Shown: one piece after another, positions 1 through 64,000 of the stretch
How positions within the stretch are numbered: position 1 is the stretch's first letter
How the letters are laid out: every line of letters begins with the position of its first letter
From: Bacilli bacterium
GTDB lineage: Bacteria > Bacillota_I > Bacilli_A > RF39 > UBA660
DNA length: 64,000 nt
Direction of reading: 5' to 3'
Assembly: GCA_017428495.1 (NCBI GenBank)
Contig: JAFRQS010000030.1
Location: forward strand, 62,001-126,000
Notes under the pieces: model-generated
The model's input: only the letters and a program-made list of their open reading frames with translations
Told to the model about the DNA's origin: nothing
Databases searched by the model: none
Position numbers and translations under genes: made by a program

Positions 1-241
1 TTACAAATGGTTCTTTATACTTATTACTATGACCTACTATGCGATATTGCATGCCTTCACCACTAAATTCACGTATTACTTTATTAAATGTAAAACTTTC
101 ATTATACTTATCAGTTAAATATTCTAAAGCTACATCTTGTATATTTAGTTTTAAATTAGTATTTATTTTCTTTGATAAAAATATTGCTACTATAAAAACT
201 AATAATATACTAAATAATATAATTATATACTTTTTAGTCAT
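1..241 (-). CDS. membrane-anchored protein, 3' end cut by window edge
   Basis: Reading frame opens at the ATG at 239-241 and is still open at base 1, so only the first 80 codons are visible. It starts MTKKY and has one hydrophobic segment at about residues 4-24 followed by a polar, probably external, part. It begins 3 bases after the stop of the upstream membrane gene at 245-868, so the two are probably one operon and translationally coupled. No family recognised; function unknown. Confidence 0.6.
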   Translation of the reverse strand, partial: MTKKYIIILFSILLVFIVAIFLSKKINTNLKLNIQDVALEYLTDKYNESFTFNKVIREFSGEGMQYRIVGHSNKYKEPFV

Positions 242-244
242 AAC

Positions 245-868
245 TTATACATCCTTATTTATAAGTTTATGTGCAATCAATACAATTGCTATCCAAATAA
301 GCGAAATACAAATATTTTTAATAGCAATAATTACATCAACAGAATTAAATAACATCTGCAATAATGAAGATAATACAATAGAAGAATAATTCATCAATAA
401 AATTATTATTACTAAATTACATATATTTACTTTCTTTGAATTATTAATATTTAATAATTTATCTTTTGATACTTCCATATATGCTATCAAATAAATTGGT
501 ATAAAACAAAATAACTCAAGAATCAATGAATACCATGAAAACTTTTTATAAAACACATAAGAAAGTACATTTACACCAAGCATTAGTATAGCTGACATAA
601 TAGATACCAATAAAAACAAATTAAATACCTGCCTACTAACTGAATATTCATCTTTATACAAATCAATTTTCCTATTTGTAATCCAAAGGATAATAGCTGA
701 AAATACAACATAAATACCCATCAATATCATATTACTATGTAAATCAACCTTAGCAACATCTTTAGGAGCATTTAAAAACATACTTAACAATGATAAAGAT
801 GCAAGCATAACAAATATTAAAAATATTGTATTAGATATTTTTGTAACTTTATTCTTACCTTTAAACAT
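245..868 (-). CDS. multi-pass membrane protein of unknown function
   Basis: A 207-residue, strongly hydrophobic protein with about six predicted membrane segments (near residues 12-32, 46-64, 85-108, 113-130, 150-170, 178-200). The start at 868 has a GAGGTG-type ribosome binding site a few bases upstream. It is followed after 3 bases by another membrane-anchored gene. The size and absence of motifs suggest a small accessory membrane protein; I do not recognise the family and infer only membrane location. Confidence 0.7.
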   Translation of the reverse strand: MFKGKNKVTKISNTIFLIFVMLASLSLLSMFLNAPKDVAKVDLHSNMILMGIYVVFSAIILWITNRKIDLYKDEYSVSRQVFNLFLLVSIMSAILMLGVNVLSYVFYKKFSWYSLILELFCFIPIYLIAYMEVSKDKLLNINNSKKVNICNLVIIILLMNYSSIVLSSLLQMLFNSVDVIIAIKNICISLIWIAIVLIAHKLINKDV

Positions 869-977
869 ATATTCACCTCAGTGTTATTATATAATTTTAA
901 TCACTTTTAATCAATATGTCTATTACAAATGTCTATTCAAATAATTATATTCTACATACTATGTTATAGGAGGAATT

Positions 978-1403
978 ATGAATAAAGTAAATAATATGTA
1001 TTATGATAATTATAGTAATGTTAATGATATTGTTAACATTAAAAATGAAGAAATGTTACAGAAAGATTTAGTTAATGCATCTGAAGGATTTAGAAGAGGA
1101 AATATATTTCCTGATTTATATTGGCCATATAAAAAACAAACATATAACTTTGTACCAAATAATGAAAGACAAAGATTATTATTAGAAATAATGGAAAATT
1201 CATTTTACGCTCATGAATTGAATTTATATTTAGATAATTATACTACTGATAAAGAAAAAATTGATTTATTTAATAAATACAATGATAAAAGTAATAACTT
1301 AATTAATGAATACAACAAAAAATATGAGCCAATAATTTTAAATGATTTAAAAGAAGTACCATGGGCTTGGGAAGAAAGTCCATGGCCATGGGAAGGAGTA
1401 TAA
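978..1403 (+). CDS. CotJA-CotJB fusion protein
   Basis: The 141-residue product joins two spore-coat-type domains that are separate genes in Bacillus. Residues about 28-56 resemble CotJA (GFRRGNIFPDLYWPY, like the usual RGTLFPELYxPY), and residues 62-141 resemble CotJB, ending in the typical tryptophan-rich tail (PWAWEESPWPWE). An AGGAGGA ribosome binding site lies just before the ATG at 978. One base separates its stop from cotJC. In Bacillus, CotJA, CotJB and CotJC work together with the Mn-catalase in the spore coat; whether this organism sporulates is not shown by the window. Confident in the family, less in the role. Confidence 0.85.
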   Translation: MNKVNNMYYDNYSNVNDIVNIKNEEMLQKDLVNASEGFRRGNIFPDLYWPYKKQTYNFVPNNERQRLLLEIMENSFYAHELNLYLDNYTTDKEKIDLFNKYNDKSNNLINEYNKKYEPIILNDLKEVPWAWEESPWPWEGV

Positions 1404-1404
1404 T

Positions 1405-1965
1405 ATGTGGGCTTATAAAAAAATGTTACAATTTCCAATTAATATAAAAAAGAAAAATGTAAAAATGGCTAAAAATATTGTAACACAATTAGGAGGAGCA
1501 AATGGTGAATTAGGCGCTGCCTTAAGATATTTAAACCAAAGATATTCTATGCCTGATAATAAAGGCAAAGCACTACTTACTGATATTGGTACAGAAGAAT
1601 TAGGACATGCAGAAATGATATCAACTATGTTATATCAATTAACAAAAGGTGCTACCATAGAAGAAATGAAAGAAGCAGGATTTGATGGTGTATATACGGA
1701 GCATGGATATGGAATATATCCAACAGATGCAAATGGCGTTCCATTTACAGCAGCATACTTTGCAGTAACTGGCGATCCATTAGCTGACTTATCCGAAGAT
1801 ATGGCTGCTGAGCAAAAAGCAAGAGCAACATATGAAAATCTCATAAATTTAACAGATGATCCTGATTTGCTTGCACCACTTTCTTTCTTAAGACAAAGAG
1901 AAGTTATTCATTATCAAAGATTTAAAGAACTATTTGATGAATATGTAGAAAAAGGATTGCAATAA
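1405..1965 (+). CDS. cotJC: CotJC, manganese catalase family
   Basis: A 186-residue ferritin-like protein of the manganese catalase family. Visible hallmarks are GGANGELGAALRYL near the N-terminus, EELGHAEM (Glu and His metal ligands, about residues 68-75) and the second helix pair ending in REVIHYQRF (Glu/His). Length matches CotJC (about 190) rather than full-length Mn-catalases. It would dismutate hydrogen peroxide using a dimanganese centre. The start at 1405 follows a GGAG box at about 1394-1397. It forms an operon with the upstream cotJAB fusion, from which it is separated by one base. Confidence 0.9.
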   Translation: MWAYKKMLQFPINIKKKNVKMAKNIVTQLGGANGELGAALRYLNQRYSMPDNKGKALLTDIGTEELGHAEMISTMLYQLTKGATIEEMKEAGFDGVYTEHGYGIYPTDANGVPFTAAYFAVTGDPLADLSEDMAAEQKARATYENLINLTDDPDLLAPLSFLRQREVIHYQRFKELFDEYVEKGLQ

Positions 1966-1981
1966 ATTTAATCAAAAATTA

Positions 1982-2010
1982 TTGACATATTAAAAAAAAT
2001 AAGGCATAAT
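1982..2010 (+). promoter_or_regulatory. promoter of tRNA-Gly(UCC)
   Basis: TTGACA at 1982-1987, a 17-base spacer and CATAAT at 2005-2010: a near-consensus housekeeping promoter placed about 18 bases before the tRNA. The -10 lies inside a perfect 18-bp palindrome (GGCATAATTAATTATGCC, 2003-2020). Confidence 0.8.
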
Positions 2011-2027
2011 TAATTATGCCTACTGAT

Positions 2028-2101
2028 GCAGGTGTAGTTTAATGGTAGAACTTCAGCCTTCCAAGCTGACCACGTGGGTTCGATTCCCATCACCTGCTCC
2101 A
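2028..2101 (+). tRNA. tRNA-Gly (anticodon UCC)
   Basis: Cloverleaf is complete: acceptor GCAGGTG pairs with CACCTGC, anticodon loop CTTCCAA gives TCC, T-arm TGGGTTCGATTCCCA, discriminator T and an encoded CCA (2099-2101). Followed by TTTG and, after about 40 bases, an intrinsic terminator. The downstream neighbour is a small ORF and a serine recombinase, so the 3' side may be an integration boundary. Confidence 0.95.
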
Positions 2102-2140
2102 TTTGTAAAAATCGTCGCACCAAGCGATGTTGAGATAAAG

Positions 2141-2167
2141 CTCAATTCGAAAGAATTGAGTTTTTTT
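2141..2167 (+). terminator. terminator after tRNA-Gly(UCC)
   Basis: CTCAATTC, loop GAAA, GAATTGAG, then seven T. Perfect 8-bp stem. Confidence 0.9.
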
Positions 2168-2192
2168 GTCGTTAAAGAAAGGTTGTGATGAT

Positions 2193-2468
2193 ATGTTAAA
2201 TATTATTAAAGAAAAACTTGATTTAAGCCCTGATTTAAAGAAAAAGATTGATTGGGCTAAGAATTATACTTCTACTTCTATAAAACTTGAGAAAGGGTAT
2301 TTAATTAGATTAGAGCCAACTAATATTGCTTATGTAGATCCACATAAAGTTAAAATTAATAATTATACATTCTTGTTCTTTAACGGTATAAATACTTTTT
2401 ATATTAATAACTTAAATGAACATCATAATATGTCTGAACTTGAAAAATATTTTATACTTGCTAAATAA
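2193..2468 (+). CDS. small protein upstream of serine recombinase
   Basis: 91 residues beginning MLNIIKEKLD; the ATG at 2193 is preceded by AAAGAAAGG at a good distance, which is better than the in-frame TTG farther upstream. The protein is mixed polar and beta-like with no recognisable motif. It sits directly between the tRNA-Gly terminator and the recombinase promoter. A role with the recombinase (for instance directionality or immunity) is possible but only inferred from position. Confidence 0.65.
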   Translation: MLNIIKEKLDLSPDLKKKIDWAKNYTSTSIKLEKGYLIRLEPTNIAYVDPHKVKINNYTFLFFNGINTFYINNLNEHHNMSELEKYFILAK

Positions 2469-2499
2469 TTGACAAATAATATAAAAATGATATTATTTG
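2469..2499 (+). promoter_or_regulatory. recombinase promoter overlapped by a palindromic operator
   Basis: TTGACA (2469-2474), 16 bases, TATTAT (2491-2496). The same region carries a perfect inverted repeat: CAAATAATAT (2473-2482), 7-base centre, ATATTATTTG (2490-2499). A protein binding the palindrome would block the promoter, so the recombinase is probably repressed. Confidence 0.65.
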
Positions 2500-2516
2500 A
2501 GTGAAAGATAACTTAA

Positions 2517-4395
<1,879 letters not shown>

Positions 4396-4409
4396 TTTAT
4401 TCCAATTTC

Positions 4410-4511
4410 CTTTTTAAGTCAGGAACCCAGTTCCAATTCTTAAAAAATGTGCAATTTTCAAAAAAGAAAATTACACGATTATGGCGAATTAGAACTGCCT
4501 ACCTTAAAAAG
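4410..4511. repeat. long nested inverted repeat beside the recombinase
   Basis: Three successive pairs of arms fold on one axis: CTTTTTAAG (4410-4418) with CTTAAAAAG (4503-4511); CAGTTCCAATTC (4428-4439) with GAATTAGAACTG (4486-4497, one mismatch); GTGCAATTTTC (4449-4459) with GAAAATTACAC (4466-4476, one mismatch). The 102-bp structure is noncoding. It could be a structured RNA, a transposon end pair or a recombinase site. Confidence 0.7.
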
Positions 4512-4603
4512 ATTTCTCGGCATAAAGGCATACTTAAAATACAAAAAATGTACAAAAAAATATGCAAAAAATGAGTGATATTTTAATTATGAGCATAAGA
4601 TGT

Positions 4604-4656
4604 TGCTGGCAAAACATACAAAAAGCCCTGCAATTACAGGACTTAGTATGCCAGCA
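4604..4656. repeat. second stable stem-loop downstream of the recombinase
   Basis: TGCTGG (4604-4609) pairs with CCAGCA (4651-4656), CATAC (4615-4619) with GTATG (4646-4650), and an inner AAGCCCTG/CAGGACTT pair closes a CAATTA loop. Together with the repeat at 4410-4511 it fills most of the 425-base gap between the recombinase and the next gene; I see no credible coding frame in that gap. Confidence 0.65.
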
Positions 4657-4680
4657 TTCTTATTACGCACTTGCGAAATT

Positions 4681-4706
4681 CGTACGAAAACTTGTACGGA
4701 TTTTTT
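4681..4706 (+). terminator. terminator-like hairpin
   Basis: CGTAC, loop GAAAACTT, GTACG, then GATTTTTT. It lies after the two structured repeats, as if a transcript covering them ended here; this would fit a noncoding RNA from this gap. Confidence 0.45.
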
Positions 4707-4802
4707 CAAAAATATTCATTTTGACCAATAATATCAAAGAAAATTTGTGTACGCAAATTTGTACAAATTCGAACTTATTAAAATTTTTATGTACATATAT
4801 TT

Positions 4803-5092
4803 TTAGTATTTAAAGCTACCATCATCATTATAATATTTATAAATAATTTCTAGTATTTGCTTTGTTTCACTAATTATTATTTCAGTATAATCGGTATTAA
4901 TTGATACTGAATCTTTTTCAAATATATTTTTCTTTGCTTTTAAAAAATCTTCACATAAAAATTCAATATTTTCCAAAGACAATATAAATTCCCAAAAATC
5001 GCAATGTACTGCATATTTCATGTACCCTTATTTAAATAGTTTTTTACTATTTCATAATCTTTATCATTTACTACTTTTTTAAATTTTTTCAT
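4803..5092 (-). pseudogene. small gene, possibly split by a frameshift
   Basis: A 24-codon frame (ATG at 5092, stop at 5018) overlaps by ATGA the start of a 72-codon frame (5021 to 4803, beginning MKYAVHCDFWEF). One inserted base at the junction (NKG-YMKYAV) would join them into a single protein of about 97 residues. The second frame could also be an intact small gene: GGG lies 5 bases before its ATG. No family is recognised. It is placed next to a recombinase, where decay is common. Confidence 0.4.
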
Positions 5093-5262
5093 TTTTTTTA
5101 TTTATACAAACACTTACAATTATTATGACTGCACAAGTAAGTATAATAATTACAGCAACAATGATTATAACTAAATCTAATATTTCAGATTTTATAGTAG
5201 TCAAAACTATAATAAATAAAAACCACAATAAAATTATTATAAAATTTATAAGTTTTTTTATA
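5079..5262 (-). other. open hydrophobic frame without a standard start
   Basis: After the stop of the gene at 5297-5848 there is an AGGAGT box, but no ATG, GTG or TTG follows at the right distance. The frame still encodes about 60 residues with two membrane-like stretches (FIIILLWFLFIIVLTT and a second one) and ends at 5079. It may be a decayed small membrane gene or use a rare start. Not strong enough to call as a gene. Confidence 0.3.
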
Positions 5263-5296
5263 TTTTTACTCCTATGATAAAATATGTTGTATAAAA

Positions 5297-5848
5297 CTAT
5301 GTATCTAATTTTATGTAATATAAGTGATTGGTATCATTGTCAAAAATTAAAATTTCAAAGTTAAATGAATTTCTTAATAAAACTTTCTCATCACTATTTA
5401 TATTTTCTAAATCTTTATATCTTTTTGCATAATTATCAACAAAATAATAATAACCATTTTTTATTTCTGGTAATCCTTCTGATGCGCCAAAATTATAACC
5501 ATAAAAGTATGTAGTACCCATTTTTGTTTCTTTCCAACTATATAAAAGTAATTTTATATTTTCACTAAAAGGTGTTTGTTTCATATTATCAGTTTTAAGA
5601 TTAAAATTATAGTTTGAACAATCATACTCATAAAATATTTGGCCTTCATTTCTAGGACCATCATGACTATCAATTGTTTTTAATGCTTGACATTTATCTA
5701 CATCAATATTTGCTATTTGTATTACATATTTTCTTAATAATCGCTGATTAATATTTATTATGCTGAAAAACAATGACCATGCTAATAATATAGTAAAAAC
5801 GATTATTATAATTATTACAAAAAATTTAAAAATTATACTTTTTTCCAT
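5297..5848 (-). CDS. membrane-anchored extracytoplasmic protein, unknown
   Basis: 183 residues, start chosen at the ATG at 5848 (MEKSII) because AAGGTGAG precedes it; a longer in-frame start 10 codons upstream has no such site. One N-terminal membrane segment (about residues 8-30) is followed by a polar outer domain with several aromatic residues and a Cys pair (near DKCQALKT and YDCSNYN) that could form a disulfide. No recognised family. It sits in the accessory region between the recombinase and the HEPN gene. Confidence 0.65.
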   Translation of the reverse strand: MEKSIIFKFFVIIIIIVFTILLAWSLFFSIININQRLLRKYVIQIANIDVDKCQALKTIDSHDGPRNEGQIFYEYDCSNYNFNLKTDNMKQTPFSENIKLLLYSWKETKMGTTYFYGYNFGASEGLPEIKNGYYYFVDNYAKRYKDLENINSDEKVLLRNSFNFEILIFDNDTNHLYYIKLDT

Positions 5849-5940
5849 ACTTCTCACCTTATATTTATATTTTATCATACAAAAATAATAAAATCTATTT
5901 TCAAACTAATAATGTTATAACAATTAAGACAATTAAGAGT

Positions 5941-5969
5941 TTGTAATATTAAATAAAAAAGGGTATAAT
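5941..5969 (+). promoter_or_regulatory. promoter of the membrane gene at 6008
   Basis: TTGTAA (5941-5946), 17-base spacer, TATAAT (5964-5969), about 38 bases before the start codon. Confidence 0.6.
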
Positions 5970-6007
5970 TAGTTAAAAACAAGAAAAAAATTAGTAAGGT
6001 GAATTTT

Positions 6008-6544
6008 ATGAAAAGAAAGTTTAGTTTAATAATCTTGAATCTTATTCAAATAATTAGTTCAATATATATTTTTGCAAAACCAAATTTATTAGATTCTATA
6101 GTATATACATATATGGAAGGAGAAGGAGGCCCCGCTGCTTTATTAGCTGGCACCATGATTTTTTGGTTTTCAATTTTTTCAATTATTTTAAGTGGTATCA
6201 TAATATTTGAAGTGTTTAAAAATGATGAGAATAAATTTCAAAATAGTATCATTTGGTTATCTTTTGTAATATTATTATTAAATTTTTATAATAAAATATC
6301 TCGCTTTTCAATGATTTTATCTCTATTTGTAGCATTGTGTATAAAAAGTAAAAGGAAAGAAAAAAACTCCAATGTAATTAAAATTATTTTATTATATATA
6401 ACTGCATATTTTACAAGTAAATTGATTTTGTCGATAATAGCTAGTTATGTAAGTGGCATTGAGTATATACTTATGTCGCTTACATTAAGCATTGCTGTAT
6501 TTATGATTTATTACATAATATATAGAAAATCAGAATCTGAATAA
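6008..6544 (+). CDS. small multi-pass membrane protein
   Basis: 178 residues beginning MKRKFSLIIL; the ATG at 6008 follows AAGGTGA. Five or so hydrophobic stretches (near residues 6-24, 45-68, 80-107, 121-143, 148-168) imply an integral membrane protein. No motif or family recognised. It is followed after 39 bases by the HEPN-like gene and may be cotranscribed with it; a membrane partner for a toxin-like protein is possible but is only inference. Confidence 0.65.
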   Translation: MKRKFSLIILNLIQIISSIYIFAKPNLLDSIVYTYMEGEGGPAALLAGTMIFWFSIFSIILSGIIIFEVFKNDENKFQNSIIWLSFVILLLNFYNKISRFSMILSLFVALCIKSKRKEKNSNVIKIILLYITAYFTSKLILSIIASYVSGIEYILMSLTLSIAVFMIYYIIYRKSESE

Positions 6545-6583
6545 TTAAAAAATGAGAAAGGATTAATATAGATTCAAAAATAT

Positions 6584-7642
6584 ATGAATGAAGAAATTAA
6601 AAATTTAAAAGATAATAATAAAAATGTTGAAAGATACATTAAAGTACCATCAAAAAATAGCATAAATGATAACTTATCAATTGAATCAGAAATAATTAAT
6701 TCAATTAAAAAAGGATTTAATTATTCTACATTAGAAACTAACTTTATATCAAATTCTCTAAGAAATTTTGCAAAAGAATTGTTCAAAATTCATATGGAAA
6801 TGATAAATATAATTTCAAATAATAACAAAATAAACCCATATTTTAAAGAACTATCAGAAAAGATAGAAACTGCAAAAAAGGACCCACATAGTTTTTTGAG
6901 TTGGCTTAATTATTATAAAAAATTAAGTGAATATTTTTGGATATACCCATATGATATGCAATCAGAGAAATTATATACTATATTAGAAAAAGTAAATAAT
7001 GAAAAAGAATTTGATAATTACATATCAAAATATTTTTCTAAAGAAAAAGTGAAAGAATTGTTTTCTGAATTGGAGAAAAACATACCAAGGAAGCATAAGA
7101 TTGTATTAAAACAAATAGAAATTGCTTATAATTCTAAATCCTATGTTCTTGCAAATGTTGGATTAATTTCTATTATAGATGATTTATTATCATTTTATAT
7201 ATATGATAAAGGTTGCCCAATAAGACTTAATCTATTTAATCCAATTATTGAACAATTAAAAAAAGAAAAAACTGATATAGATGAGGATTTATTTCTAATT
7301 ATGATAGCAAATAACTATATTACTAATTTATATGACAATATTGAATTTAATGAAAAAATAGAAATAAAAACCAACAAGAAAACAAGAAGACATACATGCG
7401 CACATGGAAAATTTTATTCAAATAAAAGAATAGATTCTATAATGTTATTAAATGCAATATACTATTTATTAATTACACAAGAAATTTTAAAAATATATAA
7501 AAACAAACTATTTTACGATAATAAAAATGGATTTTACATACCTAGAAAAGGTGAAAAAAAACAAGCTATTGAAAGAGTAAAAAATAGTATTCAAAAGAAA
7601 AAGGAAAAAAAGTTGAAAAATAATAATCAAAATATGATATAA
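6584..7642 (+). CDS. HEPN-like protein (possible RNase / abortive infection)
   Basis: 352 residues. Near residues 266-273 is RHTCAHG, which fits the R-x4-H motif of HEPN nucleases and resembles the NRHxxxHG motif of related phage-defence proteins; it is followed by a helix rich in Ile and Leu and a lysine-rich tail. The helical segment around residues 185-210 (KQIEIAYNSKSYVLANVGL) is also typical. HEPN proteins cut RNA in defence or toxin systems. The first ATG is 21 bases from the AAAGGA box, and an in-frame ATT at 6572 is better spaced, so the start is uncertain. The last codons overlap the promoter of an RNA-like element. The activity is inferred. Confidence 0.65.
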   Translation: MNEEIKNLKDNNKNVERYIKVPSKNSINDNLSIESEIINSIKKGFNYSTLETNFISNSLRNFAKELFKIHMEMINIISNNNKINPYFKELSEKIETAKKDPHSFLSWLNYYKKLSEYFWIYPYDMQSEKLYTILEKVNNEKEFDNYISKYFSKEKVKELFSELEKNIPRKHKIVLKQIEIAYNSKSYVLANVGLISIIDDLLSFYIYDKGCPIRLNLFNPIIEQLKKEKTDIDEDLFLIMIANNYITNLYDNIEFNEKIEIKTNKKTRRHTCAHGKFYSNKRIDSIMLLNAIYYLLITQEILKIYKNKLFYDNKNGFYIPRKGEKKQAIERVKNSIQKKKEKKLKNNNQNMI

Positions 7643-7762
7643 TGTTCTTGTAATTGAGTTTTATCTCATTTTATATTTTGAGTAAATGTTTCGTAAACGA
7701 GACACAAATTCGCTCCATTTGAAGACAACTTACAAACTGCAATGATTTGTAAGTTTTTATTT
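7635..7762 (+). ncRNA. RNA-like element D with tRNA-like 3' end
   Basis: Extended -10 TGaTATAAT (7635-7643) sits on the final codons of the HEPN gene. From about 7650 follow a body with hairpin TGTTTC/GAGACA (7687-7692, 7699-7704), the tRNA-like end GCTCCATTTGA (7712-7722) and a terminator (CTTACAAA 7729-7736, TTTGTAAG 7746-7753, then TTTTTATTT). Promoter, body start (TTGTAATTGAG, TTTATCTC) and 3' end match element C at 42452-42569. Predicted transcript about 110 bases; no coding potential seen. Confidence 0.5.
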
Positions 7763-7811
7763 TATATAAAACTAATAATGTTCTCTTATCATAGAAAGGA
7801 GGACATTTTTT

Positions 7812-8009
7812 ATGCTTGAATTTAAAACTTTGGAGGAACTTAAAACTGATGAAGAAATACTGGTTGAAATAAATGATATACAAACTAAAATTAAGAAACT
7901 CAATAAGTATTGTAAAAAAATAATTAAAAGAGCTGAGGGCATACAAAATAATCTTAATATTTTTGATAAAGATATTCAAAAAGAAAAAAACAATTATAGG
8001 TCTATGTGA
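7812..8009 (+). CDS. small coiled-coil protein, unknown
   Basis: 65 residues, starting at the ATG at 7812 behind a strong AGGAGG box. The sequence is Lys/Glu/Ile-rich with heptad-like spacing (EILVEINDIQTKIKKLNKY), so it is probably a short coiled coil. It ends with a TGA stop, which supports the standard code. It lies between the terminator of element D and the convergent DUF2207 gene. Function unknown. Confidence 0.65.
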   Translation: MLEFKTLEELKTDEEILVEINDIQTKIKKLNKYCKKIIKRAEGIQNNLNIFDKDIQKEKNNYRSM

Positions 8010-8036
8010 CTTAAATTGTCTTTTTAATATATTTTT

Positions 8037-10523
8037 TTACCAAGAGCCGCCGCCTCCGCCGCCAGAGCCACCTCCAGAAGATCCACCACCTGATGATCCT
8101 CCAGAAGAACCACCATCAAAGTCACTAGATGGGCTCGATGACATTGCACTTTGAGCTGAAACCATAGTAGAATTTACAAATGTCCCAAAAGCCGAAACAT
8201 CAAATGCATTAGAACTATTGTACCAAGTAGGTGCCTGTAGTGATATAGCTTCAAACTTTTTAATCCATTTATCAGATACACCTAAAACATAAGTAAATGG
8301 TAATATATCATAAAAATAATTTGGATTATCTAGAACCATTGCTTCTAATTTTTCCTTTTCAGCTGTTTCTAAGAAATTCTTAAAACCTTTTAGTTTTCCT
8401 AACATTTCATTGCCATACTTCGTTCTTTTTGAAAAATTGACTAAACATATAATCATACCTATAACACATATTATTCCAATAATATAACCTATTAGATATG
8501 TTATATCTTGTCCTAATGTTGGTAATACTATAAATAGCCATGGGATTCCACCAAAAGCTAATCCCCATATAAGTCCAGATATCTTTTCAACAATATGCTT
8601 TTTTCCAATTAACATACTAAGTAAAACTGAAAAGCCAATACTTGGAAAAAGTAATGCAAATATTAATGTTTCTTTTTGTCCATAATTAAATATTGGTGGT
8701 ATAGTAATCAAACAATATGTAGCTATAATCATTAAAATAATTAAAAACTTTTTATTTAAAGATGATTTTTCGAATATTTTATCCATATTTTGTTTATTAT
8801 TGATATTGTATAATATTTTATTATTTGTTATATAAAAACTATTATATAGCATTTTGTCAGTTACTTCTGTTCTATCATATTCAAATAAGCCTTCCATAAA
8901 CCATTGCTCATTAATATTTGCTCCATCATAATCTTTCAATTTTCTAATTAAAAACTTATTTTTCTTATTAAATTTGTTGATTGAAGATTTAAGATCATAT
9001 TGTTCATAATCAATTGGTGTATCGATATTTTTATAAATATCCAACATATTTTCATAATATTTTATTTTTTGCGAATTAGGATTAATTTGTTTTTCAGCAT
9101 TTATCTTGTTTTGTAATTCAATTACTTTTTGATTAGCACTTGTTTTTGAACTTTCACTCAAATTAACTTTTTCAGCATTTAAATCTATCTTATCATTACT
9201 AATCTCTAAATATCCCTTATTTGCTAAAAATATTAACAATGATGTTATATCCTTATTTTCAGCTTTTCCTTTATACAAAAGTCCAACATCTAAACTGTTT
9301 AGGCCTTCAGGTGGATAAAATTCAACGGTTTCAATAACTTGATCATCATGACCAAATTTATACCATAATAATATTGATATTATCAATAATAAGACAGGAA
9401 TTAAGAACATTATGTAGTCCATGATATTAATAGAAAGTCCTGCTCCTACAAAATATCCTTCAGGTAGTTCACATCTAATAGTCAATGATTCACCAACACC
9501 GAGAATACCATTATAACTTCCTGTAATTTTATTTCCATTAACATTATATTTAACTTTGCTATTGTTTGTTGATCCTTTTGTACCAGATGAGAAACCCAAT
9601 TTACTTGAATCAAATTCTTTAGGCATTGTTATTGAGAAAGTTACGTTCCCTATAATAGTATCCCATTCATTTCCAATTATATTGTAATATAATTCATCAT
9701 AATCTTTTACTGGATCTTTTCCAAGGTTATATGTATATTTTATGACATAGGTTTGCTCACCTGTTAAAGCGCGACCTGCCGAACCAATTTTTAATTTATA
9801 GTTTCCATTTTCTCTTGATGTTGTATATTCATTATCAACACTAACATTGGTTACTTGAGTACGATTAGCTGAAGTAGTTCCATCTAATCTAGTAATTGTA
9901 TTCTTTAATGGAATAGTTCTAAATATCCCATGTTTTGAAACATTAAAATATGCAGTAATTGTTTCAGTTATATCAAAAGTATTATTTTCATTAACTATTA
10001 TATTAATATCATATTTATCAATAACATAATCATAAGAACTATATTGATAATTCTTACTAGGAGTTAAACTTGTTGTGTTAGTTAGTGAGGAATTTTCATT
10101 ATCAATAATTTCAATTGATAAACGATAATAATATATTTCGTCAACACTACGTCCATCCAAAATACTTAAATTAGACATTTGATTAAAGTTACTAGTTCCT
10201 GATATAGCAGTGCCTGAATTAGACACTTGAGCTATTAAACTATAGTTTGAATTATAATAATAAGTTATTGAAGTATAACTTATTGTATTTTTAGAACTAT
10301 TAGCAACTACACCTGTTAATCCAAATGCTTGAGTAGAAGTGGAAGAAAAATCCTTAAAAGAAATATTAGTAAAAGATAAACTTCCAATTTCTAAACTTTG
10401 AGTATTGTTAATATTTACATATGAAGTTTGTTCTGTTAAAGCATAAGTATTTAATGGATAAGCAAATACTAGTGATAGTACAATTACAACAAATAATGAA
10501 ATACCTTTAATAATTCTTTTCAT
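8037..10523 (-). CDS. DUF2207-family membrane protein with Gly/Ser-rich tail
   Basis: 828 residues; the ATG at 10523 is preceded by GGAGGTG, better than a TTG overlapping the lemA stop. A signal peptide (about 1-29) is followed by a beta-rich outer DUF2207 domain (about 120-360), a membrane segment near 370-390, a cytoplasmic part, two to four further membrane helices near 590-690, and a C-terminus of almost only Gly and Ser ending GGSW, as in YciQ-type proteins. Located next to LemA, its usual partner; the pair is membrane-associated, with an unsettled role in cell-envelope biology. Confidence 0.88.
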   Translation of the reverse strand: MKRIIKGISLFVVIVLSLVFAYPLNTYALTEQTSYVNINNTQSLEIGSLSFTNISFKDFSSTSTQAFGLTGVVANSSKNTISYTSITYYYNSNYSLIAQVSNSGTAISGTSNFNQMSNLSILDGRSVDEIYYYRLSIEIIDNENSSLTNTTSLTPSKNYQYSSYDYVIDKYDINIIVNENNTFDITETITAYFNVSKHGIFRTIPLKNTITRLDGTTSANRTQVTNVSVDNEYTTSRENGNYKLKIGSAGRALTGEQTYVIKYTYNLGKDPVKDYDELYYNIIGNEWDTIIGNVTFSITMPKEFDSSKLGFSSGTKGSTNNSKVKYNVNGNKITGSYNGILGVGESLTIRCELPEGYFVGAGLSINIMDYIMFLIPVLLLIISILLWYKFGHDDQVIETVEFYPPEGLNSLDVGLLYKGKAENKDITSLLIFLANKGYLEISNDKIDLNAEKVNLSESSKTSANQKVIELQNKINAEKQINPNSQKIKYYENMLDIYKNIDTPIDYEQYDLKSSINKFNKKNKFLIRKLKDYDGANINEQWFMEGLFEYDRTEVTDKMLYNSFYITNNKILYNINNKQNMDKIFEKSSLNKKFLIILMIIATYCLITIPPIFNYGQKETLIFALLFPSIGFSVLLSMLIGKKHIVEKISGLIWGLAFGGIPWLFIVLPTLGQDITYLIGYIIGIICVIGMIICLVNFSKRTKYGNEMLGKLKGFKNFLETAEKEKLEAMVLDNPNYFYDILPFTYVLGVSDKWIKKFEAISLQAPTWYNSSNAFDVSAFGTFVNSTMVSAQSAMSSSPSSDFDGGSSGGSSGGGSSGGGSGGGGGGSW

Positions 10524-10536
10524 TGCACCTCCATAA

Positions 10537-11085
10537 TTATAATTCAACTTTTATATTTTCTCTTTCGTTTGCACTTGCCTCAAACATTGATTTTGATTTA
10601 TAACCAAACAATCTAGCAAAAATATTACTCGGGAACATTTCAACCTTGTTATTATAAATTCTAACTACACCATTGTAATATTTTCTTGAATTAGCAATAT
10701 CATCTTCAGCTTTTGACAACTCTTTACTTAAATCTTTAAAGTTTTCATTAGCTTTCAAATCAGGATATGCTTCTGCTAAAGCCATAATTTTACTAATACC
10801 ACTAGATATTTGCTCATTTGTCTTAATTTTTTCATCATCAGACATTTTATCATAAGCACTGTTTCTTAATTCTATAACTTCTTTTAAAGTGTCTTTTTCA
10901 TGTTTAGCATAACCTTTTACAGTTTCTACAATGTTAGGAATTAAATCCCATCTTTTCTTTAGATAAACATCCATAGTAGAAAAGGCTTCTTTCACCTTAT
11001 TATTTAGTTTTACAAAACTATTATATAAAGCAAAAGCATAAATAATAATTAAAATGATAATTGCAATGATAATGTAAATCCACAT
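10537..11085 (-). CDS. lemA: LemA family protein
   Basis: 182 residues with an N-terminal membrane helix (about 2-21) and the LemA coiled-coil domain: FVKLNNKVKEAFSTMDVYLKKRWDLIPN, then a repeated helical body and YNGVVRIYNNKVEMFPSNIFA near the C-terminus. The start at 11085 follows AGGAGGTG. It is the first gene of a two-gene operon with the DUF2207 protein, 13 bases apart. LemA proteins are membrane-anchored helical bundles of unclear function. Confidence 0.92.
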   Translation of the reverse strand: MWIYIIIAIIILIIIYAFALYNSFVKLNNKVKEAFSTMDVYLKKRWDLIPNIVETVKGYAKHEKDTLKEVIELRNSAYDKMSDDEKIKTNEQISSGISKIMALAEAYPDLKANENFKDLSKELSKAEDDIANSRKYYNGVVRIYNNKVEMFPSNIFARLFGYKSKSMFEASANERENIKVEL

Positions 11086-11151
11086 AATTTCACCTCCTAT
11101 TGTAATTTAATTTTATCATATTTAATATACTATGTGAAAATTTTTTTTATC

Positions 11152-11266
11152 TGCTATAACTTATTTAGTTGATTTAATCGAACAACTTTGGGAGTATAAT
11201 TTTTCGAATATAAGTAAAGTTATCGCTTCATTTGAAATAAACGCTTGATATTCGACGTTTTTTATT
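11152..11266 (+). ncRNA. RNA-like element A (diverged copy)
   Basis: Extended -10 TGcTATAAC (11152-11160), a body with the stem AACTTT/AAAGTT around an inner TATA/TATA pair, the tRNA-like end TCGCTTCATTTGAAATAA (from 11223) and TGATATTCGACG followed by six T. The end is one base different from the CTCCATTTGA of elements B, C and D. It lies upstream of and divergent from lemA, in the otherwise empty gap 11086-11318. Confidence 0.35.
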
Positions 11267-11290
11267 TTAACTATTATAATTTATCTACCA

Positions 11291-11320
11291 AATAAAAAAG
11301 ATATTTTTTAATATCTTTTT
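11291..11320 (-). terminator. terminator of the gene at 11319
   Basis: AAAGATATT / AATATCTTT stem with a run of T on the minus strand; it touches the stop codon. Confidence 0.8.
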
Positions 11321-11825
11321 ATATTATCTTTATATAGTCGAAACCTGGTATTGCTTCACTTACTGAGTCCATTCTTGCTCTATCTAATGCTTCTACTTCG
11401 CTATCTATTCTACCATTAAAGTATAATGTATGTTCTAATACACTTATCTTACTTCTATATGTATCAAATTTATTCAATAATGGTGTACGCTCTTCAAATC
11501 TAGTATTTCCCATAACTAACATCCATAAAGTATTATTTAATAATCCATAAGTTTTAAATAATTCTTCTTCTTTTTCTTGTTCACTTGTTAAATGTGTTTT
11601 TTTACTTTTTCTTCTTACTTCTTCTAATGTATCTATTTCTATTTGTAACGTTCTTAAATCTTCAGAAACAGAAGCATAAGATTCTTTAAATGCTCTTGGT
11701 GTTAACCTTTCTCTTATATATAGCAATTTTTCTAAACATTTGTTAGATTGGTAATACTTTTTCATTAATTCCTTCTTTAATATTATATCAGTAGAATTAT
11801 CAGAATCATCCATTTTATAAATCAT
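11319..11825 (-). CDS. helical protein of unknown function
   Basis: 168 residues, mostly charged helix with no membrane segment or signal peptide (for example LRTLQIEIDTLEEVRRKSKK). GGGAGG lies 5 bases before the ATG at 11825. It has its own terminator and stands alone between element A and the esterase fusion. Not recognised; a cytoplasmic coiled-coil-like protein is the most that can be said. Confidence 0.65.
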   Translation of the reverse strand: MIYKMDDSDNSTDIILKKELMKKYYQSNKCLEKLLYIRERLTPRAFKESYASVSEDLRTLQIEIDTLEEVRRKSKKTHLTSEQEKEEELFKTYGLLNNTLWMLVMGNTRFEERTPLLNKFDTYRSKISVLEHTLYFNGRIDSEVEALDRARMDSVSEAIPGFDYIKII

Positions 11826-11890
11826 ACAAACCTCCCTAAGTGAGATTTATAATATCACTAAATTATATGGAAGTAAATATATAATTGCTT

Positions 11891-12970
11891 TTAATTACCA
11901 AACATAAATTTAACAAATTCTGCACTACGTTGTAACTCATTAGTAGCATCTCCATGAGTAGTATTTGGTAGAATTGTGTATCTAACCTCTCTTGCATACT
12001 TACTAACTGCATTTATATCACTTTGCATGCATCCTGCATATATATTATCATTGTTATCTCCATTCCCAGCATTACTTCCTCTATATGCCCATACTTTCAT
12101 ACCACTAAAACTACTAGCGTTCATTCCATAGAAAGAGCAACAACTAACTGGAGCAGCTGCATGGAAATAATTTGGATATTGGCTTACCATCATCCAAGTA
12201 CCTATTGCACCTCTTGAATGTCCACCAATATTTATATTATTTCTATTACATTGATATCTATCGCATACTTCATCAGTAAGCGCCTTTACCGTAGGTAATA
12301 ATCCACCCTCATACCATCCTTTTACCTGATGCCCCATAGTTCTTCCAACAAAAGGCATTACTATTAAAGCAGGATATCCATTACTATATGCTGTAGTGCA
12401 TATGCTTGATCTAACCCATTCTTCTCTAAAATTATCACCATGTAGCCATAGTAAAATTGGTAAATTTGTAGTGGCGTTAGGAGGAAAACAAACATAATAT
12501 CTCAAATTACCATAATAAAATTCATGATAACCACTTTCTACATTTAATGGTGTACCTTGTACATTACTATTTCCACTATCATTATTAGTACTTGAATTTG
12601 TTTGTTTATGCAATTCTTCTTCTAATTTTTTTGCTTCTTCCTCTTGTTTTTTTGCATATTCTTTATCTAATTTTTCAATATTAGCTTTAGTTGCATTTAC
12701 AAAACATTCTTTATATGATTTTACATTCAACATACTCATTACAAAATTAATTAATAATGGTAATAGTAATATCACTACACATATTATTATTCTTTTTATA
12801 AAATCATCTGTTGCTTTTCTCATTCCTTTTTCATCACCAGAAGTAACTACTTTTAAGAAATCTATAGTTCCAAGTACCAATAGAAGTATTGGTGCAGCAA
12901 TAAATATTATATTCATTGCAATTTTTATATAATAAAATAAGGATAACATCCCTGGAGTATTACAACTCAT
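11891..12970 (-). CDS. pilin-like (VirB2/TrbC type) membrane domain fused to an esterase
   Basis: 359 residues. Residues 1-83 have two membrane helices (about 12-37 and 59-82) linked by TSGDEKGMRKATDDFIKR, the pattern of VirB2/TrbC-like pilin domains. A charged linker (about 95-135) leads to an alpha/beta hydrolase: nucleophile Ser252 in GGHSRG, His339 in NTTHGD, LHGDN as oxyanion segment; it resembles the feruloyl-esterase and PHB-depolymerase group. The hydrolase should face outside, tethered to the membrane. RBS GAGGTGAG before the ATG. The fusion is unusual; substrate unknown. Confidence 0.75.
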   Translation of the reverse strand: MSCNTPGMLSLFYYIKIAMNIIFIAAPILLLVLGTIDFLKVVTSGDEKGMRKATDDFIKRIIICVVILLLPLLINFVMSMLNVKSYKECFVNATKANIEKLDKEYAKKQEEEAKKLEEELHKQTNSSTNNDSGNSNVQGTPLNVESGYHEFYYGNLRYYVCFPPNATTNLPILLWLHGDNFREEWVRSSICTTAYSNGYPALIVMPFVGRTMGHQVKGWYEGGLLPTVKALTDEVCDRYQCNRNNINIGGHSRGAIGTWMMVSQYPNYFHAAAPVSCCSFYGMNASSFSGMKVWAYRGSNAGNGDNNDNIYAGCMQSDINAVSKYAREVRYTILPNTTHGDATNELQRSAEFVKFMFGN

Positions 12971-13017
12971 AAACTCACCTCAATTAAATTATACAAAATC
13001 TCAATGTTTTAATCAAT

Positions 13018-13050
13018 ACAATAAAAGATATAGTTAGACTATATCTTTTA
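13018..13050 (-). terminator. terminator of the ABC exporter operon
   Basis: AAAAGATATAG / CTATATCTTTT, loop of five bases, T-run on the minus strand; it overlaps the stop region of the ABC gene. Confidence 0.85.
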
Positions 13051-14997
13051 TAATTGAAATTGTGAATTATATAATTTAGCATAATTTTTGTTTAATTTCA
13101 TAAGTTCATCATGGTTACCTTGTTCAACTATATTACCATCTTGCATTACTAATATTAAATCTGCATTTTTTATTGTTGATAATCTATGTGCAATTATAAA
13201 TGATGTTTTACCTTTAGTAAGCTTATCCATTGCTTTTTGAACAAGTTCTTCTGTTCTTGTATCTACATTACTAGTTGCTTCATCTAATATTAAAAATGGA
13301 GCATCCTTTATCATACCTCTTGCAATAGTTAATAATTGTCTTTGTCCTGCTGATATAGAATCAGAATTTAATAACATAGAATTATATCCTTTAGGAAGTG
13401 TCTTAATGAAATGATCTAATCCTACAATTTCACATACTTCTTTTACTTTTTTATCAGTTACATTTTTTTGATTATATATTATATTATCCTTTATAGTCCC
13501 CTCATAAACCCATGTATCTTGTAATACCATAGTAAATAAATCATGAATATTTTCTCTGGTTAAATTTCTTATTGATTTACCATCTATTATTATATCACCA
13601 GAATCAATATCATAAAATTTCATAAGTAAATTTACCATTGTAGTCTTACCTGCTCCTGTAGGTCCAACTATTGCTATTTTTTCACCTGCTTTTATATTAG
13701 CACTAAAATTCTTTATTGTTGGATTTTCATTACCATCATATTTAAATTCTACATTTCTAAATTCTATATTACCTTTTACTTTATTTTTATTTAAGAAATC
13801 ACTCAAATTAGATTCATCATTTAATTCCTCTTCATCCATAAACTCATATACTCTTTCTATAGCAGCAGCTGTAGATTGTATACTTGTCATAGATTGCGCA
13901 ATTTCATTTAATGGATTTATAAATAATCTAACATATAGCATAAATGCTACTATTACCCCAAATGTTATTACATTATTCATTGTAAGAAGTGCACCCACTA
14001 TACATACTGCTACATATCCAAGGTTTCCTACCAAGTGCATCATTGGATGCATTAATCCTCCTAAGAAATGACTCATCTTATTTGCTTTATATAAATTACT
14101 ATTTAATTCATCAAATTTTTCATTTACTTCTCTTTTACCATTATATACCTTTACAACATTTAATCCAGAATATATTTCTTCAATATGACCATTTAAATTA
14201 CCTAATTCTCTTTGCCTCATTTCAAAATATTTATGTGATTTAGTAAGTATTACAGTCATAAATATAAATCCAATTAAACTAGATATAATAGCAGTTATAG
14301 CCATTACTACATTAGTAATAAACATCATTATTATAGTACCTAAAAACAAAGTTAATGCACTTACTAAAGATGCTAATGAATTATTCATAGACTGAGCAAT
14401 TGTATCTACATCATTAGTCATTCTAGATAATATATCTCCTGTTGAAGATTTATCAAAATATTTAAGTGGTAATTTATTAATTTTATTAGATAATCCGCTC
14501 CTTAACTTCCTTGCAAAATTATTTGATACATGTGCCATTGATATAGTTTCTATATAATTAAATAATGCACTTATTAAATAAATAGATAATATTACTAATG
14601 TAATACTTTTAACTTTATTTAAATTCATCTTAGGTTCTATTATCTTCTTTATATTTAATGGCAATTTATCTATATCCTTATCACTACTCATTACATTAAT
14701 AAATTCCATTTGATCTTTAGTAGTAATCACTACATTATCTATAGTAATATCATTCATATTATTATTTTGAATATTGTTAGAAATAATTTCAATATTTTTA
14801 CTATTTACCATTAATCCATTTCTTATTGTATCTGTAAGATTAGATAATATATTTGGAGCACATATTGAAAGAATTGATGATGCTACACTTACGCTTATTG
14901 CAATTAATACTAAAGCCCTAAAACTTTTTAATTCTTTAAAAAATCTAATCATAGAACCTTTAAAGTCTTTTGCTTTTTCTATTCTTTTCCCTTTCAT
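13048..14997 (-). CDS. ABC exporter half (canonical ATPase site)
   Basis: 649 residues: a six-helix exporter membrane domain (about 20-360) with a 100-residue external insertion between the first two helices, and an ATPase domain (about 385-649). Walker A is GPTGAGKTT, the signature is ISAGQRQLLTIA, and Walker B is FLILDEATSNVD with the catalytic Glu; the H-loop is IAHRLST. Its ATG overlaps the upstream ABC gene (ATGA). With its partner it forms a heterodimeric multidrug- or lipid-type exporter; the substrate is not evident. Confidence 0.93.
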   Translation of the reverse strand: MKGKRIEKAKDFKGSMIRFFKELKSFRALVLIAISVSVASSILSICAPNILSNLTDTIRNGLMVNSKNIEIISNNIQNNNMNDITIDNVVITTKDQMEFINVMSSDKDIDKLPLNIKKIIEPKMNLNKVKSITLVILSIYLISALFNYIETISMAHVSNNFARKLRSGLSNKINKLPLKYFDKSSTGDILSRMTNDVDTIAQSMNNSLASLVSALTLFLGTIIMMFITNVVMAITAIISSLIGFIFMTVILTKSHKYFEMRQRELGNLNGHIEEIYSGLNVVKVYNGKREVNEKFDELNSNLYKANKMSHFLGGLMHPMMHLVGNLGYVAVCIVGALLTMNNVITFGVIVAFMLYVRLFINPLNEIAQSMTSIQSTAAAIERVYEFMDEEELNDESNLSDFLNKNKVKGNIEFRNVEFKYDGNENPTIKNFSANIKAGEKIAIVGPTGAGKTTMVNLLMKFYDIDSGDIIIDGKSIRNLTRENIHDLFTMVLQDTWVYEGTIKDNIIYNQKNVTDKKVKEVCEIVGLDHFIKTLPKGYNSMLLNSDSISAGQRQLLTIARGMIKDAPFLILDEATSNVDTRTEELVQKAMDKLTKGKTSFIIAHRLSTIKNADLILVMQDGNIVEQGNHDELMKLNKNYAKLYNSQFQL

Positions 14998-16739
14998 AAT
15001 AATTCCTCCATTGTAAGTTGTGATAATGCTATCTCTTTATATACTTTACAAGATTTTAATAATTCTTTATGAGTACCAATACCAACACATTTACCATTAT
15101 CAAGTACAATAATTTTATCAGCATGCATTATTGTACCTATTCTTTGTGCTACTATTAAACTAGTTGCATCCTTTGTATATTTTTTTAACTCTTTTCTAAG
15201 ATCATAATCTGTCTTATAATCTAGAGCTGAAAATGAATCATCAAATATGTATATTTCTGGATTTCTTGCTACTGCTCTTGCTATTGCAAGTCTTTGCTTT
15301 TGACCACCAGAAATATTAGTACCAGACTGTGCAATATGTGAATCATACTTATCATCCATTTTTTCAACAAATTCAGTAGCTTGTGCTACTCTAATTGCTT
15401 CCTTTACACTATTTTTTTTACCACCATTTTCTCCATATAAAACATTAGATTTTACTGTACCACTAAATATTACTGCTTTTTGAGGAACATAACCTATCTT
15501 ATTATATAGTTTTTCTAATTTATAATCTTTAACATTTATTCCATCTACTAATATTTCACCCTTAGTAACATCATAAAATCTAGGTACTAAATTTATAAGT
15601 GTAGATTTACCACTACCAGTTGATCCAATAAATGCAATTGTTTCTCCTTTATTTGCTTTAAATGAAATATTCTCTAATACATATTCTTCTGCATCTGGAT
15701 ATTTAAATGATACATTTTTAAATTCTATTGTACCTATCTCTTCTGTTTTACCATCACTATCTCCATCTTTAATAGATATTTCTTTTTCTAGCACTTCATT
15801 AATACGATTTGCAGATACACTTGCTCTTGGAAGTATCATAAATATTGCTGCAAGTAGTAAAAATGACATTATTACTTGCATTGAGTAACTAGAAAATACA
15901 ACCATATCTCCAAACAATTGTAATTTATCAGGATAATATGCTTTATCTATTAGATTAGCACCTACAAAGTATATTATTAACACTAATGAATTCATTACTA
16001 AATACATCATTGGTGACATTATTGCAAATGTTTTTTGATTGAATAATTGTTGTTTAGTTAATTTATCATTTACATTTTCAAATTTATCAGTTTGATAATT
16101 TTCAGCATTAAATGCTCTTATTACTCTAATACCATTTAGATTTTCTCTTGTAACACCATTTAAATTGTCTATAAGTTTTTGAACTATTTTAAATTTAGGT
16201 ACAACTATTATAGTAAGTATTGCTACCACTGTAAGAAGTAATAATACCGCTCCTCCTGTTACTAAACTCCATTGCAAGTTTTTATTCAATATCTTAGTAA
16301 TAGCCCATACTGCTGTTATTGGTGCCTTAATTAACATTTGTAATCCTATTCCGATAAACATTTCTACTTGAGTAATATCATTTGTAGTCCTAGTAATTAA
16401 ACTGCTAGTAGAAAAATCTTTTATTTCACTTAAAGATAAATCTTCTACCTTATTAAATAATTTTTTTCTTATTTTTAATGAAAAGTTAGCACTTAAATTA
16501 GCAATTATAAATCCTACACCTATAGATAATATTAAAGATCCTAGTGCACATAAAAGCATATATCCACCATTTATCAATATATCTTTCATTTTTGAGCCAT
16601 TTGTTTGCACCAAAATAGTTATTTTAGACATATAATCAGGCAACTTTAAATCAAACCATACTTGTCCCATTATAAATACTACAACAAGTAATATAATCAT
16701 ATAGTCTTTTTTATTAAAATTTTTTAGTAATTTAAACAT
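14994..16739 (-). CDS. ABC exporter half (degenerate ATPase site)
   Basis: 581 residues; the start is taken at the ATG at 16739 because GGAGG precedes it. Six membrane helices (to about 310), then an ATPase domain with Walker A GSTGSGKST, signature ISGGQKQRLAIA and Walker B EIYIFDDSFSALD, where Asp replaces the catalytic Glu; the H-loop His is replaced by Gln (VAQRIGT). This is the pattern of the noncatalytic half in TM287/288-type heterodimers. It is first in the operon and overlaps the next gene by 4 bases. Confidence 0.93.
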   Translation of the reverse strand: MFKLLKNFNKKDYMIILLVVVFIMGQVWFDLKLPDYMSKITILVQTNGSKMKDILINGGYMLLCALGSLILSIGVGFIIANLSANFSLKIRKKLFNKVEDLSLSEIKDFSTSSLITRTTNDITQVEMFIGIGLQMLIKAPITAVWAITKILNKNLQWSLVTGGAVLLLLTVVAILTIIVVPKFKIVQKLIDNLNGVTRENLNGIRVIRAFNAENYQTDKFENVNDKLTKQQLFNQKTFAIMSPMMYLVMNSLVLIIYFVGANLIDKAYYPDKLQLFGDMVVFSSYSMQVIMSFLLLAAIFMILPRASVSANRINEVLEKEISIKDGDSDGKTEEIGTIEFKNVSFKYPDAEEYVLENISFKANKGETIAFIGSTGSGKSTLINLVPRFYDVTKGEILVDGINVKDYKLEKLYNKIGYVPQKAVIFSGTVKSNVLYGENGGKKNSVKEAIRVAQATEFVEKMDDKYDSHIAQSGTNISGGQKQRLAIARAVARNPEIYIFDDSFSALDYKTDYDLRKELKKYTKDATSLIVAQRIGTIMHADKIIVLDNGKCVGIGTHKELLKSCKVYKEIALSQLTMEELL

Positions 16740-16814
16740 AAAACCTCCATCTATATATAATGTATATTCATTATTAACCTTTAATAATAGTACTACGCAC
16801 AAATTATAATGTCA

Positions 16815-16840
16815 AACAAAAAAGTGGTATAACCACTCAC
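16815..16840 (-). terminator. terminator of the NAD operon
   Basis: AGTGGT / ACCACT hairpin followed by TTTTTTG on the minus strand, just after the nadK stop. Confidence 0.75.
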
Positions 16841-17637
16841 TATTTAGATAATAATTTTTCATTTACTCTTCTAGAAAAATTAGAATCTTTAAAACGCAAA
16901 CATTTTATTTTTTCTTTCCTAATTTCAGTACTTATTTCTTGCACATTTTCATAAGTTTCATGTTCACCATCAAGAGTAATAAGCATATCTTTATTAAATT
17001 CACTTGGTATTATACATACTTTACTAGTACCTGGAAGAATTACTGATGTTACTAAATTAGTATATGCTTTTGAGTTAATTGGAGCAATAGGTGTAATTTG
17101 AAGAGTATCTAATGTACTATATACTACACTTCCACCATAACTCAAATTATGACCAGTAGATCCAATAGATGAAGAAATTAATAGTCCATCTCCTGCAAAT
17201 CTTTCTAACAATTCATCATCTACATGCACATCTAATTTTGCAGTTTTTAACTCTTTATCTCTAATTATTATCTCATTTATAGAATAAATAGTATCTACTC
17301 TATCTCTACTTATTATCTCAGTCTTTTCAATACCAATATTTTCTGTTTTATATTCACCACTCATTATTGAATTAATAAGTCTATTTACTTCATGTTCATT
17401 AGCTTCTTGTAAAAAACCTAATGTACCAGAATTAATTCCAACATAATATGGATTAGAATCAAAATTAGTGCCTCGTACCATTCTTATAAAAGAACCATCT
17501 CCACCAATTGCTATACCAAGATCAAAATTATCATTATCAACAACAAAACCTTTTTTTACAAAATACTCTTCTACTAATTTAGCAAGTCTAATAGAAGCTT
17601 CATTATTATTTACAAAAAATTTAATATTTCTAATCAT
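16840..17637 (-). CDS. nadK: NAD kinase
   Basis: 265 residues. The NAD kinase fold is marked by GGDGSFIRMVR (about residues 46-56), where Asp is the catalytic residue, NE-type substrate loop INEIIIRD, and the glycine-rich GSTGHNLSYGGSVV with TPIAPI. It phosphorylates NAD to NADP, the last step of the pathway encoded by this operon. The ATG overlaps the 3' end of the radical SAM gene by 8 bases, and GGAGG lies inside that gene. Last gene of the operon, followed by a terminator. Confidence 0.95.
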   Translation of the reverse strand: MIRNIKFFVNNNEASIRLAKLVEEYFVKKGFVVDNDNFDLGIAIGGDGSFIRMVRGTNFDSNPYYVGINSGTLGFLQEANEHEVNRLINSIMSGEYKTENIGIEKTEIISRDRVDTIYSINEIIIRDKELKTAKLDVHVDDELLERFAGDGLLISSSIGSTGHNLSYGGSVVYSTLDTLQITPIAPINSKAYTNLVTSVILPGTSKVCIIPSEFNKDMLITLDGEHETYENVQEISTEIRKEKIKCLRFKDSNFSRRVNEKLLSK

Positions 17638-18337
17638 TGCTTACTTCCTCCCAATTATCATACAAATTCCCATCTTCTCTGAATATTTTATACCTATTTA
17701 TACTATTCATGCAATCTAAATCTAATCTAATTGATAAATTACCATTATATTTATCAATATCTTCTTTTAATTTTTTCAAAGTATTATTATCTATACTGTG
17801 ATTTAATATGTATTTATCCATTTCTTCATTTACACCATTACTATCTATAAGTTTTTTAAATGTTATTTGTTTAACACTTCTAGGTATTAATTTTAAAATA
17901 CTATCTAAATCATAACCATTAAAACTATCAGTCATAATTATTACATATCTTTGAATATTCCCAATTGGTTTAATCTTATCTAATAAATTAACATTCGATA
18001 CTGAATACGCAACTACATCTAATTTATTATATATATCATCTTCTTTATAATAATGCGTCTGTATTTCTATTTGAATATTACTATTAACTTTTCTAATAAT
18101 ATCAATAACGTCATTAACATAATCTTTTGATTGCATTGGCTCATTTGTCCCTGTAATAACAATATATTTTAAATCATTATTATTTTTTATTACATTTATT
18201 AAATTATTTTCCCATAGATTATAATTTAATAAATAATTATTAATAAACTTATTATTATGTATATGACCTTTCGAAATACAAAATGGGCAATCAAATATAC
18301 ATTTGATATGAGGTGTAACTACTTGTAAACTCATCAT
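17630..18337 (-). CDS. radical SAM protein in the NAD operon
   Basis: 235 residues from the ATG at 18337 (AAGGATG nine bases before; a GTG at 18346 is an alternative). The iron-sulfur cluster motif is C-x3-C-x2-C (CIFDCPFC, about residues 13-20), followed by VITGTNEPM typical of the SAM-binding strand. It is short and has no added C-terminal domain, like activase-type or queuosine-type radical SAM enzymes. It is locked between nadE and nadK, with an 8-base overlap to nadK, which suggests a role linked to NAD metabolism or its regulation, but the reaction is not known. Confidence 0.8.
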   Translation of the reverse strand: MMSLQVVTPHIKCIFDCPFCISKGHIHNNKFINNYLLNYNLWENNLINVIKNNNDLKYIVITGTNEPMQSKDYVNDVIDIIRKVNSNIQIEIQTHYYKEDDIYNKLDVVAYSVSNVNLLDKIKPIGNIQRYVIIMTDSFNGYDLDSILKLIPRSVKQITFKKLIDSNGVNEEMDKYILNHSIDNNTLKKLKEDIDKYNGNLSIRLDLDCMNSINRYKIFREDGNLYDNWEEVSND

Positions 18338-18354
18338 ATTAATCACATCCTTGA

Positions 18355-19086
18355 TTATTTTTTATATGTTGGTATTTGAAATTTATGAAAATTCCTTTCA
18401 TGTATTATTTTTATTTTTTTATATGTTTCAATATCAACTTCTTCATTATTTATTACTTTAGCTATATCACTATACTTAACTCCTAATTTTTCTTCATCAG
18501 TCTTACCACTTAATCCATCATCTGGTACTTTATGAATTACTTTATCAGGTACTCCAATATATTCACCTATCCTTATAACTTCATCTACTGTTAAATCAGC
18601 AAGTACACTTATATCACAAACATTATCTCCACCTTTAGTAAAATATCCTACATATAATTCACATTTATTACTTGTTCCTGGAACTATATAACCTTTTTTC
18701 ATTGCAGCATAATAATATAAAGTACTCATTCTTAATCTTGGTTTTATATTTATATTAGAATCTACCAACTCATTATCACTAACATCATTAACTTCTTTTA
18801 TTTGTCTAACATAAGATTCATAAATATTAGTTAAATCAAATTCTTTTAATTCAAAACCAAATGTTTTAGATACAAGCAAAGCATTAAGATAATCTTCATC
18901 TTTAGAATGACAAGGCATCCATATACCTATTACATTTTCACTACCTAATGCTTTAGCAAATAACCCTGCTACTACTGCTGAATCTTTACCACCACTTATT
19001 CCTATAATTGCACCTTTTAAATTATTCTTTTTATAATAATCCCTTATAAATTCTATTATTTCATTAGTTACTTTTTCTACGTCCAT
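18355..19086 (-). CDS. nadE: NH3-dependent NAD synthetase
   Basis: 243 residues with the ATP-pyrophosphatase P-loop GISGGKDSAVVAG (near residue 30) and the NaAD-binding part PGTSNKCELYVGYFTKGGD. There is no glutaminase domain, so ammonia is the nitrogen source. It converts nicotinate adenine dinucleotide to NAD. Start chosen at 19086 (MDVEKV) because GGAGG, lying in the end of the Nudix gene, is correctly spaced. The gene overlaps the Nudix gene by 23 bases. Confidence 0.95.
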   Translation of the reverse strand: MDVEKVTNEIIEFIRDYYKKNNLKGAIIGISGGKDSAVVAGLFAKALGSENVIGIWMPCHSKDEDYLNALLVSKTFGFELKEFDLTNIYESYVRQIKEVNDVSDNELVDSNINIKPRLRMSTLYYYAAMKKGYIVPGTSNKCELYVGYFTKGGDNVCDISVLADLTVDEVIRIGEYIGVPDKVIHKVPDDGLSGKTDEEKLGVKYSDIAKVINNEEVDIETYKKIKIIHERNFHKFQIPTYKK

Positions 19087-19660
19087 TTTTTCCTCCATAA
19101 CTTTTTACTTTTTCAATTAAATATGCTGAATTAAGACCTGTAATATATCCTGTTTCAAGTAATTCATTTAATTCTTCTTCATCTACTAAAAAGTATTTAA
19201 TATATTCACTACCATCTAATTTTTGTTCACTCACTTTCTTACAATTAAATGCTATAAAGTAATGATTAAATGCAGAAGAACATCCTTGGTCTTGATAAAA
19301 AGATCCAACTTCTATTAAATTATCAGATGTATATCCTGTCTCCTCTAATAACTCTCTTTTTGCAGCTTCAATAGGTGTTTCACCTTCTTCAATGTAACCT
19401 GCAGGTAACCCTGTTCCTACCGTAGTCTTAGTAAATACTCTTGGTTCTACAGCAATAATTGTTTTACCATCTTCTGTAATTGGATATATAATTACTGCAC
19501 TACCATCTTTACCATTCTTTAATATCTTTTCTCTAGTTATTGTCTTACCATTATTTAATCTGCACATATAGCTTTCAATTGATAAGAATTTATTACTATT
19601 TTTCTTGTTAATACATATAGTTCTCAATTCATTTAAAGCATCAATCAAATCTTGTCTCAT
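19064..19660 (-). CDS. Nudix hydrolase (ADP-ribose / NAD-related pyrophosphatase)
   Basis: 198 residues. A complete Nudix box lies near residue 95: GYIEEGETPIEAAKRELLEE-TG, with the metal-binding REXXEE. The overall form is that of ADP-ribose pyrophosphatases (ADPRase type, NudF-like). Position after pncB and overlapping nadE suggests turnover of ADP-ribose or related nucleotide sugars released from NAD. It is catalytic by motif; a regulatory NrtR-type role is unlikely because no helix-turn-helix domain is fused. Starts one base after the pncB stop. Confidence 0.88.
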   Translation of the reverse strand: MRQDLIDALNELRTICINKKNSNKFLSIESYMCRLNNGKTITREKILKNGKDGSAVIIYPITEDGKTIIAVEPRVFTKTTVGTGLPAGYIEEGETPIEAAKRELLEETGYTSDNLIEVGSFYQDQGCSSAFNHYFIAFNCKKVSEQKLDGSEYIKYFLVDEEELNELLETGYITGLNSAYLIEKVKSYGGKNGRRKSN

Positions 19661-19661
19661 T

Positions 19662-21119
19662 TTATCTCCTAACTAAACTTTTATATTTTTTAATCATTTG
19701 ATGCTTAAATTCTACATATTCTTCAGTACCATCTACATAATATTCTGCTGGTTTTTCTATTCTTTTTACTTCTGGATATATAGCAGACATTTCTTTATCG
19801 CAATATTCTTTCTTTTCACTTATACTTGGATCATCATATACAAGCTTTCCAGATACAAATATTGGTTTTTGTAATTTAACTAATTCAAAATCAGTAATTG
19901 TACTTCTTTTTAACATATTAATAGGACTTACTATTACTAATTCTCTTCCACTTATTTCTTCATTTTGTCTAGTCATTACATCTGCAATAGCATATCCTGT
20001 TTCTTTACTATATGCTCTATATAATTTTTTAAAATCTGGATTAACAATTTTAATAACATCATTACTTAATTTAATTTTAGGCTCACCATTTAACGCTACC
20101 TCTTTATAAACACACCCCATTCTTCCAGCAGGTTTAGATATGTTATCTCCTACACCTAAACTATCAAATTTGGCACCTTGCAATACCAATGATTCAATGG
20201 CTTTGTCAGTAAGTCCATTACTCAAGCAAATTTTAGCTTGTGGAAAACCAGCTTCATCTAGCATCTTTCTAGTTTCTTTAGATAAGTATGCAAGATCTCC
20301 AGAATCTATTCTTACACCTATATGATCAGTACTTAATCCACATTCCTTCATATATTTAAATGTTTTAATTGCATTAGGTACACCGCTTCTTAATGTATCA
20401 ATAGTATCAACAAGTAATATACAATTATCTGGATATGCATTTGCATATGCTTTAAATGATTCAAGTTCTGTTTCATATGATTCAATCCAACTATGAGCTT
20501 GTGTACCCATTGCCTTCATATTCAACATATCCGCTGCAATTATATTACTAGTACCAACACAACCAGCCATAATTCCATATATTGATGCATCAATAGCAGC
20601 TTCACTTCCATCTGCTCTTCTTGCACCAAATTCCATTACTCCTACACCTTTTGGAGTAGCTTCAATTATTCTTCTTGCACCAGTAGCATGTTCCATTGCA
20701 CCATTTATAATTGATAATATTGCTGTTTCTACAATTTGTGCTTCAATAAGAGGTGCCTTTACTGTTAATAATGGTTCGTTTGGAAATACTGGTGTACCAT
20801 CAGGTATTGCATATATATCTCCAGTAAATTTAAAGTTTTTTAAATAATTTATAAATTCTTTACTATAACCTTTTCTTCTAAAATAATCTAATTCCCTTTC
20901 TCCAAACTTTAAATTCTCAATATAAGGTATTACTTTATCAAGACCTGCCATAATAGCATATCCACCCTCGTTAGGTACCTTTCTAAAAAACACATCAAAT
21001 ACTGCTTCATCACCTTCTTTACCATTTACTAAATAACCATTTGCCATTGTAAATTCATATTCATCCGTTAGTAATGTATAATTCCTTGGTAATCTTTCAT
21101 ATCCATTATATATTTTCAT
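19662..21119 (-). CDS. pncB: nicotinate phosphoribosyltransferase
   Basis: 485 residues, the usual length for the bacterial PncB2-type. Clear family segments: LLTDEYEFTMANGYL at the N-terminus, the phosphoribosyl-binding GVMEFGARRADG, TQAHSWIESYE with the active-site His, and VRIDSGDLAYLSKETRKMLDEAG. It makes nicotinate mononucleotide from nicotinate and PRPP. The ATG follows GGAGGAAAT; one base separates it from pncA. Second gene of the operon, after the nicotinamidase that supplies its substrate. Confidence 0.96.
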   Translation of the reverse strand: MKIYNGYERLPRNYTLLTDEYEFTMANGYLVNGKEGDEAVFDVFFRKVPNEGGYAIMAGLDKVIPYIENLKFGERELDYFRRKGYSKEFINYLKNFKFTGDIYAIPDGTPVFPNEPLLTVKAPLIEAQIVETAILSIINGAMEHATGARRIIEATPKGVGVMEFGARRADGSEAAIDASIYGIMAGCVGTSNIIAADMLNMKAMGTQAHSWIESYETELESFKAYANAYPDNCILLVDTIDTLRSGVPNAIKTFKYMKECGLSTDHIGVRIDSGDLAYLSKETRKMLDEAGFPQAKICLSNGLTDKAIESLVLQGAKFDSLGVGDNISKPAGRMGCVYKEVALNGEPKIKLSNDVIKIVNPDFKKLYRAYSKETGYAIADVMTRQNEEISGRELVIVSPINMLKRSTITDFELVKLQKPIFVSGKLVYDDPSISEKKEYCDKEMSAIYPEVKRIEKPAEYYVDGTEEYVEFKHQMIKKYKSLVRR

Positions 21120-21120
21120 A

Positions 21121-21723
21121 TTATTTCCTCCTTAAAACTTTTACTCCATTTGCTTCCATTTTATTTAAGGCTTCCTTTGTTCTTAAATCTGCGTTATGAA
21201 GTGGCGCATCAAATGTATCAATTGCATCTTCATGTACACATACTTCAACATCTCTATTTATTTGATCAAAAAATGTTCTTAAACCAATTGCACCATTTTC
21301 TACACATACTTCTGATAAACACCCCATAAGTCTTATTCTCTCTAAATTAAAGAATCTTATTAAATCTTGTTGAAGTCCTAACGCATACATCAAATTAGTA
21401 CTATTCTTAAAATACGTAAGCCCTACTTTTTCATATTTTTTTAATTCATCAATCACCTCAGTTTCTTTTGTACCTTCTATGCAATGAGGGCCATATGTTT
21501 TAAATTCAACTGCATCAATAGGATGGCTATCTCTTACAAATACAATTCCAGTTTTATCATCTTTTGATGCTTCTTCTAAAAGTTCAATTTGCCTTGGTAC
21601 AACTCTCATTATCGAAGGCGCTGCTAAAGGTCCTTCCTTTACAAATCCATTTACCATATCAATAGTAATAAGTAATTCCTTTACCCTTCTTAATTTTTCA
21701 ATGTCATTATTATTTGTTTTCAT
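21121..21723 (-). CDS. pncA: nicotinamidase (isochorismatase family)
   Basis: 200 residues. The isochorismatase-type triad is visible: Asp in ITIDMVNGF (about residue 22), Lys in VEFKTYGPHC (about 75) and Cys in GCLSEVCVEN (about 136-141). The HPIDAVEFKTYGPHC segment also carries the metal-binding residues. It hydrolyses nicotinamide to nicotinate, starting the salvage route. First gene of the operon, preceded by AAAGAAAGGGATG and a region with six TTAACAA half-sites. Confidence 0.93.
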   Translation of the reverse strand: MKTNNNDIEKLRRVKELLITIDMVNGFVKEGPLAAPSIMRVVPRQIELLEEASKDDKTGIVFVRDSHPIDAVEFKTYGPHCIEGTKETEVIDELKKYEKVGLTYFKNSTNLMYALGLQQDLIRFFNLERIRLMGCLSEVCVENGAIGLRTFFDQINRDVEVCVHEDAIDTFDAPLHNADLRTKEALNKMEANGVKVLRRK

Positions 21724-21741
21724 ATTATCATCCCTTTCTTT

Positions 21742-21844
21742 TTAACAAATTGTTAATAACATAAACTAATAATTAAGAGAAAATTGTTAATATCATTTTG
21801 TTAAAAACAAAACTTATAATTTTAACAAGTATTTCTCTTGTTAA
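21742..21844 (-). promoter_or_regulatory. cluster of six TTAACAA half-sites upstream of pncA
   Basis: In the 103 bases before pncA the heptamer TTAACAA occurs six times on either strand: 21742-21748, 21750-21756 (together a palindrome with one central base), 21784-21790 and 21798-21804 (direct repeats 14 bases apart), 21822-21828 and 21838-21844 (inverted, 9 bases apart). The most likely reading is an operator array for a repressor of NAD salvage; the protein is not in this window. Confidence 0.65.
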
Positions 21845-21890
21845 TAACATTTTATTAAAAACACATAAGAATGTCAATACTTTTTTATAA

Positions 21891-21923
21891 AAAAAATAAA
21901 AATAGTGATATAAATCACTATTT
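21891..21923 (-). terminator. terminator of the pentapeptide-gene operon
   Basis: AAATAGTGAT / ATCACTATTT perfect 10-bp stem with a 4-base loop and a long T-run on the minus strand; the stop codon lies in the stem. Confidence 0.9.
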
Positions 21924-22952
21924 ATTACTTTTCTTTATAGTATTTCTAATTTTTCTTTTAATCTTATCCTTCTCTATTTTTTCAACTTTTAGATCTGTTA
22001 CAATGGCACCTGTAAAATTAGTTTCGGAATCTATTATGCAAGTTTCAGGATTTTCTATTACAGCTCCAGTGCTCCCTGTAAAGTCTGCTCTTGCTAAACT
22101 ACATCCATCAAAACATCCAACGAACCTTACATCACATAGTTTTGTATTAAATAAACTTTTATCACGAAGCACTTGAGGATCTATTTTTGCTCCATCACTT
22201 CCAGTAAAATCTGCTCCTGCAATATAAACATCATGAAATGAACCGATTATTTCTGTATCTGCCAATTTTGTACAAAATAAGCTTCTATTCAATATTATTC
22301 CTGGATTTATTACAGCACCTTTACTTCCTGTAAAATCTGCGCACACTAATTCACAGCCATAAAATGATGATTCTTTAAATTCTACATCTGTAAAAACACA
22401 CTCTGTCAAATCACGACTCATTAATAGTTGAGGATCTATTACAGCACCTTTACTTCCTGTAAAGTCTGCTCCTGTTATAATTGCATCTTGGAAACTCCCT
22501 ATAAACTCCATTCCTTCTAAAATACAATTTGACAAATCACGTCCTTCTACTTCATAAGGATCTATTTTATTGTAACCCTTTATACCTCTAAAATCCGCTT
22601 CTCTTATACATACATCTTTAAAATCACCATATATTGTTACACCATTTAATGTTGAATATTCTAAGTTTTGTTCAAATACTAATCTTGGAATTATTCTAAT
22701 GCCATGTAAACCTGTAAAATCAAAGTGTCTGCAATCAAAATCTTCAAATGACACATTACTAAAATTTATTTTTGTAAGTATTTCTTCATCCTCAGTAGAA
22801 AAAGTTTTTATTCCTTCTTCTTCATTATAATCAAATAAAATACTCTGCAATACATCTTGTGGTAAATCAAATTTTAATGGTTTATCTCCTTCATAACTTT
22901 TTACCTTTTCAAAAAAATATCTTCTTAAATCTTCTATTGCTTTCTTTCTCAT
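21918..22952 (-). CDS. pentapeptide-like repeat protein (copy 2)
   Basis: 344 residues. After a helical N-terminal segment of about 70 residues there are six units of about 42 residues, each with a DFTGSxGAxIDPQ core and a pentapeptide-like run (for example ADFTGS, SLFNTKLCDVRFVG). It is a paralogue of the next gene, to which it is tandem, 8 bases apart, with TAGGAGA as RBS. A right-handed beta-helix-like fold is likely; no enzymatic motif. Function unknown; the C-terminus is Lys-rich. Confidence 0.75.
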   Translation of the reverse strand: MRKKAIEDLRRYFFEKVKSYEGDKPLKFDLPQDVLQSILFDYNEEEGIKTFSTEDEEILTKINFSNVSFEDFDCRHFDFTGLHGIRIIPRLVFEQNLEYSTLNGVTIYGDFKDVCIREADFRGIKGYNKIDPYEVEGRDLSNCILEGMEFIGSFQDAIITGADFTGSKGAVIDPQLLMSRDLTECVFTDVEFKESSFYGCELVCADFTGSKGAVINPGIILNRSLFCTKLADTEIIGSFHDVYIAGADFTGSDGAKIDPQVLRDKSLFNTKLCDVRFVGCFDGCSLARADFTGSTGAVIENPETCIIDSETNFTGAIVTDLKVEKIEKDKIKRKIRNTIKKSNK

Positions 22953-22960
22953 AATTTCTC

Positions 22961-24019
22961 CTATTTTAAACCAGGAAATGGTATTTTCCCTGTTATTGTA
23001 TATCTAATTATTGATTTTATCTTTTCTTTTTCTTTTTCTTCTTCTTCTGAACCATAAACTTTCGCATCAGTTAAATTTGTATCATAAAGACTACAAGAAT
23101 CTGTATCAATAACTGCACCAATACTACCTGTAAAATCTGCCATTACCAAATCACAGTCTTCAATTGTTCCAACTATTCTTACACCTGATAGTTTACATCC
23201 TTGTAAACCTTTTGATGATATAGTTCTTGGATTTATACATACTTCTCCTTTACAACCAGTAAAATCTGTATAGCGTAATATTACATCTCGCATATCATCA
23301 CCTACTACATATGCATCTGTTAATTTTGTATATAAAAGTGATTTGTTTAATATTGTTTGTGGATTTATTACAGCATTCTTACTCCCTGTAAAATCCGCAA
23401 ATTCAACATTGACTCCAATAAAATTATTAATAAATTCTACTCCACATAATATTGTATTTTTTAAACTTTTATTGATTAAAGTTTGTGGATCTATTTTTGC
23501 ACCTATACTTCCTCTAAAAATTGCATTTTCTACAGTTGTTCCATTAAATGAACCTGTAAATACAACTCCATCAAAGACACATTCCCTCATATTACGATAT
23601 GCTAATATCTGAGGGTCAATAGTAATTAAACTTCCATCTTTTGCTTTAGCACCTTTAAAACTGGTATTTTGCAAGCATACTCCGTCAAAGCCACCATCTA
23701 AATCTAATAAGACTCCATTTAGTTTTGCATCAATTAATTTCTTATCATATACTTCCTGTGGCTTTATGACAACTCCTCTAATTCCTGTAAAATCTATATT
23801 ACATAGGAAATCTTTAAATGATATTCCTGTAAAATCTATTTTATGAATTATATCAGATGATAATTCCTTAGAAAACACTTTTGAACCATTCTTTTGATAT
23901 TCAAAAAGTATTTCTTCAAGTAAATCTTGTGGTAAATCAAGTTTAATTGGTTTCCCTTTGTAATCTCTTAATTCATCTATTAAGTACTCTCTTAATTCTT
24001 TTATTGTTTCCTTCTTCAT
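22961..24019 (-). CDS. pentapeptide-like repeat protein (copy 1)
   Basis: 352 residues with the same architecture as the following gene: N-terminal helical part starting with MKKETIKELREYL, then six repeats containing DFTG or variants (IDFTGIRG, FADFTGSKN, TDFTGCKG, ADFTGSIG) spaced about 42-48 residues. The two proteins share the N-terminal signature LPQDLLEEILFEYQ. They arose by tandem duplication and have diverged strongly. TGGAGGG precedes the ATG. Role unknown; structural or protein-binding rather than catalytic. Confidence 0.75.
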   Translation of the reverse strand: MKKETIKELREYLIDELRDYKGKPIKLDLPQDLLEEILFEYQKNGSKVFSKELSSDIIHKIDFTGISFKDFLCNIDFTGIRGVVIKPQEVYDKKLIDAKLNGVLLDLDGGFDGVCLQNTSFKGAKAKDGSLITIDPQILAYRNMRECVFDGVVFTGSFNGTTVENAIFRGSIGAKIDPQTLINKSLKNTILCGVEFINNFIGVNVEFADFTGSKNAVINPQTILNKSLLYTKLTDAYVVGDDMRDVILRYTDFTGCKGEVCINPRTISSKGLQGCKLSGVRIVGTIEDCDLVMADFTGSIGAVIDTDSCSLYDTNLTDAKVYGSEEEEKEKEKIKSIIRYTITGKIPFPGLK

Positions 24020-24071
24020 AAACCCTCCAAATATTACATATTATTATACTCAAACAATGTACTAAGTCAAT

Positions 24072-24097
24072 AAAATAAAAAGATGATTAATCATCTT
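24072..24097 (-). terminator. terminator of the CarD/alpha-CTD-like pair
   Basis: AAGATGAT-TA-ATCATCTT palindromic stem followed by TTTTATTTTA on the minus strand, directly after the stop codon. Confidence 0.85.
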
Positions 24098-24295
24098 CTA
24101 ATATTTCTTTTTATTCAAATCTAACCCTATCAATTGTAAACTAATTATTATTTTATTTATTTCCTCATTAGTAAATTTATTACTTTTTAAATCACTTCTT
24201 TTTGTTTGCCATAATTCTTCTATATAATTAATACCTATTGATTTAAGTTTTGTAACTATATCTTTATCTAAAGATAGATTATTAATTGTCTTCAT
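24098..24295 (-). CDS. stand-alone RNA polymerase alpha-CTD-like protein
   Basis: 65 residues that align along their whole length with the C-terminal domain of RNA polymerase alpha: LSLDKDIVTKLKSIGINYIEEL corresponds to the LSVRSxNCLKRAxIxTxxEL helix, and EEINKIIISLQLIGLDL to the last helix. There is no N-terminal alpha domain. The ATG directly follows the stop of the CarD-like gene. Such a domain binds UP-element DNA or regulators; as a separate protein it may act on RNA polymerase beside CarD. Similarity seen by eye; a generic helix-hairpin-helix protein is the alternative. Confidence 0.65.
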   Translation of the reverse strand: MKTINNLSLDKDIVTKLKSIGINYIEELWQTKRSDLKSNKFTNEEINKIIISLQLIGLDLNKKKY

Positions 24296-24790
24296 TTAAT
24301 CACCTTCTTGTTTTAAAACATTAGATACAACATATTCTTTTGTATCATCATAACTCATATTTAATGATACAGAAAACTCAGTATATAGTAATTTTTCTGC
24401 CATTTTGAAATACATATCATCTTTATCACTAATTTTCTTTTTTGAATCAGTTCTCATCTTATTTCTTAAGTATGTAGTTTTAATTACCCTTATTAAGTTT
24501 TCATGTGTTAAATTATCCAAACATTTTTTATATTCATTTTCTATATTTTTTTCATTCATATTTGAAATTACTTCTAGGTGTGGTATTGATTTAATTATCT
24601 CTTCTATTTCTTTTTTACTTATTACATTTCTCATAGTATTTTCTAATTTTAATGGTACTATTATCTTAAGCGAATCATCATCTATTGGTGTTAATTCATA
24701 GCACTCTTTTTCAGTAAATTTATTCTCTTTTATATCATTTATAATACATACATTTCTTTTGTAAACAACCTTATCTCCTATCTTAAACAT
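24296..24790 (-). CDS. CarD-family transcription regulator
   Basis: 164 residues. The N-terminal RNA polymerase-interacting Tudor-like domain is clear: MFKIGDKVVYKRNVCIINDI, then YELTPIDDDSLKIIVPLKLENTMRNV. The helical C-terminal half (about 70-164) has the expected size for the DNA-minor-groove domain. CarD/CdnL proteins bind the beta subunit and stabilise open complexes. The ATG follows GGAGGGG; upstream is a terminator-like leader. It is coupled (no gap) to the alpha-CTD-like gene. Confidence 0.88.
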   Translation of the reverse strand: MFKIGDKVVYKRNVCIINDIKENKFTEKECYELTPIDDDSLKIIVPLKLENTMRNVISKKEIEEIIKSIPHLEVISNMNEKNIENEYKKCLDNLTHENLIRVIKTTYLRNKMRTDSKKKISDKDDMYFKMAEKLLYTEFSVSLNMSYDDTKEYVVSNVLKQEGD

Positions 24791-24799
24791 GTCCCCTCC

Positions 24800-24864
24800 A
24801 AAAAATAAAAGTGTAGCTAACTGGACTTACGCCTTTGGCTACACGTTATATATAAATTATAACA
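24800..24864 (-). promoter_or_regulatory. promoter and terminator-like leader of the CarD gene
   Basis: Extended -10 TGtTATAAT (24856-24864) gives a predicted start near 24849. The leader then folds GTGTAGC / GCTACAC (24838-24844, 24811-24817) with an inner GCC-AAA-GGC, followed by TTTTATTTTTT and at once the GGAGGGG of the CarD gene. A terminator placed between promoter and RBS suggests attenuation. It could also just end readthrough from upstream. Confidence 0.5.
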
Positions 24865-24884
24865 TTTTTAAATTTTTTATGTAA

Positions 24885-24907
24885 GAAAAAAGTGATTATT
24901 AATCACT
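24885..24907 (-). terminator. terminator of the PAP2 operon
   Basis: AGTGATT / AATCACT stem followed by TTTTTTC on the minus strand, overlapping the stop codon. Confidence 0.8.
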
Positions 24908-25547
24908 CATTTTTTTCTAAAACTGTATTAAAACATTTTAATAATGCAATAGAAATTATTATTCCACCTATTATATCAGTAAACCAATGTACTCCTGAAA
25001 ACAGCCTACCAATCACAATAGCTATCATTAAAATTATTGAAATAATATTCTCATATTTTGCAAGTTTTATATTCTTAAACAATTTATTATTAATCATTAT
25101 TGAACTCATACATATGCATAGTGCTAAAACTGTGTGTGATGATGGATAAGATGCTTCTAAGCCATCAATTAATACTGGCCTATAATTTATAATTACTTTT
25201 TCAAAGAATACATATGTACCAATTACTATAATGTAAAATACTCCCAATAATAATATTTCTCTATCAATTTTAAGTAAATTCTTTCTTTTTACTAATTCTA
25301 CTATTCCTATTAATGCATATATACCTGCCATCAATAATGGTATTAATCCAAGTATTTGTGTTACTTTATATAAATTCATATGGACACCTATAAGATTATG
25401 TACATATCCATTTAGTTTTGAGAAACCAACTACTGAATTTTCAGGTCCAATATTTCCTAAATTTATAGTTTTAACCAATATTGTATAAATTATTGCAATT
25501 AAAATTAAACTTACACTAACTAATATATTTTTTTTACTTCTACTCAT
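24903..25547 (-). CDS. PAP2-family membrane phosphatase
   Basis: 214 residues, six membrane helices. The acid-phosphatase signature is present: KVIINYRP, YPSSHT and GRLFSGVHWFTD (the SRxxxxxHxxxD motif). Enzymes of this type remove phosphate from undecaprenyl pyrophosphate or from phosphatidate and related lipids. The neighbours tex and a DUF368 lipid-phosphate transporter lie upstream in the same operon, which favours undecaprenyl pyrophosphate recycling. Starts 4 bases after the tex stop. Confidence 0.9.
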   Translation of the reverse strand: MSRSKKNILVSVSLILIAIIYTILVKTINLGNIGPENSVVGFSKLNGYVHNLIGVHMNLYKVTQILGLIPLLMAGIYALIGIVELVKRKNLLKIDREILLLGVFYIIVIGTYVFFEKVIINYRPVLIDGLEASYPSSHTVLALCICMSSIMINNKLFKNIKLAKYENIISIILMIAIVIGRLFSGVHWFTDIIGGIIISIALLKCFNTVLEKNE

Positions 25548-25551
25548 AATA

Positions 25552-27693
25552 CTACCTACTTTCTATAAAAGACAAACTAACTTTCTTCTTATCTAAATGT
25601 ATTTCATCAACATATACATCTACTATATCTCCTACACTCACTACTTCAGATGGATGCTTAATATAATCATTAGACATCTTAGATATATGTACAAGTCCAT
25701 CATTCTTTAATCCTATATCTATAAATGCTCCAAAATCTACTACATTTCTTACTGTACCTTGTAATTTCATACCTACTGTTAAATCTTCTAACTTTAATAT
25801 ATCACTTCTAAGTACAGGTTTAGGCATATCATCTCTTGGATCTCTAAGTGGATTAGTAAGTGCATTTACTATATCTGTTAAAGTATAACTATCTATATTT
25901 AATTTTTTAGAATAATCATTAATATCAATATTTGATAATACTTCTTTTATTTTATTTGTACCTATATCATTAACACTTAAATTTAATTCATTTAATAGTT
26001 TTAATGTAACATCATAACTTTCTGTATGTATACTTGTTTTATCAAGTGGATTATCACCATCTACTACTCTCATAAATCCAATAGATTGTTCATACGTTTT
26101 ATCAGTTAATACTTTCTTTTTCTTTAATTCCTCTCTTGATTTAATCTTACCAAATGATTCTCTATAACTAATTATTTTATCTATTACTTTTTTATTTAAT
26201 CCAGATACATATTTTAAAAGAGATGGAGATGCAGTATTAATATTTACTCCAACCATATTAACAGCTTTTGATACAACAAAATCTAATGATTCATCAAGTC
26301 TTTTTTCTTGTACATCATGTTGATATAATCCAACACCTATACTTTTTGAATCTACTTTTACAAGTTCAGATAATGGATCTTGTAATCTTCTTGCTATGGA
26401 TATTGCACTTCTTTCTTCTACATGTAGATCAGGGAATTCTTCTATCGCTAATTTAGATGCCGAATAAACACTAGCTCCCGCTTCATTAACAATAATATAT
26501 TCTACTTTTCTTTTTGATTCTTTTATTACATCAGATATAAATTTTTCACTCTCACGAGACGCTGTACCATTACCTATTGCTATAATATCTATATTATATT
26601 TATCTATTAAGTCTAATACTTTCTTTTTAGACTCTTCATATTCATTTTTAGGCTCATGTGGATATATTACATCTTTCTTAATAAATTTACCTGTATAATC
26701 TATTACTGCTAATTTACAACCAGTTCTAAAAGCAGGATCTAGTCCTAAAACCATTTTATCTTTCATAGGTGGTGTAAGAAGTAAATGCTCTAAATTATCC
26801 ATAAATACTTCTATAGATTTTTCACTAGCTATATCAGTTAATTCACTTCTTATTTCTCTTTCTACACTAGGAAATATTAATCTATTTAAACTATCTTTAA
26901 TTGCATCAATAACTAATGGTACACTTTCTGAATCATTATTTTTTATTAATTTAGATTCTAAATAAGAAATAACACTATCTTCATTAATATCTATTTTAAC
27001 ACTTAATATATCATCTTTTTCTCCCCTATTTAATGCAAGTACTCTATGAGGTTTAATACTTTTTACTGCCTCACTATATTCATAATACATTTCATACACT
27101 TTATCTTCATCTATTTTATTTTTCTTTAATTTAGAAATTATTATTCCATTACTATACATATAATTTCTAATCCATTTTCTATAAAATGCATTATCACTAA
27201 TCCATTCAGCAATTATGTATTTAGCACCCATTAATGCTTCTTCTTTAGTTTTAACGTTTTCATTAATAAATTTTTCTATTCCATTTATTGTTTTAGGAAA
27301 AGACATAATTATTTTAGCAAGTGGTTCAAGTCCATTTTTTATTGCTTCTGTAGCTTTTGTTTTCTTTTTTTCCTTAAATGGTCTATATATGTCTTCTATT
27401 TCTACTAATTTAGAACATTTCATTATATTATCTTTTAATTCATCAGTTAATAGCCCTTTTTCATCTATTAATCTAATTACGTCTTCTTTTCTTTTTAACA
27501 AATTAACTTGATATTCATATACATCACTTATTTTTCTAATTTGTTCTTCATCCAAATTACCAGTAGCTTCTTTTCTATATCTTGCTATAAATGGTATTGT
27601 ATTACCATCTTCTAATAATTTTAAAGTACTTTCTACTTGTTTAATACTTACATTTAAATCATTACTTATTTCTTTTATAATATTTTCATTCAT
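25552..27693 (-). CDS. tex: Tex-like RNA-binding transcription accessory protein
   Basis: 713 residues with the Tex order: N-terminal helical domain with IPFIARYRKEATGNLDEEQ, YqgF-like domain (LGLDPAFRTGCKLAVIDYTG near 320), helix-hairpin-helix region (VGVNINTASPSLLKYVSGL) and C-terminal S1 domain (VRNVVDFGAFIDIGLKNDGLVHIS, about 640-713). Tex is a conserved nucleic-acid-binding protein connected with transcription and stress. Its ATG overlaps the stop of the DUF368 gene (TAATG). Confidence 0.96.
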   Translation of the reverse strand: MNENIIKEISNDLNVSIKQVESTLKLLEDGNTIPFIARYRKEATGNLDEEQIRKISDVYEYQVNLLKRKEDVIRLIDEKGLLTDELKDNIMKCSKLVEIEDIYRPFKEKKKTKATEAIKNGLEPLAKIIMSFPKTINGIEKFINENVKTKEEALMGAKYIIAEWISDNAFYRKWIRNYMYSNGIIISKLKKNKIDEDKVYEMYYEYSEAVKSIKPHRVLALNRGEKDDILSVKIDINEDSVISYLESKLIKNNDSESVPLVIDAIKDSLNRLIFPSVEREIRSELTDIASEKSIEVFMDNLEHLLLTPPMKDKMVLGLDPAFRTGCKLAVIDYTGKFIKKDVIYPHEPKNEYEESKKKVLDLIDKYNIDIIAIGNGTASRESEKFISDVIKESKRKVEYIIVNEAGASVYSASKLAIEEFPDLHVEERSAISIARRLQDPLSELVKVDSKSIGVGLYQHDVQEKRLDESLDFVVSKAVNMVGVNINTASPSLLKYVSGLNKKVIDKIISYRESFGKIKSREELKKKKVLTDKTYEQSIGFMRVVDGDNPLDKTSIHTESYDVTLKLLNELNLSVNDIGTNKIKEVLSNIDINDYSKKLNIDSYTLTDIVNALTNPLRDPRDDMPKPVLRSDILKLEDLTVGMKLQGTVRNVVDFGAFIDIGLKNDGLVHISKMSNDYIKHPSEVVSVGDIVDVYVDEIHLDKKKVSLSFIESR

Positions 27694-28526
27694 TACTTAT
27701 CACCTATTGCCATTGCTATTAAAATACCTACTATAAGCATTACTATACCAATAATTATATTTATAATATTTATTGTACTTGATAATGCACTTATAAATAT
27801 TGAAATAACAGACGCTATTACAAATCCAATTATTCCAAAATATGTTTGTATTTCATACTTCTTCAATAACCAATTAATTAGTTTTGCAGATAATACAAGT
27901 CCGAATAGTATTCCTATACCTGCAAATCCTAAGATTATTATATTATGTAATATATTATTAAAATGAGTTAAATCTTTAATTGAATCTACTATAGGTTTAT
28001 AATAACCTATAAGCATAAGTATAAATGAACCACTTATTCCTGGTAAAAGCATTGATGCTGCTGCAAAAAAACCTGCAAAAAACAAACCTATTATTTTTAT
28101 TATATTCAAACTATCTAATGTAATTATTTTATCTCCACTACTTATAAATGTCATAATCATAACTATAGAAAATGTTATAAAAAATATAACTATATTAGAT
28201 ATATTGATATTATTATTTACTTTTTTAAATAATATAGGTGTTCCACCTAAGATGATTCCTATAAAAAACATTATTGTTACAAATGGAAATCTATCTAAAC
28301 ATGTACTTATTATATTACTAAACAAAAGTAATCCAATTGCTACACCAATTACTAATAATATTACAAATTTAATATTATCTTTTATTTTTTTACTAAAATT
28401 ACTTATTATTTCTATTAGTTTTTCATATATACCTAATGTTATTGCAAGAGTTCCACCACTTACACCTGGTATTATATTTGCGATTCCCAATACAAAACCT
28501 TTTAAAATTGTCATAATACTATTCAT
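27693..28526 (-). CDS. DUF368 membrane protein (polyprenyl-phosphate transporter family)
   Basis: 277 residues, about eight membrane helices, N-terminal GFVLGIANIIPGVSGGTLAITLG and a related motif FAGFFAAASMLLPGISGSF in the second half, an inverted duplication typical of the family. DUF368 proteins (PopT) move undecaprenyl phosphate back across the membrane. First gene of the operon with tex and the PAP2 phosphatase; a promoter TGgTATAAT lies just upstream. Confidence 0.9.
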   Translation of the reverse strand: MNSIMTILKGFVLGIANIIPGVSGGTLAITLGIYEKLIEIISNFSKKIKDNIKFVILLVIGVAIGLLLFSNIISTCLDRFPFVTIMFFIGIILGGTPILFKKVNNNINISNIVIFFITFSIVMIMTFISSGDKIITLDSLNIIKIIGLFFAGFFAAASMLLPGISGSFILMLIGYYKPIVDSIKDLTHFNNILHNIIILGFAGIGILFGLVLSAKLINWLLKKYEIQTYFGIIGFVIASVISIFISALSSTINIINIIIGIVMLIVGILIAMAIGDK

Positions 28527-28541
28527 AAAATCACCTTTATA

Positions 28542-28572
28542 ATTATACCATAATTTAAAAATATGTTATACT
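28542..28572. promoter_or_regulatory. divergent extended -10 promoters
   Basis: Minus strand: TGgTATAAT (plus 28542-28550) for the DUF368 operon. Plus strand: TGtTATACT (28564-28572) for the mscS-like gene. Both are extended -10 boxes without a clear -35, and lie only 13 bases apart, so polymerases would compete. Confidence 0.6.
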
Positions 28573-28588
28573 TTATATGGAGGTATTT

Positions 28589-29380
28589 ATGTTTAAAGAA
28601 TTATTAGAAAAAACTTTTGATTTAGGTGTCCAACTAATAATTGCATTACTTGTATTATTTATTGGATTTAAAATTATTAATGTTATTGAGAAAAAATTAA
28701 AGAAAGAACATAAAATATCAAAATTAGATGCTTCTGTTAAATTTTTCTTAATAAGTCTATTATGTATTTCACTTAAAGTAATGCTATTTATTGTAGCAGC
28801 TTCTATAGTGGGTATTCCTACTACATCATTTATTACAATTTTAGGATCTGCAGGATTAGCTGTTGGTCTTGCACTTCAAGGAGGTCTATCTAATCTTGCT
28901 GGTGGTGTTATGATTCTTATATTTAAGCCATTTAAAGTTGGGGATTTTATTGAATCAGGTGACAAAATGGGTACAGTCAAATCTATTACTATGTTTTATA
29001 CAAATTTAGTTACAGTAGATAATAAAGTAATTCATTTACCAAATGGCTCATTATCAAATAATACAATAATCAATTATAGTGCAAACCCTATTAGAAGATT
29101 AGATTTAGAATTTAATGTTTCTTATAACTCAAAAATTGATAAAGTTAAAAAAGTAATAAATGATGTGTTTGACAAGTCCAAATACATTTTGCAAGATAAT
29201 GAAAGAACAATTCGATTACTTAAACATGCGGATAGTTCTCTTACATTTGTAGCAAGAGGATGGGTTAAAACAGAAGATTATTGGAATGCTCTATTCGAAA
29301 TAGAAGAAGAAGTTAAAGAGGCTTTTGATAAGAATAATATTGAAATTCCATATCCACAATTAGATATACATCAAAAATAA
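28589..29380 (+). CDS. small-conductance mechanosensitive channel (MscS family)
   Basis: 263 residues; ATG at 28589 follows GGAGGT (an in-frame ATG four codons upstream is inside the RBS). Three membrane helices, the third with GSAGLAVGLALQGGLSNLAGGVMI (pore-lining, Gly/Ala-rich), then a beta domain with FKVGDFIESGDKMGTV and a C-terminal alpha/beta domain. The pattern is that of MscS/YggB, a heptameric channel which opens on osmotic downshock. Followed by a terminator shared with the convergent PFK gene. Confidence 0.93.
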   Translation: MFKELLEKTFDLGVQLIIALLVLFIGFKIINVIEKKLKKEHKISKLDASVKFFLISLLCISLKVMLFIVAASIVGIPTTSFITILGSAGLAVGLALQGGLSNLAGGVMILIFKPFKVGDFIESGDKMGTVKSITMFYTNLVTVDNKVIHLPNGSLSNNTIINYSANPIRRLDLEFNVSYNSKIDKVKKVINDVFDKSKYILQDNERTIRLLKHADSSLTFVARGWVKTEDYWNALFEIEEEVKEAFDKNNIEIPYPQLDIHQK

Positions 29381-29403
29381 AAAATGACTTAGTCATTTTT
29401 TTA
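29381..29403. terminator. bidirectional terminator between mscS-like and PFK genes
   Basis: AAAATGACT / AGTCATTTT, one-base loop, T-runs on both strands. Confidence 0.85.
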
Positions 29404-30624
29404 TTTTCTTATTAAGTGTACTGGTAAACCATCTTTAAATATTGGTAATAACTCACCTAATATTAATGGTCTTGCATACTCAATATATTCTTTCTTTAAT
29501 TGATTATTCTTAGTATCAATCCATTCGATTGGTACTTTTTTCTCCACATTAGCAATATTATGGATATCATATACATCAGTTGTACTACTATATTTACCAG
29601 ATTTTCTTTTTATTACTACCATCATTCCAGTATTACCCTTAACTGCTTCTTTAACTGCTCTTTTTCCTACTTTAACAGCCTCTTTTATATCTGTTAATGA
29701 TGCTAAATGAGTTGCAGCTCTTTGTAATGTTGAAAATTCTATTGCACGTGTTTTCAATCCTGTTTCATTTGCTATTATACTTGCAAGTGTACTAGCACAT
29801 CCTGACAACTGTTTGTGACCAAATGCATCTAACTTTCTATCGGTACTATTTAATTCACACACAAACTTACCATCACTAGTTTTTATACCTTCAGATACAG
29901 CAATAACCACACTTGATTTTTTACTTGCTAAATCTTTTACTTTAGATACAAATTTATCTAAATCAAAATCCACTTCAGGAAGATATATAGCATCAACCCC
30001 TTCGCAAGTATCATCCTTCGCAAGTGCTGCTGCTGCAGTTAACCAACCAGCGTGTCTTCCCATTATTTCAACTATACATACTGTTGGTTTTACTACACCA
30101 AATGATGCATTATCTCTTATTATTTCTTTTAAACTAGCAGCTATATATTTAGCAGCGCTTCCATATCCAGGACAATGATCTGTTATTGGTAAATCATTAT
30201 CTATAGTTTTTGGTATACCCATAAATTTTTGTTTTTTATTATGTTCTTTTGCATAATCAGATAACATTTTAATTGTATCCATTGAGTCATTTCCACCTAT
30301 ATAGAATAATGCATCTATTTCATGCTTTTCTAATATTTTAAATATTTTTTCATATACTTCTTCATTACCTTCTATCTTAGGTAATTTATATCTACAAGAA
30401 CCTAAGAATGCTGAAGGAGTTCTCTTTAATAACTCAATATTATTGTTATTGCTTAAATATTTATCTAAATCAATAATATTATCATTTAAAAATCCTTCTA
30501 TTCCATGTACCATTCCATATACTTTATTAATTCCTAATTTCTTAGCTTCCTCATATACTCCAACTACACTTGAATTAATAACAGCAGTTGGACCTCCTGA
30601 CTGTCCTACTATAATATTTTTCAT
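29401..30624 (-). CDS. pfp: 6-phosphofructokinase, PPi-type
   Basis: 407 residues; ATG at 30624 behind AGGAGGATAT. PFK landmarks: VGQSGGPTAVINSS, YIGGNDSMDT where ATP-dependent enzymes have GGDGS, GIPKTIDNDL with the catalytic Asp, and EIMGRHAGW. The Asp after the Asn (GGND) and the Lys in PKTIDND mark the pyrophosphate-dependent group, with Asn in place of the first Asp. It phosphorylates fructose 6-phosphate and is reversible when PPi is the donor. Preceded by the glycosidase gene with a 10-base gap. Confidence 0.9.
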   Translation of the reverse strand: MKNIIVGQSGGPTAVINSSVVGVYEEAKKLGINKVYGMVHGIEGFLNDNIIDLDKYLSNNNNIELLKRTPSAFLGSCRYKLPKIEGNEEVYEKIFKILEKHEIDALFYIGGNDSMDTIKMLSDYAKEHNKKQKFMGIPKTIDNDLPITDHCPGYGSAAKYIAASLKEIIRDNASFGVVKPTVCIVEIMGRHAGWLTAAAALAKDDTCEGVDAIYLPEVDFDLDKFVSKVKDLASKKSSVVIAVSEGIKTSDGKFVCELNSTDRKLDAFGHKQLSGCASTLASIIANETGLKTRAIEFSTLQRAATHLASLTDIKEAVKVGKRAVKEAVKGNTGMMVVIKRKSGKYSSTTDVYDIHNIANVEKKVPIEWIDTKNNQLKKEYIEYARPLILGELLPIFKDGLPVHLIRK

Positions 30625-30634
30625 ATATCCTCCT

Positions 30635-32530
30635 TTATTTTTCAACAAAATATATTATATCCGATATTTGTCTACTAGTATATATTAAATTCTTTGATGA
30701 ATCTGTATTTCTATCTTTAAAAATTAAATTTGTACTTCCACCACCATCTAAATTATACGCTTCAATACAATCTAATTTTTTCATTAATTTTGCTAATGAT
30801 GCAAAATTAAACCCTTTACTCCTATTAGTAGTACTATTTGTTACAATTACAAAGTTATTTTTATCTATTTGCCCTAAAGCTTGCCTTATATTATTTGAAG
30901 TACTTAAATTATTCATTATTTTTCCATCATGCATTAATATAGGATGAAATGAAAACGTATATTTAACTCCATCATTAACCATTTTATCAAACTCTAATAC
31001 ATTTGAAGTTATATCATTACGACTAAGATTATAATAATTAAGATAACCATCTTTCTTTAAACCATATGTATATACACCTAAATTAGGGAATGAAATATTT
31101 GTAAAATTCCTCTTAACTTCACCATCTACCATTACTGCAGGTGAAATACTTGAATATTTCCATGCTGGCATAAATTCTGCTATATTAACATAAAAAGCAT
31201 TACTAACAAATCCACTAGCATTCGCACCAATCATAGCTTTATCATGGTATTCATTGGATTTAGAAGCATAATTCATTATACCTTGTGCAGTAGAAATAGA
31301 TGGAAATGGTTCTTTAACTGCTGTTTTAAATTGATCATAAGCATCGCTTACCCATATATGAGTTATATAATAAGTTGGATAACTTTCAACCCAATACTTT
31401 AATGAATCACCATAAAACTCTTTTACTATTTTTGATGAATCACTAGGCATATAAGGTGCATAATAATAATTACAATTAATTTCCGCTTTATTATCTGCAT
31501 CATCATATACATCAACTACACCATTATCTACAACAGAATCATAAGTAAAAGTACTATCATAAAATACTACTTCATTATATTTTAAGTTTTTTATACCATT
31601 ATTATCAGTTACATTTAAATAAAATATTGTTTTATTATCTTGTTTATATAAGTATGCATTACATGTACCAGTAGGTGGTTCTCTATCTATATTATTAATT
31701 GTAAATTTTATATTATCAATTCTGCCACTCTTACTAACCATTTTAACTTTATATATACCATTTTCTTTAATTGTTAAACTAGCAATATCTTTATATATTT
31801 TTGAATCATTAATATCAAAATAACTAAAATCATTAATATTACTCAATAACTTTAAATCTATATTACCTTTGGTAGGATTTTTATCATAAGATATTGTATA
31901 CCTATCACCAGTAATAAATACTTTTCTAGTTAATTTTTTACTTCTCTTATTAATTTTAAAGATATACTCTACTTCATATTCTCCAACTTTTGAATCATTT
32001 ACATTACTTTTAATACTAACATAACCACTGTAGTCTACACCATCATTACTTTCTAATTTATAACCTGGTTCTACATACTTTTTACCAAAATTTACAACAA
32101 TATCACTTTCACCAATTAATGAAAAGTCAATATCATCAATTGGATTTTTCAACACATTAATGGTTCTACTAACAACATTACGTTTCCAAATATTCTTTAT
32201 AGAGTATTCAACTTTATACTCTCCAATTTTATCAAAATCAATATTACTCTTAACCTTCACTTTATTAGTAGAATTATCACCCTTATAATTATACGCTGTA
32301 TATCCAGGTTCTACAAAACTACCACCTTCATAAATATTAATAGTTTCCTTACCATCTAATACTATATTATAAGTGCTTATCCTTTTTAATCCACCAATAA
32401 CAAATAATATTATTATAATTATTAAACTTAATAAAACTATTTGACTAACTACAGAAAGACTTAAAATATTTTGTATTGCTTTTTTTAGAATCCTAGTGTG
32501 ACTTTTTTTATAATTATTATTTAAATTCAT
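30635..32530 (-). CDS. membrane-anchored Ig-like + phosphodiester glycosidase protein
   Basis: 631 residues: N-terminal membrane helix (about 23-46), two or three bacterial Ig-like DUF5011-type domains (about 55-220, with VEPGYTAYNYKGD and KYVEPGYKL repeats), and a C-terminal phosphodiester glycosidase domain (about 395-631) with MIGANASGF, FSFHPILMHDG and the family motif NLDGGGSTNLIF. The domain is related to the uncovering enzyme NAGPA and acts on sugar phosphodiesters, so a cell-wall or exopolysaccharide substrate is likely. Directly upstream of pfp. Confidence 0.85.
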   Translation of the reverse strand: MNLNNNYKKSHTRILKKAIQNILSLSVVSQIVLLSLIIIIILFVIGGLKRISTYNIVLDGKETINIYEGGSFVEPGYTAYNYKGDNSTNKVKVKSNIDFDKIGEYKVEYSIKNIWKRNVVSRTINVLKNPIDDIDFSLIGESDIVVNFGKKYVEPGYKLESNDGVDYSGYVSIKSNVNDSKVGEYEVEYIFKINKRSKKLTRKVFITGDRYTISYDKNPTKGNIDLKLLSNINDFSYFDINDSKIYKDIASLTIKENGIYKVKMVSKSGRIDNIKFTINNIDREPPTGTCNAYLYKQDNKTIFYLNVTDNNGIKNLKYNEVVFYDSTFTYDSVVDNGVVDVYDDADNKAEINCNYYYAPYMPSDSSKIVKEFYGDSLKYWVESYPTYYITHIWVSDAYDQFKTAVKEPFPSISTAQGIMNYASKSNEYHDKAMIGANASGFVSNAFYVNIAEFMPAWKYSSISPAVMVDGEVKRNFTNISFPNLGVYTYGLKKDGYLNYYNLSRNDITSNVLEFDKMVNDGVKYTFSFHPILMHDGKIMNNLSTSNNIRQALGQIDKNNFVIVTNSTTNRSKGFNFASLAKLMKKLDCIEAYNLDGGGSTNLIFKDRNTDSSKNLIYTSRQISDIIYFVEK

Positions 32531-32601
32531 TATTCATCACACTCCATTCTTTTATTTTAACATATTTATTTACTTATTTTTCAATATGAACAAAAACTTT
32601 A

Positions 32602-32638
32602 CATAAAATAAACAGATAAGATTCAATCTTATCTGTTT
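32602..32638 (-). terminator. strong terminator
   Basis: Perfect 14-bp stem AAACAGATAAGATT / AATCTTATCTGTTT with a single-base loop, followed by ATTTTATG on the minus strand; overlaps the stop of the gene at 32629. Confidence 0.85.
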
Positions 32639-32898
32639 AGAAATAATTTTAAAATTTTTGATAAACTACTACTATTTCCTTCTTTTTTTGTAGATTTTTT
32701 CCTACCTTTTAATTTAGTAGTTTTTTTATTTTTACTAGAAGAATCCAAAATATCACCAAGGCTTCCTGCTAACATTTCTATGGTTCCTTCATTTTCTTTT
32801 AATGTTTTAGTTATTTTACTTAAATCAATTTTCTTTTTTTCTTTTTTGCTTTTCTTTTCTTCTTCAGTATCTTCTACTTTTATTATCTTCTTAGCCAT
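32629..32898 (-). CDS. small Lys-rich protein, unknown
   Basis: 89 residues, very rich in Lys, Glu and Ser, no membrane segment. It overlaps the previous gene (TAATG) and so is translationally coupled with a Cys-containing membrane protein. The pattern (short, basic, low complexity) suggests a cytoplasmic linker or nucleic-acid-binding tail. Not recognised. Confidence 0.65.
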   Translation of the reverse strand: MAKKIIKVEDTEEEKKSKKEKKKIDLSKITKTLKENEGTIEMLAGSLGDILDSSSKNKKTTKLKGRKKSTKKEGNSSSLSKILKLFLNR

Positions 32899-33644
32899 TA
32901 TTCATCACCATGATCAATTTCAGGTATACATCTTCTACAAGGATCTGTCAAATTTCTTTCAAACGCTTGTTTTACAGTTCCTTCATACACTGTTTCACTA
33001 TTAGAAAAAGCAGGACAATCTGGATCAACATGATATTTCTTACTATTAGGTGCCCAATATACTTTACCAGATTCACTAACAGCCATAACTTCTTTTTCAG
33101 CTTGCGCTAATTTTTCACTAGATACCGGATTAAAATCATAACTAGATACTCCAGCAATTATAAGAGCAACTGCTGCTACTGCTGTAACAATAGTCTTAGA
33201 TTTTTTATCTAAGTCTTTGTTAAGTAAAACAACAATAATTATTGGTAAAAATGCTAATACTGAAAGAATTGTTCCTAAGTTATTCCATACCCAAAACTTA
33301 GTCTTGTTCTTTTCAGATATTGGATAAATATGATTTGCTTTTTTCCATAACAATGATCCTGGTATAAAAAATACCAAATCTAAAACTATGCATCCAATTA
33401 AGAACTTAGTAATTTCAATATTAGGTAAAATATTTAATTTACCAGTTAATCTCAAAATACCAATAGCTTCAAAAGCAATAGCAATTATCCACAAAAGAAC
33501 TGCAAATATTCTTCTTGTTTTAGCTCTTTTTTCTGGATCACCACTTTCTTCTAACTTAATTATTCTACCATGTGAATCCTTTCCAAATTTTTCTTCACTT
33601 TCATCTTCATTTGCAATATTAACTATCTTCTTTTCTTTTGCCAT
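32898..33644 (-). CDS. membrane protein with C-terminal Cys/His (zinc-like) motif
   Basis: 248 residues: polar N-terminus, four membrane helices (about 43-62, 75-96, 120-140, 150-170), and an outer or terminal domain with KYHVDPDCPAFSNSE and, 21 residues later, PCRRC. The YH-x4-C ... C-x2-C pattern also occurs at the C-terminus of ComEC-like and nuclease-associated proteins and may bind zinc. RBS AAAGGAG before the ATG. Coupled to the small Lys-rich gene. Function unknown. Confidence 0.7.
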   Translation of the reverse strand: MAKEKKIVNIANEDESEEKFGKDSHGRIIKLEESGDPEKRAKTRRIFAVLLWIIAIAFEAIGILRLTGKLNILPNIEITKFLIGCIVLDLVFFIPGSLLWKKANHIYPISEKNKTKFWVWNNLGTILSVLAFLPIIIVVLLNKDLDKKSKTIVTAVAAVALIIAGVSSYDFNPVSSEKLAQAEKEVMAVSESGKVYWAPNSKKYHVDPDCPAFSNSETVYEGTVKQAFERNLTDPCRRCIPEIDHGDE

Positions 33645-33757
33645 AAATACACTCCTTTACTAATTTAAATATATCACATTTTTATTTCAAATACTATAAT
33701 TATTTATATATTTTATTTCTAATTTGAGTTATAATATTAGTTGCTTAGGAGGTATCT

Positions 33758-34615
33758 ATGAAAGGAATTATTTTTGCAGGTGGAAATGGTACTAGACTAC
33801 ATCCAACAACAAAGGCATATTCGAAGCAGTTAATAAATGTGTATGACAAACCAGCAATCTATTACCCTATTGCCACTTTAATGCAAGCAGGTATAAAAGA
33901 TATATTAATAATATCAACAAAAGAAAACTATAAATTATATAAAAAATTACTTTCTAATGGAGCGCAATTAGGTATAAAAATTAAATACAAAATACAAAAT
34001 AAACCAAATGGATGTGCAGCAGGTTTAAAGCTATGCAAATCATTTGTAAAAAATTCTACATTTTGTGTCTTGATGGGAGATAATCTTATATATGGAACTG
34101 AACTTGTATCCGAAATAAAAAATACAAATGATAATTTTATAGGAGCAAAAATTTTTGGTTATAAAGTTAAAAATCCTAATGAATTTGGCGTTATAAATAT
34201 AAAAGATAATAAAATAATAAATATAGAAGAAAAACCTAAAAATCCTAAAAGTGATATAGCAATTATTGGAGCATATATTTATGATAAAAATGTATTTAAT
34301 TATATTAATAATATATCAATTTCTAGTAGAAATGAATTAGAAATCCCTGATATTAACAAAATCTATTTAAAAAATGATACTTTAAAATATAAAATTATTT
34401 CTAAAGATAAATGGATTGACATTGGAACTCCTGAAAAACTTTTGATGGCTTCAATTTTTATACATGATATTCAAAAAGAAAAAAATAAATTAGTTGCATG
34501 TTTAGAAGAAATAGCATATGATAATAAATACATTTCTTTTGAACAATTAAAAAAATTATCAGCAAATAAGAGTGAATATGAAAAATATATTTCATCAATT
34601 AAGGAGGATAAATGA
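33758..34615 (+). CDS. rfbA: glucose-1-phosphate thymidylyltransferase
   Basis: 285 residues. Nucleotidyltransferase signature GIIFAGGNGTRLHPTTKAYSKQL at the N-terminus, LMGDNLIYG metal site (about 109-117) and EEKPKNPKS. It joins dTTP and glucose 1-phosphate to dTDP-glucose. Followed by a 4-base overlap (ATGA) with the dehydratase gene, as usual for the dTDP-sugar pathway. TATAAT at 33730-33735 and an AGGAGG box precede it. The C-terminus resembles RmlA. Confidence 0.93.
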   Translation: MKGIIFAGGNGTRLHPTTKAYSKQLINVYDKPAIYYPIATLMQAGIKDILIISTKENYKLYKKLLSNGAQLGIKIKYKIQNKPNGCAAGLKLCKSFVKNSTFCVLMGDNLIYGTELVSEIKNTNDNFIGAKIFGYKVKNPNEFGVINIKDNKIINIEEKPKNPKSDIAIIGAYIYDKNVFNYINNISISSRNELEIPDINKIYLKNDTLKYKIISKDKWIDIGTPEKLLMASIFIHDIQKEKNKLVACLEEIAYDNKYISFEQLKKLSANKSEYEKYISSIKEDK

Positions 34616-35571
34616 AATTATTAGTAACAGGTGGCGCTGGTTTTATAGGTACTAATTTTCTAATATATATGTCAAATAAATATTTAAATTATAAATTCAT
34701 ATGCTTAGATAATTTATCTGTAAAAGAAAGTAATAATAATTTAGAATATTTAAAAAAGTATAAAAATATTCAATTTATAAAAGGAGATATTACAAATGAA
34801 GAATTTATAAATGATTTATTTAAGAAAGAAAAATTTGATGCCGTAATAAATTTTGCTGCAGAAGTCGCTGTAGACTATTCTATTGAAAATCCAAATATAT
34901 TTTTAAAAACCAACGTCTTGGGAACAGCAATTTTAATGAATGCTTGTTTAAAATATAAGGTAGATAGATATCATCAAATATCAACTGATGAAGTATATGG
35001 TGATCTACCTATTAATTCAAAGAAAAAGTATGATGAAACATCAGTTTTAAGGCCTTCAAATCCTTATGCTGCCAGTAAGGCTGCTGCGGATATACTAGCA
35101 CTTTCTTATTATAGAACTTATGGTTTAAAAGTAACAATTTCTAGATCCACTAATAATTATGGGCCACATCAATCATTTAGAGGATTAATTCCACTAACAA
35201 TTAAGAATTGCACTTACAATAAAAGTATTCCAATATTTGGTACAGGAAATAATATTAGAGATTGGATATATGTTTTAGATCATGCAAGAGCAATAGATTT
35301 AATATTGCATAATGGTAAAATAGGTCAAATTTATAACATATCTGGTAACTCAAAAAGAACCAATTTATATGTAGTTAAAAAAATAATAAAAATAATGAAT
35401 AAAGATAATAATTTAATTACTTATGTAAAAGATAGACCTGGTCATGATTTAATGTATTCAATTAATTCTAAAAAAATAGAAAATGAACTAAGCTGGAATA
35501 GAATATATACATTTGATAAAAGTATAATATATACAATAAAATGGTATGAAAAAAATCTCATATTAAAATGA
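34612..35571 (+). CDS. rfbB: dTDP-glucose 4,6-dehydratase
   Basis: 319 residues, extended short-chain dehydrogenase: VTGGAGFIGTNFL NAD-binding site, STDEVYGDL catalytic Thr/Asp/Glu region, YAASKAAAD with the Tyr-x3-Lys pair, RSTNNYGPHQ. It makes dTDP-4-keto-6-deoxyglucose from the rfbA product. RmlC and RmlD for rhamnose are not encoded next to it, so the final sugar is unknown. Its stop is in a terminator shared with the convergent TasA-like gene. Confidence 0.94.
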   Translation: MKLLVTGGAGFIGTNFLIYMSNKYLNYKFICLDNLSVKESNNNLEYLKKYKNIQFIKGDITNEEFINDLFKKEKFDAVINFAAEVAVDYSIENPNIFLKTNVLGTAILMNACLKYKVDRYHQISTDEVYGDLPINSKKKYDETSVLRPSNPYAASKAAADILALSYYRTYGLKVTISRSTNNYGPHQSFRGLIPLTIKNCTYNKSIPIFGTGNNIRDWIYVLDHARAIDLILHNGKIGQIYNISGNSKRTNLYVVKKIIKIMNKDNNLITYVKDRPGHDLMYSINSKKIENELSWNRIYTFDKSIIYTIKWYEKNLILK

Positions 35572-35580
35572 GATTTTTTT
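35553..35580. terminator. bidirectional terminator between rfbB and the TasA-like operon
   Basis: AAATCTCA / TGAGATTT with 8-base loop and T-runs on both strands. Confidence 0.85.
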
Positions 35581-37096
35581 AATTTTTAACAACATCTAAG
35601 TTAATAACATTAAATGTATAATTATATGAAGTGCCAGAATTGTTTTCCCAATGACCCAATTCTACTGTTATACCACTTGATTGTAATCCAGTAATTGTAT
35701 ACTTGTAATTATTATATAACTGTCCTATAACATTATTTGATGTATCATAAACTTTGACATCAATTTGATTATTAATACTAGTTAATACAATTTTAACTGT
35801 AGGTGTTTCGGAAGAAGTAAATCCCACATAATATTTATTACTTTCATTTGCACCATTATTAGGATATATTAATGAATGTGGATTAGTTAGGCTACCACCA
35901 CTATATGCTTGAATTCTAAATCCATTTACTTTTACTGCTGAACTACCCTTTATAGTTCCAGTAAGAGTAGTGTAATACCTATTAGAATAGTGATTAAATA
36001 ATACAACTCCTTCTACAGTGCTACCTACTCTTTGTGATAATACTAATATTGGATTTAAAGTTTTTGTTGAGTATGGGAGCTTAGCTTCTAATGTTACTGT
36101 AAAATCATTGCCATCAAATGCCAACACACCAGTATTTATAGGAGTGCTAGTAGAAACCCCGTTAGTACCTGTATTTGTATATTTAAATCTAGTTATATTA
36201 CCACTATAATCTTTTGTTACCTGTGGTTGTCCTGAAATTCCTTCATATAATGTAGTACCTATAGGTACATCTGCTGGGTTATATGTAGTTGTAGTTGTAT
36301 CCCTAACTGGTGCGTCCCATGTACCACCATTACCTCCACCAACAGCAGTGATAGTTAAATTAGATGTTAACTCTGTTAAAAACGTTACTACTCCATTACT
36401 ATATGTATAATTTGTTCCACTTGTTAATGTATTATTTGATGCATCTGTTATTACTATATTAGCAGGAGCATTTGCTATTGTTACAGTTGGTGTATATGTT
36501 ACATTACTCATATTTGTAAATGACTTACTTCTTATATATTCGCTACTTAAACTATTGCTATTTGTACAATTTACATATGTTATCTCTCTTAATGGTGTAA
36601 AATGAAAGCTTATTGTTCCATCTAGTCCATTATTCGATGTATTAGACGGATTTTGATATGCAAATGTCAAATTAAATGTTATATTATCATCATTATTACC
36701 ATTAGAATTTACTACACTACTATTCTCTGTTATTCCGCTTACACTTGGTACTATATTTGAATTTGAATATATCAATGATTGACTTGGATCATATACTATT
36801 CCATCGAATATTTGTTTTGAATTTCCTAAGTTCTTTATTGATACTGACATTGTCTTACTATCTGATGAATTACTCAATTCTAAACTTGTAGTTAATACTG
36901 TTTTATTATAATTTTCTATATATGTAGTTGGTGTTACATTTATTATTGCTATATCATCTTGTGTAGTCATTGCTACACTTCCACTCACACTTAAATCATA
37001 AGATACACTTGCATATCCTATTCCTAATATCAGTACTACTACTGGTACATATATAGCTATAAATTTTAAAATATTATTTCTATTATATTTTTTCAT
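35579..37096 (-). CDS. TasA/camelysin-like secreted protein, large
   Basis: 505 residues. SipW-type signal segment (membrane helix ending VLILGIGYASVSYDLSVSG, about residues 11-40), then Ser/Asn/Thr-rich beta repeats: an N-terminal domain (about 40-170) resembling the other operon proteins and a larger C-terminal part (about 265-505) of jelly-roll type with many Thr. It is exported and processed, probably by the SipW-type peptidase of this operon, to the cell surface or matrix. RBS AGGATATG. Adhesin or fibre subunit are the likely roles. Confidence 0.75.
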   Translation of the reverse strand: MKKYNRNNILKFIAIYVPVVVLILGIGYASVSYDLSVSGSVAMTTQDDIAIINVTPTTYIENYNKTVLTTSLELSNSSDSKTMSVSIKNLGNSKQIFDGIVYDPSQSLIYSNSNIVPSVSGITENSSVVNSNGNNDDNITFNLTFAYQNPSNTSNNGLDGTISFHFTPLREITYVNCTNSNSLSSEYIRSKSFTNMSNVTYTPTVTIANAPANIVITDASNNTLTSGTNYTYSNGVVTFLTELTSNLTITAVGGGNGGTWDAPVRDTTTTTYNPADVPIGTTLYEGISGQPQVTKDYSGNITRFKYTNTGTNGVSTSTPINTGVLAFDGNDFTVTLEAKLPYSTKTLNPILVLSQRVGSTVEGVVLFNHYSNRYYTTLTGTIKGSSAVKVNGFRIQAYSGGSLTNPHSLIYPNNGANESNKYYVGFTSSETPTVKIVLTSINNQIDVKVYDTSNNVIGQLYNNYKYTITGLQSSGITVELGHWENNSGTSYNYTFNVINLDVVKN

Positions 37097-37104
37097 AACA
37101 TATC

Positions 37105-37656
37105 CTAACTATATACAGCAGAAGCATTTATAGTAACTGTTACAGTTGTGCTTTGCGAAGCAGCTGTATATAGTACTTTATTTACTTTAGCTTTTACAGT
37201 TAGAATAGTATATCCTCCTGCTGCTACTGTCTGACTAGCTGCATTACTCAAATCAGTTGTAATAGTAAAATATTGACTATTAGTATTTGTTGTTGCAGAA
37301 ATATTTAATAAAGCACTCAAATTAGGACTTTCATTTAATATTTTATATCTAACTATTGCAACATCTCCATATCCTTTTAATCCACTTACTGTAAAACTAG
37401 CAACTCGATCACTTGTTACACTAGCACTTATTGTAGCGCAATTAGTAATTGTACCACTATCAGAAAGACATGTACTAGAAGTTGTTATATCTCCAGATGC
37501 ACTACTAAATTTTACTCTCATATCATTATCTACAGTTGCATGTGCTGTACCATTTATAGACAATGAAATATTAGATATAGCAGCATATCCAATAGATATA
37601 CAAAGTATAGAAATTAATAGAAATAACAAAATTTTAAAATTTCTTAATCTCCTCAT
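37105..37656 (-). CDS. TasA/camelysin-like secreted protein, small
   Basis: 183 residues; start at 37656 behind TAGGAGGAT. The N-terminal hydrophobic segment ends in ILCISIGYAAISNISLSINGTAHA, the same GYAA-S-xxINGTAHAT pattern as the 197-residue protein at 40241-40834. Two Cys (CLSDSGTITNCATISA) may form a disulfide. Secreted beta-sandwich, probably a fibre or surface-layer subunit that is cut by the SipW-type signal peptidase. The hairpin 37675-37699 lies just upstream. Confidence 0.8.
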   Translation of the reverse strand: MRRLRNFKILLFLLISILCISIGYAAISNISLSINGTAHATVDNDMRVKFSSASGDITTSSTCLSDSGTITNCATISASVTSDRVASFTVSGLKGYGDVAIVRYKILNESPNLSALLNISATTNTNSQYFTITTDLSNAASQTVAAGGYTILTVKAKVNKVLYTAASQSTTVTVTINASAVYS

Positions 37657-37674
37657 ATATCCTCCTAATAGTGT

Positions 37675-37699
37675 AATAGACACTTTACAAGTGCCTATT
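37675..37699 (-). other. hairpin inside the TasA-like operon
   Basis: AATAG-CACTT (37675-37685) pairs with AAGTG-CTATT (37689-37699) around loop TAC. It lies between the DUF5305 gene and the small TasA-like gene, without a T-run, so processing, stability or attenuation of the downstream secreted-protein genes are possible. Confidence 0.45.
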
Positions 37700-39044
37700 T
37701 AGTTTTTTTCTTTTTTGTAGTAGTTTTCTTTCTTTTTATCTTTGTGTCAGGGAAATAATAGTTATCCTTTATGGCTTTAAACACTGCTGTCTTCTCTAAT
37801 TGATCATATAAACTCTCATCACTATTTTTTGTACCCTTGATTGCATTCTTATCATCAATTATACCAATACTTGTAGTCTTCTCAATATCTTCTTTAATTT
37901 TCTCTTTAGTATATTTTCTAGTTTTTTTCTTTTCTTCTGGTTTAATAATATTCATGTCTTCAATATCATAATCAGGAGCAGTTGTACCATCTTTTTCTGC
38001 CATAATATCTTCTACTCTTAAAGCATACGTATATATTACGCCTTCTCCTACCGGTATTATGAAGAATGTTCCAGTTTTAGCTTCATTTTCCAACATCAAT
38101 AGTGGTTTATCCGATGTATCCTTTATTTCAAGCATATCTCTAAAACTTACAACCTTACAAATTTGAGATGCACCGATTGGATAACTACCATTAATTCTTT
38201 GAATATAAGAATCATATGTAGATGTTATCTTTTTTATTCTCTTTTGATATATTTCCAATATTGTTCTTGTACTCTTATAATACCAAATAACATAAATTAT
38301 CAAAATTAAGAATATCAATAGGCATACTCCAGCACTGAATAAATATAACATACTATTTTCAGCACTCTTAATAAGTACATCTGTATCATTTATACTTTCT
38401 ACTGATTTAATATCTACATCCACCGTTTTTCTAGTCAATGGAATAGATAAACTAACAACAGAATCTTTATTAATATTTTCCATAGAGGTATTACCATCAC
38501 CAGATATATCAACATTTAAATATATCTTTAACGTATTAATTGTTTCCTCTAAATCATAAATTGTCACAAAATCACTCAACAAATCATTATACTTATTATA
38601 ATTAATGTCTAAATCATAACTAATATTTGCATTATTATTAGCACTAATCTCCTCTGATTCATATAATGTCTCCTTCTTTGTAAACAATGCCCTTTTATTA
38701 TCTTTATCTATTACATTGAATAAAGCAACAACTTTATATTGATACTTAAAATCAACATCTTTACCTAAAAAATCAAGCTTATAATCAATATTAGCAGGTA
38801 TATAGTCTATTAATGAAGCTACATACTGATTACCGCTTTCTACACATTTATCTTCATAAAAATCATTTTTCTTTAAACATACTTTATAATCAAGTGAACT
38901 ATTTTCACTTAATTTTACATATGAAGTTTTACTTAGAGAATAAAATTTATACGTAAAGTAAACACATGGTAATAGCACTAAAAATGAAACAACTAACATA
39001 ACAGTAATCAAAATTCTATTTCTATCACTTTTGGTCTCTATCAT
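37695..39044 (-). CDS. DUF5305-type membrane protein
   Basis: 449 residues: N-terminal helix (about 9-30), an outer domain (about 35-215) containing VKLSENSSLDYKVCLKKNDFYEDKCVES and YKLDFLGKD, typical of DUF5305, a second membrane helix (about 232-256), and a cytoplasmic Lys-rich tail. DUF5305 genes are common beside SipW-type signal peptidases and help assemble the exported fibre, though the mechanism is unknown. The Cys pair in the outer domain may form a disulfide. RBS AAAGGAGG. Confidence 0.8.
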   Translation of the reverse strand: MIETKSDRNRILITVMLVVSFLVLLPCVYFTYKFYSLSKTSYVKLSENSSLDYKVCLKKNDFYEDKCVESGNQYVASLIDYIPANIDYKLDFLGKDVDFKYQYKVVALFNVIDKDNKRALFTKKETLYESEEISANNNANISYDLDINYNKYNDLLSDFVTIYDLEETINTLKIYLNVDISGDGNTSMENINKDSVVSLSIPLTRKTVDVDIKSVESINDTDVLIKSAENSMLYLFSAGVCLLIFLILIIYVIWYYKSTRTILEIYQKRIKKITSTYDSYIQRINGSYPIGASQICKVVSFRDMLEIKDTSDKPLLMLENEAKTGTFFIIPVGEGVIYTYALRVEDIMAEKDGTTAPDYDIEDMNIIKPEEKKKTRKYTKEKIKEDIEKTTSIGIIDDKNAIKGTKNSDESLYDQLEKTAVFKAIKDNYYFPDTKIKRKKTTTKKKKTK

Positions 39045-39071
39045 AAATTTATCCTCCTTTCATTATTCTAA

Positions 39072-40187
39072 TTAAAATAATTCATTAATCCAAATGGTTG
39101 GTAAACCCATTTTTTTAATTCTTAATTTTGCGACTCCTCGCAAATCATCATAAGTAATATAACCTATATCCTCCTGAGGATTGTTATCACCTTTTGTATA
39201 TATCTTCTTCACACCGTTTGTTTCTTCAATTCTCACAATCCTATGAATCACAATAATATTATCTTTTTTAAACAATATTACTTGGCCTTCAGTTACATTG
39301 GTATCTTTAGAATCAAATAATAGCGCATCACCTTTTTCCAATGCTCCTAGCATTGAGTTTGACCCAACAACTATCAATCCATATTTAAATTTACAAGAAA
39401 TTAACATTGTAAATGATATTATTAATGCCATAACTAGTACAGTCATAACACCTTTTACTTTTCTATTTTGTATAGCTAGCGCTTTAATACTATCCTCATA
39501 AGTATCAAATAACACTAACAAAATTATTACTGGATATACAATCCTAGCAAATGATTTAAAGTATATATGAACATCTGGTGTAATTGGAATTATATACAAA
39601 TATATTGTAATTATTATCCTATATATAATATTAGACCTACTACCAAAATTTATACTTACATAATTATATAAAAGATTACTAGCTATAGAAGCAAAAAATA
39701 CATATCCCATTGCTTCTAAAAAACCTTGTAAATTATTCAAACTATATATGTTTGCATATATTACTAAGTCTACTAATACACCAAATGCAAACGTCAGTAT
39801 TAAAGAAGTTCTATTATTCGCACTTAAGAATTCTTTTCTAAGTATTTCTGAAGATATTATAATCAATATAATAGGTATTATTTGATGCATTAATACCCAT
39901 ATGCCAAATTGATATGTTGCTCTATAATAACCAACATAATATCCAATCAAATAATAAATAATTAGATAAAATATTGCAAAAACAATCATATAATTTCTAA
40001 CTTCTTTTTCACGCACAGAAATACTTTTAATGCTATTTATACTTTTCTTTGTTATGAATGCATATATTACCAAGAATATTGATATTATAATTTTATTAGT
40101 TAATAATCTATTGGAGAAAAGAGTACCCATAAGAAATAGTACAAGAAATAACTCTAGCACATATATCTTCAATTTGTCTTTCTTCAT
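39072..40187 (-). CDS. SipW-type signal peptidase I with extra membrane domain
   Basis: 371 residues: an N-terminal part with seven or eight membrane helices (to about 250) precedes the peptidase domain. Catalytic Ser in VVGSNSMLGAL (about residue 277) and, about 38 residues on, VIHRI with His in place of the bacterial Lys, the ER/archaeal-type (SipW) dyad; YTKGDNNPQED is the third box. The long membrane domain is absent from B. subtilis SipW. It should process the TasA-like proteins of the same operon. Confidence 0.88.
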   Translation of the reverse strand: MKKDKLKIYVLELFLVLFLMGTLFSNRLLTNKIIISIFLVIYAFITKKSINSIKSISVREKEVRNYMIVFAIFYLIIYYLIGYYVGYYRATYQFGIWVLMHQIIPIILIIISSEILRKEFLSANNRTSLILTFAFGVLVDLVIYANIYSLNNLQGFLEAMGYVFFASIASNLLYNYVSINFGSRSNIIYRIIITIYLYIIPITPDVHIYFKSFARIVYPVIILLVLFDTYEDSIKALAIQNRKVKGVMTVLVMALIISFTMLISCKFKYGLIVVGSNSMLGALEKGDALLFDSKDTNVTEGQVILFKKDNIIVIHRIVRIEETNGVKKIYTKGDNNPQEDIGYITYDDLRGVAKLRIKKMGLPTIWINELF

Positions 40188-40240
40188 ACCCTTTCTCCTT
40201 TAGAATTTATATTTATGTATTGGAGCGATACATATGATTA

Positions 40241-40834
40241 TTAACTATTAGCTACTGGTGTAGCAGTAAATTGAACTATTAAATCTGTAGCTGATATATC
40301 AGCAGTAGATGGAGTAACATTTAATACTGTATGAACAACTATTGTAGTAGTTCCACCATTAGCATTAAGCGTTACACATGCAGGATTGCCAGTAGCACTT
40401 GGCAAACTTGCAGTAGATGTAAATGATGCTGATGATCCACCAGATACTGCAATATCTGATGAACATAATTTAGCCTTAATATCTGGGCTCTTATTAACTA
40501 CAGTAAATGTTACATCTGCATATTCATTCCTAGTTGTAAAACCATATAAGTCAAATTTTGCAGTTCTTTTTGTAGCATCATTAGCAGTATCGATTGATGC
40601 TGCTGTAACATCGCTACCAGAATTATAACTAGCTATATTAGCTGGACTTGAAGTAATTGTATTAGTTGCTGTTGTATCAAATTCAACAATAAAATTATCC
40701 TGGCTTGGTGTAGCATGTGCTGTACCATTAATAGTTAAAGTTATAGCACTTATTGCTGCATAACCAATACCTAAAGCTACTACTGCAATTAAAACATAAA
40801 CTAATAATCCTAAACTTTTCCTTTTTCCTCTCAT
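40241..40834 (-). CDS. TasA/camelysin-like secreted protein
   Basis: 197 residues, start at 40834 behind AAAGGAGTAAA. The N-terminal segment LLVYVLIAVVALGIGYAAISAITLTINGTAHATP is the SipW-type cleavage region also seen at 37105-37656. The mature part is Thr/Ala/Ser-rich with two Cys (KLCSSDIA, GNPACVTL) that may form a disulfide. First gene of the operon, so it is likely the most abundant product: a major fibre or matrix subunit. Family call by pattern; the exact assembly is unknown. Confidence 0.8.
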   Translation of the reverse strand: MRGKRKSLGLLVYVLIAVVALGIGYAAISAITLTINGTAHATPSQDNFIVEFDTTATNTITSSPANIASYNSGSDVTAASIDTANDATKRTAKFDLYGFTTRNEYADVTFTVVNKSPDIKAKLCSSDIAVSGGSSASFTSTASLPSATGNPACVTLNANGGTTTIVVHTVLNVTPSTADISATDLIVQFTATPVANS

Positions 40835-40958
40835 ATTTTACTCCTTTACTAATATTTAATTATTTAGATTTATATAAAATATTAGCTCCATAATATATTA
40901 TACAAATCACTGGTAATTGTTTTGGGCAAGCAAAAACCCACTACCATACCATACTATT

Positions 40959-40988
40959 ATTATACACCATTTTTACCAATTACTTCAA
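40959..40988 (-). promoter_or_regulatory. promoter of the TasA-like operon
   Basis: TTGAAG (plus 40983-40988), 18-base spacer, TATAAT (plus 40959-40964) preceded by TG. Transcript start near 40952 gives a long leader of about 115 bases. The leader can fold GGTA...TACC and TGGG...CCCA hairpins. No riboswitch class recognised. Confidence 0.55.
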
Positions 40989-41099
40989 TATATTTTATAT
41001 ATAAGTTTAATCTTTTTGATTATTATATAACTCCATTTAAAAAGTAATTGTTCATTTCTAAACTATTAATATTCTTCAATTCAATATTAAAATTAAAAT

Positions 41100-41211
41100 A
41101 AAAAACGTCGAATATTCGACGCTTATTTCAAATGGAGCGAGTATCTACCTCATTTGAAAAACAATCACTTACTTTCCATTCAGATAAAACCGATTTAATA
41201 TAATTAAAGCA
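41100..41211 (-). ncRNA. RNA-like element B with tRNA-like 3' end
   Basis: Extended -10 TGcTTTAAT (41203-41211) overlaps the last codons and the stop of the Fic gene. The body has hairpin TGTTTT/GAGGTA (arms at 41158-41163 and 41146-41151) around TCAAAT, then TCGCTCCATTTGAAATAA (GCTCCA at 41133-41138) and a terminator CGTCGAATATTCGACG (41106-41122) with a T-run. Body and 3' end match element C over about 40 bases including the terminator. Confidence 0.5.
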
Positions 41212-42283
41212 TATCTTTTCCAACAAAAACATCATATATTTCAGAATATTTAAATGCTTTTTTTGCATATGTCATATCTGGTTCAATTATTTTTAGTTTA
41301 ACAAGCTGATCAATAATATTAGAAACTACATTTCGAGATACGCCAGATTGTTCTTCAACTTCCTTTTTTGTAAATATTATTTGCTTCATAATTATTGGCA
41401 TTATTCTATAAACAGAATTACCTTTTATTTGTTTGATTTTTTCCATATCTTTTTTATAAATATTCTTTATTAAATTAATTTTTACAATATAATTATTACA
41501 CTGTTCAATTACACATTGCAGAAAAAATTTAATATATCCTAACATATTTCCTTTTCGACTTTCATTTAAGAATTTATGATAACTAGGTTTGTATATTTCA
41601 ATTACTTCTGATAAAAATAATATTGGTTCACTATTACTTAATAATGATAATTGAATTGGAATAAGAGTTCTACCTAATCGACCATTACCATCTCTATAAG
41701 CATGTATAGTTTCAAATTGTGAATGTGAAATAGCTAAATTGACAAAAATTGGATCAATGTAAGAATCATTCATATATTCTAATAAATTAGAAAGATAAAA
41801 AGGAATATCTTCTGGAATTGGGGGGATAAAAATTGCTGTTTCTATTGTGGAACCTTTTCCTCCTATCCAATTTTGGGAAGTTCTTATTTTTCCAGGTTCT
41901 TTTTCACTGCCTCTAACACTATTTAATAGGATTTTATGCATACTATTGATTAGTTTTAAATCTATTTTATGATGGTTGGCAAGATATTTAGTTGCATATT
42001 CAATTGAATCTTTTAAATTTTGTATTTCTTTATTATCATCTGTTTGTGGTAAATACTTTAGATAAAATAATTCATCTTGTGAAATTTGTGTTCCCTCTAT
42101 TTGTGTTGATTTTAAACTTTCACTTAGCAAAACTGAATCTAAGAAATATCTTGAATCAAATTCCAATGTATTAATTAAAGATTTATATTCACCATATTTT
42201 TCATTTGCTTCAGATATTAATTTAAGCATTTCTTTATCAATATTATATTCTATAGGTAGTTTTGATGGTTTAAATGGTTCCAT
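41204..42283 (-). CDS. Fic family protein (AMPylase-type) with C-terminal winged helix
   Basis: 359 residues. Fic_N region with the inhibitory motif S59-TQI-E63-G64 (LKSTQIEGT), the Fic core with HAYRDGNGRLGR (about 192-203, the HxFx(D/E)GNGRxxR motif) and a C-terminal winged-helix region (about 290-350, KKEVEEQSGVSRNVVSNIIDQL). Fic enzymes transfer AMP or similar to target proteins; the intramolecular inhibitory Glu keeps it off. The DNA-binding tail and the perfect inverted repeat before its promoter suggest autoregulation. It is flanked by elements C and B in one orientation. Confidence 0.92.
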   Translation of the reverse strand: MEPFKPSKLPIEYNIDKEMLKLISEANEKYGEYKSLINTLEFDSRYFLDSVLLSESLKSTQIEGTQISQDELFYLKYLPQTDDNKEIQNLKDSIEYATKYLANHHKIDLKLINSMHKILLNSVRGSEKEPGKIRTSQNWIGGKGSTIETAIFIPPIPEDIPFYLSNLLEYMNDSYIDPIFVNLAISHSQFETIHAYRDGNGRLGRTLIPIQLSLLSNSEPILFLSEVIEIYKPSYHKFLNESRKGNMLGYIKFFLQCVIEQCNNYIVKINLIKNIYKKDMEKIKQIKGNSVYRIMPIIMKQIIFTKKEVEEQSGVSRNVVSNIIDQLVKLKIIEPDMTYAKKAFKYSEIYDVFVGKDML

Positions 42284-42304
42284 ATAATCGCCTCTTTCTT
42301 CTTC

Positions 42305-42375
42305 ATTATATTATATAAGCTTGGTTTAGTCAACGTAAAATGCACTAAATTTTATAAAAACAGTGCATTTTACGT
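42305..42375 (-). promoter_or_regulatory. Fic promoter with perfect inverted-repeat operator
   Basis: TTGACT (plus 42328-42333), 17-base spacer, TATAAT (plus 42305-42310). Directly upstream, and overlapping the -35 edge, is ACGTAAAATGCACT (42333-42346) / AGTGCATTTTACGT (42362-42375), perfect 14-bp arms with a 15-base centre. Confidence 0.75.
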
Positions 42376-42451
42376 CAAAAAATGATGTGTTTTGTCAATT
42401 AAAGATATAAATTTTAAATTAATATATAAATAATGCCCTTTTTTAGAAAAT

Positions 42452-42569
42452 AAAAAAACGTCGAATATCCGACGCTTATTTCAAATGGAGCAAGTGTGTA
42501 TCTCGTTTGAGAGACATCAGCTGACAAATGTAATAAGAGATAAATCTTAATTACATACTTATTATAGCA
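42452..42569 (-). ncRNA. RNA-like element C with tRNA-like 3' end
   Basis: Extended -10 TGcTATAAT (42561-42569), start near 42555, body with TGTAATTAAGATTTATCTC, hairpin TGTCTC/GAGATA (arms at 42511-42516 and 42499-42504), end CACTTGCTCCATTTGAAATAA (GCTCCA at 42486-42491) and terminator CGTCGGATATTCGACG plus a T-run (42452-42475). The body matches element D; the end CACTTGCTCCATTTGA is identical over 16 bases to tRNA-Gly(GCC). No coding sequence seen. Confidence 0.55.
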
Positions 42570-42596
42570 TATTTTATTAAAAATAGTTTCTCATTA

Positions 42597-42624
42597 TTGT
42601 AATAATTTAAAAAAAGTGTATAAT
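42597..42624 (+). promoter_or_regulatory. promoter of the gene at 42649
   Basis: TTGTAA (42597-42602), 16-base spacer, TATAAT (42619-42624), back to back with the element C promoter (42561-42569). Confidence 0.65.
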
Positions 42625-42648
42625 AATAAGTCACTGGGAGGAAAAACT

Positions 42649-43347
42649 ATGGAAGAGTTAGAATTATTATGTGGCGATTCAATAGATACTGTGGTAAAAA
42701 GATTATTAAAAGCTAAAGTTGAAGGTAAACATGTTTTTTGTGATTTTAACGGAGTAAAATTATATTCTGATAGTGTTACATTAGACTCAGCATATACTGA
42801 AATATTTGGTTGTACAAAAGCAGAATGGAATGAAAGATTAAAAAAAGATATAGCAGAAAGCGAAAAAAGAATGGAAGAAGATAGAAAATGTGCAATAGAA
42901 AACATTCCAAATGTAATTGAAAGAGGAAAACCATTAATCTATCCATTTAGACATGAGGAATGGGCTAAGCTAGTAGAAGCTGATGCAAATGGTGATTACT
43001 GTGGACTAATTACTACATATGCCATAGAAATAATGACTGCTATTGAAGAAGAAAAAACTGTTGAAGAATTAGTAGAAATGTTTAAAGAACAAGGTCATTC
43101 TGGTTGGTCTGCTAGTCTTACTAGAATTGTTATTATGACATATTCAAGAAATGGATATCCATTTTATAAAGCGACTAGATATGGTGAATGGACTGAAGAA
43201 GAATGTGAAGCAATTCTAAAAATATTACAAGATAATGAAGAACATAGCAAAGATTTACGTATTGCTAATAGTGTAGCAGAATCAAAAAAAGATGTTACTA
43301 CAAAACAAAAAAGATTAGTAAGAAATCAAAACAAAGGACAACTATAA
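42649..43347 (+). CDS. unknown protein between tRNA-Gly and element C
   Basis: 232 residues, start at ATG 42649 behind GGGAGGAAAA. Mostly acidic helical protein with Trp- and Cys-containing stretches (DFNGVKLYSDS, EQGHSGWSASLTRI). No family recognised, no membrane helix. It is the only gene between tRNA-Gly(GCC) and element C, on the opposite strand, and is thus inside the tail-bounded segment. Followed by its own terminator. The similarly acidic accessory proteins at 58.9-61 kb are not obviously related. Confidence 0.75.
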   Translation: MEELELLCGDSIDTVVKRLLKAKVEGKHVFCDFNGVKLYSDSVTLDSAYTEIFGCTKAEWNERLKKDIAESEKRMEEDRKCAIENIPNVIERGKPLIYPFRHEEWAKLVEADANGDYCGLITTYAIEIMTAIEEEKTVEELVEMFKEQGHSGWSASLTRIVIMTYSRNGYPFYKATRYGEWTEEECEAILKILQDNEEHSKDLRIANSVAESKKDVTTKQKRLVRNQNKGQL

Positions 43348-43366
43348 TTTGTAGTTGTTCTTTTTA
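43338..43366 (+). terminator. terminator of the gene at 42649
   Basis: ACAACTA / TAGTTGT hairpin, then TCTTTTTATTT. Confidence 0.8.
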
Positions 43367-43370
43367 TTTA

Positions 43371-43396
43371 TAAAAAAACTAGTCAAATGACTAGTT
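43371..43396 (-). terminator. terminator of tRNA-Gly(GCC)
   Basis: AACTAGTCA / TGACTAGTT hairpin with a T-run on the minus strand. It lies 11 bases after the tRNA 3' end, which is the same spacing as in elements B and C. Confidence 0.85.
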
Positions 43397-43406
43397 AATT
43401 ATCAAA

Positions 43407-43481
43407 TGGAGCAAGTGATGGGAATCGAACCCACGTCTCAGCCTTGGCAAGGCCGCGTACTAGCCGTTGTACTACACCTGC
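43407..43481 (-). tRNA. tRNA-Gly (anticodon GCC)
   Basis: Acceptor GCAGGTG / CACTTGC, anticodon loop TTGCCAA, T-arm TGGGTTCGATTCCCA, discriminator T and encoded CCA. Its 3' end and TTTGA that follow are repeated in element C. Confidence 0.95.
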
Positions 43482-43518
43482 ATAAACATGCTTTAAAAGC
43501 ACATTTATAATAACATAT

Positions 43519-45192
43519 TTATTTAATATAATCAATAACATTGTTTATATTTATTTCAAAAATTTCAGAAGAATTCCTATATTTTAATTCAATTATATTT
43601 TCAGAAGCCCTTTTTCCTACTATTACTCTCACTGGTATACCTATTAAATCCATATCATTTAATTTAATACCCATTCTTTCATCTCTATCATCTAATAATG
43701 GTTCAATACCTTTATCTAATAAATTATTATATAATTCATTTGCTAAATTATTTTGTGTTTCATCTTTAGTATTTGCAATTACTATACATACTTTAAATGG
43801 CGCAACAGACATAGGCCAAATAATACCCTTTTCATCATTATTTTGTTCAACTATAGCAGCCATGCATCTACCTAGTCCAATTCCATAAGAACCCATTACT
43901 ACTGGTTGTAACTTATTATTCTCATCTACATAATTTAAACCCAATTTCTCAGAATATTTTGTTCCTAACTTGAATGTATTACCTATTTCTATGCCTTTTT
44001 TAAAGTACAATTTAGAACCACAATTAGGACATATATCTCCTTCTTTTACGTTTACTATATCCCCTACTAAATCATATTTAATATCTTTTATATTAACATT
44101 TATATAATGATAATTCTTTTTATTTGCACCACAGCAGAAATTTCTCATAGTAAGTATTTCATCGTCTATTACTACTTTACAATTTAAATCAATTGGTCCA
44201 GTAAAGCCAGGTATTGCATTAGATTTATTAATCAATTCATCATTAGCAAAAGATATTTCTTTAGCATTCAATAGTTTTAATGCCTTAGTTTCATTTAATT
44301 CTCTATTTCCTCTTACAAAGAATATTACTAATTCATTATCTACATTCATAATCATTGCTTTAACAGTATCTTCTATATTTATGTTTAAATACTCAGACAC
44401 TTCTTCTATTGTATGTTTATCAATAGTCTCTACCAATTCTTTTTCTAATTCTTTTGCATTACTAATTTCATTATATACATGTTTAGTTATCTCCAAATTA
44501 GATGAAAAATCACATTTATCGCATAATACAAGCGTATCCTCTCCTATTGCAGTCTCAGCCTGAAATTCTTCAGATAATAGTCCACCCATTACACCAGTAT
44601 CTGCTTTTACTATTCTATATTTAATACCCATTTTATCAAATGAATTTTTATACGCATTAAACATCTTTTTATATGATACATCCAATCCTTCTAAATCTTT
44701 ATCAAAAGAATATGCATCTTTCATTACAAATTCTCTAACTCTTATAAGTCCATATCTTGGTCTTGCTTCATCTCTAAATTTAGTTTGAAATTGATACAAA
44801 GAATATGGCATATCTTTATATGATCTAATATTTGCAATACTTGCTATTGTAAATAACTCTTCGTGAGTAGGCCCAAGTATATAATCTCTATTAAATCTAT
44901 CTTTTAAAGAAAAACTACTATTTCCAAAAGATTGCACCCTACCTGTTATTTCATATATTTCCTTCGGTATTAATGTAGGCATAGAAAGTTCTAATGAGCC
45001 AATAGAATTCATTTCTTTTCTAATTATTTCTTCAATATTATTTAATACTCTAAGTCCTAAAGGAAGATACATATAAACACCAGCAGAACTTTTTTTAATC
45101 ATTCCACTTTTTACTAATAAATTTCCACTTATAGAATCTTCATCTTTTATATCTTCTCTAATTGTATAGAAAAAATTATTTTTTAATTTCAT
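43519..45192 (-). CDS. proS: prolyl-tRNA synthetase
   Basis: 557 residues, bacterial (E. coli-like) form with the editing insertion. Visible: GVYMYLPLGLRVLNNIEEI at the N-terminus, class II motif 2 FRDEARPRYGLIRVREFVMKDAYSFD, an inserted YbaK-type editing domain (about 225-385, with NAIPGFTGPI), motif 3 GSYGIGLGRCMAAIVEQ and the anticodon-binding C-terminus. Charges tRNA-Pro. RBS GAGGCG before the ATG. Adjacent to tRNA-Gly on the same strand. Confidence 0.97.
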   Translation of the reverse strand: MKLKNNFFYTIREDIKDEDSISGNLLVKSGMIKKSSAGVYMYLPLGLRVLNNIEEIIRKEMNSIGSLELSMPTLIPKEIYEITGRVQSFGNSSFSLKDRFNRDYILGPTHEELFTIASIANIRSYKDMPYSLYQFQTKFRDEARPRYGLIRVREFVMKDAYSFDKDLEGLDVSYKKMFNAYKNSFDKMGIKYRIVKADTGVMGGLLSEEFQAETAIGEDTLVLCDKCDFSSNLEITKHVYNEISNAKELEKELVETIDKHTIEEVSEYLNINIEDTVKAMIMNVDNELVIFFVRGNRELNETKALKLLNAKEISFANDELINKSNAIPGFTGPIDLNCKVVIDDEILTMRNFCCGANKKNYHYINVNIKDIKYDLVGDIVNVKEGDICPNCGSKLYFKKGIEIGNTFKLGTKYSEKLGLNYVDENNKLQPVVMGSYGIGLGRCMAAIVEQNNDEKGIIWPMSVAPFKVCIVIANTKDETQNNLANELYNNLLDKGIEPLLDDRDERMGIKLNDMDLIGIPVRVIVGKRASENIIELKYRNSSEIFEININNVIDYIK

Positions 45193-45218
45193 ACAAATCG
45201 CCTCAAAACAATTATAAC

Positions 45219-45246
45219 AAAAAAAATAGACTTCTTCTAGTCTATT
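45219..45246 (-). terminator. terminator of the LtaS-like gene
   Basis: AATAGACT / AGTCTATT, loop TCTTCT, long T-run on the minus strand. Confidence 0.9.
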
Positions 45247-47176
45247 CTTCTTTAAATACTTTCTTATAATAATTATTTTGTAATATCAAATTAGATATCT
45301 TAAATTGATTATCTACTATTGAATTATATCGATCAACATAACTTTGTTCTACTTCGTCAGAATCTCTAGATATTACTTCATTTGTTACAGAATTATATTT
45401 TGCTTTATCAGTTATCCAACTCCTATTTGCAAGAATAACTAAACCCTCAGAATCAGATAACAAGTCTTGACCCATTATAAATCTAGAATCATAATCCCTT
45501 CCAAACAAATTTAATACTGTTGGTAATACATCAGGTTGTGAACCAACTTTATCAACTTTTATTGTTTTCATATTATTATTCCAAATTATTAAATTTGATT
45601 GATACAACTCAAATGGATCATCACGATCTATTTCCGAAACTTCATTTATATGATCATTTGTAAGACCATATGGGAAATGATCTGGAGTCAAAACAATAAC
45701 TGTATCATCTAATTTACCTGCTTCCTCCAATTTTGATATTAAGCTTTCAAGAGCTCTATCTAATTCTATATTACTTGCTAAGTAACCTTTAACTCTATCA
45801 GAATATGGTAATTCTTTTACCAAATCCCAGTTTTTTATAGCCATCTTGTTATTAGCTTTAACATAACTTAAATGACCACTCAAAGTTATATAGTAAGTAA
45901 AGAAAGGTTCTTCACTATTTATATAATCATTTATACTAGCATTAACCATTTCTAAATCGCTTTCATGAAATGTTCCACAAGTCATTTTTAATCCATTAAA
46001 ACATGATTTAAAATTTTTATATCCAAGGGCCTTAAAATATGCTGTACGATTATAAAATGTACCATCATAATTATGATATACATTTATATTATAATCACTA
46101 AAACTATTAACAAACAAATACGGACTATATATATTTCTATGTGCATATAATGTCAATGTATCTCCTCTACTTGATATAATAGACCACTCTGTTCTAAATT
46201 CACCATCCGCAGTACTTGCAGGATACAAAGGTGAATAATAATTATTAAACACAAAACCACTATTTGCCAATTTATATAATGTTGGCGTTAATTCTTCATC
46301 TATTGCTATTGGATCTAAACTTTCAGCTAAAAAGAATACTATATTCTTCCCTTCAAACATACCAGTATACTCATTTTTCTTAGTACCTGATAATTTAGAA
46401 AAATATTCATGCATCATAAGAATTGTTTTATTAGTTTCATTTTCCTTTAAACTATCAAAATCTATATCTAGAGTATTATATGAAACTTCAATTTCAGGAG
46501 CTTTATTTTCATTATTATCTATCGATAACTCTATTTTCTTTTCTTCCATTCCAAATAAAGTTCTATTTAAATCTATTCCCATTGTAGTAATAAGACCAAA
46601 TTTCTTTGCAGATAATATTGGAGCATGCGTATTAAAATACAAATTATGAGATGAATATATAGCTTTACTATCTTTTCCAACATATCCTAAACTTATGCTA
46701 CTAAGAAATACAAAACATGCAAATGAAAGTGCTGTTAATTTAACGTCATTCTTAGAAAAATCAAAAAACTTCTTTCTTAATACAAAATACAATACAACTG
46801 GTACAGTAAGACATACATAATTATATAAACTTCCTACTATTGTTGATAAAATTGTTCTCCAAAATTCAAATACTTGTCCACCATTTGTCATTGAATATAC
46901 TGAAAATACACTATTATAAACTTGGTAATACACCATTTGTGCAAAAAATATAAAATATAATCCAAATATTATAATTGTGCTTATAATTCTATTAAATTTC
47001 TCTCCAAATAGTGTTGTTATAAAATACAACAATGTTGCTATTGGCAAGCAAAATACTATCATTTCTATAAAATCGCCATCAATAATATTTTTAAATATTG
47101 TCATTCTATACACACATTCAAAAGAAATTACAAGTGCAAACCAAAATAAAATTAGGAACAATTTCTTTCTATTCAT
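45242..47176 (-). CDS. LtaS-like sulfatase-family membrane enzyme
   Basis: 644 residues: five membrane helices (to about residue 175), a linker and an extracellular alkaline-phosphatase-type domain (about 270-590). Landmarks are NIVFFLAESLDP with the metal-binding Glu, YPASTADGEF with the nucleophilic Thr, YITLSGHLSY and DDTVIVLTPDHFPYG. This is the fold of lipoteichoic acid synthase, which polymerises glycerol phosphate from phosphatidylglycerol; related enzymes modify other phospholipids or glycans, so the substrate is probable but not proven. Divergent from the promoter at 47236. Confidence 0.9.
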   Translation of the reverse strand: MNRKKLFLILFWFALVISFECVYRMTIFKNIIDGDFIEMIVFCLPIATLLYFITTLFGEKFNRIISTIIIFGLYFIFFAQMVYYQVYNSVFSVYSMTNGGQVFEFWRTILSTIVGSLYNYVCLTVPVVLYFVLRKKFFDFSKNDVKLTALSFACFVFLSSISLGYVGKDSKAIYSSHNLYFNTHAPILSAKKFGLITTMGIDLNRTLFGMEEKKIELSIDNNENKAPEIEVSYNTLDIDFDSLKENETNKTILMMHEYFSKLSGTKKNEYTGMFEGKNIVFFLAESLDPIAIDEELTPTLYKLANSGFVFNNYYSPLYPASTADGEFRTEWSIISSRGDTLTLYAHRNIYSPYLFVNSFSDYNINVYHNYDGTFYNRTAYFKALGYKNFKSCFNGLKMTCGTFHESDLEMVNASINDYINSEEPFFTYYITLSGHLSYVKANNKMAIKNWDLVKELPYSDRVKGYLASNIELDRALESLISKLEEAGKLDDTVIVLTPDHFPYGLTNDHINEVSEIDRDDPFELYQSNLIIWNNNMKTIKVDKVGSQPDVLPTVLNLFGRDYDSRFIMGQDLLSDSEGLVILANRSWITDKAKYNSVTNEVISRDSDEVEQSYVDRYNSIVDNQFKISNLILQNNYYKKVFKEE

Positions 47177-47235
47177 TTTACCAACTCCAATTTAAACACA
47201 CTGTACTATATATTTTACCACACTTTTCGACAAAG

Positions 47236-47263
47236 TTGACAAAAATTTTAAAATATGTATAAT
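47236..47263 (+). promoter_or_regulatory. strong promoter of the gene at 47295
   Basis: TTGACA (47236-47241), 16-base spacer, TATAAT (47258-47263) with TG in front of the -10. Confidence 0.8.
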
Positions 47264-47294
47264 AATGCCAAAAAAAGAAGGGGGATTTTATATT

Positions 47295-47663
47295 ATGAAA
47301 CATGCTCAATATACTGAAAAAGATGATGATTTTAATATCTATGATGAATTAAATTCAAAAAGCTATTTAACTATTACAACAAGTATAGCAAAAGAAGTTA
47401 GTGAAAAAAAAGATGAAATAAGTGCTGTTTCTCTAAAATTTGAAGATAAAAAAAGAGAGATTGCTATTGCAAAAAAAGAAATTGCACGTTTAAAAAAGAA
47501 ATTAAGAATTTTAAATAAAGAAAAAAGAGAAATTGGTAAAGACTTATCTAAAAAACAAAGAAGTATGAACGTAGATATTAATTTCTTAAATGCAGTAAAT
47601 ACAGCAATGCAAAGTAATAATGGTCATTATCTAGTAGATTATCAAAAAAGAAAAGTATTATAA
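47295..47663 (+). CDS. small coiled-coil protein, unknown
   Basis: 122 residues from the ATG at 47295 (GGGGG box before it). Starts MKHAQYTEKDDDF; residues about 45-95 are a Lys/Glu-rich coiled coil (KKREIAIAKKEIARLKKKLRILNKEKREIG). No membrane helix. Own strong promoter and terminator, so a monocistronic, well-expressed gene. Function unknown; it resembles no family I can name. Confidence 0.75.
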   Translation: MKHAQYTEKDDDFNIYDELNSKSYLTITTSIAKEVSEKKDEISAVSLKFEDKKREIAIAKKEIARLKKKLRILNKEKREIGKDLSKKQRSMNVDINFLNAVNTAMQSNNGHYLVDYQKRKVL

Positions 47664-47664
47664 A

Positions 47665-47690
47665 AAGAGATTCAAATGAATCTCTTATTT
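47665..47690. terminator. bidirectional terminator, gene 47295 / tRNA-Cys
   Basis: AAGAGATTC-AAAT-GAATCTCTT stem with T-runs on both strands. Confidence 0.9.
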
Positions 47691-47696
47691 TTATTA

Positions 47697-47770
47697 TGGA
47701 GGGCCTAGTCGGATTTGAACCAACGCTCGGGGAGTTGCAGTCCCATGCCTTACCACTTGGCTATAGGCCC
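47697..47770 (-). tRNA. tRNA-Cys (anticodon GCA)
   Basis: Acceptor GGGCCTA / TAGGCCC, anticodon loop CTGCAAC giving GCA, T-arm TTGGTTCAAATCCGA, encoded CCA. Unlike the other tRNAs here, I see no tail-like repeat downstream of it. Confidence 0.92.
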
Positions 47771-47781
47771 ATCGCAAAATG

Positions 47782-47811
47782 ATTATATCATAATAATTAT
47801 TTTATTTTCAA
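47782..47811 (-). promoter_or_regulatory. promoter of tRNA-Cys
   Basis: TTGAAA (plus 47806-47811), 18-base spacer, TATAAT (plus 47782-47787) as extended -10 TGaTATAAT. Confidence 0.65.
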
Positions 47812-47827
47812 TACTTTAACAATTAAA

Positions 47828-47853
47828 AAGGTAAAATAATACTATTTTACCTT
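47828..47853 (-). terminator. terminator of the gene at 47842
   Basis: AAGGTAAAATA / TATTTTACCTT, 4-base loop, TTTTTAATT on the minus strand; overlaps the stop. Confidence 0.85.
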
Positions 47854-49365
47854 ATAAATATATTCAATATCTCTAGATTTTAATACTAAATCTATACTAT
47901 CTGCATTTTTCATATCTTCATTTACACCTAAATATAAAATACTTTCTTTATAGTTATTAGGCGTTACATTATTTATAGATTCAGTGTAAGTTGAATCACC
48001 TATCTTATACTGAATACTACCATATTTTGTTAAAGCATTCATTAAGTTTACTTTAGAATCACATTCTAATGACAATACAATTCCTGTTACATATACTATA
48101 TATTTTGTTTTATAGTTTTCTTCATAAGTAAATTCTTCTTTAATTTTTGAATTATCAATTTTAAACTTTATATTACTATTCTTTATTGATAATTCATCCC
48201 CCAATTTATAATTAACTTTTCTTATGCTTTCATCTATATTATTAGGCTTTATAATTATTCTATAATATAATGCAGTTGCTTCATTATTCTTTACTTTCAA
48301 ACTATCTGTATATCTTAAAATAATATTATTACTTAATTCAGAATCAGGTAATACATACACCGCTATAAAATCTTTTGATTCCTTTGATATAGTTTGGTCA
48401 GTATAACCAGTACCAATATCACTAAAATAATCATAATATATAGTCTTTGGGATATATACATTATCATTTATTTCTAGTCTTAAATTATTAAGTTTTATAC
48501 CTCTTTTATTATTTGTTAAATTATTTATATTAAACTTAACTATTAAATAACTAGTATTACCTTTAAATAATGTATTACCCTTACTATCTTTTTTTGTTAT
48601 ATATGTATTAGTAACTTTAAATTCAAATTTATTTAAATTTATAACTTCATTCTCTGAATATCTCTTATTTGCTGCTATATCTTTTATAATAAATACTCCA
48701 GGTATAACAACAACGGTTAATATAAAAATAATTATAATAATGAATTTGTTTTCATAATAGAATGATTTTAATTCTTCTTTTTCCATAGCCACTTTTATTC
48801 TAAATTTATCCCTATCAAATTTAGTAGCTAACTCTATTTCTTCACTATCCTCATCTTCTATTCGCAATTCATGTAAATCTTCACCAAAATTAAACTTTTT
48901 AACATCAAAACCTATTGCCCTTATAAAATAGAAAACCAGTAATACTATTTGTAAATAATAACTAATTAACCAAATATCTCTTATTATTCTTGAAATTCTA
49001 GGATCAATACCCTCAAAAATAATAGTAGGCATTATTCCTCTAGATACAAGTACAAATAATATAAATATAAAATAAAATATAACACTAGATAAATAAAATA
49101 CAATTGGTTTATCTTTTTTTCTAAATAAAATCAATATCATAACTGTTATAGCTATTAATAAAAATGCAAATATTGCCATACTTAATGGAATAGTATCATT
49201 TATCAAAGTTTCACTCTCAATAAATTGTCTTGTCCTTACATAATCATTAAAAAACTCTAAAGCTATTTTAGTATGATAGAAGACATAAACTGATAGTGCT
49301 AACATAAACAAGTGAATTGCTTTAAAATATTTTATTAAAAATGCATACGGCTTTCTTACTATCAT
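47842..49365 (-). CDS. membrane protein with DUF4352-like outer domain
   Basis: 507 residues; ATG at 49365 follows AAGGGGTGACC. N-terminal four-helix membrane part (about 10-145), a cytoplasmic loop, a fifth helix (about 205-228) and a C-terminal outer part (about 235-507) with two beta-domains: the first contains FKVTNTYITKKDSKGNT and YLIVKFNINNLTNNKRGI, the pattern of DUF4352 (telokin-like). Likely a cell-envelope sensor or binding protein. First visible gene after a three-gene cluster with a PH-like and a thioredoxin-like protein on the same strand. Confidence 0.7.
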   Translation of the reverse strand: MIVRKPYAFLIKYFKAIHLFMLALSVYVFYHTKIALEFFNDYVRTRQFIESETLINDTIPLSMAIFAFLLIAITVMILILFRKKDKPIVFYLSSVIFYFIFILFVLVSRGIMPTIIFEGIDPRISRIIRDIWLISYYLQIVLLVFYFIRAIGFDVKKFNFGEDLHELRIEDEDSEEIELATKFDRDKFRIKVAMEKEELKSFYYENKFIIIIIFILTVVVIPGVFIIKDIAANKRYSENEVINLNKFEFKVTNTYITKKDSKGNTLFKGNTSYLIVKFNINNLTNNKRGIKLNNLRLEINDNVYIPKTIYYDYFSDIGTGYTDQTISKESKDFIAVYVLPDSELSNNIILRYTDSLKVKNNEATALYYRIIIKPNNIDESIRKVNYKLGDELSIKNSNIKFKIDNSKIKEEFTYEENYKTKYIVYVTGIVLSLECDSKVNLMNALTKYGSIQYKIGDSTYTESINNVTPNNYKESILYLGVNEDMKNADSIDLVLKSRDIEYIYKVK

Positions 49366-49412
49366 ATAGGTCACCCCTTATTCTCAACTATATTATACTA
49401 TATAAGTTAATT

Positions 49413-49438
49413 AAAAAAAAGATTATTTAGAATCTTTT
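49413..49438 (-). terminator. terminator of the PH-like gene
   Basis: AAAAGATT / AATCTTTT with 6-base loop and T-run on the minus strand. Confidence 0.8.
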
Positions 49439-49863
49439 CTCATAGCATACTTTTTCTTTTCTTTCATCATATATTCTGTTATCATTGTTTCAATTTCACT
49501 TAATGCAGATTTATCAACATTAGATATTACAGATATTTCTTTTACAGTATCTATTATTATTTTACCCCATATTATACCAGAATTAACTTTTAAATCATTA
49601 AACATATCTGGAGTAATTGCATAAAAGAAATATCCAAACAACATTCTTTTTCTAGCAAGAAGCAGTCTCTTAGTAGTAAGTGCTACAACAAACGTATTTG
49701 GTATGTCAATTGATCTATAATTCTTTTGACCAGCAAAAACATATGTCACTTTTTCATCTGGATTCAAATGACTTTCTAAAACTTCACAATGCCTTTTTAA
49801 TCTAAATGCTAAAGTTCCAGAATATTTTTTCATAAATTTTAATGCTTCACTATATACACTCAT
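49423..49863 (-). CDS. bacterial PH-domain (YokE-like) protein
   Basis: 146 residues. A bacterial pleckstrin-homology-like core is visible: EKVTYVFAGQKNYRSIDIPNTFVVALTTKRLLLARKR, followed by helices containing IDTVKEISVISN. No membrane helix. Such PH domains are short, soluble and of mostly unknown function. The gene starts 10 bases after the upstream thioredoxin-like gene, so they probably form an operon. Confidence 0.8.
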   Translation of the reverse strand: MSVYSEALKFMKKYSGTLAFRLKRHCEVLESHLNPDEKVTYVFAGQKNYRSIDIPNTFVVALTTKRLLLARKRMLFGYFFYAITPDMFNDLKVNSGIIWGKIIIDTVKEISVISNVDKSALSEIETMITEYMMKEKKKYAMRKDSK

Positions 49864-49872
49864 ATTATCCTC

Positions 49873-51123
49873 CTACATCTTATTCTTATCCAAAAATCTA
49901 ATTAATTCTTCTTCACTCATCGCATACATTCTATAATCTTTTATACTACCATTCTTCACAATTAAAATAGTTGGTACAAACCATTGCTTACTAAAAATTT
50001 CATTCGATTCATTTAACTTTTTAATTCCATCATCAGTAACAATATCATCAGTATTTAAATAATGAACCTTTATACCTTTACTACTTGATACTTTCTCTAA
50101 TATTGTAGAGAATTTTTCACAAGCACTATCACTAGAAGTTCCTATATATATTAATATTGAATCTTTTGAATTTAATAAAGATAAATATTTATCAATAGAT
50201 ATTTTATCAAAAGATTTATTAGTTGGATTATTAGAATATGTAACAAAATTTTTAACTGCTGAATATTCCTTTATACCAATTATTACTGATACAATTTTTT
50301 TATCTTTAATAGATACTAAAAATGGAATATTTCTAATATCAACAATAAATGAATTATTCTCTTCTAAATCTTTTAATTCCTTATCACTAAAATTTGTTAT
50401 ATTTAATTCCTTTATTTTTATCTTAAAATCATTTTCTATCTTTTTCAAAGAAACTTCATACTCATTACATTTAAGGCATGAATTATTAGTTATGTAAACA
50501 TACTCTAAATCATGATTTTCTTCATATAAATTTAAATATTTTTTAAAATTTATAGTTTCAAACTTTATAACTTCAACATCATTTTTCTTATCTTTTATAA
50601 TCAATATTCCAAAAAATATAACAAAGAATAATAATATCAATGTAGCATAAAAGATAATTCTATTCTTAAATATTAAACTTTTTACTACATCTATAAAACT
50701 CAATGCAGGTGTTCTTTCTTCTTGTTTTAATTTTTCTTCTACAATTTTTTCTTCTTGCTTTGGTTTTTCTTCTTGCTTTGGTCTAGATTTAGTAGATTTT
50801 TTTACTTGCTTTTCTAAATTTTTTTTACTAGTTTGCTTTTCTTGGTGATTTGATTCATTCTCTTTTATTACATCATTAGATTCTTTTAAAATCTGTTCTT
50901 TTTTTTCTTCTACAACTTTTTCAGTTACTTCTACACTTTTATTTATATTTTCTTGTTTTTTTATAGAAGTTGTTTTTTTATTAGTTGTAGTACTCTTTTT
51001 AGTAGTTCTTTTTTTTGCATTTGCATTAGTATTTGTTGTTACATTATTTTTATTCTTGTTAGCAGTATCATTATTAGTCTTTTTAGTCTTCTTTTTATAG
51101 ACTTTTCTCTTCTTATTAGCCAT
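49873..51123 (-). CDS. membrane protein with Lys-rich tail and thioredoxin-like domains
   Basis: 416 residues: a very Lys/Thr/Asn-rich, low-complexity N-terminus (about 1-135), a membrane helix (about 143-165), and an outer part with two thioredoxin-like folds. The first has the CxxC motif NNSCLKCNEYE (about 213-218); the second (about 310-416) has a single Cys in SSDSACEKFS. It could act as a surface disulfide or redox protein. The cytoplasmic basic tail is unusual. RBS GGGGTG before the ATG. Confidence 0.75.
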   Translation of the reverse strand: MANKKRKVYKKKTKKTNNDTANKNKNNVTTNTNANAKKRTTKKSTTTNKKTTSIKKQENINKSVEVTEKVVEEKKEQILKESNDVIKENESNHQEKQTSKKNLEKQVKKSTKSRPKQEEKPKQEEKIVEEKLKQEERTPALSFIDVVKSLIFKNRIIFYATLILLFFVIFFGILIIKDKKNDVEVIKFETINFKKYLNLYEENHDLEYVYITNNSCLKCNEYEVSLKKIENDFKIKIKELNITNFSDKELKDLEENNSFIVDIRNIPFLVSIKDKKIVSVIIGIKEYSAVKNFVTYSNNPTNKSFDKISIDKYLSLLNSKDSILIYIGTSSDSACEKFSTILEKVSSSKGIKVHYLNTDDIVTDDGIKKLNESNEIFSKQWFVPTILIVKNGSIKDYRMYAMSEEELIRFLDKNKM

Positions 51124-51245
51124 AATTTCACCCCATAAACAACCAAATCAACTTTATTATAATTAATTTATATGTTTTAGTCAATTTAAACATGAAAGTT
51201 TATAACACTTTTATTTTTGATTCATATATTACTATAGGTGTTAAA

Positions 51246-51479
51246 ATGAATTATATTACTTTGGATAAAATTGATTTTAATGAAAAATATATAATTATAG
51301 ATGTTTTGCTTGATAAAAATATTAGACAAAGGATGTATGATTTTGGTGTAATTGAAAATAGTATTATAGAAGCTTTATATAAAAGTCCATTTAAGGATCC
51401 AACTGCTTACTTAGTGAAGGAAACAATAATTGCCATAAGAAATGAAGACGCAAGTAAAATTATTGTTAGGAGGATATAG
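51246..51479 (+). CDS. feoA: FeoA-like ferrous iron transport protein
   Basis: 77 residues; ATG at 51246 behind AGGTG. SH3-like FeoA fold: YIIIDVLLDKNIRQRMYDFGVIENSIIEAL corresponds to the family pattern with a conserved xRLxxLGxxxG helix and turn. It interacts with the FeoB G domain. Ends directly at the feoB start (no gap). Confidence 0.85.
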   Translation: MNYITLDKIDFNEKYIIIDVLLDKNIRQRMYDFGVIENSIIEALYKSPFKDPTAYLVKETIIAIRNEDASKIIVRRI

Positions 51480-53555
51480 ATGGGATTAACAAGTAAATCT
51501 ATGGGAATTCATTCAATAGATAATGATGTGTTATATAAAGATAATGAGAGCGATATTGTTGTTGCTCTTATAGGGAGTCCTAATGTTGGTAAAAGTACAA
51601 TATTTAATTCTCTAACTGGAATGAATCAGCATACAGGAAATTGGACTGGAAAGACTGTAACTTCTGCATTTGGAAAATATACTTTTAATGATGAAAATTT
51701 TATACTTGTAGATTTACCTGGTGCATATTCCCTTACTCCTAATTCAAAAGAAGAAGAAGTAACTAGAGATTTTATTGCTTTCTATAATCCAACAGTTGCT
51801 GTTGTAGTTATAGATGCAACTACTATTGAAAGAAATTTAAATATTGTTTTTCAAACAATGGAAATTATGGATAATGTAATTTTATGTATCAATTTAATTG
51901 ATGAGGCAAAAAAAAGAAATATTAATATTGATATTGATTTATTAAAAAAAGAGTTAAAAATACCAATTGTATGTACCAGTGCTAGAAATGGAAATGGATT
52001 AGATAAATTAAAAAAAACAATATATTCTATGAGTGATAAAAAAAATATTAATAATAAAATTTTATATAGTAATAATATTGAGGAATCTATAAAAAGAATT
52101 AACAAATACTTAGATGACAATATTAATTATAAGAATAATAGATGGTTAAGTATTAAATTACTCACTGATGAATCTATTATTGATTCTATAAATAAATATT
52201 TAAATTATGATGTGCATGATGATTTGGAATTATTAAAAATTATAGAAGAAGAAAATAATAAATATGAAGATTTAAGTAAAGAAATAATAAAAAGGAATAT
52301 ATTAGAAGCATGTAGAATATATATTAAAGTTGTATCAGCAAATAATTATAATAGAAAGAAATATATTAAATTAGATAGAATATTAACTTCAAAATCAACT
52401 GGTATACCAATAATGCTTCTATTATTTGGATTTATATTTTGGCTTACAATAAAAGGTGCTAATTATCCTTCAACTTTATTGTCTAATTTACTATTTGGAT
52501 TTCAAAAAAATATATATAATTTTCTAGTCATTATAAACATGCCTTCTTGGTTAGTAGATCCATTAGTAAATGGCGTGTATAAAACATTAGCATGGGTAAT
52601 ATCCGTTATGCTTCCACCAATGGCAATATTTTTTCCATTATTTACTTTACTTGAAGATTCTGGATATTTACCTAGATTTGCATTTAATATGGATAAATTA
52701 TTCAATAAAGCTGGTGCTAATGGTAAGCAATCTCTTACTATGTGTATGGGTTTTGGATGTAATGCTTGTGGTGTTGTAGGATGTAGAATAATAGACTCAA
52801 AAAGAGAAAAATTAATTGCAATATTAACTAATGCTTTTGTACCATGTAATGGAAGATTTCCAACATTAATCACTCTAATAACTATATTTTTTATAAGTTC
52901 TTCTTTTAAATCTTCTTTAATATTATTTGGATTAATTCTATTATCAATAATAATCACATTATTAGTTTCTAAATTATTATCTAAGACTATTTTAAAAGGA
53001 ATACCATCATCATTTGTTCTTGAATTACCACCTTTTAGAAAACCTAAAATTGGAAAAGTAATAATTAGATCCATATTTGATAGAACATTATATATTCTAG
53101 GAAGAGCAATTGTTGTTGCTGCACCTATGGGACTTATAATATGGTTATTATCTAATACATATATTGGAGATACATCCATATTAAGAATAATTTCTAATTT
53201 TTTAGATCCATTTGCAAAATTATTTGGATTAGATGGTGTAATATTATTTTCTTTCATATTAGGATTTCCTGCTAATGAAATAGTTATTCCTATAGCAATT
53301 ATGTCATATTCAGCTTCTTCATCTTTAAAAAGTTTGGATTTATTATCATTAAAAACTTTATTAATAAATAATGGCTGGACATATATAACAGCATTATGTA
53401 CAATTATTTTTACTCTTATACACTTTCCATGTGGTACTACTACCCTTACAATAAAAAAGGAAACAGGAAGTTTAAAGTGGACGTTGATAGCTATATTATT
53501 GCCTACTATTATTGGTCTAGCACTTTGTATTATTATAAATTTAATTTTAAACTGA
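51480..53555 (+). CDS. feoB: ferrous iron transporter FeoB
   Basis: 691 residues. N-terminal G domain: GSPNVGKSTIFNSL (Walker A), WTGKT (G2), DLPGAYSL (G3), NLIDEA (G4 variant of NxxD); then helical GDI-like domain and a membrane part with two Gate/nucleoside-recognition regions (MCMGFGCNACGV and FPANEIVIP). It imports Fe2+ with GTP hydrolysis. Cotranslated with feoA. No feoC is visible. Followed by a terminator. Confidence 0.97.
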   Translation: MGLTSKSMGIHSIDNDVLYKDNESDIVVALIGSPNVGKSTIFNSLTGMNQHTGNWTGKTVTSAFGKYTFNDENFILVDLPGAYSLTPNSKEEEVTRDFIAFYNPTVAVVVIDATTIERNLNIVFQTMEIMDNVILCINLIDEAKKRNINIDIDLLKKELKIPIVCTSARNGNGLDKLKKTIYSMSDKKNINNKILYSNNIEESIKRINKYLDDNINYKNNRWLSIKLLTDESIIDSINKYLNYDVHDDLELLKIIEEENNKYEDLSKEIIKRNILEACRIYIKVVSANNYNRKKYIKLDRILTSKSTGIPIMLLLFGFIFWLTIKGANYPSTLLSNLLFGFQKNIYNFLVIINMPSWLVDPLVNGVYKTLAWVISVMLPPMAIFFPLFTLLEDSGYLPRFAFNMDKLFNKAGANGKQSLTMCMGFGCNACGVVGCRIIDSKREKLIAILTNAFVPCNGRFPTLITLITIFFISSSFKSSLILFGLILLSIIITLLVSKLLSKTILKGIPSSFVLELPPFRKPKIGKVIIRSIFDRTLYILGRAIVVAAPMGLIIWLLSNTYIGDTSILRIISNFLDPFAKLFGLDGVILFSFILGFPANEIVIPIAIMSYSASSSLKSLDLLSLKTLLINNGWTYITALCTIIFTLIHFPCGTTTLTIKKETGSLKWTLIAILLPTIIGLALCIIINLILN

Positions 53556-53572
53556 CTTTGTCAGTTTTTTAT
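53549..53572 (+). terminator. terminator of feoAB
   Basis: AAACTGAC-TTT-GTCAGTTT stem then TTTATTT. Confidence 0.9.
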
Positions 53573-53585
53573 TTAGATTTTTTTA

Positions 53586-53594
53586 TGTTATAAT
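53586..53594 (+). promoter_or_regulatory. extended -10 promoter before the gene at 53617
   Basis: TGtTATAAT at 53586-53594, 14 bases after the feoB terminator. Confidence 0.55.
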
Positions 53595-53616
53595 TTTTTT
53601 GTAAGGTAGTGATATT

Positions 53617-54246
53617 ATGGCATCAACTATGATACATATTGTAGTAGCAAATGAAATAAATAAAAAATTAAAAAGAGATTCTAGTAAATTATTAATTGGT
53701 ACAATTGCACCAGATATATCAAAAAATATTGGTGAGAATAAAGTAAAAAGTCATTTTTTAGATAATAAAGATACTGACATACCTAACTTAAATAAGTTTC
53801 TAAATAAATATTCTAAATACTTAAATGATGATTTTGTGCTTGGATATTATATTCATTTATTAACCGATTATTTATGGTTTAAATATTTTATGACAGAAAT
53901 TAGTGATAAAAACATTATTACCAAATTAGATGGTAAAAAAGTAAAATGTACTGGTAAAATGTTCATTAGATATATTTATAATGATTATACAAATTTAAAT
54001 ATTAAATTAATAGATGAATATAATTTAGATCTTAAAATATTCTTTAATGAATTACCACAATTTGATAATATAATAGAAGAAATACCAATGAATAAACTTA
54101 ATATAATTGTTGATAAAGCTGGTGAGATTATTAAGAATACTAAAGAACATAAAGATATGGTATTTAATTTAGATAATGTAAAAAAATTTATAAGTACTTC
54201 AGTAATGCTTATACAATCTGATTTAGATAAATTAAAAATTAATTAA
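53617..54246 (+). CDS. zinc-dependent phospholipase C-like protein
   Basis: 209 residues with the usual fold: TMIHIVVANEINKKL, GTIAPDISKN, and GYYIHLLTDYLWF (His and Asp metal ligands). Small soluble protein of the phospholipase C / P1 nuclease-like group, of which many members have no known substrate. RBS AAGG. Followed after 21 bases by a methyltransferase gene. Confidence 0.8.
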   Translation: MASTMIHIVVANEINKKLKRDSSKLLIGTIAPDISKNIGENKVKSHFLDNKDTDIPNLNKFLNKYSKYLNDDFVLGYYIHLLTDYLWFKYFMTEISDKNIITKLDGKKVKCTGKMFIRYIYNDYTNLNIKLIDEYNLDLKIFFNELPQFDNIIEEIPMNKLNIIVDKAGEIIKNTKEHKDMVFNLDNVKKFISTSVMLIQSDLDKLKIN

Positions 54247-54267
54247 TTATGGAAAGGAGATATTATA

Positions 54268-54936
54268 ATGATTAAATCAAAAGGTTGGAATTGGGAAATA
54301 GTAAAAGAAGATGAAAATTGTATATGGAAAAATCCAAGTATAGAATCCTATTATTTATTAAATAGATGGACTTCACAAAATAAAAAAGATTTGTTAGATT
54401 TAGGTTGCGGTATAGGAAGACATTCTATTATGTTTGGTAAAAATGGATTTAATGTTTCATGTTTTGATATAAGTGAAGATGGAATTAATAAAACTAGAAA
54501 ATGGGCAATTGAAGAAAGATTAGATTTTGATTATAAAGTTGGTGACATGTTAGAATTACCATATAAAGATGAGTCATTTGATTCAGTGTTATGCGTTAAT
54601 GTAATTTCACATACTGATACAGAAGGTATGAAAAAAGTAGTAAAAGAATTAAATAGAATTATGAAAAAAGATGCTGAATGTTATTTAACATTAGGTTCAA
54701 AAGATACTTGGGGTTTTAAACAAACTGATTGGCCTTTAGTAGATCCAAATACAAGATTAAGAATGGAAGAAGGGCCTGAATATAAAACGCCTCATTTCTA
54801 TGCAGATTATAATTTAATAATGGATTTATTCAAAGATTTTAAAATCATAAATATAAGACAAGTAGTAGATTATTATGAAAAAGATGGGAAAGTATTTGAT
54901 TCATATCATTATCATGTAATAATTAAGAAACAATAA
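54268..54936 (+). CDS. class I SAM-dependent methyltransferase
   Basis: 222 residues. Motif I LLDLGCGIGRHSIMF, motif II-like FDISEDGI, then DMLELPYKDESFDSVLCVNV and the post-motif EYKTPHF. A cytoplasmic Rossmann-fold methyltransferase (type 11). Substrate not inferable. RBS AAAGGAG before the ATG at 54268; own terminator follows. Confidence 0.9.
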   Translation: MIKSKGWNWEIVKEDENCIWKNPSIESYYLLNRWTSQNKKDLLDLGCGIGRHSIMFGKNGFNVSCFDISEDGINKTRKWAIEERLDFDYKVGDMLELPYKDESFDSVLCVNVISHTDTEGMKKVVKELNRIMKKDAECYLTLGSKDTWGFKQTDWPLVDPNTRLRMEEGPEYKTPHFYADYNLIMDLFKDFKIINIRQVVDYYEKDGKVFDSYHYHVIIKKQ

Positions 54937-54963
54937 TGACTCAACACAAAGTTGAGTCATTTT
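54935..54963 (+). terminator. terminator of the methyltransferase gene
   Basis: AATGACTCAAC / GTTGAGTCATT with loop ACAAA, then TTC. Confidence 0.8.
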
Positions 54964-55024
54964 CAACTTTAAAGTTATTCATTTTTATTATTTATAATGA
55001 TATTATATATTTGGAGGTTATAAT

Positions 55025-55717
55025 ATGAATAAAAATTTTAAAGCAATTATTTTAGTTATATGTGGAATAATTATTGGTGGTTTAATTGTATTTTTAGTAA
55101 AACCTACAAATGCATTAAAATCTTTACCAAAGCAAGAAAAATCTGAAGGATTAAGAGGAATATATGATATTGATAAAAATATCAATGAGAAAACAATTGA
55201 TAACTTTTTAGGAAGGCCTGATGTAGTATATAGAGATGTTAGAATGCTTGAAGATACTGCAACTTGGGAAAATAAAGGTGGCGTAAGAGATTTAACTGGA
55301 TTTGTAGAAGGATTTGAAGTTATACCTTATGCTTATTTAACTGAATTTCCACAAGAATACATTGATCAAAAGAAATCTGAAAATGTATCTGGTTTATATG
55401 AAGGTAAAACACTATTTAGATTAGAAAATGGTAAATATATTGCTAATTATAAAGAATCAATGGAAATACTTGAATATATATTCCCTAAAGATAAAACAAT
55501 ATTTATAATGTGTGGTGCTGGTGGATATGCTAATTTCACTAAGCAAATGTTAGGAGCACTTGGATGGGATACATCTAAAATATATAATGTTGGTGGTTTC
55601 TGGAATTATGAGGGAACTAAAGCAATAAGTACTAAAATAGAAGGTTCTGATAAATGTGATTTTTCTAAAGTACCATATCATAATATAGATTTTGATAGAT
55701 TAACTGAGGTTAAATAA
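55025..55717 (+). CDS. membrane-anchored rhodanese-domain protein
   Basis: 230 residues: N-terminal membrane helix (about 7-27), then a rhodanese fold with active loop IFIMCGAGGYANFTKQML (catalytic Cys about residue 162) and CH2-like GGFWNYEG. Such proteins transfer or sense sulfur on the outer face of the membrane. RBS TTTGGAGG. Its stop overlaps the start of the lipoprotein gene (TAATG). Confidence 0.82.
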   Translation: MNKNFKAIILVICGIIIGGLIVFLVKPTNALKSLPKQEKSEGLRGIYDIDKNINEKTIDNFLGRPDVVYRDVRMLEDTATWENKGGVRDLTGFVEGFEVIPYAYLTEFPQEYIDQKKSENVSGLYEGKTLFRLENGKYIANYKESMEILEYIFPKDKTIFIMCGAGGYANFTKQMLGALGWDTSKIYNVGGFWNYEGTKAISTKIEGSDKCDFSKVPYHNIDFDRLTEVK

Positions 55718-56160
55718 TGTTTAAAAAAGTATTATTATTAATTACTTGCATAATATTATTAACAGGATGTTCAAAAACTATAGAAAAATTTTATTTAAGT
55801 GATGAATTTTATAATGAAGGTACGTTTATAAAAATTAAAAGTGATGATTTAGATAATTATAAAGATAAAAACTATGTAATATTTACATATAATAATTTCT
55901 GTAGTCTTTCTATACCATGTGATGAAATATTTCAAAAATCAATGACTAATAATAAAATAGATTTTTTATCTATTACATTTGAAGAATTTAAAAAAACAGA
56001 ACTATATAATATAGTCAAATATGCCCCATCAGTAATTATTGTAAAAGATAATAAAATAGTTGCATATTTAGACGCCGAAAAAAATAATGACTTAGAAAAA
56101 TATCAAGATGTAGATAAATTTACTGAATGGTTAAGTAATTATATATATTTAAAAAAATAA
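55717..56160 (+). CDS. thioredoxin-like lipoprotein
   Basis: 147 residues; lipobox LLTGC (Cys at about 18), then a small domain with YVIFTYNNFCSLSIPCDEIFQ, a C-x5-C arrangement at the place of a thioredoxin active site, and YAPSVIIVKDNKIVAYL as the cis-Pro strand. The spacing is not the canonical C-x2-C. Translationally coupled to the rhodanese gene. Extracytoplasmic redox or sulfur role is plausible, unproven. Confidence 0.72.
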   Translation: MFKKVLLLITCIILLTGCSKTIEKFYLSDEFYNEGTFIKIKSDDLDNYKDKNYVIFTYNNFCSLSIPCDEIFQKSMTNNKIDFLSITFEEFKKTELYNIVKYAPSVIIVKDNKIVAYLDAEKNNDLEKYQDVDKFTEWLSNYIYLKK

Positions 56161-56180
56161 GATTAATCTTATTTTTTTTA
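56155..56180 (+). terminator. terminator after the lipoprotein gene
   Basis: AAATAAGATT / AATCTTATTT palindrome and T-run; overlaps the stop codon. Confidence 0.8.
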
Positions 56181-56302
56181 AATTGAACATCAGTAAAATA
56201 TAATATATAATTTAAATATAATAGAGGCATTATTGCTGGTATTACATTACTATAGCTGGTATTACAACATATATAATTATTAAAAAGAAAAAAGATATAA
56301 TT

Positions 56303-56340
56303 CAATAAAAAATCACTAACTAAGTTAGTGATTTATTTTT
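56303..56340 (-). terminator. terminator of the gene at 56333
   Basis: AATCACTAAC-TAA-GTTAGTGATT stem with TTTTTTATT on the minus strand. Confidence 0.85.
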
Positions 56341-57097
56341 TTCTTGATGTAACTTTTAAACCCATACTAACAAATTTATTATATAATTCTATTTGTTCAT
56401 CTTCTGACAATTCTGTAATAAACCTATTATTCTTTGTAAAAGTCACATCATCACTTTCATTTTTTGATACAACTCCCAATATAAATTCTGGTGGTAAATA
56501 ACCTATATTATTTACAAATATATTAATTGGTAAATTTGCTACTCTTCTATCATCTTTAGAAATAAAATCCAAATTTTTTGGAAAAGTACCTATTTCTACT
56601 CTTTCACCATTTTCACTTAACATTGTAGTAGGAATAGCAACTACAGCACCACCTGTATTTCTATATAATGCAAATGAATAAAATTTTTCTAACATAGATC
56701 TTAAATTATCAATAATATTATCATCACCTAATATATGTACATTTTCTGCTACTCCACCACCTTCTCTTCTTGCTGATATTAATCCTTTTTCTAATATGCT
56801 TTTTGCAAGCATTGATGGTTCACACATAATTCTATTATTTAAACCACACATATGACTACCTATAGTAAACTCTTCCATTTTACTTAGCATTTCTATGCAT
56901 GTTCTTATATTTTTATCTACATTTTCATCTATAATACTTCTTAAATATTCATTCATTTCATTATTTATTAATTCTTGACTTCTTTTTAATTCCTTATATT
57001 CATCAGAATCATACTTATTTGCAAGCTGTAATTCACATATTCTATCTGATATTTTATCATCTTGTTCCATTAACTCTTTTATTCTATTTTTACTCAT
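56333..57097 (-). CDS. unknown soluble protein
   Basis: 254 residues. N-terminal coiled coil (about 1-60, KELMEQDDKISDRICELQLA), then a mixed domain with GSHMCGLNNRIMCEP and RREGGGVAENVHI. No membrane helix, no recognised catalytic motif. The ATG overlaps the 3' end of the DUF6512-like gene by 8 bases and follows AAGGAG. Function unknown; operon with two small genes upstream. Confidence 0.72.
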   Translation of the reverse strand: MSKNRIKELMEQDDKISDRICELQLANKYDSDEYKELKRSQELINNEMNEYLRSIIDENVDKNIRTCIEMLSKMEEFTIGSHMCGLNNRIMCEPSMLAKSILEKGLISARREGGGVAENVHILGDDNIIDNLRSMLEKFYSFALYRNTGGAVVAIPTTMLSENGERVEIGTFPKNLDFISKDDRRVANLPINIFVNNIGYLPPEFILGVVSKNESDDVTFTKNNRFITELSEDEQIELYNKFVSMGLKVTSRKK

Positions 57098-57638
57098 TTC
57101 TACTCCTTATTAAATTTTTTCTATGACCTTTAAAACCATATTTATCAGTTATCGGATCCTTAAATATAAAGTTTTTAGCAGGTAATAATGTATGTATCAT
57201 ATATCCACCAAACACTAAAAATATTCCTATACATGATAAATAATTATATATAAATTCAATTGAGTTTATTCTTATTAAATAATTAAATGCTAACTGACTA
57301 CAAATTATAACAATATAAAAACTCATAATATTAAAAATCACTATTTCTTTTTTTAATATAAATTGATATCCATAATATATTATAGGCATCAATAATATTA
57401 TTATAATTAAACTAACAAATTTAGCTAAAAAATAATTTGAATTCATACCATATATATATCCATCAACTAATGACCATAATAATGTTGGGGTAAGTGCTAT
57501 TTTTATATGTTCCCAGGTACTTTCATTTACAGCAGTAAATAACCCTATTATTTTATTATGACTGGTTATATCATATAAAAAGTGTGACAATGTTCCAATT
57601 ATAGATATCACTATAATACTAACAGTAATAAAACTCAT
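57090..57638 (-). CDS. DUF6512-like membrane protein
   Basis: 182 residues; ATG at 57638 with GGTG before it. Five or six membrane helices. GTLSHFLYDITSHNKIIGLFTAVNESTWEHIKIA near the N-terminus is the family signature seen in DUF6512 proteins (HFLYDW ... NPxxxLFxPVNESxWEHLKL). Role unknown. Overlaps the following gene by 8 bases. Confidence 0.78.
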   Translation of the reverse strand: MSFITVSIIVISIIGTLSHFLYDITSHNKIIGLFTAVNESTWEHIKIALTPTLLWSLVDGYIYGMNSNYFLAKFVSLIIIILLMPIIYYGYQFILKKEIVIFNIMSFYIVIICSQLAFNYLIRINSIEFIYNYLSCIGIFLVFGGYMIHTLLPAKNFIFKDPITDKYGFKGHRKNLIRSRNE

Positions 57639-57686
57639 ATATTTCACCAATATAATTATATTATACTACACATATATTATAACATC

Positions 57687-58028
57687 TTATTTCTTAACCT
57701 TTTCTTTTGAAGATTCTTTAGATTGTTTCTCTTCCATATATAATCTATATCTAACATCTAACATTTTTAAAGAATACTTTCTTAAATACTCCCCATCTTC
57801 TCTTGTTAATTCTGGATCAATATTAGTATAATCAGTTCCCATAATTAAATTAGTAATTTCATCTTTTGTATATCCATTATCTAATAATTCATCTATTTCC
57901 ATAACTAAACTAACAGAATATCCCATAAGTTTTTCATTACTATATATATAATAATCATTATATACATCACCTATTTTACCTAATGTCATTGATAATGCTA
58001 ATAATTTATAAATAGTGTTTTCTACCAT
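57687..58028 (-). CDS. small unknown protein
   Basis: 113 residues from the ATG at 58028 (ATGGAGG before it). Helical, acidic; MVENTIYKLLALSMTLGKI at the N-terminus could be an amphipathic helix. No recognised motif. Located between the aquaporin and DUF6512-like genes, same strand. Confidence 0.68.
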   Translation of the reverse strand: MVENTIYKLLALSMTLGKIGDVYNDYYIYSNEKLMGYSVSLVMEIDELLDNGYTKDEITNLIMGTDYTNIDPELTREDGEYLRKYSLKMLDVRYRLYMEEKQSKESSKEKVKK

Positions 58029-58071
58029 ATAAAACCTCCATATTTTTGTATGTATTATAATATTATATAAT

Positions 58072-58100
58072 AAAAAAATCAAACATATTGTTTGATTTTT
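58072..58100 (-). terminator. terminator of the aquaporin gene
   Basis: AAAATCAAACA / TGTTTGATTTT with short loop and long T-run on the minus strand. Confidence 0.85.
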
Positions 58101-58104
58101 TGGA

Positions 58105-58743
58105 TTATTTTTCTTTCAAAACATATTTATAGAATAATCCAGCAATAATTGCACCTATAATTGGAGCTATAATAAAAATCCATACATTACACAAAGCATC
58201 TCCACCTTGTAAAATAGCTGGTGCCAAACTTCTAGCAGGATTAACACTTGTTCCAGTAAATGGAAGACCAAATAAATGCACTAATGTTAAAGTAAGACCA
58301 ATGACAATTCCTGTTACATGACCATTTTCTTTTTTATCAGTCACACCTAATATTGTTGTTGTAAAAATAAATGTTAAAATTATTTCTACAACTAAAGCAA
58401 CCCACACTGTAGTATTTCCTACAAGTCCATTAGCTCCAAGTGCATTAAATCCACCTAAAAGTAATGCTAATAATAAAGAACCAGCAAATGCACCGATAAT
58501 TTGAGCCACAATATAGCAAATACATTCCTTAGCATTCATTTTACCTGCTACTAATAAAGAAATTGATACAGCAGGATTAATATGACATCCAGATACATTA
58601 CCAATACTATATGCAGCAGCAACAATAACTAATCCAAATGCAAGTGAAGTTGCTACTAGATTAACTCCCGAAGTAACTGCTACACCACAAGCTACAAGTG
58701 TAAGTAACATAGTTCCAACAGCTTCAGCAATATACTTTCTCAT
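58105..58743 (-). CDS. aquaporin (MIP family)
   Basis: 212 residues, six membrane helices and the two NPA boxes HINPAVS (about 55-61) and SVNPARS (about 167-173). The arrangement GTSVNPARSLAPAIL is that of water-selective AqpZ-like channels rather than GlpF, which has a longer loop and Asp after the second box. AGGAGGCGAGAAA precedes the ATG. The upstream 185 bases hold the tail-like elements rather than a clear operon. Confidence 0.9.
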   Translation of the reverse strand: MRKYIAEAVGTMLLTLVACGVAVTSGVNLVATSLAFGLVIVAAAYSIGNVSGCHINPAVSISLLVAGKMNAKECICYIVAQIIGAFAGSLLLALLLGGFNALGANGLVGNTTVWVALVVEIILTFIFTTTILGVTDKKENGHVTGIVIGLTLTLVHLFGLPFTGTSVNPARSLAPAILQGGDALCNVWIFIIAPIIGAIIAGLFYKYVLKEK

Positions 58744-58800
58744 TTTCTCGCCTCCTTAACATTATTATACTATAAAAATTAAAACTCAAACAATAACAAA

Positions 58801-58862
58801 AGCAAGATTTCTCTTGCTTCTCAAATTGACATATTGCATAAGAATCAGCTTACAAATAAAAA
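58801..58862 (-). repeat. decayed tail-like element (E0) with hairpin
   Basis: Minus strand ...TTTGTAAGCTGATTCTTATGC...CAATTTGAGAAG resembles the body of element C (TTTGTCAGCTGATGTC) and its CCATTTGAAA end, shortened. It ends in AGCAAGA / TCTTGCT (58801-58818) with TTTTG. Weak similarity, seen by eye. Confidence 0.35.
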
Positions 58863-58940
58863 GCTCTAACTATAAAAGTTAGAGCAAATATTCCATTGGC
58901 ACAATAATCATAGGGGTTTAAAACTGATTTCAACTCAGTT
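58858..58940 (-). repeat. tail-like element E1 with terminator
   Basis: On the minus strand: CAGTTTTAAACCCCTATGATTATTGTGCCA (58897-58924 region), short spacer GAATATT, then hairpin GCTCTAAC / GTTAGAGC (58863-58870, 58878-58885) and T-run. It begins inside the 3' end of the zinc-ribbon gene. Core shared with E3 and E4. Confidence 0.6.
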
Positions 58941-59379
58941 CCATAGAGTAATCTTTTGGATTCATACTGTTTAAATCAACTTTGTGCATTACAAGCATAT
59001 CTTGGGATATTTTTTTAAACATGTTTTCATCAAAATTATTTTTCAATAACATTATCTTTTCTTGTTGAATTCCTATATAAAAGATTTTTTGGGGGCTTAA
59101 TACTTTTTTTGGTACAATAACTTTTAATAAAGAACTATAAGTATTATTATTATCAAGAAATAAGTAACCAAATTCTATTATTAGATTTTTGAAATCATTT
59201 TTAGTTATTTTATTTATGTTTATTAAATACGCTAGTACATTATCACCTATTTTTTCTTTTGCTTGTTGATCAGTTATTACGTTTTTAAAAGGCGTGCTTA
59301 AATTAGCACTATATCCACACTTATCACATACATCACCATTTAATATTGAACCACAATTTCTGCATACAGAATTATTCAT
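58930..59379 (-). CDS. zinc-ribbon accessory protein
   Basis: 149 residues. N-terminal zinc ribbon CRNCGSILNGDVCDKCG (two C-x2-C pairs, about 6-22), then a mostly helical domain without known motif. The stop is TGA, again the standard code. GAGGTG precedes the ATG at 59379. It is one of three accessory genes on the same strand, each separated by tail-like repeats. Zinc ribbons of this kind often bind protein or nucleic acid; function unknown. Confidence 0.75.
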   Translation of the reverse strand: MNNSVCRNCGSILNGDVCDKCGYSANLSTPFKNVITDQQAKEKIGDNVLAYLININKITKNDFKNLIIEFGYLFLDNNNTYSSLLKVIVPKKVLSPQKIFYIGIQQEKIMLLKNNFDENMFKKISQDMLVMHKVDLNSMNPKDYSMELS

Positions 59380-59410
59380 ATAATTCACCTCATATAAACA
59401 TTATAACATA

Positions 59411-59509
59411 AAAAAAAGTAGCATAGCTACTTTAATATTCTTTATGGCACGAGTCGTTACCGGTTGTGAAACTACTTCATGCAAATTAACTGCTACAAAA
59501 AGTATATCA
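59411..59509 (-). ncRNA. RNA-like element E2, tail TGGCAC type
   Basis: Extended -10 TGaTATACT (59501-59509), transcript start near 59495, body TTGTAGCAGTTAATTTGC..., end CTCGTGCCATAAAG (GCCA at 59445-59448), terminator AAAGTAGC-ATA-GCTACTTT (59415-59433). The promoter and first bases match element D (ATATGATATAAT, TTGTA) and its tail matches E1, E3 and E4. The body length is about 85 bases. No coding potential. Confidence 0.45.
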
Positions 59510-59539
59510 TATATTAGTATTTTATTAAACATTCTATTT

Positions 59540-60385
59540 TTAATTTTTAACTCTAGTCTTTGCTGGCTTTTTTTCTAATAAATCTGTCCAATGTCCACTA
59601 GGCATAAATTCTGATGTATCTTTATTATTATCTTGTGCCTTCAAAAAGGCATCCCATTGCTCTTTTGTAAGTACATTTTTGAAATGATTATCATAAAATC
59701 TAAACCAAGCCCAATATGATGGTGTTGGTGTAATGTGTTTACCTTTTTCTGGCTTTGGTAACTCTACACCAAATTTTGTTGTCTGATATACCAAATATTC
59801 TAGGGCATATTGTTCTTCTGGTAGATCTATTTCAGGCATTCTTCCATCGGCCATATCATGATTGCATTGCCAAATATATCCACCTAAATAATCAATTGCA
59901 AAATATAGTTCTACTTCACCTAAATTATTAATTCTTCCTGGGTCTTTGATAATTCCCGGATATATACCATATGTTGGCTCATTTATTTTTAAATTAAGTA
60001 CATCATAATCAACAAAACCTTTACCATTAATTAATTCAGTAAGTCTTTCTTTACGATTTTTTATATCCCATTCAATAGTTGGCTCAGCGGTTTCTGTTTT
60101 TTCTCCTTTTTTTAATCTGTCATAACTACAAATCGGTTCATAATTATTCATCGCTTTTGTTAGCACGGGAATCAATTCATCTAACACTTCTTTATAATCT
60201 AAAGTTGTTGAAGCTAATAAGCAATCAGCATACTTAAAGTATGATATTTTTATTGGTTTTGAATCAAGTGTTCCTTCAATGGTATACATTGCATTTTTTG
60301 GACGAGAAATATTTATTCTTTCCTTATATTTTTTTTGTAAAATTGTTTTTACTTCATTGATATCATAAATTCTAGCTGTTGACAT
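59540..60385 (-). CDS. unknown accessory protein with Trp-rich C-terminal half
   Basis: 281 residues, soluble. RIYDINEVKTILQKKYKERIN at the N-terminus, a middle with TYGIYPGIIKDPGR and a Trp-rich end (SYWAWFRFYDNHFKN). AGGGAGG before the ATG. Not recognised. It is the middle gene of the tail-bounded set; a promoter-like box for E2 lies about 40 bases after its stop. Confidence 0.72.
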   Translation of the reverse strand: MSTARIYDINEVKTILQKKYKERINISRPKNAMYTIEGTLDSKPIKISYFKYADCLLASTTLDYKEVLDELIPVLTKAMNNYEPICSYDRLKKGEKTETAEPTIEWDIKNRKERLTELINGKGFVDYDVLNLKINEPTYGIYPGIIKDPGRINNLGEVELYFAIDYLGGYIWQCNHDMADGRMPEIDLPEEQYALEYLVYQTTKFGVELPKPEKGKHITPTPSYWAWFRFYDNHFKNVLTKEQWDAFLKAQDNNKDTSEFMPSGHWTDLLEKKPAKTRVKN

Positions 60386-60443
60386 TTTTTAAACCTCCCT
60401 TATTGATTTAATATTATAGCATATTTTTCTCTATTTCAATATA

Positions 60444-60513
60444 AAAAAATCGAACTACTATAATAGTTCGACTAATATTCTAAATGGCACGATAATCATA
60501 GGGGTTTGAAACT
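60444..60513 (-). repeat. tail-like element E3 with tRNA-Trp-like flank
   Basis: Minus strand: GTTTCAAACCCCTATGATTATCGTGCCA, then TTTAGAATATTAGTCGAAC and hairpin TCGAACTA / TAGTTCGA (60450-60457, 60464-60471) with T-run. Over about 36 bases the flank and GCCA are nearly the same as the 3' flank and end of tRNA-Trp (61878-61912), apart from a 3-base insertion and a few substitutions. Confidence 0.7.
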
Positions 60514-60534
60514 TTTATTTCTATACGTAAACTC

Positions 60535-60993
60535 TTAGTGTTTACTCATCCATCTTACTTTCATTTGTTGAGTTTTCATTTCTATATTTTCTTGGCATGC
60601 CAATTGTTTTTCATTTAAAATATTCATAACATGTTTTTTAATCATTTCACGATGCTTCTTTTTGGCTCTTTTAATGGTTTGAGAATATCTTTGTGCATCC
60701 TCAATTGTCATGGCTTTTAAAAGATTTAAGGCATCTTGTTTTGAAATTGATTTGCTTGACCAAGCGCCCAAACGATATATTCTATTAAAACCATACCATG
60801 CAAGTTCATCACTAAAAGAATCCTCATCACAGCTTAGAATAATTGGTATTCCTGTTACTAAATCTTTCCCCTTTTTGTAATAACAACAATCATGAGTATC
60901 ATAATATTTATGAATTTCAGCAATAATCTGATTATTGTCATCACCAACTAAATAACATTTTGCATATTCTTTTGCGTTTTCTTCTTTTCCCAT
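60535..60993 (-). CDS. unknown accessory protein, Cys/Trp-rich
   Basis: 152 residues. HKYYDTHDCCYYKKGKDLVTG near the N-terminus, ELAWYGFNRIYRLGAWSSK in the middle, a Lys-rich helical tail (IKRAKKKHREMIKKHVM). No membrane helix. RBS AAAGGAG before the ATG. First of the three minus-strand accessory genes after tRNA-Trp. Not recognised; a cytoplasmic protein that may bind nucleic acid, by its basic tail, is a guess. Confidence 0.7.
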   Translation of the reverse strand: MGKEENAKEYAKCYLVGDDNNQIIAEIHKYYDTHDCCYYKKGKDLVTGIPIILSCDEDSFSDELAWYGFNRIYRLGAWSSKSISKQDALNLLKAMTIEDAQRYSQTIKRAKKKHREMIKKHVMNILNEKQLACQENIEMKTQQMKVRWMSKH

Positions 60994-61050
60994 AACTATT
61001 TCTCCTTTGTTGACTTTATATTATATCATAATATTTTTTTTTTACAATTA

Positions 61051-61115
61051 AAAAACTCTAACTAAAAAGTTAGAGCAAATATTCTACTGGCACGATAATA
61101 ATAGAGGTTTAAAAC
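61051..61115 (-). repeat. tail-like element E4
   Basis: Minus strand: GTTTTAAACCTCTATTATTATCGTGCCA (core 61088-61115), GTAGAATATTT, then CTCTAACT / AGTTAGAG hairpin (61056-61075) and T-run. No gene precedes it on this strand, so it is an orphan copy between the HAD gene and the Cys/Trp-rich gene. Confidence 0.6.
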
Positions 61116-61160
61116 TTTTTATATAATACATAAGAACACATAACAAAACAACGATATATG

Positions 61161-61169
61161 TGATATAAT
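61161..61169 (+). promoter_or_regulatory. extended -10 promoter of the HAD gene
   Basis: TGaTATAAT at 61161-61169, 21 bases before the chosen TTG start. Confidence 0.6.
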
Positions 61170-61189
61170 GCGTACAGGAAGTGATTGAT

Positions 61190-61843
61190 TTGATAAAATA
61201 TATTATATTAGATGTTGATAGAACACTTGTAGATAGTTATAAACCTGAATTATTAAGCTTTCAAGAAGCAATGAAAAACGTTATTGGATATAATATGACA
61301 GAAAGTCAATCAAGAGATTTTACTACAATGCCAACAAAAGCATTTTTAAAATCATTAAATATATCTGAAGAAAATTCAAACAAAATTATGAAAGAATGGG
61401 AATCCACATTTTCTAAATATAAGGTAAAATGTTTTGATGGTATTAAGGATGTAATAAGAACATTGCATGAAAATGGGCATATTATAGGATTAATAACATC
61501 AAGAACACTTGATGAATATCATGAACTTGATGATGAATTAGGTGATATTAGTGAACTATTTAAAATAATAGTAACATCAGATAAAATAATTAAACCTAAA
61601 CCCGATAAACAAAGTATGGAATATTTATGTAATGAGCTAAATTGTTCTGGATCAGAAGTGGTGTATATAGGTGATAGTTATGTAGATAAAGAATTTGCAT
61701 TAAATAGTAATTGCGCATTCATACCTGCATGCTATGATAATAGAGAATTAATTAATGAAGAAAACGCATGCTTTAATCCAAAAGATATACCTAGTATTAT
61801 TGATACATTAACACAGAAAAATCAAACTGGTAAAACAAGATAA
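61190..61843 (+). CDS. HAD-family hydrolase (phosphoglycolate phosphatase-like)
   Basis: 217 residues from the TTG at 61190; AGGAAGTG precedes it at a better distance than for the GTG at 61181. Motif I LDVDRTLVD (DxDxT), cap domain, motif II GLITSRT, motif III K of TSDKIIKPKPDK, motif IV VYIGDSYVDKE. A Cof/Gph-like small phosphatase of unknown substrate. It lies between tRNA-Trp and element E4, on the opposite strand. Confidence 0.88.
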   Translation: MIKYIILDVDRTLVDSYKPELLSFQEAMKNVIGYNMTESQSRDFTTMPTKAFLKSLNISEENSNKIMKEWESTFSKYKVKCFDGIKDVIRTLHENGHIIGLITSRTLDEYHELDDELGDISELFKIIVTSDKIIKPKPDKQSMEYLCNELNCSGSEVVYIGDSYVDKEFALNSNCAFIPACYDNRELINEENACFNPKDIPSIIDTLTQKNQTGKTR

Positions 61844-61908
61844 ACGGATTTAACCATTTTTTTTATATAAGAAAAGCCGAACTATAATAGTTCGACTAAA
61901 ATTCATAA

Positions 61909-61982
61909 TGGCAGGGGATGAGAGAATCGAACTCCCAACAGTGGTTTTGGAGACCATTATTATACCATTTAACTAATCCCCT
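61909..61982 (-). tRNA. tRNA-Trp (anticodon CCA)
   Basis: Acceptor AGGGGAT / ATCCCCT, anticodon loop CTCCAAA giving CCA, T-arm GGGAGTTCGATTCTCTC, discriminator G and encoded CCA. Its 3' flank (TAGTCGAACTATTATAGTTCG terminator-like hairpin) is copied in E3. Confidence 0.94.
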
Positions 61983-61996
61983 AAATGACATATATT

Positions 61997-62025
61997 ATTC
62001 TACAAGTTTTTATACTTTTTGTCAA
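61997..62025 (-). promoter_or_regulatory. promoter of tRNA-Trp
   Basis: TTGACA (plus 62020-62025), 17-base spacer, TAGAAT (plus 61997-62002), start about 8 bases before the tRNA. Confidence 0.75.
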
Positions 62026-62035
62026 ATATAAATCA

Positions 62036-62740
62036 TTATTTTGTTTTATTTAAATTTTCAATTGGAATATTGTACCTTTCACTAATAGATCTTGCTATAT
62101 CTATACATGAATTATCTAAACATACAATGCTTATTGGTCTTATACTTTTAGCATCTAATATTATTTCATTATGTTTAGACATATACTCATTATTTGATGT
62201 ATCAAATACTTGTTTTGGAGTAATTATAGGTGTTGCAAAGTTATATGAGTTTATTACTTTATTACCTATTTCACCTATTGTATAAATAGATCTTCTATCT
62301 GGCGTTTCTACTAGTGTAGCAGCATCTTTTTCACATGCAGCAATAAATCCTTCTATTGGTACATCATATTTAATACCTACTTTTGAATCACAAAAAGTAA
62401 TATCCGTTGCATTAGAAAATGTTGATGATATTATTGTTAGATTATCTTTTAAATTATCATCTTTTAACCAAGATATAAAATTACTATCTTTTTCATAACT
62501 AAAACATCTATATGCATATTCTTTTAGTTCTTCTTCTATTAAAGATACTATAGCTATTTGTCTTTCTATGCTTTCATTTTTTACATTAGTTAATGTATTA
62601 CTACTATTTACTAATTTTTTTAATTCTTCTTCATTAAATAAAAATGAATAATTTTCTAATATACTAGTAATACCAGATAATACTTTACTAATTAATTTAC
62701 TTATATAATTGTTATTAGTATTTTTATTAAAATATCTCAT
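62036..62740 (-). CDS. unknown soluble protein
   Basis: 234 residues. Helical N-terminus (ISKLISKVLSGITSILENY), then a mixed domain (CDSKVGIKYDVPIEGFIAACEKDAATLVETPDRR, ATPIITPKQVFDTS). GGTG before the ATG. No membrane helix or recognised motif. It lies between the LysM amidase and tRNA-Trp on the same strand. Function unknown. Confidence 0.7.
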   Translation of the reverse strand: MRYFNKNTNNNYISKLISKVLSGITSILENYSFLFNEEELKKLVNSSNTLTNVKNESIERQIAIVSLIEEELKEYAYRCFSYEKDSNFISWLKDDNLKDNLTIISSTFSNATDITFCDSKVGIKYDVPIEGFIAACEKDAATLVETPDRRSIYTIGEIGNKVINSYNFATPIITPKQVFDTSNNEYMSKHNEIILDAKSIRPISIVCLDNSCIDIARSISERYNIPIENLNKTK

Positions 62741-62767
62741 ATTAACACCTATAATTATTTTAACATA

Positions 62768-62793
62768 AAATAAAAAAGATATTATCTTTTTTA
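62768..62793 (-). terminator. terminator of the LysM amidase gene
   Basis: AAAAAGATA / TATCTTTTT stem with TTTATTTTA on the minus strand. Confidence 0.7.
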
Positions 62794-64000
62794 TTAATAT
62801 TTTAATTCTTGATTTATACTTATAATATTTGAATTTAAATTATTAAGTCTTTTTAACTCATTAACAGTAGTATTTAATTCTCTTGCTATTGAATATAATG
62901 TATCTCCTCTTTTAACTATATATGTATTATTAGTAGGTACTTCTTCTATAATTAATGTTTGCCCTATTTGTAAATTATTACCATCCAAGTTATTTAATCT
63001 TTTTAAATTGTCAATAGTAGTGTTAAATTGCCTAGCTATTGAATATAATGTATCCCCTCTTTTAACTATGTATACATTATTATTTTCTTTAATAGTTGGT
63101 ATTTTTAATATTTGACCAACATATAATTCATAATCAGTTAGATTATTATAATTAATTAAATCTGTGACACTTATATTGTAATTATCAGCAATAGTAGATA
63201 TAGTATCACCTACTTTTACAGTATAGTTACTAATAGGCATATTTTCATCTATAATTATCTCTTCTTTCTTAGCAGGTATTTTTAAATTTTGACCAATGCT
63301 TAATATATTAGAAGTTAAATTATTTAAAGTTTTAATATCATTTATAGTTGTATTGTATTTAGATGCAATAGAATATAATGTATCTCCTCTTTGTACTATG
63401 TAATTAATATTAGAGTTAGTATTATCGGTAAATCCAGGTATTACTAATTTCTGATTTATTCTTATTAAATTATTCTGTAAATTATTAGCAGATTTTAAAC
63501 TATCTACACTTACATTAAATTTTTTAGCAATAGAATATAAACTATCTCCACTTTTTACTACGTATATACTATTTTCTCCTACTTTATCATAAGGTACTCC
63601 TATATATGTTAATATTGCTCTTACTGTTGCTTCTGCTAGATCTTGCCAATTGTTTTTTATGAAATTAGCGTCTTTTGCGTTATCTACAAATCCATATTCT
63701 ATTAATACAGGTTCTGTCCTACCAGTATTTCTATGTATAAAATAATAATCTTTAGAAGGATCAGATGGTAATCTTCTTTGATACCATTTTCTAATACTCT
63801 GTCCTTCTTTACTTAATTCTTCTAATATTAATTTAGATAAAGTATCATTATTTCTAAGTGCATATACTACTTCTGCACCTGTACCACCACCTGCATTTAA
63901 ATGATTAGAAAGAACTATTACATCATTATTATTACCAAATGCATTTAATATTCTTTTAACTCTATCATTAGGAGATATATATTCATCAGTAGTTCTTGTA
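62794..64000 (-). CDS. N-acetylmuramoyl-L-alanine amidase with five LysM domains (5' end off the window)
   Basis: The frame is open from base 64000 down to its stop, so the N-terminus is missing and 402 codons are visible. First comes an Amidase_3 domain: SNHLNAGGGTGAEVVYA with the zinc-binding His, then EPVLIEYGFVDN with the catalytic Glu. Five LysM modules follow, each like YIVKRGDTLYSIA, separated by about 50-60 residues. It cuts the stem peptide from peptidoglycan and binds the wall by LysM. Export needs the unseen N-terminus. Own terminator. Confidence 0.92.
   Translation of the reverse strand, partial: TRTTDEYISPNDRVKRILNAFGNNNDVIVLSNHLNAGGGTGAEVVYALRNNDTLSKLILEELSKEGQSIRKWYQRRLPSDPSKDYYFIHRNTGRTEPVLIEYGFVDNAKDANFIKNNWQDLAEATVRAILTYIGVPYDKVGENSIYVVKSGDSLYSIAKKFNVSVDSLKSANNLQNNLIRINQKLVIPGFTDNTNSNINYIVQRGDTLYSIASKYNTTINDIKTLNNLTSNILSIGQNLKIPAKKEEIIIDENMPISNYTVKVGDTISTIADNYNISVTDLINYNNLTDYELYVGQILKIPTIKENNNVYIVKRGDTLYSIARQFNTTIDNLKRLNNLDGNNLQIGQTLIIEEVPTNNTYIVKRGDTLYSIARELNTTVNELKRLNNLNSNIISINQELKY

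Follow-up and report, generated by a model that had tools for sequence, protein, structure and literature searches.

Single-gene units behind tRNA-Gly(GCC) as probable cassettes of large serine recombinases that target tRNA genes

Results

The two genes beside tRNA-Gly(GCC) in the window (the whole stretch of 64,000 nucleotides analyzed here) are very probably one-gene cassettes, which were inserted serially behind the CCA of the tRNA gene and are bounded by hybrid attachment sites, the elements B and C, of a large serine recombinase (LSR) that presumably acts in trans. At the level of sequence, both units are identified as integrase-free and serially inserted, and B and C as hybrids composed of a P-arm, the CCA, and a P'-arm of an LSR family that targets tRNA genes.

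Gene arrangement downstream of tRNA-Gly(GCC)

The intact target gene tRNA-Gly(GCC) (43407..43481, minus strand; ARAGORN and Rfam, 63.7 bits) ends in CCA at 43409..43407 (minus strand) and is followed by a P'-type arm (43370..43406, minus strand; fold z −2.9), whose hairpin ACTAGTCATTTGACTAGT with a T-run is probably the terminator of the tRNA gene. Further downstream come the 42649 gene, which is encoded on the other strand, then element C, and after it the Fic gene and element B. Cassette 1 (42489..43409, minus strand, 921 bp) extends from the CCA of tRNA-Gly(GCC) to C and carries as cargo the 42649 gene (42649..43347, plus strand), which encodes 232 amino acids and is functionally unassigned. 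Cassette 2, the Fic cassette (41136..42488, minus strand, 1353 bp), harbors the gene of a 359-amino-acid protein with Fic_N and Fic domains (41204..42283, minus strand). The coordinates confirmed the original prediction that the Fic gene lies between C and B and the other gene between C and the tRNA gene. Element C (42452..42522, minus strand) comprises a P-arm (42489–42522), the CCA (42488–42486), and a P' arm with terminator (42485–42452), with a position matrix (PWM) score of 44.8; the corresponding parts of element B (41100..41169, minus strand; PWM 48.4) are located at 41136–41169, 41135–41133, and 41132–41100, and its fold z is −4.8. Rfam detected tRNAs and no other RNA family in the window.

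The predicted identity of C with the 3' end of tRNA-Gly(GCC) and its flank was found as described: the 16 bases TCAAATGGAGCAAGTG are present at 42481–42496 and 43402–43417, in the same orientation and 921 bp apart. At 41128–41143, B contains 14 of these 16 bases, and with up to two mismatches the sequence occurs five times in the window (0.15 expected). The stretch common to B and C, which had been predicted to include the terminator, spans 69 nt at 86% identity, hairpin included, and the palindrome of this hairpin is found at these two places only in the window (expected 0.00). Similar arrangements exist elsewhere in the window, as had also been proposed. A serine integrase element at tRNA-Gly(TCC) (2028–2101) closes at such a site (7715), and the array behind tRNA-Trp (61909–61982) displays the same organization more clearly.

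Attachment sites

C and B were assigned to the LSR because of the similarity of their arms. Compared with the right ends of clade-1 LSR elements, the P-arm of C matched at 23 of 28 positions (shuffle mean 11.6, 0/400) and that of B at 20 of 28 (shuffle mean 12.1, 0/400); over C, B, D, and the tRNA-Trp sites, 19–28 of 28 positions matched LSR-element arms (shuffle means 11–13). Elements whose LSRs are 85–86% identical to the LSR of the window end in TTGTTTCTCAAACGAGATACACAATTGCTCCA, and element C reads ATGTCTCTCAAACGAGATACACACTTGCTCCA. B does not have to mark the original edge on the chromosome, since its outer flank resembles a P' arm. The terminator behind B had been considered as the original flank of the tRNA gene, and the genome G002 as the empty site; this was dropped, since the flanks of B, C, and G002 are all P'-arm-like.

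Fold analysis revealed a hairpin followed by a T-run in the P' arms. A regular expression for the P' arm was too noisy and was replaced by a position matrix derived from the initial sites, aligned at the CCA. Excluding tRNA genes, the matrix detected 27 distinct sites with a score of at least 15 in the initial loci, the maximum in reversed sequence being 14.2. The matrix trained on these earlier loci recovered sites in the 80 new loci described below, and gave no match at this threshold when the 1.13 Mb of this independent set were reversed. Two P-arm patterns had no match in IMG/VR.

The large serine recombinase family

The autonomous element of the window is located at tRNA-Gly(TCC) (2028..2101, plus strand), which is followed on the same strand by a partner ORF of 91 amino acids (2193..2468) and the LSR gene (2532..4376; 614 amino acids; Resolvase and Recombinase in Pfam, PHROG integrase with E 1e-110). 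Its right end is element A (7681..7752, plus strand; PWM 41.3), consisting of P-arm, CCA (7715), and P' arm. Site D (11194..11262, plus strand) has a P-arm identical at 28 of 28 positions to that of a second LSR clade and a CCA decayed to TCA. The presence of PF00239 and PF07508 on a 614-amino-acid protein (450–700 expected) places the enzyme among the LSRs, and R13 and S15 of its YIRVST motif are invariant in 11 relatives. The attachment sites also agree with this class, with a short core (−2/−1 plus CCA) and distinct P and P' arms at both ends. The best NCBIfam match was CcrB with 150 bits (cut-off 900), and the closest phage integrases among the matches listed are about 30% identical or less.

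The independent set comprised 80 loci encoding relatives of the LSR (38–86% identical) in GTDB genomes, namely Bacilli and Clostridia MAGs. In 46 of the 64 loci with enough upstream sequence, a tRNA gene was found less than 1.5 kb upstream of the LSR gene on the same strand, and in 8 further loci another P-CCA-P' site took its place. The family members are encoded 0.4–0.8 kb downstream of tRNA genes, including those for Gly, Leu, Thr, His, Asn, Tyr, Gln, and Cys, and usually behind an ORF of about 90 codons, which is conserved in most loci (33-sequence alignment). The 91-amino-acid partner ORF of the window had no match in Pfam, NCBIfam, PHROG, or PDB; its fold was predicted confidently (pLDDT 87.6) and matched no solved or viral fold. 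It is a candidate recombination directionality factor. Relaxases were identified on some LSR elements of the family (Mob_Pre in locus L341, MobV-like in L174), and none was recognized on the window's own element.

Arms, core, and T-loop

The identity of right-end P-arms rises with the identity of the LSRs (Mantel r 0.80, 0/5000 permutations, 32 loci), and two 95% identical LSRs located at tRNA-Gly(GCC) and tRNA-Asn share an identical P-arm. The arms track the integrase and not the tRNA. Within the bacterial family, the arm of the D type (site at 11228) was found with up to two mismatches in 23 of 386 genomes, corresponding to 21 of 150 genera, and a control pattern gave no match in the same 386 genomes.

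When attL and attR of 31 tRNA-adjacent elements were compared, the base at −1 was common in 94% (43% expected) and that at −2 in 94% (82% expected); the CCA was common too, and two loci (L290 and L344) had no match at −1. The common core therefore consists of the last two bases before the CCA (discriminator included) and the CCA itself, approximately 5 nt. Since a clear excess of common bases is seen only at −1, copying of a tail does not in itself account for the longer match between C and the tRNA end. The comparison led us to reject a strict tail-copy reading of the 16 bases, which consist of the 5-nt core and, for the most part, of arm similarity. Of the predicted two insertions beside the tRNA gene, each bounded by a tail copy, the insertions stand, each closed by an attachment site, and the tail copies are replaced by this short core with similar arms.

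The T-loop motif GTTCRA starts 21 nt before the CCA in 114 of 115 tRNAs containing it. In P-arms, the best match to it lies 24–26 nt before the CCA (17 of 29 non-redundant arms, 0/1000 shuffles), and in P' arms the reversed motif is positioned 19–20 nt after the CCA (25 of 36, 0/1000 shuffles). In a published LSR, the motif of the zinc domain is displaced outward by 5 bp in attP relative to attB (PMC3783163). The positions are only suggestive of the T-loop being part of attB, because the shift observed here is 3–5 nt (mode 4) and the published one is 5.

The Fic cassette in other genera

The Fic protein matched SoFic in PADLOC (E 4e-86) and reached 95.7 bits against the NCBIfam SoFic equivalog (cut-off 550); it is a candidate SoFic-like anti-phage defense protein. 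Its cassette recurs in another genus (G148), where a copy 87% identical to that of the window across 1384 bp belongs to an array that follows tRNA-Gly(TCC) and not GCC. The similarity between G148 and the window is bounded essentially by the CCA of C on one side and that of B on the other; beyond these points, the flanking sequences are different. In G148, the ends are a P' arm (CCATTTGTAAAAATCGTCG) and a P-arm (TCTCAAACGAGATACATAATTGCTCCA) of clade 1, the clade of the window LSR. The unit measures 1353 and 1366 bp in the two genera and about 1352 bp in G009, where it was pieced together from two overlapping contigs and the order is tRNA-Ala, gene, site, Fic gene (70–77% protein identity), site. 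A Fic relative in G014 (73%) is likewise followed by another site. Since the length was kept and the similarity is confined to the unit, the Fic gene moved as a one-gene unit after this unit had formed; the sequence comparison shows that the cassette was transferred between genera with its edges at the sites.

The relatives searched were mostly MAGs, with one genome per species, and no empty site from the species of the window was found among them. G002 and G003, which belong to the same genus as the window, contain neither the 42649 gene nor a close Fic homolog; at the corresponding tRNA, G002 has another gene and not a bare terminator, and G003 has an LSR-type P' arm and the start of a partner ORF. 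Retention of B and C in distant relatives without similarity to the tRNA was not seen in the relatives examined, and no plasmid record contained the Fic cassette.

Integrase-free cassettes and the tRNA-Trp array

The 36 inter-site intervals containing an LSR gene were 2.8–13.8 kb in size. Fifteen intervals lacked it, of which 11 covered 0.39–1.35 kb, nearly all of these with one main ORF. A sample chosen solely by the presence of the D-type arm yielded eight more short intervals (0.66–1.37 kb), and integrase-free cassettes were found in other genera, too. The cargo includes Fic, a HAD hydrolase, a RelA/SpoT-domain protein, and an HTH protein.

In the window, tRNA-Trp(CCA) (61909..61982, minus strand) heads an array of four cassettes (58899..61911, minus strand) with sites at 61090, 60487, 59447, and 58899. 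The cassettes measure 821, 603, 1040, and 548 bp and contain one gene each (61271–61843, plus strand; 60535–60993, 59540–60385, and 58930–59379, minus strand). Like those at tRNA-Gly(GCC), they have flanking attachment sites and no recombinase or mobilization genes, as is characteristic of a CIME. Two P-arm types occur in the array, of which type b (59447) is similar to the end of a G011 element that carries an LSR gene and is likewise located at tRNA-Trp.

Among 60 relatives searched, the 42649 gene had one weak relative (about 33%) in G030, right behind tRNA-Ser and likewise in opposite orientation. An assignment of the 42649 protein as Tad3 was discarded, the similarity being below the curated cut-off. 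None of the loci examined included a parent element that contained either of the two genes, Fic or 42649.

According to a hand count from contig coordinates, a contig end lies less than 300 bp downstream of the tRNA in 14 of 48 tRNA-Gly/Trp loci of relatives and less than 300 bp upstream in 0 of 43 such loci with known length. The downstream breaks are an indirect sign of variability, as would be expected if populations were not uniform at these positions; another possible cause of the assembly breaks is the repetition of arms.

Discussion

In the proposed mechanism, the LSR would bind the tRNA gene as attB, probably via the invariant T-loop GTTCRA at its fixed distance from the CCA end, and recombine it with the P-arm and P'-arm of a circular element, the exchange taking place at the discriminator/CCA core. 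The P' arm would give back the CCA and bring a hairpin with a T-run, presumably acting as terminator, so that the tRNA gene stays functional. A cassette would need only the two arms, and an LSR could therefore be used in trans; we infer such mobilization here, presumably by the clade-1 LSR encoded at 2532–4376. New insertions would go in next to the tRNA gene and push older cassettes outward. In the case of tRNA-Gly(GCC), we infer that the Fic gene was inserted first and the 42649 gene second. On the wider proposal of a serine-integrase counterpart of the integron, our judgment is evenly divided; in it, LSRs would recognize T-loop and CCA, which all tRNA genes have in common, and single-gene cassettes would be loaded, stacked, and shuffled behind many tRNA genes per genome, with their own P' arms providing the terminator of the tRNA gene.

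The units might instead be CIME-like remnants of complete LSR elements that were inserted serially and lost genes by deletion, which would require neither dedicated cassettes nor mobilization in trans. We regard this as rather unlikely. For tRNA genes, accretion and CIMEs are well documented (PMC5704250, PMC7563491), and the interval between A and D, in which a small partner-type ORF is kept and an LSR is lacking, resembles a remnant; however, integrase-free units are mostly short, with a single ORF taking up nearly all of their length, and the Fic unit has retained its size in different genera with similarity restricted to it. That B and C are mere terminators or repeats resembling a tRNA end by chance, with the genes as ordinary neighbors, is highly improbable: the P' arms are indeed hairpins followed by T, but the P-arm side shares conserved sequence with the ends of LSR elements and varies with the LSR clade, the sites recur behind tRNAs in many genera, and the Fic unit was horizontally transferred with exact edges. 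Classical tyrosine-integrase islands with tail copies have an equally slight chance of being the correct explanation; such integrases usually insert at tRNA 3' ends (PMC5704250, PMC7563491), but the linked recombinase in the 80 related loci is an LSR and the common core of approximately 5 nt includes no long tRNA tail.

Among known systems, CIME accretion by a serine-integrase IME comes closest to the cassettes described here, with serial site-specific insertion at one gene and an att site per junction; Mob_Pre/MobV-type relaxases on some LSR elements of the family are a further likeness to serine-integrase IMEs. Reviews place serine-integrase IMEs in internal gene sites or ascribe low specificity to them, and assign tRNA 3' ends to tyrosine integrases (PMC5704250, PMC7563491). 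In contrast to the reviewed IMEs and CIMEs, a whole LSR family uses tRNA ends here, and integrase-free units carry one gene. Integrons resemble the present arrays in having one-gene cassettes with one site each in one orientation and growth at a fixed end. They differ in that the enzyme linked to the present arrays is an LSR and not a tyrosine recombinase, the sites end in CCA after tRNA genes with no attI/attC, several tRNA platforms exist per genome, and the cargo is found in both orientations. In SCC, the LSRs CcrA/B/C insert at the 3' end of rlmH and restore this gene, forming tandem arrays with some units devoid of a recombinase. The LSR described here falls outside this group, with a CcrB score of 150 bits against the Ccr cut-off of 900, many tRNA targets in place of rlmH, and units of often about 1 kb. 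Tycheposons are small cargo islands at tRNA genes, too, but use tyrosine recombinases. Serine recombinases at tRNA genes have been called rare, the examples phiRSM1 (tRNA-Ser) and mycobacterial AICEs (tRNA-Leu) using one tRNA each (PMC3218068). They share LSR integration into a tRNA gene with the present family, but one-gene cassettes are not described for them in the literature covered. Serine-integrase cassette arrays at tRNA genes were not described in this literature, which consisted of journal papers, few of them from subscription titles.

A serine-integrase family that uses many tRNA genes with a core of about 5 nt is unusual, since such ends are classically sites of tyrosine integrases. 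T-loop recognition, if true, would explain the wide tRNA range. The tRNA ends would serve as integron-style parking places for single genes, and one-gene cassettes moving between genera would give gut bacteria with small genomes an integron-like pool of accessory genes. The cargo resembles defense genes (Fic/SoFic, RelA/SpoT-type, AlbA_2). The LSR family could also be a source of integrases for insertion at the tRNA genes of many hosts.

Further observations

The interval A–D (7715–11228) contains DUF2207 and LemA genes and an ORF of 65 amino acids starting behind a P' arm. This P' arm is located directly behind tRNA-Gly in G006 and G018, and in G018 the arrangement is followed by a second, different LSR subgroup. 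In G028 (locus L083, 3990–4140), an LSR with 86% identity is encoded behind a tRNA-Gly-like sequence without T-arm, which is either an assembly error or a damaged target. In G001 (locus L269, 1700–1763), tRNA-Gly(TCC) is separated by a methyltransferase gene from a sequence that resembles a site but has CTA for CCA, at a contig end. Beyond B, the window contains a SipW/TasA-like operon and sugar-nucleotide genes (33758–40834), which are absent at the corresponding place in G002; a similar SipW/TasA-like operon was found in G011, likewise downstream of a tRNA-Gly.
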